A DNA stretch of 25,266 nt from a virus. Numbering within the stretch: position 1 is the first letter of the stretch; the number at the start of each line of letters is the position of its first letter. Shown piece by piece: positions 1 through 25,266 of the stretch. The stretch lies in IMG/VR virus record IMGVR_UViG_3300022752_000361, positions 1 through 25,266 of that record. The stretch is one strand, 5' to 3'. The notes beneath the pieces were generated by a model, which had not been told where the DNA came from, ran no database searches, and saw only the letters and a program-made list of their open reading frames with translations. The position numbers and the translations under genes are program-made.

Positions 1-2
1 CG

Positions 3-899
3 ATAAATATAATAAAAAAAGTTTTACCACTTTTAGGCCTATTTGAGTCTATTCAAGTAGGAAATGTATTTGCTATTTTATTCTCTGATTTCATAGACTT
101 AGGGATATCTATCTTACGGACAAATGTATATTGGGCAGCCCTTAATCCTCTAGATTCCAAAGCTTTAGTTGAGAAGGGGTATATGACGCAGTCTTCGATA
201 GAAAGCAAAGAATTGAGAGCAAAAAAAGTTTTAAGCTCGATTGCCTCATTGACAGCATTCACTAAAGATAATGTAGTCGAACCAGCTAGCGAAATTTTAG
301 CGTCTGGCACAGGATTAGTAAAGTCTGTTGCCAGTTCAACATTTGGTGCTTTATGGAAGAAAGAAAAAGAGAGAAATTTATCACCAATTTTCAATGCAGA
401 AGCGATAAAACAATGGAATAAGTTTGTAAACAGTGGAGTAGAGTTTTATATGATAAGCGAAGCTTTACCAAAAAATACCACAGTAAATGCAAATATACTT
501 GAGATTGTTAATCTCCTTGCCTATTATGGTATTGGAATTGAGGGTTCAAGCAGAAAATTATATTTTCTTGTGCAAAATTTAAACGCTGGAAACTACAATG
601 ACACGTTCAAAAAGCTTAGGGCATCTAACAAATCTTTTATAGATAAATTAGATCAATTTTATGACATACTAGCTAATACGGAGTCATTTTTAGCAGAGTC
701 ATCAGGAAAAACCATCAATAGATCAGAAACTTCTTATATAGAAGATAAGTATACGACTACATTTAAATTTTTAAAGGCTTACCCTAACCTAAAAGGCTTA
801 GAGATTATAAACGTTGACTCTTTGCCGGAGTTCCACTACGCATTTGATTATAAACTACGAAACACGCTCCCTCTCCCTAAAGAGAACTATACAGCATGA
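3..899 (+). CDS. Unknown protein, 5' end cut by window edge
   Basis: I do not recognise this protein. The reading frame is open from the first bases of the window to the TGA at 897-899, so the gene very probably starts further left. An ATG at 183 has a purine-rich stretch (GAGAAGGGG) in front and could be an internal start. However, the 60 codons before it read like ordinary protein, including a hydrophobic stretch at about 21-115 (VLPLLGLFESIQVGNVFAIL). The rest is mostly helical and polar, with many Lys and Ser, and has no catalytic motif that I can see. The next gene starts inside its stop codon (ATGA), so the two are probably translated together. Being upstream of baseplate genes in the same direction, it is plausibly a virion or tail component; that is inference from position. 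Confidence 0.8.
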   Translation: MNIIKKVLPLLGLFESIQVGNVFAILFSDFIDLGISILRTNVYWAALNPLDSKALVEKGYMTQSSIESKELRAKKVLSSIASLTAFTKDNVVEPASEILASGTGLVKSVASSTFGALWKKEKERNLSPIFNAEAIKQWNKFVNSGVEFYMISEALPKNTTVNANILEIVNLLAYYGIGIEGSSRKLYFLVQNLNAGNYNDTFKKLRASNKSFIDKLDQFYDILANTESFLAESSGKTINRSETSYIEDKYTTTFKFLKAYPNLKGLEIINVDSLPEFHYAFDYKLRNTLPLPKENYTA

Positions 900-2380
900 C
901 AGTTAATATCTTTAATACCGATATTCCAGTCTCTAACGGGTATTCTAGTTACAGGAATTTCTTGCAGTCTATATTCTCTAATCAAAGTCTAGTATATGGC
1001 GGGCCAGACTTCAGAGAAGGTTCTTCCGTCTATACTCTTGGTATTACTGTAGTTGCGCCGAGCTTAGAGAGTATAGCTACTTTCACATCGTCAATGCAGG
1101 AAATTATTGAGCTAATTAAGAAAATAAGTTCAGGAATTTATGAAGATTTATCGTCTGCAATTCAAAAACTAATAGATTATATTAAAAAAGTAGCAAAGGG
1201 CGGGACCATAGGCACAAAAGACGAGCCAGCTAATTTAATATCATTCGCTAATCCTACAGAAAAAAGTGAGATTATCGATATTAAACCATTTACGATTGTA
1301 AAAAATGGTTCAGAGGTAAAGGTAAGTGCTCAGAAAATATCATTATCTAACTTTACAGAAGAAAGCGAAAAGATTTTAGTTAGCTTTAGTTCTGACAATT
1401 CAGCAGACACAATTTACTTTGGAAGTAGCTATGCTTTATGTATTGACATAAACACTTTAAAATTAAGTTTTCACGATTTAGAAAAATCTTCAAAAGGGGA
1501 AAAAAGAGTTGATGTGCTAGCTTCAGTAGCGGAGTCATCTTTACTTAAAGAATCCGATATTTTGTCGGCATTTTCAAACAATTTTGTCAAGTTAAGACAA
1601 GAGGATAAACTACCACTAGCCGTTTTTTCTACTCAATGTTCAACTAAGCAACTAGCTTTTTTGTCCAGAAATGGCATAATTGGAAGCAAAGTAGATTACT
1701 TAATTAATTTAGAAAAATACAGAAAGGTACAGGCAGACACATCTAAGTCAAAGGAAGCTCAGGAAGAAGTAAGAAAAGCAGAGTCGAATTTATCTTCCAT
1801 AGAGGAACAGCCTTACGCGCCTGGCCAATGGGGCAGACTACCGTTTACTAATGTCCTAGACCCAATAAACTCATTTTTAGTAAGGCTAAGGGAACAGTCA
1901 GCGAATAAGACTCCGGAGCTTACCGGAGTCGCTAAATCTATCGATAGCGCCTTAGATAGCATTATTGGGTATATAGATTTACTTAATGAGCTAAACAGTC
2001 AATTGGCTATAATCAAAGTTATTATTGAAAAATTTATTGCAGCTCTTAACTCAATGGGATTAATAAACGTATATACAATTATGATACCAATTGAAGCTTC
2101 TGCGCTGTCTTCTTCAGAAGAACTAAGCGCTTTGTATTTTTCAGCGAAAGGACTTCCCGTTAGCGAAGATTATTATTATGCATCTTTAATAACAGTAGTG
2201 GGTTGGCCAACGGCAGAGTCTGTCACCAATCAGATGAAGAGAGATTACGTTATGGCTCCCGGACAGAATCTAAGTTCGTATGTTAATAATTTAGCAAAAG
2301 AAAAAATAGACGATAATCCAAATATATCTGATTCAGTTACTGCGTTATTCCAACTTTTGAATAAAATAGGTATATTTTAA
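896..2380 (+). CDS. Unknown 494-aa protein, probable virion component
   Basis: No family recognised. The ATG overlaps the previous stop by four bases (ATGA), and the TAA shares its last base with the next ATG (TAATG), so this is the middle gene of a translationally coupled trio. The protein has amphipathic helical stretches at about residues 60-100 (SSMQEIIELIKKISSG) and 340-395, and a charged coiled-coil-like stretch near 270-300 rich in Lys, Glu and Gln. The rest is mixed alpha/beta. No signal peptide, clear membrane segment or enzyme motif is visible. The motif VVGWPTAESV lies near the C-terminus. Position before the gp25-like and J-like genes suggests a baseplate or tail protein; the role is otherwise unknown. 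A GC-rich perfect inverted repeat lies inside the gene at 1909-1930. Confidence 0.85.
   Translation: MTVNIFNTDIPVSNGYSSYRNFLQSIFSNQSLVYGGPDFREGSSVYTLGITVVAPSLESIATFTSSMQEIIELIKKISSGIYEDLSSAIQKLIDYIKKVAKGGTIGTKDEPANLISFANPTEKSEIIDIKPFTIVKNGSEVKVSAQKISLSNFTEESEKILVSFSSDNSADTIYFGSSYALCIDINTLKLSFHDLEKSSKGEKRVDVLASVAESSLLKESDILSAFSNNFVKLRQEDKLPLAVFSTQCSTKQLAFLSRNGIIGSKVDYLINLEKYRKVQADTSKSKEAQEEVRKAESNLSSIEEQPYAPGQWGRLPFTNVLDPINSFLVRLREQSANKTPELTGVAKSIDSALDSIIGYIDLLNELNSQLAIIKVIIEKFIAALNSMGLINVYTIMIPIEASALSSSEELSALYFSAKGLPVSEDYYYASLITVVGWPTAESVTNQMKRDYVMAPGQNLSSYVNNLAKEKIDDNPNISDSVTALFQLLNKIGIF
1909..1930. repeat. Perfect inverted repeat inside a coding region (8-bp arms)
   Basis: The arms GACTCCGG (1909-1916) and CCGGAGTC (1923-1930) are exact reverse complements with a six-base loop. 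The stem is GC-rich in an AT-rich gene, so it should fold in the mRNA. No T-run follows, so it is not a usual terminator. Confidence 0.55.
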
Positions 2381-3228
2381 TGGCGTTTGATTTTTTAGGT
2401 ACATTCACACAAAGAATGTGGAATTCCTTCAACAAATTTACAAAAAACGTCCTTTATAAAAATTTGTGGGGCATTACATCATCGGCTCTTATCTATGATC
2501 CGGATAAGCATACCTATAAGCAAAGACACTTGCCTAGAGCGGTAGACCACCAAATTGCAGAAGCGGCTAGAATGAATCTTTATTTTGATAGATACAGTAG
2601 CGCAAAGCATAAATCATTTGCAAAATTAAATCCAAAATCTTCGATTGTGCAATATCCTTTTACCTGCTATGAAACTTCCTTTCCTATCTCAGACACAAAC
2701 AGCCAACTAAAAACGGTACTAAAAGATTTTTACCCTACCACAAGGAACGATGACTACCAATCAGCAGATATAGTAATGTACATTAAAACCAAGATTTCAA
2801 ACTTCATAAAATCTAGGTTTGAAAGAGACGAGTACCGGCTAAAAAGATGTTTAGATTACATAGATACTGTACTTACGGATCAAGATTTGCTAGATACATT
2901 TGTAAATGGCAATAAAGCATTCCTTAGTTACAGTAGTTTAGTTGCACAGGTAGAGTCTGGATTTACCAATAAAGATCTGGGCGGACTCATCGATAGCCAA
3001 GTAAGTATTGATCCATCAAATCTTGACGGGGAATCTCTATCTAATACAGAAAGATCAATTGCTCAAGGTAAAGGTAATAGTCAAATTTTTATTATACCAG
3101 GCGACCCTCAGAGAGTTATCTACCGTGGTCAACTGTTCCTTAAAAAGGAACAGATAGGAACTTCAGAAACATCTAAAATGCTTCAAAGACTTTCAGAGAT
3201 ACAAAACCCATTTGGCTTAGAACAGTAA
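2380..3228 (+). CDS. Unknown 282-aa protein, probable baseplate or tail protein
   Basis: No family recognised. The ATG shares a base with the stop of the upstream gene (TAATG), with an AGG nine bases before it as a weak ribosome site. The N-terminus is rich in aromatic and basic residues (FTQRMWNSFNKFTKNVLYKN). The middle has many Tyr, Phe, Lys and Arg residues. The C-terminus holds a stretch reading FIIPGDPQRVIYRGQLFLKK, which looks like beta strands. No membrane segment or catalytic signature is seen. It is the last gene of the coupled trio at the left of the window. It is followed by a 39-bp gap, one of only two noncoding gaps here of more than 30 bp. By context it may belong to the baseplate, but nothing in the sequence proves this. 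Confidence 0.85.
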   Translation: MAFDFLGTFTQRMWNSFNKFTKNVLYKNLWGITSSALIYDPDKHTYKQRHLPRAVDHQIAEAARMNLYFDRYSSAKHKSFAKLNPKSSIVQYPFTCYETSFPISDTNSQLKTVLKDFYPTTRNDDYQSADIVMYIKTKISNFIKSRFERDEYRLKRCLDYIDTVLTDQDLLDTFVNGNKAFLSYSSLVAQVESGFTNKDLGGLIDSQVSIDPSNLDGESLSNTERSIAQGKGNSQIFIIPGDPQRVIYRGQLFLKKEQIGTSETSKMLQRLSEIQNPFGLEQ

Positions 3229-3267
3229 ACTATCTTTTATATTTTACTTTAGTAGGTAAATTTATAA

Positions 3268-4050
3268 TTGTCGTCAGATCTTAAAGTTTTAGTAGAATGC
3301 GATCACAAAGTTACTGATGAGCGCATGTATCTTGATGCTGCTGACTATAAGACTATAAGATTTTCGTATCCTATTGCTAACAATAATGTGTCCGTAAGAG
3401 TCAATGGTTACTTGATAGACCCATTACACAAGTTATACGGTTTTGCTTCTAAAGATGCACAGGGTAAGTCTGTTATAAATCTTTACCCAGATGAACTTTC
3501 GGTAGAGCCTAAGAAGAAAAAATTAGTTTTTAATAGAGTATTAGGCTTAGATGATCTTATTGAGCTATCTTACACATCTCCTTTGGGCTATTGCCGCAAG
3601 TGTTTTGGTACATCATTAGTTTATGATTATCAAGTGAAGGCTAATGGATCAGGGTATTCAGAAGTTACAGGAATTTCAAAATTAAGACAAGACTGCCTAA
3701 AAGCCATTTTAACTTCTCGCGGGAGTAATGTTTTCCATAGTTGGGTAGGTACAACAGTAGACGCATTAGTCGGAAACAAGTTGAGGGCTTCTGATCTTTT
3801 TGATATACAGCAAGATATTGGAAATTCATTGAATAACTTAAAAAGGCTACAAATAAACCAATCTTCTTATCAGAAAGTATCAAACGAAGAGCTTTTACAG
3901 TCTATTGACAGCGTGCTAGTATCGCGAGACGAATACGACCCTACGTTAATTTTAATAAATGTTCAGGTAACAAGCGCTTCTGGTCAAGAGGTAGCAATAT
4001 CTCAAGCGTTTAAGTCAACGGGAACAATATCAGGTCTACTCAATGCTTAA
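3268..4050 (+). CDS. Baseplate wedge protein, gp25/W-like, with N-terminal extension
   Basis: Likely a baseplate wedge component of a contractile tail, in the family of T4 gp25 and P2 W. Residues about 136-245 follow the family plan: a helix (LRQDCLKAILTSRGSN), then FHSWVGT, which resembles the conserved 'h..fG..l' region, then helices, and finally paired strands around VLVSRDEYDPTLILINVQVT. Family members are commonly near 110-150 aa, so about 130 residues at the N-terminus are extra. That extension holds a VNG-type beta module (VSVRVNGYLIDPLHKLYGF) and a CRKC pair at Cys109/Cys112. The start is a TTG at 3268 with AGTAGG about eleven bases upstream; no ATG lies near. The last eight bases overlap the J-like gene. 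The gp25 call rests on pattern and on its place directly before J. Confidence 0.75.
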   Translation: MSSDLKVLVECDHKVTDERMYLDAADYKTIRFSYPIANNNVSVRVNGYLIDPLHKLYGFASKDAQGKSVINLYPDELSVEPKKKKLVFNRVLGLDDLIELSYTSPLGYCRKCFGTSLVYDYQVKANGSGYSEVTGISKLRQDCLKAILTSRGSNVFHSWVGTTVDALVGNKLRASDLFDIQQDIGNSLNNLKRLQINQSSYQKVSNEELLQSIDSVLVSRDEYDPTLILINVQVTSASGQEVAISQAFKSTGTISGLLNA

Positions 4051-7000
4051 TCTATCCATTTCAAAAAAGTACGATTTTACTTCAGTAGACTTTTCAACAA
4101 ACCAAAGCTCTGTATTTCTAGAAGGAACATTTTCTGGTCACCAAAGCGGTGTTCATTTGACATATGAGCATTATCTTTTAGATAAATTTCAAATTGAAAG
4201 ATTGGTTGGACAAGGAACCGTAAGTAGTGTAAGTGTCGCTAGCGGAACGTGGGCTTTAGGGCCTTTAGATCTTGAGATAGGTTTAAACAGAGTAAAATTA
4301 AATCTTACTGATACAACTACGCTAGAGTCATCCACTGCTTCTTGCAGTATTACCTATATTTCCGAAAAGGAACTAGGTATTCAAGTTGACCCTCCTACTG
4401 GAGTAAGAACAGAGCAATTTACTGATAAAGTAGTTGTTAAGTGGCTTAATAATAGCTCTGTTAGTTACTTAGAGAAGTCTATTACTTTTCAAAGCAGTCC
4501 AGTTACCGAGCCGTCTACCTCAGTAGGTTCTGGAATTTTGTACTCTGTATCTGGCGGTAAACACACTCCAGCATATGAATACTTTAACAGCAATCAAGTT
4601 CGGGCATCTTTAGTAGATAGAAAATTTTATAATAAAAAATTAATACCTGTAGGCAATGCCGTGTCCACGAGAGTGTGGGATTTAGGCTGGACTCCAGTTG
4701 ACGGCTCTGGGCTAAACAGACCGACCAACGATTTTTCAAAGATACAAATATCTGGGACCAGTTCTTCCGGGGCTACCATAAGCGGAAGCTACATAATTTT
4801 CCCAAGCGCACTTGGTACTGGTAGCGAAATTTTTGCTACCTATTTTTACAATGAGCCTACTTATGATTCCTACACGGTAAAGGTAGAAGAGCCAGGCTTG
4901 TCTACTTACGGCAGATACTCTGTAAGTAATCAAAGTGGGAAGGTATTTTCTCATGCTCAGCTAAATTCAGATTTAACTTCTGTAGCTTCCATTTCTTGGT
5001 CCCCTAGCGTTCTATGGGTATCAGGAATATCTGATTTAGTAAGTAAATTTGCCCCGCCAGAGAGGGTTACTCTAAGCTTTATAAATGAAACTGATTATAC
5101 AGTGTCATCAGATAAGGGGTTAGCAGGGACAAAAGGAACCGGCGTAACAGGGAGAACTTTCCATACGCCAACCATTAGCTTTACCATTGCAGACACTGGC
5201 CTTTACGCCTCTGGGGACACCGTAGTATTTGATGTTATAAGCAGTCCTAAAATGACTGTAGGAACGGATTTTGTTTATGGAATTCCTGGAATAAAGTTTC
5301 AGGTCCTAAATACGGCTGGATGCGCTAAAGAAGATACTGCAGTTATTAAAGTATACTCCTACGAGCCGCCAGTTAGCACAATTCCTAAAAAAGTTTCAGG
5401 ACAAGAAGTAGTTCTATCGGATAGCGGCTCTGTAAATTTGGATACACTTCAGTTAACTTCTACACATGAAAGCCCTTTTGATCGTGTTGTTTATATTAGG
5501 GATGTTGACTATGTTGTTGTTAACTCAGAAGACATAAATTTACCAACTTTATTATACAGAACAAGCATTAGCTCAATACCGGAAAATACAGAAATTTATG
5601 TAAACTTTCAAGTCACTCAATCTGAATCAAGTATTAAAGGTTACAATATATACGCTTCAACAGAGCCAGCCGGTGGCTTAGGCGGGTATTCTCAGTTAAA
5701 CGATAAAATTATTAATGTTCCTACCTCTCGCAGAGAGGTAGTTACGTCACAGTCATCTTCTCAATCAGTAGTTAATGGGACAAGGGTAACTACCCTTACC
5801 GAAAAGCTCATAAGCTTGAATGAGTTTAGCTATACTATTGGACGTGAGATTTTAGCAGACTTGCCACAGAGGGTAAATTCTGATTTAACTACGTATTTTG
5901 TTGTCACAGCCGTAGCTACGGACACCAAAAAAAGAAAAGAGATTGAAAGTGTTTTTTCAACTGAATTAGTTGCAAAACCATTAGAAGTCACAAGCCAGAT
6001 TCAAGAGTTTTCACCTAGGACATTTGATGAAATTGTATCCGATTATATTAAAAATGCCTTAGTTTCTCAGCCATTACTTGACGTAAAGCCTACATCAGTT
6101 ACGAGAGATATACATATAGACCCTGTAGCTAACGAGATTGAAAAATCTTATTTAATGCTTGATTTTTTGAATAAATCTCAATCTTTTTTGACCCTTCTAG
6201 CTATTGACGACCCAGATAACACAGGTTCAAGCGTTCTTGATACAGAATACAAGTCCTCTTTACAGGTAGTATTTGGTTTAGATTCTTTAGAAGAAGTACA
6301 GGCTCTAGTAGATTCTCAGTTTGACAAACTTGCCTCAAATGTAAATGTTTCTAGAAATCCAGCAGAGCAATCTCGTGGGGTAGTCACACTATATAGTGTT
6401 AATCTTCCCTCTTCTAGCCTTACAGTTACTCCTAATACAGTTTTTACCGCAAATCTTGACTCTGGAGCGGTTAACTTCAAGAGCCTATCTAGTATTGTAA
6501 TTGATCCAGAAGAGTTTAGTTCCTACTTAAATAGAGAAACTGGGAGATATGAAATACCAATACCTGTAATTGCAGAGAAAAGTGGTACATCTGGGAATGT
6601 AGATGCAGGTTCTGTTTCACTTACAAACATTACTAATTTTCTAGTGACAAATTTGACCCCAATGGTATACGGTTCGGATCAAGAATCAAATCGATCTTTA
6701 GCTGAGCGATCCCTTAATGCCTTAATGGGAGTAGATTTTGGCACAATAGGTGGTTACATAAAGGAAGTCATCAGTCACCCAGGAGTTATAAAGGTAGCAT
6801 CTCAGGGTGCCGGTGATAGGTTTATGGTTAGAGATTACGACTTCTTCCGGAAAAGTAACTTAGGCGGTAAAGTTGACCTATACATACAAGGCAATCGCCC
6901 ACTTACCTACCAAGAAGAGTTTGGTATCAATTTTATACGTGTTGAGGATGAAAGAGTTACGGATTTTGAACCTGGTTCTCTTACATTTGAGCTAGATTAT

Positions 7001-8326
7001 AAAGTAGAAAACTTAGAAAAAGTCGTTGTCTTAAGGACTGGATCTAGGCAAGAGTATGCTCTAGAAGGCGCTCTTCTTACGGGAAGAAAGATAATTTTAT
7101 CACCAACAAACTTAAAGAATACTAAAATAGGCTTGTATTCAGGTGATGTTATTTTAGTAACATATTATTATGCCAGCGACTTTTCTTACCAATTAAAGCA
7201 TTCACCAGTATTGTCTATTGAGTCTGTAGACCGTCCTACCGGCAGGCTAGGAAATGAAAACTACAGATTAGATTTATCTGAGGACATACTTCGTAAAGGC
7301 AGTTCGTCTCAGTCACCAAGCTCGGTTAGGCTTATCGAAAGCAGCGGTGTGAACTTTAGTGCAGGGGTATTTGAAGAGACAGCTACACTTAATGGAACAG
7401 TTCCGTACCCATTATTGCAATACTCGATTGATCTTTCTAAACTAATTGTCTCTGGCACTTCTGGAGTATACACTTTAGGGCGTGACTTTGATATTATAGA
7501 TAAAGGGTCAAACAGTACAAAAACTACTATAGCAAGAAAAATAGGAACACGTATTGCCGATGGTGAATCCGTATCTATATCATATGTTGCTAGCGAAACT
7601 TTTATAATAAGATATACTGTAGATAATCTTATAGAATCAATTCAAACTGATTTAGAGAAAAAGGAATACGCAACCGCAGATGTTTTAGTAAAAAGAGCAA
7701 ACGTAGTCCCTATAGACATTTCTGCTGAAGTCCTTATCAATAGAGGAACCAGCCAGTCTGAGGTTGATTTAAAGATAAGAACTGCTTTAGGTAATCACTT
7801 TTCTAACTTAAGGCTAGGGGATAGCGTTTACCAATCTGATATTATTAGGATAATAGATTCAGTAGACGGAGTGTATGCTGTAACTACGCCCATAGTAAAG
7901 CTTTCCAGAGCCTATAACTCATATGTAGTAGGTGACGAGATAAAGTTGACAGGACCCAGAAGAGAAGGTTCATCACTCGTGTACAGGTTTGATAATACGT
8001 TAAGCTTTGATACAATTAACGGCGGCGGTATACTTGATTTATATACTATAAGACCCGTCGGCATGTACATAAATTCTCGTTACTTTAAAGGGGTTTCTTC
8101 TTTAAATGAAGTATTCAGTTTAAAAAATTGTTGCTACATAACAAAGAGTTACATATATATAAGCAGTCTTAGCGAATCTGATTTAGCAGAAATTTCAAAG
8201 TCAGACTCAAAGATTATTGCAAATTATTTTTCATATGAAGATAAAGGCGTTTATGATGTAAAAATTAATGCCTTTGAGTATCCTAATCTAAATAATGCCT
8301 TATTTAGTTACCGAAATAGGCAATAA
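4043..8326 (+). CDS. Giant baseplate J-like protein with fibronectin-type segments
   Basis: Probably the baseplate wedge protein equivalent to P2 J and T4 gp6, which forms the ring that links wedges and triggers sheath contraction. The J-like core lies at about residues 665-1310. It includes a stretch around PNTVFTANLDSGAVNF followed by IPVIAEKSGTSGNVDAGS and GSDQESNRSLAERSL, the usual 'A...G...Nv..G' and 'Es...l..R' signatures. The usual C-terminal part reads VVPIDISAEVLINRG and later VYQSDIIRIIDSVDGVYAV. P2 J is about 300 aa; here there are 1427. The first 650 residues look like beta-sandwich domains, with fibronectin-type III features near 112-160 (PPTGVRTEQFTDKVVVKWLN) and 520-655 (GYNIYASTEP). 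A VNG-type module is inserted near 985-1060. The start ATG overlaps the W-like gene, with AGG eight bases upstream. A 9-bp perfect inverted repeat sits at 5721-5741. Confidence 0.85.
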   Translation: MLNLSISKKYDFTSVDFSTNQSSVFLEGTFSGHQSGVHLTYEHYLLDKFQIERLVGQGTVSSVSVASGTWALGPLDLEIGLNRVKLNLTDTTTLESSTASCSITYISEKELGIQVDPPTGVRTEQFTDKVVVKWLNNSSVSYLEKSITFQSSPVTEPSTSVGSGILYSVSGGKHTPAYEYFNSNQVRASLVDRKFYNKKLIPVGNAVSTRVWDLGWTPVDGSGLNRPTNDFSKIQISGTSSSGATISGSYIIFPSALGTGSEIFATYFYNEPTYDSYTVKVEEPGLSTYGRYSVSNQSGKVFSHAQLNSDLTSVASISWSPSVLWVSGISDLVSKFAPPERVTLSFINETDYTVSSDKGLAGTKGTGVTGRTFHTPTISFTIADTGLYASGDTVVFDVISSPKMTVGTDFVYGIPGIKFQVLNTAGCAKEDTAVIKVYSYEPPVSTIPKKVSGQEVVLSDSGSVNLDTLQLTSTHESPFDRVVYIRDVDYVVVNSEDINLPTLLYRTSISSIPENTEIYVNFQVTQSESSIKGYNIYASTEPAGGLGGYSQLNDKIINVPTSRREVVTSQSSSQSVVNGTRVTTLTEKLISLNEFSYTIGREILADLPQRVNSDLTTYFVVTAVATDTKKRKEIESVFSTELVAKPLEVTSQIQEFSPRTFDEIVSDYIKNALVSQPLLDVKPTSVTRDIHIDPVANEIEKSYLMLDFLNKSQSFLTLLAIDDPDNTGSSVLDTEYKSSLQVVFGLDSLEEVQALVDSQFDKLASNVNVSRNPAEQSRGVVTLYSVNLPSSSLTVTPNTVFTANLDSGAVNFKSLSSIVIDPEEFSSYLNRETGRYEIPIPVIAEKSGTSGNVDAGSVSLTNITNFLVTNLTPMVYGSDQESNRSLAERSLNALMGVDFGTIGGYIKEVISHPGVIKVASQGAGDRFMVRDYDFFRKSNLGGKVDLYIQGNRPLTYQEEFGINFIRVEDERVTDFEPGSLTFELDYKVENLEKVVVLRTGSRQEYALEGALLTGRKIILSPTNLKNTKIGLYSGDVILVTYYYASDFSYQLKHSPVLSIESVDRPTGRLGNENYRLDLSEDILRKGSSSQSPSSVRLIESSGVNFSAGVFEETATLNGTVPYPLLQYSIDLSKLIVSGTSGVYTLGRDFDIIDKGSNSTKTTIARKIGTRIADGESVSISYVASETFIIRYTVDNLIESIQTDLEKKEYATADVLVKRANVVPIDISAEVLINRGTSQSEVDLKIRTALGNHFSNLRLGDSVYQSDIIRIIDSVDGVYAVTTPIVKLSRAYNSYVVGDEIKLTGPRREGSSLVYRFDNTLSFDTINGGGILDLYTIRPVGMYINSRYFKGVSSLNEVFSLKNCCYITKSYIYISSLSESDLAEISKSDSKIIANYFSYEDKGVYDVKINAFEYPNLNNALFSYRNRQ
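5721..5741. repeat. Perfect inverted repeat inside the J-like gene (9-bp arms)
   Basis: The arms CTACCTCTC (5721-5729) and GAGAGGTAG (5733-5741) are exact reverse complements with a three-base loop (GCA). This is the tightest hairpin I saw in the window. It lies within the second fibronectin-type segment, and no T-run follows. Confidence 0.55.
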
Positions 8327-8328
8327 TT

Positions 8329-11052
8329 ATGGCAAATAGTTCTGACAACTTCTTCAGCGAGACGGCTAGATTAAAATTAGAAGACGGTAAAGAATACCGA
8401 AAGAAGTTGCACGAAGAAGCTGGTAGAATTCTTTCAAGCATGCTTGATGTACTACCTAGTGTGTATAATGCTACAGTACCATCAACTGAGTATGCAAAGC
8501 ACTTAAAAAGAGTTTCACTAGAGCTAGCCAGATTAAAAATTGAAGCACTCAATGTCGGGCAAGATGCTTCTTTGGAAAATCTTCGTCCTGAGTACCTTTA
8601 TCAAAAATTCGGTTATCAGATTAGAGTAGGTGACACCTTTTTCCCTACGACAAACTTTAGTGACGAAGACTATAGGAATTTTTTAAAAGCAGTAGTATTA
8701 GTTCTACTTAACGGTTCAAGCAGGGAAAATATAAGAAAGGCTTTACGTATATTCACTGGCTATCCAGTGGAGGTTTCAGACACTACTTCTGGAAAAGGTT
8801 CTATCGAGAAAAGATATGTAACTCAATTTAAAAATGGAATTATCCTCATTGAGGGAGGAGTTGAAAACATATCAAATTTAAGGATTAGCTCATTATCTGG
8901 AGATACATTATACAAAGAAGATATAGATTATTATATTATCGATACTGATTATCAACAAAGAGTTTCAATAAAGACAATAAACAACTCTAGCCTTAGTGAT
9001 AGTTCAAAAGTTTTAATTAATTATACGTATAATGACGCTATTGTTGATCAATTTAAATTAAAAGCAGTTTTTGACATAGACGAAGCAGGTGAAGAATTTG
9101 ATGTTTCAGATTTAATTCTTAAGTCACAATTTTTGCTAAAATTAATAAAACCAGCACACGTTGTTCCCGATCTAAGAACTTATGCTTTTGATGATTTAAA
9201 GAAAAGCCCAGAATCTTTAAGCACCTTAGTAGCCGAAACTCCTTTAATTTTAGGAAATGACAGAATAAAGGAGCAAAGATTTATTAGCAATGAGTATGAC
9301 GACTTTAGAAAGTTCACAAGAAACGTAGAAGACACTAGAGTAATAGAGTTTAATACACTAGGACATGTTTTTAATAAAGTTTCCCAGAATTATGACGATG
9401 TTGGGTACTATTTAAACGAGCCAGACCCGCTATTTAAAAAGCAATACCAACTTTTTCAATTTAAAGGATATGCAGCCCAGAGCTCTTCTCTCTTTAATAG
9501 CCCATACACCTTGGAGTTAAATGAAGAGCAGATAAGTATTTTTAATAATTCAACTTATTTTGATCAGTCCAAGAATAATAGAGAGATTTACTTTCCTGAA
9601 ATAAAACCAGATGAAGAAATTCCTATAAAGGATTCTTATGTATCTGGATCTTCTTTAAAAGTTTCCGCACTTCCTATTGATTTTGGAGTTGAAGTCGCAT
9701 CAGGGACTTTATATTGCTACCAAAATGGTAAAATAGTAAACTTTACTTCGCCGCAGTCTGTAATTTTACCTAATGAGGCAAAAGGTAATAGGGTTTATAT
9801 TTATATCGATGTTTCAGGCTCAAATCCTATCTTAGAGTTTTACATAAGTCTATATGGGACTCTAGAGGTAGAAGTAGAGAATATACCTCTAGCATTTATT
9901 GACCTACCAGAGGATGCCTCAGTTATCTGGGATTCTTATATAACGGATTTAAGAGAACATTTTTTTGTAAACTTAACTCTTAGAGGGGACTCTTCTGGGT
10001 TTTCTAATTTTACAAAGTCAAAAGGTATTGTACTAGGTGCCGGTACTAGACCTATTCAATACAAATTTAATGACGACCAGACGAAAAGAATCTATAAATA
10101 CAGTTCTTTAAATGAATTAAATAACGAAGCTTTTTCATTAAATACAGGCACCGTATTGTCTTCTCTGTTTACGCTAAATCAGGATACAGTAGGATACACC
10201 GCAGATGATTTAAACTTCCTATTTGCAGACTTAAGTGCTGACATTTACACCTCTGCTTCAGGGTCACTGGCCTATCCCATAAAGGAAGGGCCATTTGCAC
10301 TAGGGCTATTCTTTGGGCCTGAAAGCCCAGACGATAAGGTGCGAATTTTTGACGAAGATACCATGTGTATCTTTAATGATACTTTAGAGAGGGCAGAAAG
10401 GCTATCTATACCGGATATAGGGTCTTCTTATGTTTTATCTTTTTCTGGAATTATCTATGAAAGCATGGCAGTGTATAGGGGCGGAGACGGTTTACTATTA
10501 GAGAATGGTGTAGATTACCTGATAGACACAGAGTCAGGGGAATTGTCCATACCAGAAGGTTCAGTACTTCAAAATGATGATTTTATCTTATTTTATTTCT
10601 ATCAGACGTTTGGTACAGAATTAAACAGGGATCTTTTTTACGGAAGAAATACAACTTATTCGACCTCAAGACTTGATTTAAGTAACGAAGAATCTTTTGA
10701 AGGCACCACAGAAGAGCAACCGTCTATTCATATAACTACTAGGCCTGATGATTTTATTGGCATACAAGTAGACGGTATTTTATTTAATCAGGCTACAGTA
10801 TTGACAGGTTCTCAGTTAAATTTTTACTTTGATGAGAACTCTGAAATTATACTTAATGACCCAGACCACACCTTAAACTATGATCCAGCAGAAGAGTACT
10901 TGCCTGTTTTATACTTTGAAGAATCTTCTTCCTCATTGCTTAATGTTTCAAATTTAGGACCAATTGAGCAATTAGCTCTGGAATCCGTGTCTATAATCGA
11001 TCAAGCAACAGGACTGCCAGTGATAGCAGAAAATGGCTTACCAGTGCAATAA
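8329..11052 (+). CDS. Tail protein I-like baseplate protein with very long C-terminal extension
   Basis: Residues about 30-150 resemble P2-type tail protein I. There is a helical start around ILSSMLDVLPSVYNATV, then KHLKRVSLELARLKIEALNV, then a segment of the type 'l..ig..f......d.e..R..l...v..l...GSs' (NFSDEDYRNFLKAVVLVLLN), followed by RENIRKALRIFTGYPVEV. The order W-like, J-like, I-like supports the call. P2 I is under 200 aa, so the following 750 residues are extra. They are beta-rich and contain copies of the module seen in the tail fibres (for example LLLENGVDYLIDTESGELSI near residue 723). They may therefore serve as a tail-fibre attachment or decoration region; this is inference. It starts two bases after the J-like stop, with AGG eight bases before the ATG. 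It ends at a 55-bp gap. Confidence 0.7.
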   Translation: MANSSDNFFSETARLKLEDGKEYRKKLHEEAGRILSSMLDVLPSVYNATVPSTEYAKHLKRVSLELARLKIEALNVGQDASLENLRPEYLYQKFGYQIRVGDTFFPTTNFSDEDYRNFLKAVVLVLLNGSSRENIRKALRIFTGYPVEVSDTTSGKGSIEKRYVTQFKNGIILIEGGVENISNLRISSLSGDTLYKEDIDYYIIDTDYQQRVSIKTINNSSLSDSSKVLINYTYNDAIVDQFKLKAVFDIDEAGEEFDVSDLILKSQFLLKLIKPAHVVPDLRTYAFDDLKKSPESLSTLVAETPLILGNDRIKEQRFISNEYDDFRKFTRNVEDTRVIEFNTLGHVFNKVSQNYDDVGYYLNEPDPLFKKQYQLFQFKGYAAQSSSLFNSPYTLELNEEQISIFNNSTYFDQSKNNREIYFPEIKPDEEIPIKDSYVSGSSLKVSALPIDFGVEVASGTLYCYQNGKIVNFTSPQSVILPNEAKGNRVYIYIDVSGSNPILEFYISLYGTLEVEVENIPLAFIDLPEDASVIWDSYITDLREHFFVNLTLRGDSSGFSNFTKSKGIVLGAGTRPIQYKFNDDQTKRIYKYSSLNELNNEAFSLNTGTVLSSLFTLNQDTVGYTADDLNFLFADLSADIYTSASGSLAYPIKEGPFALGLFFGPESPDDKVRIFDEDTMCIFNDTLERAERLSIPDIGSSYVLSFSGIIYESMAVYRGGDGLLLENGVDYLIDTESGELSIPEGSVLQNDDFILFYFYQTFGTELNRDLFYGRNTTYSTSRLDLSNEESFEGTTEEQPSIHITTRPDDFIGIQVDGILFNQATVLTGSQLNFYFDENSEIILNDPDHTLNYDPAEEYLPVLYFEESSSSLLNVSNLGPIEQLALESVSIIDQATGLPVIAENGLPVQ
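9862..9892. repeat. Perfect inverted repeat inside the I-like gene (9-bp arms)
   Basis: The arms CTAGAGGTA (9862-9870) and TACCTCTAG (9884-9892) are exact reverse complements with a 13-base loop. They share the core GAGGTA/TACCTC with the hairpin at 5721-5741. Function is not evident. Confidence 0.5.
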
Positions 11053-11107
11053 TTTTCTTATTGCTTTATAATTAGTTTTTTGTAAGAATAATCGTAGCGA
11101 GGCTGTT

Positions 11108-11710
11108 GTGAATTTTTCTGAAAAAGTAGATGCTTCATCGGAGCAACTTTCGATAAACCAAACGGCGATACATAAAGAAGAAACTGGTCAAATTAAAGTA
11201 ACCGGCGAGATTTTTTTGAAAAAAGAACACGCAGATGGCACTATTGATCATGAAGTCATAGGTAAAAATATAGTAACCTTAAAGGCATCTGTATTATTAG
11301 CTATGCTTGTTTCTAAGGAATATAAAGATGGCGGAATTAGCGGTATTCAATACTTAGCAGTTGGCTCAGGTGACCCCGAATGGGATCCTAGATACCCGCC
11401 TTCTGCTTCTAATACAACAGAAAACTTAGTTACCGAGATATATAGAAAAACGCTATACTCAGTAGAGTACATTAATCCAGATCCAGCACCTGGAGATCCA
11501 GAAGTTACCAGTACGCCAACAAACATTGTAGATTTTACAGCCAGATTTGAGCAAGGTGAGGCTGATGGATTTTGGATGGAAATGGGCCTATACGGAGGGG
11601 ACGCTACAGAAACGGCAGATTCTGGAATGTTGATTACTCATAAGATATTTAGTCTAGTTTCAAAGCCTTCTGATAGCATTTATACCATCACGTATAGATT
11701 AACTTTTTAA
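11108..11710 (+). CDS. Tail-associated structural protein, 200 aa
   Basis: This has the layout of a common but poorly named group of small tail or tail-fibre proteins. A strand-helix start (KNIVTLKASVLLAMLV) is followed by the turn IQYLAVGSGDPEWDP, then an ENLVTEIYR segment, then FWMEMGLYGG and a strand-rich end (MLITHKIFSLVSKPS ... ITYRLTF). Proteins of this type usually sit between baseplate and fibre genes and are thought to be virion parts; the exact job is unknown. I recognise the layout from the pattern, not from a named family. The start is a GTG at 11108 with a clear GAGG five bases upstream, the best ribosome site in this part of the window. It lies after a 55-bp gap, so it may open a new translational block. 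Confidence 0.7.
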   Translation: MNFSEKVDASSEQLSINQTAIHKEETGQIKVTGEIFLKKEHADGTIDHEVIGKNIVTLKASVLLAMLVSKEYKDGGISGIQYLAVGSGDPEWDPRYPPSASNTTENLVTEIYRKTLYSVEYINPDPAPGDPEVTSTPTNIVDFTARFEQGEADGFWMEMGLYGGDATETADSGMLITHKIFSLVSKPSDSIYTITYRLTF

Positions 11711-11734
11711 TATAGCGTTTAGAGTGAGAATAAC

Positions 11735-14700
11735 ATGTCCACAGATTTCGGAAACGGCCTAGAGTTTCAAGTTGATAGAGAACTTCTAGCAGAAAATACT
11801 TCACTCGACTCGGTAGTCTTTCAGAAGAGAAAGCCTCCGCTTGCCGAAGAGTTTAACTTTTTTCAAGATTTGCAATCCTTACATAGAAGGAATGCTCTAA
11901 GATCACAGCTACAGAGCGGTATACTTGATTTTACGCTAGGCGGACAGTTAGCAGATGTTTTACCGACTAGAAGCTCTGTAATACCAAGCCTAGCTGCCCC
12001 TAATCAATTTGCAGTACAGAATTTTAGAGCATTAGTCGATGGGATGATTGTCGATGTAGTGGCTTCTAGGGTAAACGGAGCCTCTATTTCTTCTGGGCCG
12101 TTATCGGATAAATTTAATGTAATAAAACTCACTAATCCACCAGAAGACGGACAGGCGAGAGTAGATTTAGTATTCTTAGAAGTATGGAGAGCTCCTCTTG
12201 GGTCCTCCCCTAATTCTGTAAACAAGCCTAGCTCTACGACAATCTACAAGCACGGGAATAGGCAATATGCTGGGGCCAACCTCTCTGATCAGATTGTTGA
12301 TCCGGCTTTTGGAATTGAGACGTCAAAGAGGATTCAGGTACAGTATCAAATTAGAATTGTAGAAGGCGTGACACTAGACGGATATTTGAGTGCCTCACCC
12401 GAGGGCAATCCTGATGGCATATCTCAGGGCAGCAAGGTAAAAGCCAGAGCAGGTGCAGTCAGTGGTGCGGATACTACATACACGTTCTCCTCTCAGTGGT
12501 CAGCTACCGGCGATGCCGGTCTTTACAGAGCAGGTGACGGCAGTACTGCAGCTAAGCAGGCCCTCAAATCTTATGATGGGTACTCATACGCAATACCACT
12601 ATTTGCAGTTTGCAGAAGAACAAAGGACGTCATTAATGGCTATACTAAATCTTTGCCTAATTCTGGCAGCACTTCTATTGAGGATAATGTATCTTCAGAT
12701 AGGCCAGACGGATTATTCTTTGACGAGGTAGCCTCAAAGGACATTATTGATTTAAGGCATAAAGTACTTGTCAATAATCCAGACTTTTCTAATCTTCTGA
12801 GAAAGAACTTTAGAAAGCTTTGCGCGGGAACCCTTCGTACTAAATTAGGTGCTACTGATAATGGCGGTTTAGTCAAGGGCGTTGAGCTGATGGACGTTGA
12901 CACGATTGGTAACCCATCAGACACTACAACCAGCGTGGCGGTACCAGACGGATTTAGAAGAGTATTCTCAAACGAACAAGTACAACAAGACCTAGTAGGC
13001 TCTGTCACCTATAACGGAAGCACTCAAGCTTCTGGGGTAGTTCATTTCTATCCAACTTCCGGTCCTCTTGGTTCTGATAAAAAGATTCTTGTAGACTCCA
13101 ATAATTTAGATGCCGTGGTTGTATTTGATGAAACTGATAAAGAAACTTGGCCAACTGTACTTGTAAATGGCTCTCCTTTAGTGCTAAATGACGAAGTTGG
13201 CGATGATGGTTGGCAGTATGAGACTGGTACTTTATCTAAGGCGTATGTAATTCTTACATTAACAGATCAAGGTTTAATTCCGCCAAATGCTACAATTGAA
13301 GTACAGTTTACCACTAGATATCCTGGAGAAGGTTTAAGATTTGTTCCTTCTGACTTACATACCGTACAAAATGTAAATCCAGACTTAGTTAGTGACTTTC
13401 CTAGCACTTATGCATTTACATTAAACAATACTAACAGGAATGTTGACCTAAATCAGTACATTAAACTAGCAAGACCTTCCGATCCAGAGACAGATCATGC
13501 TGGCGACACAATTTCTGACGTTGTTACAGATTTCCCTGTAACCGGGGATTCTCTGAAAGGCGCTACTAGAGTAAGGTCTTACTTTGTAAATGGGACTTCA
13601 AATCTAAGCTACACAATACCAAATTCCATAGACGGACAGAGAGTTCTAGGTGTAATTAAGATTGCTGAAACAGCAGACAGTGGTGTGTCATTTTCTGAGT
13701 TAGATATGTCTAACAACCTATCTGCAGTAAATAAAGGCGTTAACCCTACAGATGACTGGACAGTTACTTTAAGCCTTCCTGTTGGGCAGACATCCTTTGT
13801 CGGTTGGGTACTTAGATTTGATTTAGTCCTTGCTAACATCTCAGCTTCTGTAAGCACGCTTTCTCGTGGCGTTCTTGAATTCGCAAAGGACGACTTACTT
13901 CTTATATCTTCTGTAGCAGACGGTAATACTACACAGCTATTTACTTCATTGAATAATGAGCTTATTCTAGCTCTACCAAAATATGTCTCACCTAATGGGA
14001 CAGAATACACTTACGGGTTTGTCAATGGTTTAATGCGGCGAGTTGAGCTAACAGGGGATAATGATGGTGTCATAGCTGGTATAGGCACAAATAAACTGTA
14101 CGTACAGTTTGCTGGTACAATAAATCAGTTTGATAAATTAGAAGTTGCTGTATTGAGTACAGCAACTCCAACAGCAGATGATTTAATCGACATTACCTAT
14201 ACATACCGTCCTTACCAAGGCTACGGCTCAGTTATACCATTAGGTGATTGCGAGATTATGGCAATTAATCCAGGCCTTGTTCATACTTTAGGAACAGGTC
14301 TAGCAGAGCCGCAAGCTGACCCTTCAATCGTAGGCGTGGCGCAGAATTTGCCACTACCAGGCAACGCTTCGGAGGCTATTCTTCTTGCAGACAGGTTCTC
14401 TTTGGCCTCTGATGCTACAAGCCTAAGGTCGCCTTCTGACTTCCCTAGCCCTTTGTATACTTCTGTTGAATGTGATTTAGCTAATAAATTTGATACCGCT
14501 TCATACTCTGGATCGCTTCCAAAAGTTGGTGATATTTTAAAAATTAGCGATCTTTCATCAGGTACATTGAATCCAGAAAGGGGGATAGTGGATAAAAGAT
14601 TGTCAATCTCGCTGAACGGCGAAGATGTTTCACATATTCTTGAGTTTACTACCCCATACTTGAGCGTTAAAGTAGTCCATCAAGTTGTTTGGTCAGCATT

Positions 14701-14857
14701 AGTACTTCATCCGAGCACAGGAGAGTTATTACTTGTTGTTCTAGTTAAGATGGTGGGTGCTAGCACATTTGGGAACGTTAGATCTGTTGGTGATCCTAGC
14801 TCAACAGTAGCATTCGATGTTTTTAGATTAAGCAATCGGCCACTAATTACAGTTTAG
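11735..14857 (+). CDS. Large tail protein, 1040 aa, fibre- or baseplate-associated
   Basis: Probably a virion protein at the tail tip. The N-terminus (residues 30-50, RKPPLAEEFNFFQDLQ) resembles the start of phage tail proteins that attach to the baseplate, and of the next gene's product. Around residues 320-345 is RPDGLFFDEV followed by DIIDLRHKV, a pattern I associate with large phage tail proteins. Residues 60-240 are mostly beta strand. A VNG-type module lies near residue 470 (WPTVLVNGSPLVLNDE) and others near 610 and 755 (NGTEYTYGFVNGLMRR). The C-terminal 130 residues form a separate domain ending FRLSNRPLITV. There is no signal peptide, membrane span or enzyme motif. GAGTGAGAA precedes the ATG. 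The receptor or partner cannot be read from the sequence. A 6-bp stem with a 3-base loop lies at 12506-12520. Confidence 0.75.
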   Translation: MSTDFGNGLEFQVDRELLAENTSLDSVVFQKRKPPLAEEFNFFQDLQSLHRRNALRSQLQSGILDFTLGGQLADVLPTRSSVIPSLAAPNQFAVQNFRALVDGMIVDVVASRVNGASISSGPLSDKFNVIKLTNPPEDGQARVDLVFLEVWRAPLGSSPNSVNKPSSTTIYKHGNRQYAGANLSDQIVDPAFGIETSKRIQVQYQIRIVEGVTLDGYLSASPEGNPDGISQGSKVKARAGAVSGADTTYTFSSQWSATGDAGLYRAGDGSTAAKQALKSYDGYSYAIPLFAVCRRTKDVINGYTKSLPNSGSTSIEDNVSSDRPDGLFFDEVASKDIIDLRHKVLVNNPDFSNLLRKNFRKLCAGTLRTKLGATDNGGLVKGVELMDVDTIGNPSDTTTSVAVPDGFRRVFSNEQVQQDLVGSVTYNGSTQASGVVHFYPTSGPLGSDKKILVDSNNLDAVVVFDETDKETWPTVLVNGSPLVLNDEVGDDGWQYETGTLSKAYVILTLTDQGLIPPNATIEVQFTTRYPGEGLRFVPSDLHTVQNVNPDLVSDFPSTYAFTLNNTNRNVDLNQYIKLARPSDPETDHAGDTISDVVTDFPVTGDSLKGATRVRSYFVNGTSNLSYTIPNSIDGQRVLGVIKIAETADSGVSFSELDMSNNLSAVNKGVNPTDDWTVTLSLPVGQTSFVGWVLRFDLVLANISASVSTLSRGVLEFAKDDLLLISSVADGNTTQLFTSLNNELILALPKYVSPNGTEYTYGFVNGLMRRVELTGDNDGVIAGIGTNKLYVQFAGTINQFDKLEVAVLSTATPTADDLIDITYTYRPYQGYGSVIPLGDCEIMAINPGLVHTLGTGLAEPQADPSIVGVAQNLPLPGNASEAILLADRFSLASDATSLRSPSDFPSPLYTSVECDLANKFDTASYSGSLPKVGDILKISDLSSGTLNPERGIVDKRLSISLNGEDVSHILEFTTPYLSVKVVHQVVWSALVLHPSTGELLLVVLVKMVGASTFGNVRSVGDPSSTVAFDVFRLSNRPLITV

Positions 14858-14866
14858 GCATAGCTA

Positions 14867-17800
14867 ATGAATAATATCAGCAGAGAATCTTTCGATCCAA
14901 AAAAGAATTACGAAAAGCTCCTATTCTCACAGCAAAGAGCGGTTATAGACTTTGAGCTTAATGAGCTACAAGATAGACTAAGTTATAATCAGTATCTAAG
15001 CAATAGAGTTAACTTTGGCGACGGTCCAGTAGGTGACGCATTCTTGGTTGAGCCTGTTGTCGGGGAAAATAAAATCTCCGTTAGGCCAGGTTCGTTAATA
15101 CATAAAGGTAAAATTATCTCTCTCCACGAGTCTTACTCTGTTGAACTTTCTGTTCCAGCAAGCAATAGAGAAGATATCGTTTACTTAGAATGGTGGCTAG
15201 AGGAGGTAGATTCCGACTCCGATCCTGATTTAAAACTTACACCCAGTACCCCAGAGACAGCTACAAGGTTAAAGATATTTATTCAAGTTAATGTAGCTGA
15301 AGGCGGTACAATTGGATCTTTATCAAGCGGGCATAGCTCGTTTGTGCTAGCGATGCTGTCTAGGGAATCCGGTGACACAGAAGTTTCTCCTTCTGACGTT
15401 ACCGATCTAAGGCTAAAGACTTCTTCTACTTATATAGAAAAAGGCGGATTTGTCATCAATCTTGGGTCAGGCTCATTTAGAATAGAGCCCACAAGCGGAA
15501 AGATAAACGGTCAAGACTTTAGCTTATCTAATTTAAATGAAACCTTAGTAGATGATTTAGTATACTTCATCTATGTAGATTCAGATACAAATGACTGGGC
15601 TATCACCAACTCAGAACCTACCTCAGTATCAGCTATGGTGGCAAAAGTCCAGAAAGATATTGACGGTAACGTAGTCGTCCTTGAAGACTTACGGCTTTTT
15701 TGCCCAACAGCATCTTCTGGCGGTGGAGCTAGGTCCCAAGAAGGGGGACGTATATCGATTGATTTACTATCGGCTTCATCAATCCCGGCATTTAGTCCCG
15801 TAGCAGTAGATAGCGACGGAAGAGCGGTACCCGCAAATAGCGCTATTTCCTCTAGGGTTCCTGTCGTAGGTGTATCGTTAAATCAAGTATCTTCTGGGGA
15901 ATTTGTTAGAGTTGTTGTACTTGGTACAATAACTAATAGAGATTGGTCTTTGACTCAGTCCTCTAATGTTTATCTAAACGGCACGTCTGTTTCTTCTGAT
16001 GCACCTACTACAGAAGGAGAATTTCTTCAGAAATTAGGATACGCCTTATCAGATACTTCATTACTTGTATCACCAGAGCTACAGGCCGAAGTAATTACTT
16101 CTGTTCCATCCGAAAAAGCTTTAGCTAGCCATTTCTCATCTATAGGTGTTATTCCTGAAGGCCGCGTAGTAGCCCTTACCGACACTCAGAGGGTAGTAAA
16201 ATTAGCTACATCAGAGGATGTAAACTCCCATCATCCGATTGGGGTAACAAAAGGACCACTTTTAGGAAGTTCAGGTGGTCCAGTTGTTACATTTGGTGAG
16301 ATTACAAATTCTAGCTGGAACTGGACAGTAGGAAGCCCTGTTTATTTATCATCTTCTGAGGGGAATTTAGTACAAAAACCTATTAATCAGCCTTTGACAA
16401 AAGGTGTAGCTTCCCCTATTAGGCTAGAGAGAAGAATTATATCAGGTATTCCATCTGATACAGATTTTATTATTCCTTCCACTTGGTCTGGCAGGAATGA
16501 ATTAGTATTTGAAGATGGCTTAGTACGAGTTAGGGACACAGACTACTTAAGAATAACTGTAGGTTCTACAGGTATTATCAGATTTAACTATTCAGTAAAC
16601 TCTGATGTAGAAGTAAATGCGGTCTTTTCTTTAGAGGATGGCGGTCTTTCTTTAGCGTATACATTAGAATCTGCAAGTCTTGTAGATCCTAGAATCTTTC
16701 AAGTTCCTCCAGGTGCTGGTAAAAACCAATTAGTATGGATAAATGGGATAGCTCTAAGATATGGCGCTCAGTATACTAGAACTGATGATATTATTACATT
16801 AAAGCCAGACGTAGTAGTAGCTCCAGATCGTCCAGTAGTAGCAGCATTTTCTACAGTAGAAAATGCAATGATGGATATCGTTAGGCTTCCTGGGCCTTTT
16901 CTTGACCCATTGGTAGCAGAGTCCGAAGAAAGATGGATAGCTATTCTCCCAGAAGTATCCGGAAGAAGTTATTTACTTTTCGTTGACGGTATTCTTTTAG
17001 AGCCCGGTGATTATATTGACCCAGAGGAAGAACCTAGGGACTACTTATCTAATCCAGATCAAAGAGTTATTACATTAAATATAACTATTGATCCAAATGA
17101 TCCGCCAATTCTCTCAATCGCCTACTCATCTGAACAGTTTATTGAGTCTGGAACTGTACTTTACGGGTATTCCAGTGTTCCAGAAAAAGCAGACTGCATA
17201 AATGTTGACGGCTCCAATCAAGGGACAAAATTTATTCTACCTTTAGGGGCTAATAGTAATGTAATCCCTTACGTAGATGGTTTAGCAAAAGAATTAGGAG
17301 CTTCTGCAGACCCATATGCAGGGGACTTCCATATAGATACAATTAACTACACTGATTCTATTTCCTTATATCAAGTTACGTTTAATTATGCGGTAGATGC
17401 AGATTCAGTCGCTCTATCTTACGGTGTTCGCGGTGGTGGAATGTCTTCCCCTTCTGGAACTGATGTGCAGAATTTAGCGCAAGCTCTCTTTAGCTTTAGC
17501 GATGGGTCTACAATTCCAGAAAGCAGTTGGGTGTGGCTTAACGGAAGAGCGCAAGAATTAGGCGTGGATTATGAAATTTTAGCAGCTACAAAGCAAATTC
17601 ATTTTCTTAAAGAGATATCTGAGTCTGAAACCTATAGCGTAAGGGTTTCATTCCCGTTAAACGATGAGAAAATGACAAATTTAGAGTCAGTCTTACCGTC
17701 ATCCTCTGATAATAAATCGTATTTCTTACCTGCTAGACTAAACACTGGCAAGGCTACCACTGTATCTCTAGACGGCTTAACTTTAACTTTCGGAAAGGAC

Positions 17801-20800
17801 TATTACAGGTCTTCAAACTCTGCATACTTTACCGTAAAAGACGGCCTAGTATCGCCAAACTTTGCAGAAATTTCAGAACAACCAATTGCTGTTTGGCAGC
17901 TAGACGACAATGCTAATAGTACCGTTGTAGCAGAATTAAGCGGAACCCACGACGGGCAAACAATAGATAACACATCAGACATTTCAAATACATCAGGATT
18001 AGTAAATAGATCTTTCACCGTAAATGGAAATCCAGACTCAGGAATTTTAGTTGAGTCTCTCTCTGGGGTAGATTTATCTACATTTTCAATTTGGTTTAAA
18101 CCAAATGTTGCCGTAACTTCTTCGTCCTCAGAAACAGTCCTTCTTTATGATAATAATGTTTCGTTCCTTAGCTTGGGTTCTGCAGTAGGATCGCTTTCTG
18201 GGGAAATTATTTCTCTAAAAAATACCTCAAATGGAAAAGCAACGGCAGTCTTAGCTGAAGGGGACAATGTTTCTACATTAGCCGCTGGAGTTTGGCACCA
18301 CATTTTACTGAGATATAATTCTACTGAGTATGAGATTTGGGTAAACGGTGTAAAACAAGAGACTACTGCTTCCCCGTCAGGTAATGTACCTCTTATTTCG
18401 CTATCATCGTCTGTAAGATTTGCAAGCTCAACCCTAGACAAAGCAGTTGACGGTAAAGTAGATGAAATTGCACTCTGGTCCTCCTCTGTTTCTACAGCAG
18501 ATGTGGTTAAGTTGTATAATAATAGAAATGGTGTTCATTTCTTTAGTCCAGTATCTGACGAAGTTATATTAAGAAGGCCAGACCTTTACACTACGAAACC
18601 TTCTGTTGCACTAATACGTGGTGATGGTACTTACTCTACCATTAACGTCCTAAACAGATCTGGATATGTAGACGTCGTACAAGACCCAGCAGATTTAGCG
18701 GCAGACTTTGCCTATTTAAGCGCACAAAACTATGATGTTTATGTGTTTGACTATAGCTCCAGTGCTTTATCGGAGTCAAATAGCGATTTAGCTTATGATC
18801 TATGGCAAGCTGGTCATCACGTTATTACTTTAAGTAGGTTCACTACAGATGATACCTATCCAGTCACAGCTATTTCTACCGTCGTAGGCTCATTGGACTC
18901 TGAGCCTGCATCTTTTCACGTAATAACTGATGATTTACGCGACGTAGTTGATATTGGCGGCGGTATTTCAGGAGGAAATACCGTAACTGCGTATCGTTCA
19001 GGGTTTATCCCAGTTTACCGGCTTGTAAGCAACACCAGTAAGATAACCGGGCTTATTGGGGAAAGCCCTTCTGGTGGAATCTGGCTACACGATTGCACAG
19101 GAGGCTTGGGTAGAAACTCTACCGGTATGCATTTACTACTTAATGCGATTACCTATATGTATGGTAGAGACTTGCTAAGGCTTCCGGTTCTTGCGGCAAC
19201 GTCCTTAGAAAACACTCTTTCCGGTGTCACTCAATTATACAACTATAAAGTAGGCTACGCACTTGCTCCTGACACCTTATTCGTTAATATGGAGCCAGAG
19301 TTCTCTTCCATGGTCAGCTTTGGCGGGATGGCAGACTTTGTGGCCTTGACTAGCATAGAGGGTTCAAACAATCAATTCTTTGCCCTTCCTGCAGGCGCTG
19401 GATTTTCGGAAATAATTGCAGTTGATGGAATAATACAACGACCACAGCTTGATTATGTCAGAGAAGCAGACGTAGTGAAGTTCGTCTCTGAGCAAACTGG
19501 AGTTGTATCTGCTTCCGTTTCAGTTGGCGGCAAGGGAATGTCAACGCCGCAAGTCCTAGTAAACAACTCCGGTACCTATTTACTTCCTGCATACATCGAT
19601 TCAAGTAAAAAAGTTTGGATCATTTATGACGGGTTTATTTTAGTAGAAAACGTTCATTACGTTATAACCGAACTTCAGGTCTCTCTGCTTGGTGGGCTCA
19701 GTAGCCCTACCGTAATGATGTTCTCGTATTCATTGACAGAAGAAGATATGTCTGAGTTTGAGATACTCCCCCAGACAACAGATCCTCTGGTGTATAATTT
19801 ACCTGCAAATGCTGGTGATCACTTAGTAGTTACAAAGGGATTAGTCGCTAAAAAAGTCTTACTTCTTGGTGTAGACTATGATAAGTCTGCTGGTAACACA
19901 TCAATTGTATTGACGACTTTACCCAGTCCCGCTGAATCTGTTGCAGTATCTTATTCCAGAAGAGCAATACAGCAACTTCTCCCTGTACCGGACCCAACAT
20001 CATCTAACGCAGATAGCTACTGGAGAGACCCGGTAGAGCTAGAAGAGAATTTACCATCTACAGGCAATGATATTGGCGATGTAAGGCTTGTATTTTCTGA
20101 CAAATCTTTATATACTTATACAGGTTCAGATTGGGTAAAATTATACGGTGACGGAATAGAAATTTCTGGTCTAACAGTAACCAGTGGTCTATTAGTAGGG
20201 GACAGCGCTGACATTCTTGGCAATCTAACGATTAGTGGAGACTTGGTTGTTTCCGGTTCTGTATTTGCAGATATAGGTAGCTCTTTAGATTTAAATGCCC
20301 CTCTTTCTCTTGGCTCTACGTTAAATGTATCAGGTGACACAGTACTTGAAAGCACACTTCAGGTTAGCGGCTCCGCTACGTTCTTTAGCGGGGTTTCAAT
20401 TTCAGGTTCCACAACTGTAAGCGGTCTAAATGTTCTTGGTGATGTAGATATTGTAGGAAATACTACAATTACTGGAAATCTTTCAGTTAGCGGCACGCTT
20501 TCATCTACAACCATAGATGATATTACTTCAGATGTTAGTGCCAATACTCTAAGATTAGACAGTATTGACGTAATTCTTGAGACTGAAAGTACAACTATAT
20601 TCTCTGACAACTCGTTAGTCTATGCAGATGCCAGACCAGGTATTCAAGACCCAGATTACAGAGAAGGTTGGTACTTTAAAAATGCAGGCCCAGTAGGCTC
20701 TTCACAAAATAAAATTAATTGGTACTTTGACGGCAGCCCTACACCTATCACCCTATCTGACTTTAGTGCTTATGCGATCATTACTTTTGATTCTATCGTC

Positions 20801-21538
20801 AGCGTTCCTCATCTTGCAGTGTATACTGTCCCGCAAGGTGCAGGAGATGCCGCTTTCTGGTATCGCTCTAAGGTAGTCTACCTTCCAGATGCCGGATATG
20901 TGGCTGGCGTAAAGTACCTCATGTACTTTGGCGAGGACCCACAGATAAGACCAGACCTTCCTAGACTCACGATGTCAGTCTCTCAGGCTGCAGGACCACA
21001 AGCGGGTTCAGAAATTGTACAATTTGCTTCAATAGGGTCAGATTCCGCCACTGCCATAGGAAATTGTGAATTTGTAGCCGAAGCAATTGGTTCTTTCTCA
21101 ACTTCATTCAAGAGAACTACATATCTTCGTATCAAGAAAGCTGCGCTAACAGATTTAGACACTAGACAGACGCTATCGTTTTTATTGACTGATGCCTTAA
21201 CTTCTGGTACTAAAAAATCAGCAGTTCAAGTTCCTATATCATTTATACCGGAGAAAGTTATTATTCGATCCGATAGTGCAGCAGATTTAGACATTATTAT
21301 TGATATTAATAAGGTTGACTCCAGTGGCACATCAACTTCACTATTTACACAATTACCAGGAAACGATAAAAGGCCTGTACTTCCAGCTGGAGACATTTAT
21401 GCAGAAATTACTGATTGCTTTTCCGGTTCTACGGTTTCCGATTCTTGTGTCCTCATTCTTGACTTAGACCAGATAGGCACTTCCGGAAATGAGGGTGGAA
21501 ACTTCTTGTACTTAACAATTGTTGGAACAAGGGTCTAG
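14867..21538 (+). CDS. Giant tail-fibre-like protein with LamG-like and ThuA/GATase-like domains
   Basis: At 2223 aa this is the largest product here. Residues 1-200 begin FDPKKNYEKLLFSQQ, then ELNELQ at 30-35, like phage tail proteins of the DUF4815 type; this part likely anchors to the baseplate. Residues about 525-1000 hold six loose copies of a 60-75 residue beta module ('lP...... v.vdG....lg.dY ... v.y'). Residues about 1000-1220 form a LamG/concanavalin-like domain (IAVWQLDDNANST, FSIWFKPN, AGVWHHILLRYNS, KVDEIALWS), a fold that often binds sugars. Residues about 1243-1440 look like a ThuA or glutamine-amidotransferase-like fold (YDVYVFDYSSS, AGHHVITLSR, HLLLNAITYMYG). Three more modules follow at 1495-1700. 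A Ser/Gly/Val-rich repetitive stalk spans about 1765-1880, and a 300-residue C-terminal tip ends LYLTIVGTRV. Probably a host-recognition fibre; the ligand is unknown. AGG stands eight bases before the ATG. Confidence 0.85.
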   Translation: MNNISRESFDPKKNYEKLLFSQQRAVIDFELNELQDRLSYNQYLSNRVNFGDGPVGDAFLVEPVVGENKISVRPGSLIHKGKIISLHESYSVELSVPASNREDIVYLEWWLEEVDSDSDPDLKLTPSTPETATRLKIFIQVNVAEGGTIGSLSSGHSSFVLAMLSRESGDTEVSPSDVTDLRLKTSSTYIEKGGFVINLGSGSFRIEPTSGKINGQDFSLSNLNETLVDDLVYFIYVDSDTNDWAITNSEPTSVSAMVAKVQKDIDGNVVVLEDLRLFCPTASSGGGARSQEGGRISIDLLSASSIPAFSPVAVDSDGRAVPANSAISSRVPVVGVSLNQVSSGEFVRVVVLGTITNRDWSLTQSSNVYLNGTSVSSDAPTTEGEFLQKLGYALSDTSLLVSPELQAEVITSVPSEKALASHFSSIGVIPEGRVVALTDTQRVVKLATSEDVNSHHPIGVTKGPLLGSSGGPVVTFGEITNSSWNWTVGSPVYLSSSEGNLVQKPINQPLTKGVASPIRLERRIISGIPSDTDFIIPSTWSGRNELVFEDGLVRVRDTDYLRITVGSTGIIRFNYSVNSDVEVNAVFSLEDGGLSLAYTLESASLVDPRIFQVPPGAGKNQLVWINGIALRYGAQYTRTDDIITLKPDVVVAPDRPVVAAFSTVENAMMDIVRLPGPFLDPLVAESEERWIAILPEVSGRSYLLFVDGILLEPGDYIDPEEEPRDYLSNPDQRVITLNITIDPNDPPILSIAYSSEQFIESGTVLYGYSSVPEKADCINVDGSNQGTKFILPLGANSNVIPYVDGLAKELGASADPYAGDFHIDTINYTDSISLYQVTFNYAVDADSVALSYGVRGGGMSSPSGTDVQNLAQALFSFSDGSTIPESSWVWLNGRAQELGVDYEILAATKQIHFLKEISESETYSVRVSFPLNDEKMTNLESVLPSSSDNKSYFLPARLNTGKATTVSLDGLTLTFGKDYYRSSNSAYFTVKDGLVSPNFAEISEQPIAVWQLDDNANSTVVAELSGTHDGQTIDNTSDISNTSGLVNRSFTVNGNPDSGILVESLSGVDLSTFSIWFKPNVAVTSSSSETVLLYDNNVSFLSLGSAVGSLSGEIISLKNTSNGKATAVLAEGDNVSTLAAGVWHHILLRYNSTEYEIWVNGVKQETTASPSGNVPLISLSSSVRFASSTLDKAVDGKVDEIALWSSSVSTADVVKLYNNRNGVHFFSPVSDEVILRRPDLYTTKPSVALIRGDGTYSTINVLNRSGYVDVVQDPADLAADFAYLSAQNYDVYVFDYSSSALSESNSDLAYDLWQAGHHVITLSRFTTDDTYPVTAISTVVGSLDSEPASFHVITDDLRDVVDIGGGISGGNTVTAYRSGFIPVYRLVSNTSKITGLIGESPSGGIWLHDCTGGLGRNSTGMHLLLNAITYMYGRDLLRLPVLAATSLENTLSGVTQLYNYKVGYALAPDTLFVNMEPEFSSMVSFGGMADFVALTSIEGSNNQFFALPAGAGFSEIIAVDGIIQRPQLDYVREADVVKFVSEQTGVVSASVSVGGKGMSTPQVLVNNSGTYLLPAYIDSSKKVWIIYDGFILVENVHYVITELQVSLLGGLSSPTVMMFSYSLTEEDMSEFEILPQTTDPLVYNLPANAGDHLVVTKGLVAKKVLLLGVDYDKSAGNTSIVLTTLPSPAESVAVSYSRRAIQQLLPVPDPTSSNADSYWRDPVELEENLPSTGNDIGDVRLVFSDKSLYTYTGSDWVKLYGDGIEISGLTVTSGLLVGDSADILGNLTISGDLVVSGSVFADIGSSLDLNAPLSLGSTLNVSGDTVLESTLQVSGSATFFSGVSISGSTTVSGLNVLGDVDIVGNTTITGNLSVSGTLSSTTIDDITSDVSANTLRLDSIDVILETESTTIFSDNSLVYADARPGIQDPDYREGWYFKNAGPVGSSQNKINWYFDGSPTPITLSDFSAYAIITFDSIVSVPHLAVYTVPQGAGDAAFWYRSKVVYLPDAGYVAGVKYLMYFGEDPQIRPDLPRLTMSVSQAAGPQAGSEIVQFASIGSDSATAIGNCEFVAEAIGSFSTSFKRTTYLRIKKAALTDLDTRQTLSFLLTDALTSGTKKSAVQVPISFIPEKVIIRSDSAADLDIIIDINKVDSSGTSTSLFTQLPGNDKRPVLPAGDIYAEITDCFSGSTVSDSCVLILDLDQIGTSGNEGGNFLYLTIVGTRV
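16440..17850 (+). repeat. Protein-level array of six VNG/VDG beta modules, first block
   Basis: Six diverged copies of one module are encoded in a row, each about 180-220 bases. Each starts with a strand pair near '(F/Y)..LP.G', passes a 'v(D/N)G' turn followed by 'lg.DY', and ends with a strand before 'v.y'. Examples are LVWINGIALRYGAQY, LLFVDGILLEPGDY, VIPYVDGLAKELGA and WVWLNGRAQELGVDY. The copies are too diverged to show as DNA repeats. The unit borders are approximate. Confidence 0.6.
19350..19965 (+). repeat. Protein-level array of three VDG beta modules, second block
   Basis: Three further copies of the module from 16440-17850 appear here: FALPAGAGFSEIIAVDG, YLLPAYIDSSKKVWIIYDG and YNLPANAGDHLVVTKG. 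They are separated from the first six by the LamG-like and amidotransferase-like domains. It looks as if those two domains were inserted into a once continuous array, or as if the array grew on both sides of them. Confidence 0.55.
20160..20510 (+). repeat. Repetitive beta-rich stalk of the tail fibre
   Basis: Short repeats of about 8-12 residues with alternating Val/Leu/Ile, Ser and Gly are encoded here, for example LNVSGDTVLESTLQVSGSAT and VDIVGNTTITGNLSVSG. Such patterns are typical of trimeric fibre stalks built from intertwined beta strands. No sequence-identical DNA repeat is involved. Confidence 0.6.
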
Positions 21539-21545
21539 TTATTTT

Positions 21546-21860
21546 ATGGATGATATTGAATATATGCATCCAGACGAAGACGAAAATGAAGTAAAATCAA
21601 AAAAATACCCCAAAGACTTAAACAATAGAGAAGTAGTTGAAGACCTATTCGCTATTTTAAATGAAATCTCTCAATCAAATAGCGTTAGAGAGCTTCATCT
21701 AGAGACAAAGAAGAACTTCAATAAAACTATTTTTCAAATAGGCGGGACTCTTTTTGTTGCAGGTTTGATTTGGCTAATTAGTAGTGTTGTTTCTTTAAAT
21801 CTTCAAGTTCACGATCTTCAATACAAAGTTCAAATTCTTCAGGAATTACTAAAAAAATGA
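21546..21860 (+). CDS. Small single-span membrane protein with C-terminal coiled coil
   Basis: The protein has 104 aa from the ATG at 21546. The first half is very acidic (MDDIEYMHPDEDENEV), then basic. One hydrophobic span of about 20 residues follows (IGGTLFVAGLIWLISSVVSL). The end is a heptad-like helix (LQVHDLQYKVQILQELLKK). A TTG at 21519 would add nine residues and overlap the fibre gene. I prefer the ATG because it avoids the overlap and because the TTG has no ribosome site close by. No family is recognised. The layout, a soluble helix, one span and a short coiled coil, recalls small phage lysis accessory proteins such as XhlA in general plan only. It could also be a membrane partner of the kinase encoded two genes on. 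Its stop overlaps the receiver start (ATGA), so the two are probably co-translated. Confidence 0.7.
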   Translation: MDDIEYMHPDEDENEVKSKKYPKDLNNREVVEDLFAILNEISQSNSVRELHLETKKNFNKTIFQIGGTLFVAGLIWLISSVVSLNLQVHDLQYKVQILQELLKK

Positions 21861-22231
21861 AGAAGCTACTTATAGTTGACGACAACACTAGCGTAACTCT
21901 AGTTTTAAGCCGTATATTCTCTGTCAAGTTTCCGAACATAGAAGTTTTTTGCTTTAATAAAAAATCAGCCGGTATTGAAGCATTAAATTGGTTACAGGCT
22001 AATAAACCAGATTATGCAATACTTGACCTTGTTATTAATGGAGTAAATGGTAACAATCTTTATGACGCAATGATCTCAAAGGGGTACGATACAAAAATTG
22101 TATTTTTAACTGGTTGCTCTGATTCTGATTCTAAGTTTCAAAAGTTTAAAAAATCATACCCAAGTCTTCCAATTCTAAGAAAAGTCGCCTCTGTTACTAG
22201 CATTCTAGATTCATTAGGTTTAAATGAGTGA
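21857..22231 (+). CDS. Stand-alone response regulator receiver domain (CheY/Spo0F type)
   Basis: A 124-aa receiver domain that fills the whole protein. All expected residues are present: the acidic pair Asp8-Asp9 in LLIVDDN, the phosphate-accepting Asp57 in YAILDLVING, Thr85 in IVFLTG, and Lys109 in PILRKV. The alternating strand/helix order is that of the family. There is no DNA-binding or enzymatic output domain, so it should pass its phosphate on or act by binding another protein, as CheY and Spo0F do. The ATG overlaps the upstream stop by four bases, and its own end overlaps the kinase start by eight (ATGAGTGA). This strongly suggests that receiver and kinase work as a pair. In a phage structural region this is unusual; its target cannot be read from the sequence. 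Confidence 0.93.
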   Translation: MKKLLIVDDNTSVTLVLSRIFSVKFPNIEVFCFNKKSAGIEALNWLQANKPDYAILDLVINGVNGNNLYDAMISKGYDTKIVFLTGCSDSDSKFQKFKKSYPSLPILRKVASVTSILDSLGLNE

Positions 22232-23258
22232 CTTATCTCTTATACCTATTGAAGTAAATTATTTTACGCAAGATTTAAAAAAAGTCGTACTTCATCAGGG
22301 TGAGTCGTTTGTACCTAGTCCCTTTATGTGCGAGGGGATAAAAATTGGAATATGTTTTGACCTTCCAGAGCAAAGTGATAATGTTAATTTTGTCACTAAT
22401 TGCATAGCCAGGAAAGTATTACTTACCGGAAAGCAAGTAGAGTCTGTACAGACTTATATAGACCCACTTACCGGCATTAAAAGAATTTTCAAGAGGATAG
22501 GCATCCCTGCCCCATTGGGTGGCTGCTTTGAGCTTAGGTATGAAATAAATACTGAGGTCTTAAGCAACAAGTTTAATTTTGATTCAAATATGCAAGACAA
22601 CTTTCGATTAATTGCTGCAGGAATAAACCATGAACTTCGTAGCCCCCTTCAGGCCATTTCAATGTATGCAGACATAATTGAAGAAGGAGTAGGGGACGTA
22701 ACAGAAGTAGCCTCTTTTGTAAAGGAAGAGATTAAATCTATAACCGGAATTTTAGATACTTTAGGGAGATTTAATAGCAATCAAAAGAATAATTTAGAGT
22801 ATGACAGTTTAGATAAAATTATAAAAACAACTTGGGATACCGTATCTCTTACGATGGTCCCATCATGTCATAGTTTAGATGTAAAGTTTAAAGTCCAGAG
22901 AGGCTTTAGTAAAATTGTACCTAATATACCTAAATCAGAACTACAGCAGGTACTTACGAATATATTTAGAAATTCTATCGAGTCTTTGGATAAAGAAAAG
23001 AGTTTAATTGAGGTAAAATTAGCCCATAAAACTGATAAATTCTTTTCATTTTATATCCGAGACAACGGATGCGGAATACCTAAATCTAAGATAAAAAATA
23101 TCTTTACCCCTTTTGTCTCCTCAAAATCAGGAAGCCAAGGATTGGGGTTGACGATATGTAGGTATTTTATATCACAGAGAGGTGGGACTATTATGGTTCT
23201 GTCTGAAGAAGGAAAGTCTACAGACGTTATTATTTCTTTACCTATAAAATGTGATTAA
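22224..23258 (+). CDS. Soluble sensor histidine kinase
   Basis: A 344-aa kinase with a full catalytic core. The H-box is INHELRSPLQAI with His136, in a dimerisation helix pair at about 120-190. The N-box is LTNIFRNSIESL with Asn250. The G1 box is RDNGCGIP (Asp280, Gly282, Gly284), the F-box is IFTPF, and the G2 box is GSQGLGLTICR. The expected reaction is ATP-dependent phosphorylation of His136 and transfer to Asp57 of the receiver encoded just upstream. Residues 1-115 are the likely sensor. No membrane span is present, and the end of this region (FKRIGIPAPLGGCFELRYEI) faintly resembles the last strands of a PAS domain, so it may sense a soluble signal or bind a protein. The ATG lies within the 8-base overlap with the receiver gene, with AGG five bases upstream. 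Nothing essential is missing, so it should be active. Confidence 0.93.
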   Translation: MSDLSLIPIEVNYFTQDLKKVVLHQGESFVPSPFMCEGIKIGICFDLPEQSDNVNFVTNCIARKVLLTGKQVESVQTYIDPLTGIKRIFKRIGIPAPLGGCFELRYEINTEVLSNKFNFDSNMQDNFRLIAAGINHELRSPLQAISMYADIIEEGVGDVTEVASFVKEEIKSITGILDTLGRFNSNQKNNLEYDSLDKIIKTTWDTVSLTMVPSCHSLDVKFKVQRGFSKIVPNIPKSELQQVLTNIFRNSIESLDKEKSLIEVKLAHKTDKFFSFYIRDNGCGIPKSKIKNIFTPFVSSKSGSQGLGLTICRYFISQRGGTIMVLSEEGKSTDVIISLPIKCD

Positions 23259-23259
23259 A

Positions 23260-23622
23260 ATGAAAAAGTTTCTACAGGACATATTAAAAGAAGCCGACCA
23301 AAATAACGAGTACCGGTACTCTTGGGCTAGGTTACAGTCATTCATATCATTCTTTTATTTTCTTGTGTTGTACACAAAACAGACTTGGGGTAACAACACA
23401 ATACCGGACATACCTGACGGGTGGATATTTTTAATAGGTGTATCTAGCGCTACTTATCTTGTGGCAAAGTATACGAATAATAAAGTCTCTGGCTTTAATT
23501 ATTCTAATAATTCTGTATACAATCCACCGCATGCATCTGTAAATAATTTAAATGATTCAGTCATAATACCAGGCCCAGACGGACCATCAGCTTTATCAGT
23601 AAAGAAAAATGATAATGATTAA
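23260..23622 (+). CDS. Two-span membrane protein, holin-like
   Basis: A 120-aa protein from the ATG at 23260. A GTG nine bases upstream is possible but would overlap the kinase gene. After a charged start comes the pattern YRYSWARLQSF, then a hydrophobic helix (ISFFYFLVLYT), a short loop with IPDIPDGW, a second hydrophobic helix (IFLIGVSSATYLVAKYT), and a polar tail of about 45 residues rich in Asn and Pro. The 'S..R.Q ... iP ... l.G.S...Y...K' plan occurs in small phage and bacterial membrane proteins often listed as holin-like. The size, two spans and place before another membrane-anchored protein fit a holin that would open the inner membrane at lysis. This is inference, and no endolysin lies in the window to support it. 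Confidence 0.6.
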   Translation: MKKFLQDILKEADQNNEYRYSWARLQSFISFFYFLVLYTKQTWGNNTIPDIPDGWIFLIGVSSATYLVAKYTNNKVSGFNYSNNSVYNPPHASVNNLNDSVIIPGPDGPSALSVKKNDND

Positions 23623-24331
23623 TTTTATAATTAAAAACTTCAAAAAAATAGTAATAGTAGCAGCTTCTTTGGTATTAATTAGCTTAATCTATCAATTAAT
23701 ACCAAAAAGCCAGTCATCGACGAAAGTAGCAGAATCTAATAAAAAAATAGAGTTATCTGAGGAGTCTTCTTTATCTATTGATACAAAAGTTTCCACAAAC
23801 TCTGTGTCTTCTGTGTCTTCTTCTGAATTATCAGAATCTTTACAAATAAAAACTATCACCAAAGAAAAGTTTAGACACGACGGTTCGATTGAAAGTCGAG
23901 AAGTAGAGAGATTAGAGACAAGCAAAGTAAGAAACACATCATTATCCCGTAAAGCTACAGAAAGCGTTGTATTGGACAGAAAAGAGATTTTTGAATCTTC
24001 TTCAAGTGTCGATTTGGCTGAGAACTCTTCAACTTCTGAGAAGGTTATACTTAGCGAAAGAAGCAGATCAAGTATTGGGCCAGCCGCTTGGGTAACCATT
24101 GAGGGAACATACGCCGGGTTTAGCTATAAAGTAGTTGACGCAAGCATTCTGCGCAGCAACCTTTCTCTTGTCGTTGGTACAAGGTTAGACTCTTTACCTG
24201 ATTTAGATTTAGCAGTAGGAGGCATGGTGTCCAGCTCAGTAGGTGGCGGGCTTGAGCTAGGTGTGGTCGGAGCTGTCAAAGTACCAGTGCCAGACGCCCA
24301 CATAGGCATCGGCATCTCTTACCAGTTTTGA
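23609..24331 (+). CDS. Membrane-anchored Ser/Glu-rich protein with beta-rich C-terminus
   Basis: A 240-aa protein of unknown family. An N-terminal hydrophobic helix (IVIVAASLVLISLIYQLI) preceded by Lys residues should act as an uncleaved anchor or signal. Residues 35-150 are low-complexity and polar, rich in Ser, Glu and Lys, and probably extended. Residues 155-240 are beta-rich with alternating pattern and end GIGISYQF. The final Phe and the alternating strand before it recall outer-membrane beta proteins. Anchor, long spacer and a C-terminal part that could touch the outer membrane fit a spanin-like role beside a holin, but no spanin family is recognised. Starts at 23609 and 23615 (ATG ATA ATG) are both possible; the first overlaps the previous gene by 14 bases. 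It is the last gene of the string that starts at the membrane protein at 21546. Confidence 0.65.
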   Translation: MIMINFIIKNFKKIVIVAASLVLISLIYQLIPKSQSSTKVAESNKKIELSEESSLSIDTKVSTNSVSSVSSSELSESLQIKTITKEKFRHDGSIESREVERLETSKVRNTSLSRKATESVVLDRKEIFESSSSVDLAENSSTSEKVILSERSRSSIGPAAWVTIEGTYAGFSYKVVDASILRSNLSLVVGTRLDSLPDLDLAVGGMVSSSVGGGLELGVVGAVKVPVPDAHIGIGISYQF

Positions 24332-24358
24332 GGCTCATTCTCCTCTATAATGGAGTAG

Positions 24359-25266
24359 ATGGAAAGCCAAGAAATTCCAGACGAGCAGCAGAGGTTCTTT
24401 GCCGCCGTCGAAAAATTGAAATCCAGCAGGGACTTCAGGCTCTTTGACTCGCCTTACCAAAGTCCTGACGTCACGCTACGGCCCTACCAGCATGTAGGAG
24501 TTGCATATATGTTGGCGGTACCGAGGGCCATACTCGGTGACCATACAGGCTTAGGTAAGACCGGTCAATCCATCTCAACCTTTATTCGTCTTCTTGAGAA
24601 GAATCCAAATCTCAAGTGCATTATCGTGACGATCAAAAGCTCCCTTTACCAGTGGGCTTCAGAGATTAGAAAGTTTACCCAAGGAATTAAAGCTTTTGCC
24701 TTGGATGCAGATTCTTTCGAAGATAGTGAAGGCAATCGTTACAAAAAGTCATCTAAAGAATCGCCAGCAGATTTTAGACAAAAAGCGTTTGATTTATTTA
24801 AACAGCAAGATGCGCACCTGATTATTACAGGGTATTCTATGCTTGTTTCTGAGAATCAAAATCTCATGGACATAGGGGATGAGTATATTGTTTTCTTTGA
24901 TGAATGTACTCAATTCAAGACGTGGAAACCTGAAATTAAATATCGAGATGAGAATAGGCTAAGGGCTCAGTCCGGTAAAAAAGCATATCTTTCAGTTTTC
25001 CAAGCCGCCTGTAATGTATCTGCGAGGGCGCAGAGGGCATATGGCCTTACCGCTACGCCAATCAAGAACAGGCTAGAAGAAGCATTTGCTTTGTACAAAG
25101 TAATTAAGCCAGAGCTTTTCCCTAATGTCACATGGTTTAGAAGCAATTTCTGTGTCTATAAAGAAATGATTATGAGAGGGAGAAGAATACCTCAACTTGT
25201 TCAATATAAGAACTTGGACAGATTTGCTGAATTAATTAAACCTTTTTACATAGGAAGGTCAAAGAG
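24359..25266 (+). CDS. SNF2-family helicase/ATPase, 3' end cut by window edge
   Basis: The frame runs from ATG at 24359 to the window edge, giving 302 residues. An in-frame TAG stands directly before the ATG and GGAG three bases before that, so the start is well set. Motifs of the SNF2/superfamily 2 ATPase core appear in order: Q-like LRPYQHVGVAYML (40-52), Walker A GDHTGLGKT (60-68, Lys67), motif Ia IIVTIKSSLYQWA, motif II FFDECT (Asp181-Glu182), and motif III YGLTATPIKN (228-237). Motif II is usually DEAH or a close variant in this family; here the last two residues are Cys-Thr. The second RecA-like lobe lies beyond the edge. Phage members are thought to act in replication, recombination or transcription; the role here is unknown. 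It stands apart from the structural genes by a 27-bp gap and probably begins a different functional block. Confidence 0.93.
   Translation, partial: MESQEIPDEQQRFFAAVEKLKSSRDFRLFDSPYQSPDVTLRPYQHVGVAYMLAVPRAILGDHTGLGKTGQSISTFIRLLEKNPNLKCIIVTIKSSLYQWASEIRKFTQGIKAFALDADSFEDSEGNRYKKSSKESPADFRQKAFDLFKQQDAHLIITGYSMLVSENQNLMDIGDEYIVFFDECTQFKTWKPEIKYRDENRLRAQSGKKAYLSVFQAACNVSARAQRAYGLTATPIKNRLEEAFALYKVIKPELFPNVTWFRSNFCVYKEMIMRGRRIPQLVQYKNLDRFAELIKPFYIGRSK

Follow-up and report, generated by a model that had tools for sequence, protein, structure and literature searches.

The window analysed here, an IMG/VR virus contig of 25,266 bases with a G+C content of 38%, carries a contractile-tail module that consists of baseplate proteins, a gp6/J-like wedge, a BW3TFN-family protein (assigned by PF25691), a 1040-aa structural protein and, downstream of the baseplate genes, a 2223-aa fibre (Table 1). 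Among annotated records, the wedge protein came closest to those of LR745208, an uncultured huge phage (29% identity), of Tunturiibacter phage Tunturi_5 and of Bacillus phage G, and several neighbours of the wedge gene also had homologues around the wedge in the nearest huge-phage records. An IMG/VR search with four aligned sequences of the 1040-aa protein gave 229 relatives, from which 79 related loci were kept, many of them on contigs of 100-480 kb. Because the wedge, the neighbouring genes and the 1040-aa protein match those phages, the contig is, judged by protein homology, the tail region of a relative of phage G and other huge phages.

Two further gene groups follow the fibre. Window 21857-23258, immediately behind the fibre gene, encodes a HisKA-HATPase histidine kinase (PF00512; PF02518, E 1.4e-20) together with a response regulator (PF00072, E 2.5e-10). 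The two genes overlap, share a strand and possibly form a complete phage-encoded two-component pair. The 79 related loci contained no match to either, and the GTDB matches of the kinase were weak (22-36%). The start of an SNF2-family helicase (PF00176, E 1.1e-21; window 24359-25264) is cut by the contig end. Since many related loci have relatives of the helicase (29 hits), its gene may regularly accompany this tail module.

Table 1. Features of the tail module and of the 2223-aa fibre, with positions in the 25,266-base window and residue numbers in the fibre protein.
Feature	Fibre residues	Window position	Strand	Basis
Baseplate wedge (gp6/J-like) protein, sets genomic context		4043..8326	+	phrog_6 E 1.2e-31
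1040-aa structural protein, fibre neighbour, conserved marker		11735..14857	+	Homologues in LR745208, Tunturi_5 and phage G, 27-33% identity
2223-aa tail-fibre protein holding the orphan block		14867..21538	+	Open frame; PHROG structural-family matches in N- and C-terminal parts
Fibre N-terminal attachment region	4-282	14876..15712	+	DUF4815-like start (PF16075), phrog_877
Beta repeats R1-R5, ~70 aa each	526-939	16442..17683	+	Home-made repeat HMM
Repeat R6, shortened	946-998	17702..17860	+	hmmsearch, HMM built without R6, domain E 1.2e-4
LamG / concanavalin A-like lectin domain	1004-1222	17876..18532	+	PF13385, phrog_3545
Orphan alpha/beta block (putative fold)	1240-1440	18584..19186	+	Motifs, AF2 element order, weak profile signal
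Strand-helix-strand unit	1279-1322	18701..18832	+	hhalign local, 43 columns, P 0.0098
C1410, sole cysteine of the block (LHDCTGG)	1410	19094..19096	+	Residue listing, motif scan
Beta repeats R7-R9	1497-1706	19355..19984	+	Repeat HMM
Fibre C-terminal domain	1902-2115	20570..21211	+	tblastn, common to Vibrio and Synechococcus phage proteins

The N-terminal region of the fibre matched PF16075 at E 0.01, below the cut-off, and phrog_877 at 6.5e-7, and it aligned over 287 columns with the fibre of L007, the most closely related contig, at 31% identity. The upstream neighbour, the 1040-aa protein, has a look-alike N-terminus. An N-x-x-Q/L-D/Q stretch occurs in both N-termini, as does a D-x-V-x-L-E-x-W motif, and the two are perhaps paralogous baseplate-attachment regions. 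Much of the fibre (window 16442-19984) is made up of eight to nine degenerate beta repeats with the pattern xLPAxxG..vxVDGxxxxxxxDY. Eight repeats of ~70 aa (R1-R5 and R7-R9) each gave a domain E of 5.4e-21 or better with an HMM that was built from those same eight, R6 being left out. R6 covers repeat positions 3-53 of 71 and ends where the LamG domain starts. The idea that a LamG-plus-block cassette splits R6, with its last strand resuming after 1458, was dropped because many joins scored equally when the repeat was rejoined in silico. No repeat copies were found when the repeat HMM was run against the related loci. At the other end of the protein, the C-terminal domain was 39% identical to Vibrio phage 249E41-1 and 27-34% identical to other Vibrio and Synechococcus phages (tblastn), with 27-32% for several of the Synechococcus phages, and residues 1888-2005 were 59-60% identical to contig L002; the domain, found in otherwise unrelated phages, is possibly a horizontally shared fibre/virion domain. 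The fibre family is modular, since the L007 fibre has the N-terminus in common, but neither LamG nor the orphan block was found in it.

In the preliminary description of this DNA, a LamG-like domain had been placed beside the segment studied here, and this was confirmed. The PF13385 core (residues 1072-1213) scored 39.2 bits (E 9.8e-10) against a curated cut-off of 27.6, the region also matched phrog_3545 (1.1e-9), and by profile the identity of this domain is certain. The orphan block sits directly after LamG, with ~70-aa fibre repeats on either side. The four motifs by which the block had originally been recognised, within residues ~1243-1440, are all present and in frame in the open 2223-aa reading frame, namely YDVYVFDY at 1289, AGHHVITLSR at 1315, LHDCTGG at 1407 and HLLLNAITYMYG at 1422; the start given at that time, 18595, is 2 bases off codon phase, which is immaterial. 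The block contains five histidines and one cysteine in 200 residues, its G+C content of 0.434 is little different from that of the flanks, and its mean Chou-Fasman helix propensity (0.945) was the lowest among the fibre segments compared.

Searches of Pfam, PHROGs, NCBIfam and PDB chain sequences gave nothing credible for the block, and hits to Peptidase_C25_C (E 0.028), NAD synthase (0.15) and phrog_34508 (0.12) were judged to be chance. No relative was found in the 50,697 phage genomes of INPHARED, nor in IMG/VR when scanned with exact domain peptides or with the bait alignments A2 and A3, which held extra rows invented solely to loosen the search patterns; these rows are not evidence. IMG/VR scans with the fibre, the baseplate protein and the neighbour gene gave no relative of the block either, and it was not seen in the 79 related loci or in the whole huge-phage records. 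A BLAST match to contig L034 (E 0.2) was dropped; the protein concerned is repetitive and looks like a beta-helix. An exact-peptide scan of GTDB (84,980 bacterial and archaeal genomes) was empty. A six-frame search of 395 Bacteroidota and 398 Pseudomonadota genomes, for which the entry genomes came from histidine-kinase GTDB matches, returned chance hits only, that is, short stretches in TolB-type repeats, a TonB-receptor-like protein and another family. The block is a sequence orphan at the search depth used. Since the IMG/VR and GTDB scans need exact short peptides and are estimated to miss relatives much below about 50% identity, orphan means here that none was found at this depth.

The block was modelled in two single-sequence AlphaFold runs with different boundaries. 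The pLDDT values were 38.6 and 37.7, a very low confidence at which the AF2 models give hints of secondary structure rather than folds. Both runs (pLDDT ~38) predicted one and the same element order: two strands, a helix, a strand, a second helix and another strand, followed by four or five strands and a closing helix. The first strands lie near VALIR and YVDVV and are followed by the helix PADLAADFAYLSA; the middle of the block has the strand DVYVF, the helix SDLAYDLWQA and a strand near HVITL; and the late part has strands near 1350, 1372-1389, 1393-1400 and 1405-1409 before the final helix HLLLNAITYMYG. Structure prediction, proposed earlier as the way to check the fold, gave alternating strands and helices with a C-terminal helix and not an all-beta arrangement, but at a pLDDT of ~38 and with nothing meaningful in a Foldseek search with the first model. 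The block is probably a separate alpha/beta domain inserted in a modular fibre.

The more specific proposal of a ThuA-like domain did not hold up. The Pfam ThuA model (PF06283) gave no match to the window at E<=10, whereas 5 of 14 control genomes did match, and a regex scan of the block was empty for the family motifs GGG[FV]VG[IV]H and HP, which were taken from fetched ThuA members. In an alignment, AGHHVITLSR and FHVITDD occupy the places that correspond to these motifs. A home-made profile was built with jackhmmer from secreted Bacteroidota amidotransferase-like domains, pulled in the ThuA family unaided and converged at 70 subsequences. When it was used as a full-length HMM, the block scored 1.7 bits and ranked 97th in a set of about 3,400 decoys, which equals chance. 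Because of this score and the missing Pfam match, ThuA membership is not supported. Two Bacteroidota frames, L180 (G005, 2218 aa) and L181 (G341, 3591 aa), have three or four tandem ThuA/amidotransferase-like domains, and several of these domains score below Pfam's ThuA cut-off. Tandem domains of this kind in secreted multi-domain Bacteroidota proteins mean that a donor pool exists, and the motif order in the block fits the idea that a genuine domain of the ThuA family or of the secreted amidotransferase-like type was captured from a bacterium and diverged past sequence recognition. Such a capture is nevertheless improbable, as the ThuA model had no match and the full HMM was at chance, no bacterial homologue turned up in the ~800 sampled genomes or the exact-peptide GTDB scan, and the G+C content of the block is near that of its flanks.

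When profiles were compared locally with hhalign, the unit from YDVYVF through AGHHVITL aligned with the ThuA/amidotransferase-like profile in the expected register. The block scored 21.3 (z 3.6 against shuffles), barely more than the best of 200 shuffles (20.9) and the best of 200 protein windows from related phages (21.2). A second set of 60 shuffles contained one that beat the block (22.8), giving overall 1 of 260 shuffles that did as well. Control alpha/beta profiles reached z values of 2.1 (short-chain dehydrogenase), 0.8 (receiver) and 0.4 (GldG), compared to 3.6. Allowing for the number of profiles tried, the signal is at about the 1-2% level and is suggestive. A competing register, in which DDLRDVVDIGGG is aligned to the family's LKDYVDQGGG, scored about equally against a sub-profile, and as the sub-profile prefers this other register, part of the hhalign signal may be accidental. 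In global mode, hhalign gave the block scores of 9.2-10.3, and the best shuffle reached 10.2. A forced global alignment showed strand 1, YDVYVF, the AGHHVITL strand, FHVITDDL and the LLLNAI helix in common order, with FHVITDDL falling on the family's HPv site.

A mostly beta fibre or adhesin domain of an ordinary, phage-specific kind, resembling amidotransferase folds by accident, would account for the failure of every sequence test at normal thresholds and for the low helix propensity of the block, and fibre domains evolve fast, with orphans being common. However, both AF2 runs placed three helices in alternation with strands, and the block had a higher local profile score than the other fibre segments in the comparison; an ordinary domain appears unlikely, with perhaps one chance in its favour for every three against. 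The initial reading of a Rossmann-type, glutamine-amidotransferase-like block falls short of the usual standard. It has weak support, all in one direction, in that the block is distinct, non-repeat and alternating in its AF2 order (pLDDT ~38) and its local unit beat 259 of 260 shuffles; the full-length profile score was at chance. An amidotransferase-like fold is plausible, and we regard its chances as about even.

A motif scan of residues 1240-1440 found neither GxCxG nor [AGS]xC[AHGKS][GA], the patterns of a Cys nucleophile elbow, and no HxE; SGNH blocks (GDS, GxND, DxxH) were also absent from the block. This agrees with the earlier remark that no certain catalytic triad is visible. C1410 lies on a late strand, away from the position of a nucleophile elbow after the fourth strand. 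A diverged enzyme that trims or deacylates the host surface polysaccharide would have to use an unfamiliar active site, such as H1408/D1409/C1410 with H1351 or H1422. The five histidines and one cysteine within 200 residues and the HDC at the end of a predicted strand could provide such a site, and SGNH deacetylases, with a central alpha/beta domain, are established in the middle of the phage fibres Possum gp66 and G7C gp63.1 (PMC9569702). Against this, neither the motifs GDS, GxND, DxxH and HxE nor a sensibly placed Cys/Ser elbow are present, the sole GxSxG match (GISGG at 1366) lies in a glycine loop, and there were no homologues in which the candidate residues could be compared. We give a diverged enzyme little credence; from its motifs, enzyme activity of the block is unlikely, and nothing supported the suggestion that it modifies sugars. 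The other suggestion made at the outset, that the block may be binding only, is the better reading because the Cys elbow and HxE are absent. With a certain LamG domain adjoining the block and the fibre surrounding it, a host-surface binding or accessory role is the simplest inference, and a non-catalytic role of this type is somewhat favoured over the alternatives.

We favour, with a probability of roughly 0.45, that the block is a non-catalytic amidotransferase-like domain (class I, flavodoxin-like) that is displayed together with LamG from the repeat shaft of the fibre. The fibre N-terminus would anchor the protein at the baseplate, the observed beta repeats would build the shaft, and LamG would bind a host-surface glycan. 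The predicted alpha/beta domain would then be a second ligand-binding or spacer module beside LamG. The original observation was right in substance and is partly confirmed, and its interpretation is partly supported. No account of ThuA/amidotransferase-like domains in phage tail fibres was found in the open PubMed Central literature. A further, more doubtful proposal is that the block represents a hitherto undescribed family of phage-fibre domains, in which a non-catalytic amidotransferase-like fold serves for receptor binding and is paired with LamG in a phage-G-type fibre. If the fold and the binding role are true, an unusual scaffold joins the small set of host-recognising alpha/beta fibre domains, and the comparison with the L007 fibre, without LamG and block, would show phage-G-type fibres diversifying through the uptake of domain cassettes. 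If the block is merely a diverged fibre domain, the finding is an ordinary one.

The baseplate, wedge and p11735-type genes have homologues in the tail modules of Bacillus phage G and LR745208 (23-35% identity), but compared to these phages and the 79 related IMG/VR loci the orphan block was found only here. The block and the ThuA (PF06283) or secreted Bacteroidota domains are alike in predicted element order and in one strand-helix-strand unit, with HxIT and LLLNAI at the expected places. In contrast to these domains, the block gave no significant model score, and at the aligned elbow it has L1322-S1323-R1324 without the GG-x-x-x-x-H pattern of ThuA. With the SGNH fibres Possum gp66 and G7C gp63.1, it shares the position of a non-repeat, mid-fibre domain beside receptor-binding parts, but it differs from them in lacking SGNH blocks and evidence for an enzyme. 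Both LamG domains and enzymatic domains in fibres have already been published. Laminin G3 lectin domains are known in jumbo-phage tail fibres (PMC7824862), and the present fibre, which carries PF13385 and belongs to a tail module of the jumbo-phage type, resembles these. The fibres covered in the searched text of that account have LamG and YHYH fused to concanavalin-like lectins, whereas here LamG is followed by an orphan, putative alpha/beta block.

Follow-up and report, generated by a model that had tools for sequence, protein, structure and literature searches.

The closest described counterparts of the locus analysed here are the orthodox two-component systems with single-domain receivers (Spo0F, CheY and DivK types), with which it shares its domains, its catalytic motifs and the arrangement of kinase and receiver in adjacent, coupled genes. 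It departs from them in being phage-borne, in lying within a tail/membrane locus and in encoding a receiver of a family marked by the motifs DL[IV]ING and FLTGC. Phage-encoded kinases and receivers are already known and have been reported singly. One example is the agrDBC quorum-sensing locus of phiCDHM1, proposed to be host-acquired, which encodes the AgrC histidine kinase without a response regulator (PMC3901668); the two loci have a phage histidine kinase in common, whereas the present one holds a conserved pair of kinase and receiver in a membrane/lysis-like setting. Other examples are the CheY-like gene of Alteromonas phage V22 (PMC7289586) and the histidine kinases that precede curli genes in pelagiphages (PMC9599517), which are classed as auxiliary metabolic genes; the presence of phage-encoded signalling domains is common to all, and the excerpts consulted mention no lysis cassette with a kinase and its receiver inside. 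The cRec domains of jumbo phages, in turn, are described as never associated with histidine kinases and as tied to NAD/ADP-ribose enzymes (PMC7824862; Iyer et al., 2021). Assignment of the present receiver to this group was rejected: it adjoins a histidine kinase in four phages, and no NAD/ADP-ribose enzyme was recognised in the cassette.

With regard to lysis, XhlA accompanies holins in phage cassettes, and lysis by PBSX requires XhlA (PMC10630273). The XhlA-XhlB cassettes of PBSX and enterococcal phages bring a coiled-coil protein and a small membrane protein together in one cassette, as does the locus of the pair; a two-component pair inside such a cassette was not found in the papers searched, however, and the corresponding gene of the DNA analysed here, g10, does not match the XhlA family. 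More generally, the search for precedents, which covered the open literature, found no report of a conserved phage kinase-receiver pair in a lysis cassette. Most matches of the kinase in phage databases (small unannotated 'Listeria/Enterococcus/Salmonella phage' records) look like host DNA and were not used as precedents. MW495066.1 and MW462191.1, both labelled phages, may be bacterial contigs and were excluded for the bacterial housekeeping genes that flank their kinase genes (gatA, coaE, aspS; aminopeptidase N, glutamine synthetase adenylyltransferase). The 'Receiver domain' of the N4 lysis paper was also set aside, being a pinholin region and not a response-regulator receiver.

The DNA analysed here (the window) is a virus record of 25,266 bases on a single contig, with all listed genes on the plus strand. 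It is a genome fragment of a phage that belongs to a large clade related to phage G and LR745208. Through the baseplate J-like protein g5 and through g4, its distant relatives include LR745208 (a 485-kb metagenomic phage), Tunturiibacter phage Tunturi_5 and Bacillus phage G. The clade was defined by g5, which has 330 relatives in IMG/VR. Single-sequence IMG/VR scans with the kinase, the receiver and baseplate J gave no matches, and alignments were required; profile scans recovered 46, then 330 relatives, and no relative retained exceeds 35% identity. The genes that matter for the argument are the following.

4043..8326, plus strand: g5, baseplate J-like protein (phrog_6 baseplate wedge, 1.2e-31)
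11735..14857, plus strand: g8, tail protein, syntenic marker upstream of the cassette (28-34% identity to the relatives G054, G096 and G097, introduced below)
14867..21538, plus strand: g9, giant fibre-like protein of 2223 aa, lying after g8 and before the cassette
21546..21860, plus strand: g10, 104 aa, with a cytoplasmic helical part and one transmembrane (TM) segment by hydropathy
21857..22231, plus strand: RR, stand-alone receiver of 124 aa (Pfam PF00072, 2.5e-10)
22224..23258, plus strand: HK, soluble histidine kinase of 344 aa (PF00512, 1.6e-6; PF02518, 1.4e-20)
23260..23622, plus strand: g13, 120 aa, with hydrophobic segments; only its size is holin-like
23609..24331, plus strand: g14, with an N-terminal TM segment, a low-complexity middle and the C-terminus GISYQF
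24359..25264, plus strand: g15, SNF2-type helicase, truncated where the contig ends, syntenic marker downstream (Pfam SNF2, 1.1e-21)

An earlier note, made from the letters of the window, had placed the pair in a tail/lysis gene string. The tail part of this description stands: g1 to g8 are tail genes, of which g4 and g5 have baseplate hits in PHROGs, g7 matches baseplate/virion families, and g4 to g8 have homologues in Bacillus phage G (g8 in LR745208 as well). The lysis part does not follow from the genes of the window and comes from the relatives.

RR matches the Pfam Response_reg family at E=2.5e-10 with 40.9 bits (cut-off 30.2), has Spo0F, CheY and DivK types among its matches, and has Asp8, Asp9, Asp57, Thr85 and Lys109 in place. 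Its predicted fold matches solved receivers in an AlphaFold model (pLDDT 71) that is good to about residue 90 and weak past it, and its length of 124 aa leaves no space for an output domain. The combination of a receiver fold, an acidic pocket, a phospho-Asp and a Thr with no output domain is that of a single-domain response regulator. Asp57 and Thr85 had been named in the earlier note and are borne out; Lys109, named with them, is present, but either it or Lys98 aligns as the switch lysine, in the part where the model is weak. The assignment of Lys109 is uncertain because RR is shorter than the receivers of its relatives in that part, by about 9 residues ahead of the switch-lysine point.

HK matches HATPase_c (E=1.4e-20) and HisKA (E=1.6e-6), each above the Pfam cut-off, and its H, N, G1, F and G2 boxes are intact (H136 in HELR, N246/N250, DNGCG at 280, FTPF at 294 and GLGL at 306, in this order). 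The phosphoacceptor His together with the other four boxes is what characterises orthodox HisKA/HATPase_c kinases, and the core of HK resembles ordinary bacterial kinases (ZraS/AtoS/WalK-like). The motifs are kept in three orthologues, in two of which G2 drifts to GLGS/GLGG. No TM segment was found in HK by a hydropathy scan. The fold of its N-terminal region is unassigned by Pfam and the AlphaFold model of HK is poor (pLDDT 36); a PAS-like sensor was considered for this region and is unsupported, since Pfam detects a PAS domain neither in HK nor in its G054 orthologue, the only one found being in the kinase of another clade member, G071. The central claim of the earlier note, a matched kinase-receiver pair with intact motifs, therefore holds, both domains exceeding their Pfam cut-offs and the catalytic residues being located. 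Its statement that no regulator gene lies nearby is correct within the 25 kb of the window, and action of the receiver on a protein is likely, given that it has no output domain. None of RR, HK, g10, g13 and g14 matched the defence models of PADLOC-DB.

The pair is tightly packed with its neighbours. The overlap of eight bases between RR and HK, already reported in the earlier note, is confirmed (RR ends at 22231 and HK starts at 22224); g10 overlaps RR by 4 bases, g13 overlaps g14 by 14 bases, and a single base separates the HK stop from g13. Because of these overlaps and this one-base gap, g10, RR, HK, g13 and g14 probably form one translationally coupled unit. A scan for promoters and terminators yielded nothing above shuffled sequences. 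The G+C content of g10, RR, HK and g13 (21546-23622) is 0.31-0.35, against 0.35-0.42 in most tail genes and the helicase.

Three further clade contigs, derived from other metagenomes and each carrying the clade baseplate J, have orthologues of RR and HK at this position.

G054: IMGVR_UViG_3300012271_000005, 125 kb (L154/L162)
G096: IMGVR_UViG_3300021978_000001, 437 kb (L163)
G097: IMGVR_UViG_3300028377_000005, 116 kb (L165)

In these relatives the g8 tail protein is followed by a short gene (about 55 aa in G054 and G096, unconfirmed in G097), a coiled-coil protein with one TM segment, RR (126-128 aa) and HK (375-389 aa), and then by a small membrane protein, a TM protein, a signal-peptide protein (...SLSFN), one or more small genes and the SNF2 helicase. 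A giant fibre gene of the g9 type between g8 and g10 is found in the window only and is absent at that site in the relatives. By position, g10 is the counterpart of the relatives' coiled-coil/holin-like TM gene, g13 that of the small membrane protein encoded downstream of HK, and g14 that of their envelope proteins. Searches of g10, g13 and g14 against protein families, lysis families included, gave no match, and profile comparison with the relatives' counterparts gave no significant one; the link between these genes of the window and the relatives' membrane genes is one of position and topology only. No endolysin was recognised in the 25-kb window or in the cassettes of G054, G096 and G097.

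Few clade members carry the pair. A survey of 95 IMG/VR clade records, nearly all of them fragments, and of the three named relatives, screened for receiver and HATPase domains and then searched further with profiles built from the pair itself, found it in 3 of the 95 records and in none of the named relatives. At the matching site LR745208 has a g8 paralogue and an SNF2 helicase, between which the pair is replaced by a large gene that resembles a helicase and runs on the opposite strand. The pair is therefore not needed for lysis as such.

In G097, family matches of the coiled-coil TM protein are to the phrog_689 holins (6e-7) and to the phrog_1193 hemolysin/XhlA family (3.7e-4); in G054 and G096 the corresponding matches are weak, so that the match is clear in one relative of three, and the small protein after HK reaches a holin family at 0.045 only. 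Similarity between coiled coils or between TM segments is readily overcalled. Of the recurrence beside tail-fibre and holin genes, which the earlier note had proposed to look for, a place downstream of the g8 tail gene is established in G054, G096 and G097, and a neighbour with a clear holin-family match is seen in G097 only. The N-terminal 50 aa of the relatives' coiled-coil TM protein (L165:7526-7975 in G097) contain the stretch ER..R.EER...E.S.RKTRDDQ.FK, conserved in all three, which is a candidate binding site for the receiver.

Other kinase-receiver pairs of the clade, which look unrelated to the syntenic one, have similar neighbours. In G034 a membrane HK, which gave no HisKA match, is followed by an RR and a coiled-coil membrane protein. 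In G071, a 452-kb contig, one clean open reading frame (L155:7397-8278, minus strand) encodes a receiver (residues 1-110) continued by a coiled coil and, at the C-terminus, a TM segment; a PAS-HisKA kinase and another receiver come next. Since no homology was detected between the coiled-coil segments of these two phages and those of the syntenic group, the argument from the G071 fusion is architectural. Solitary receivers of the clade (in G052, in G061/G090, in G064, and beside RNase HII in G090 and G071) are without a coiled-coil TM neighbour: such a neighbour was seen for none of the four solitary receiver kinds versus all three independent HK-paired lineages (Fisher p ~0.03), in loci where small genes with a TM segment make up about 7% of genes. 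In two megaphages (L158:4806-5822 and L161:5525-6598) the solitary receiver lies directly 3' of a gene resembling RNase HII and has no adjoining kinase. Phage G has gp214 and gp215 (L004:32885-34266) at a comparable site downstream of its g8 homologue, a sensor and holin-like pair; the two-TM protein has a weak dCache match (1.6e-4, below the cut-off) and no kinase, and the neighbouring coiled-coil TM protein has a weak holin match.

Because of the holin/XhlA match in G097, the architectures of G034 and G071, the contrast with solitary receivers and the site in phage G, a membrane protein is the likely output of the receiver and lysis the likely process. We see about an even chance that the pair is a conserved, phage-owned two-component switch that controls a neighbouring holin-type membrane protein and couples lysis timing to host or infection state. 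A cytoplasmic cue would be sensed through the N-terminal region of HK, which would autophosphorylate at His136 and pass the phosphate to Asp57 of RR. As RR lacks any output domain for DNA binding or catalysis, its phosphorylated form would act by binding, the likeliest target being the membrane protein of the upstream gene (g10, coiled-coil and XhlA/holin-like in the relatives) or g13; this binding would hold back or release a holin-type complex and so shift the time of membrane permeabilisation. A more specific version, in which the pair directly gates the coiled-coil holin-type protein, the G071 receiver forms part of the membrane protein and phosphorylation decides when lysis occurs, is somewhat less probable and is put forward tentatively. 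Lysis timing, one of the uses suggested in the earlier note, thus gains support from the holin/XhlA match of a relative and from the receiver-coiled coil-TM fusion of G071, while g10, g13 and g14 of the window match no lysis family.

Signal-responsive lysis timing is understood in molecular detail for few cases, e.g., T4 lysis inhibition. A kinase-receiver pair long retained in a holin-type cassette would offer a plain and testable route to it, in which the kinase senses, the receiver stores the phosphate and the membrane protein reads it. The chemistry would be that of ordinary two-component systems; what appears to be new is its owner, its place and its likely output. If this reading is correct, the locus is a virus-owned two-component system with a non-transcriptional output, that output being a holin, and hence a post-translational, signal-driven lysis clock, and it would provide an entry to the lysis systems of phage-G-like megaphages.

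The same pair could instead rewire a host phosphorelay, HK phosphorylating a host regulator (for instance of a cell-cycle, stress or envelope system) or RR drawing phosphate from it, and so keep the host productive late in infection, in which case the membrane genes would be mere neighbours. A receiver without an output domain that resembles relay receivers (Spo0F, CheY and DivK types) and a kinase core like that of ordinary bacterial kinases would suit such a role, and the regulator-less AgrC kinase of phiCDHM1, proposed to signal through the host, sets a precedent (PMC3901668). An effector of this kind, however, would not need coiled-coil membrane flanks in every HK-paired lineage, nor a cognate receiver of its own; moreover, position, pair and neighbours have all been kept over deep divergence, and the G071 receiver carries a membrane anchor within the same protein. 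We consider host rewiring unlikely.

Still less probable, in our view, is that the pair governs another envelope function, such as superinfection exclusion or envelope remodelling, through membrane effectors that are not holins. The sole family match of the neighbouring membrane protein, which is to lysis families, argues against it, whereas the cassette does contain several membrane or envelope proteins without a known family, no endolysin was recognised there, and the membrane genes of the window match no holin.

Among G054, G096 and G097, identities are 53-71% for g8, 56% for the helicase, 48-65% for RR and 42-55% for HK; between the window and these relatives they are 28-34% for g8, 31% for the helicase (G054 and G097), 30-32% for RR and 24-27% for HK. 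The identities of RR and HK therefore vary in step with those of the flanking g8 and helicase, as expected if the pair was inherited together with its neighbours. pN is far below a saturated pS, with a ratio of 0.34-0.44 for RR against 0.37 for the helicase, which indicates that the pair is under purifying selection, in RR about as strong as in the helicase. Given this divergence in step with the flanking genes and this selection, the pair is, on the sequence comparisons, an old and long-held phage locus and not a chimera.

These data also bear on the idea that the pair is a captured bacterial two-component system, a passenger or auxiliary function with no site-specific role. The low G+C at 21546-23619 (0.31-0.35 against 0.38 for the window overall) and the absence of the pair from most clade members would be in keeping with capture, but in the three relatives the G+C of the cassette equals that of the surrounding locus, the dip being confined to the window. 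A search of 84,980 species genomes with receiver-family patterns, whose reach is that of the patterns, found no close bacterial relative, and a passenger would hardly be expected at the same place in four phages with 30-65% receiver identity, diverging in step with its flanks under purifying selection. Such an origin is very improbable and was rejected by the synteny in the three other contigs. An assembly chimera or bacterial insertion, for which it can be said that the window phage is represented by a single contig, has a negligible probability, as the coupled genes run uninterrupted on one strand and the same order recurs in three contigs from other metagenomes. The test named in the earlier note, whether the region is chimeric or the pair unconserved in related phages, has in this way come out in favour of the pair.

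Among the flanking genes of the clade, the SNF2 helicase of G096 (L163:10713-14891) is much longer than its orthologues and is suspected to contain an intein-like insertion, as are two overlong helicase-like genes of LR745208 (L175:1555-4548 and 4642-9867).
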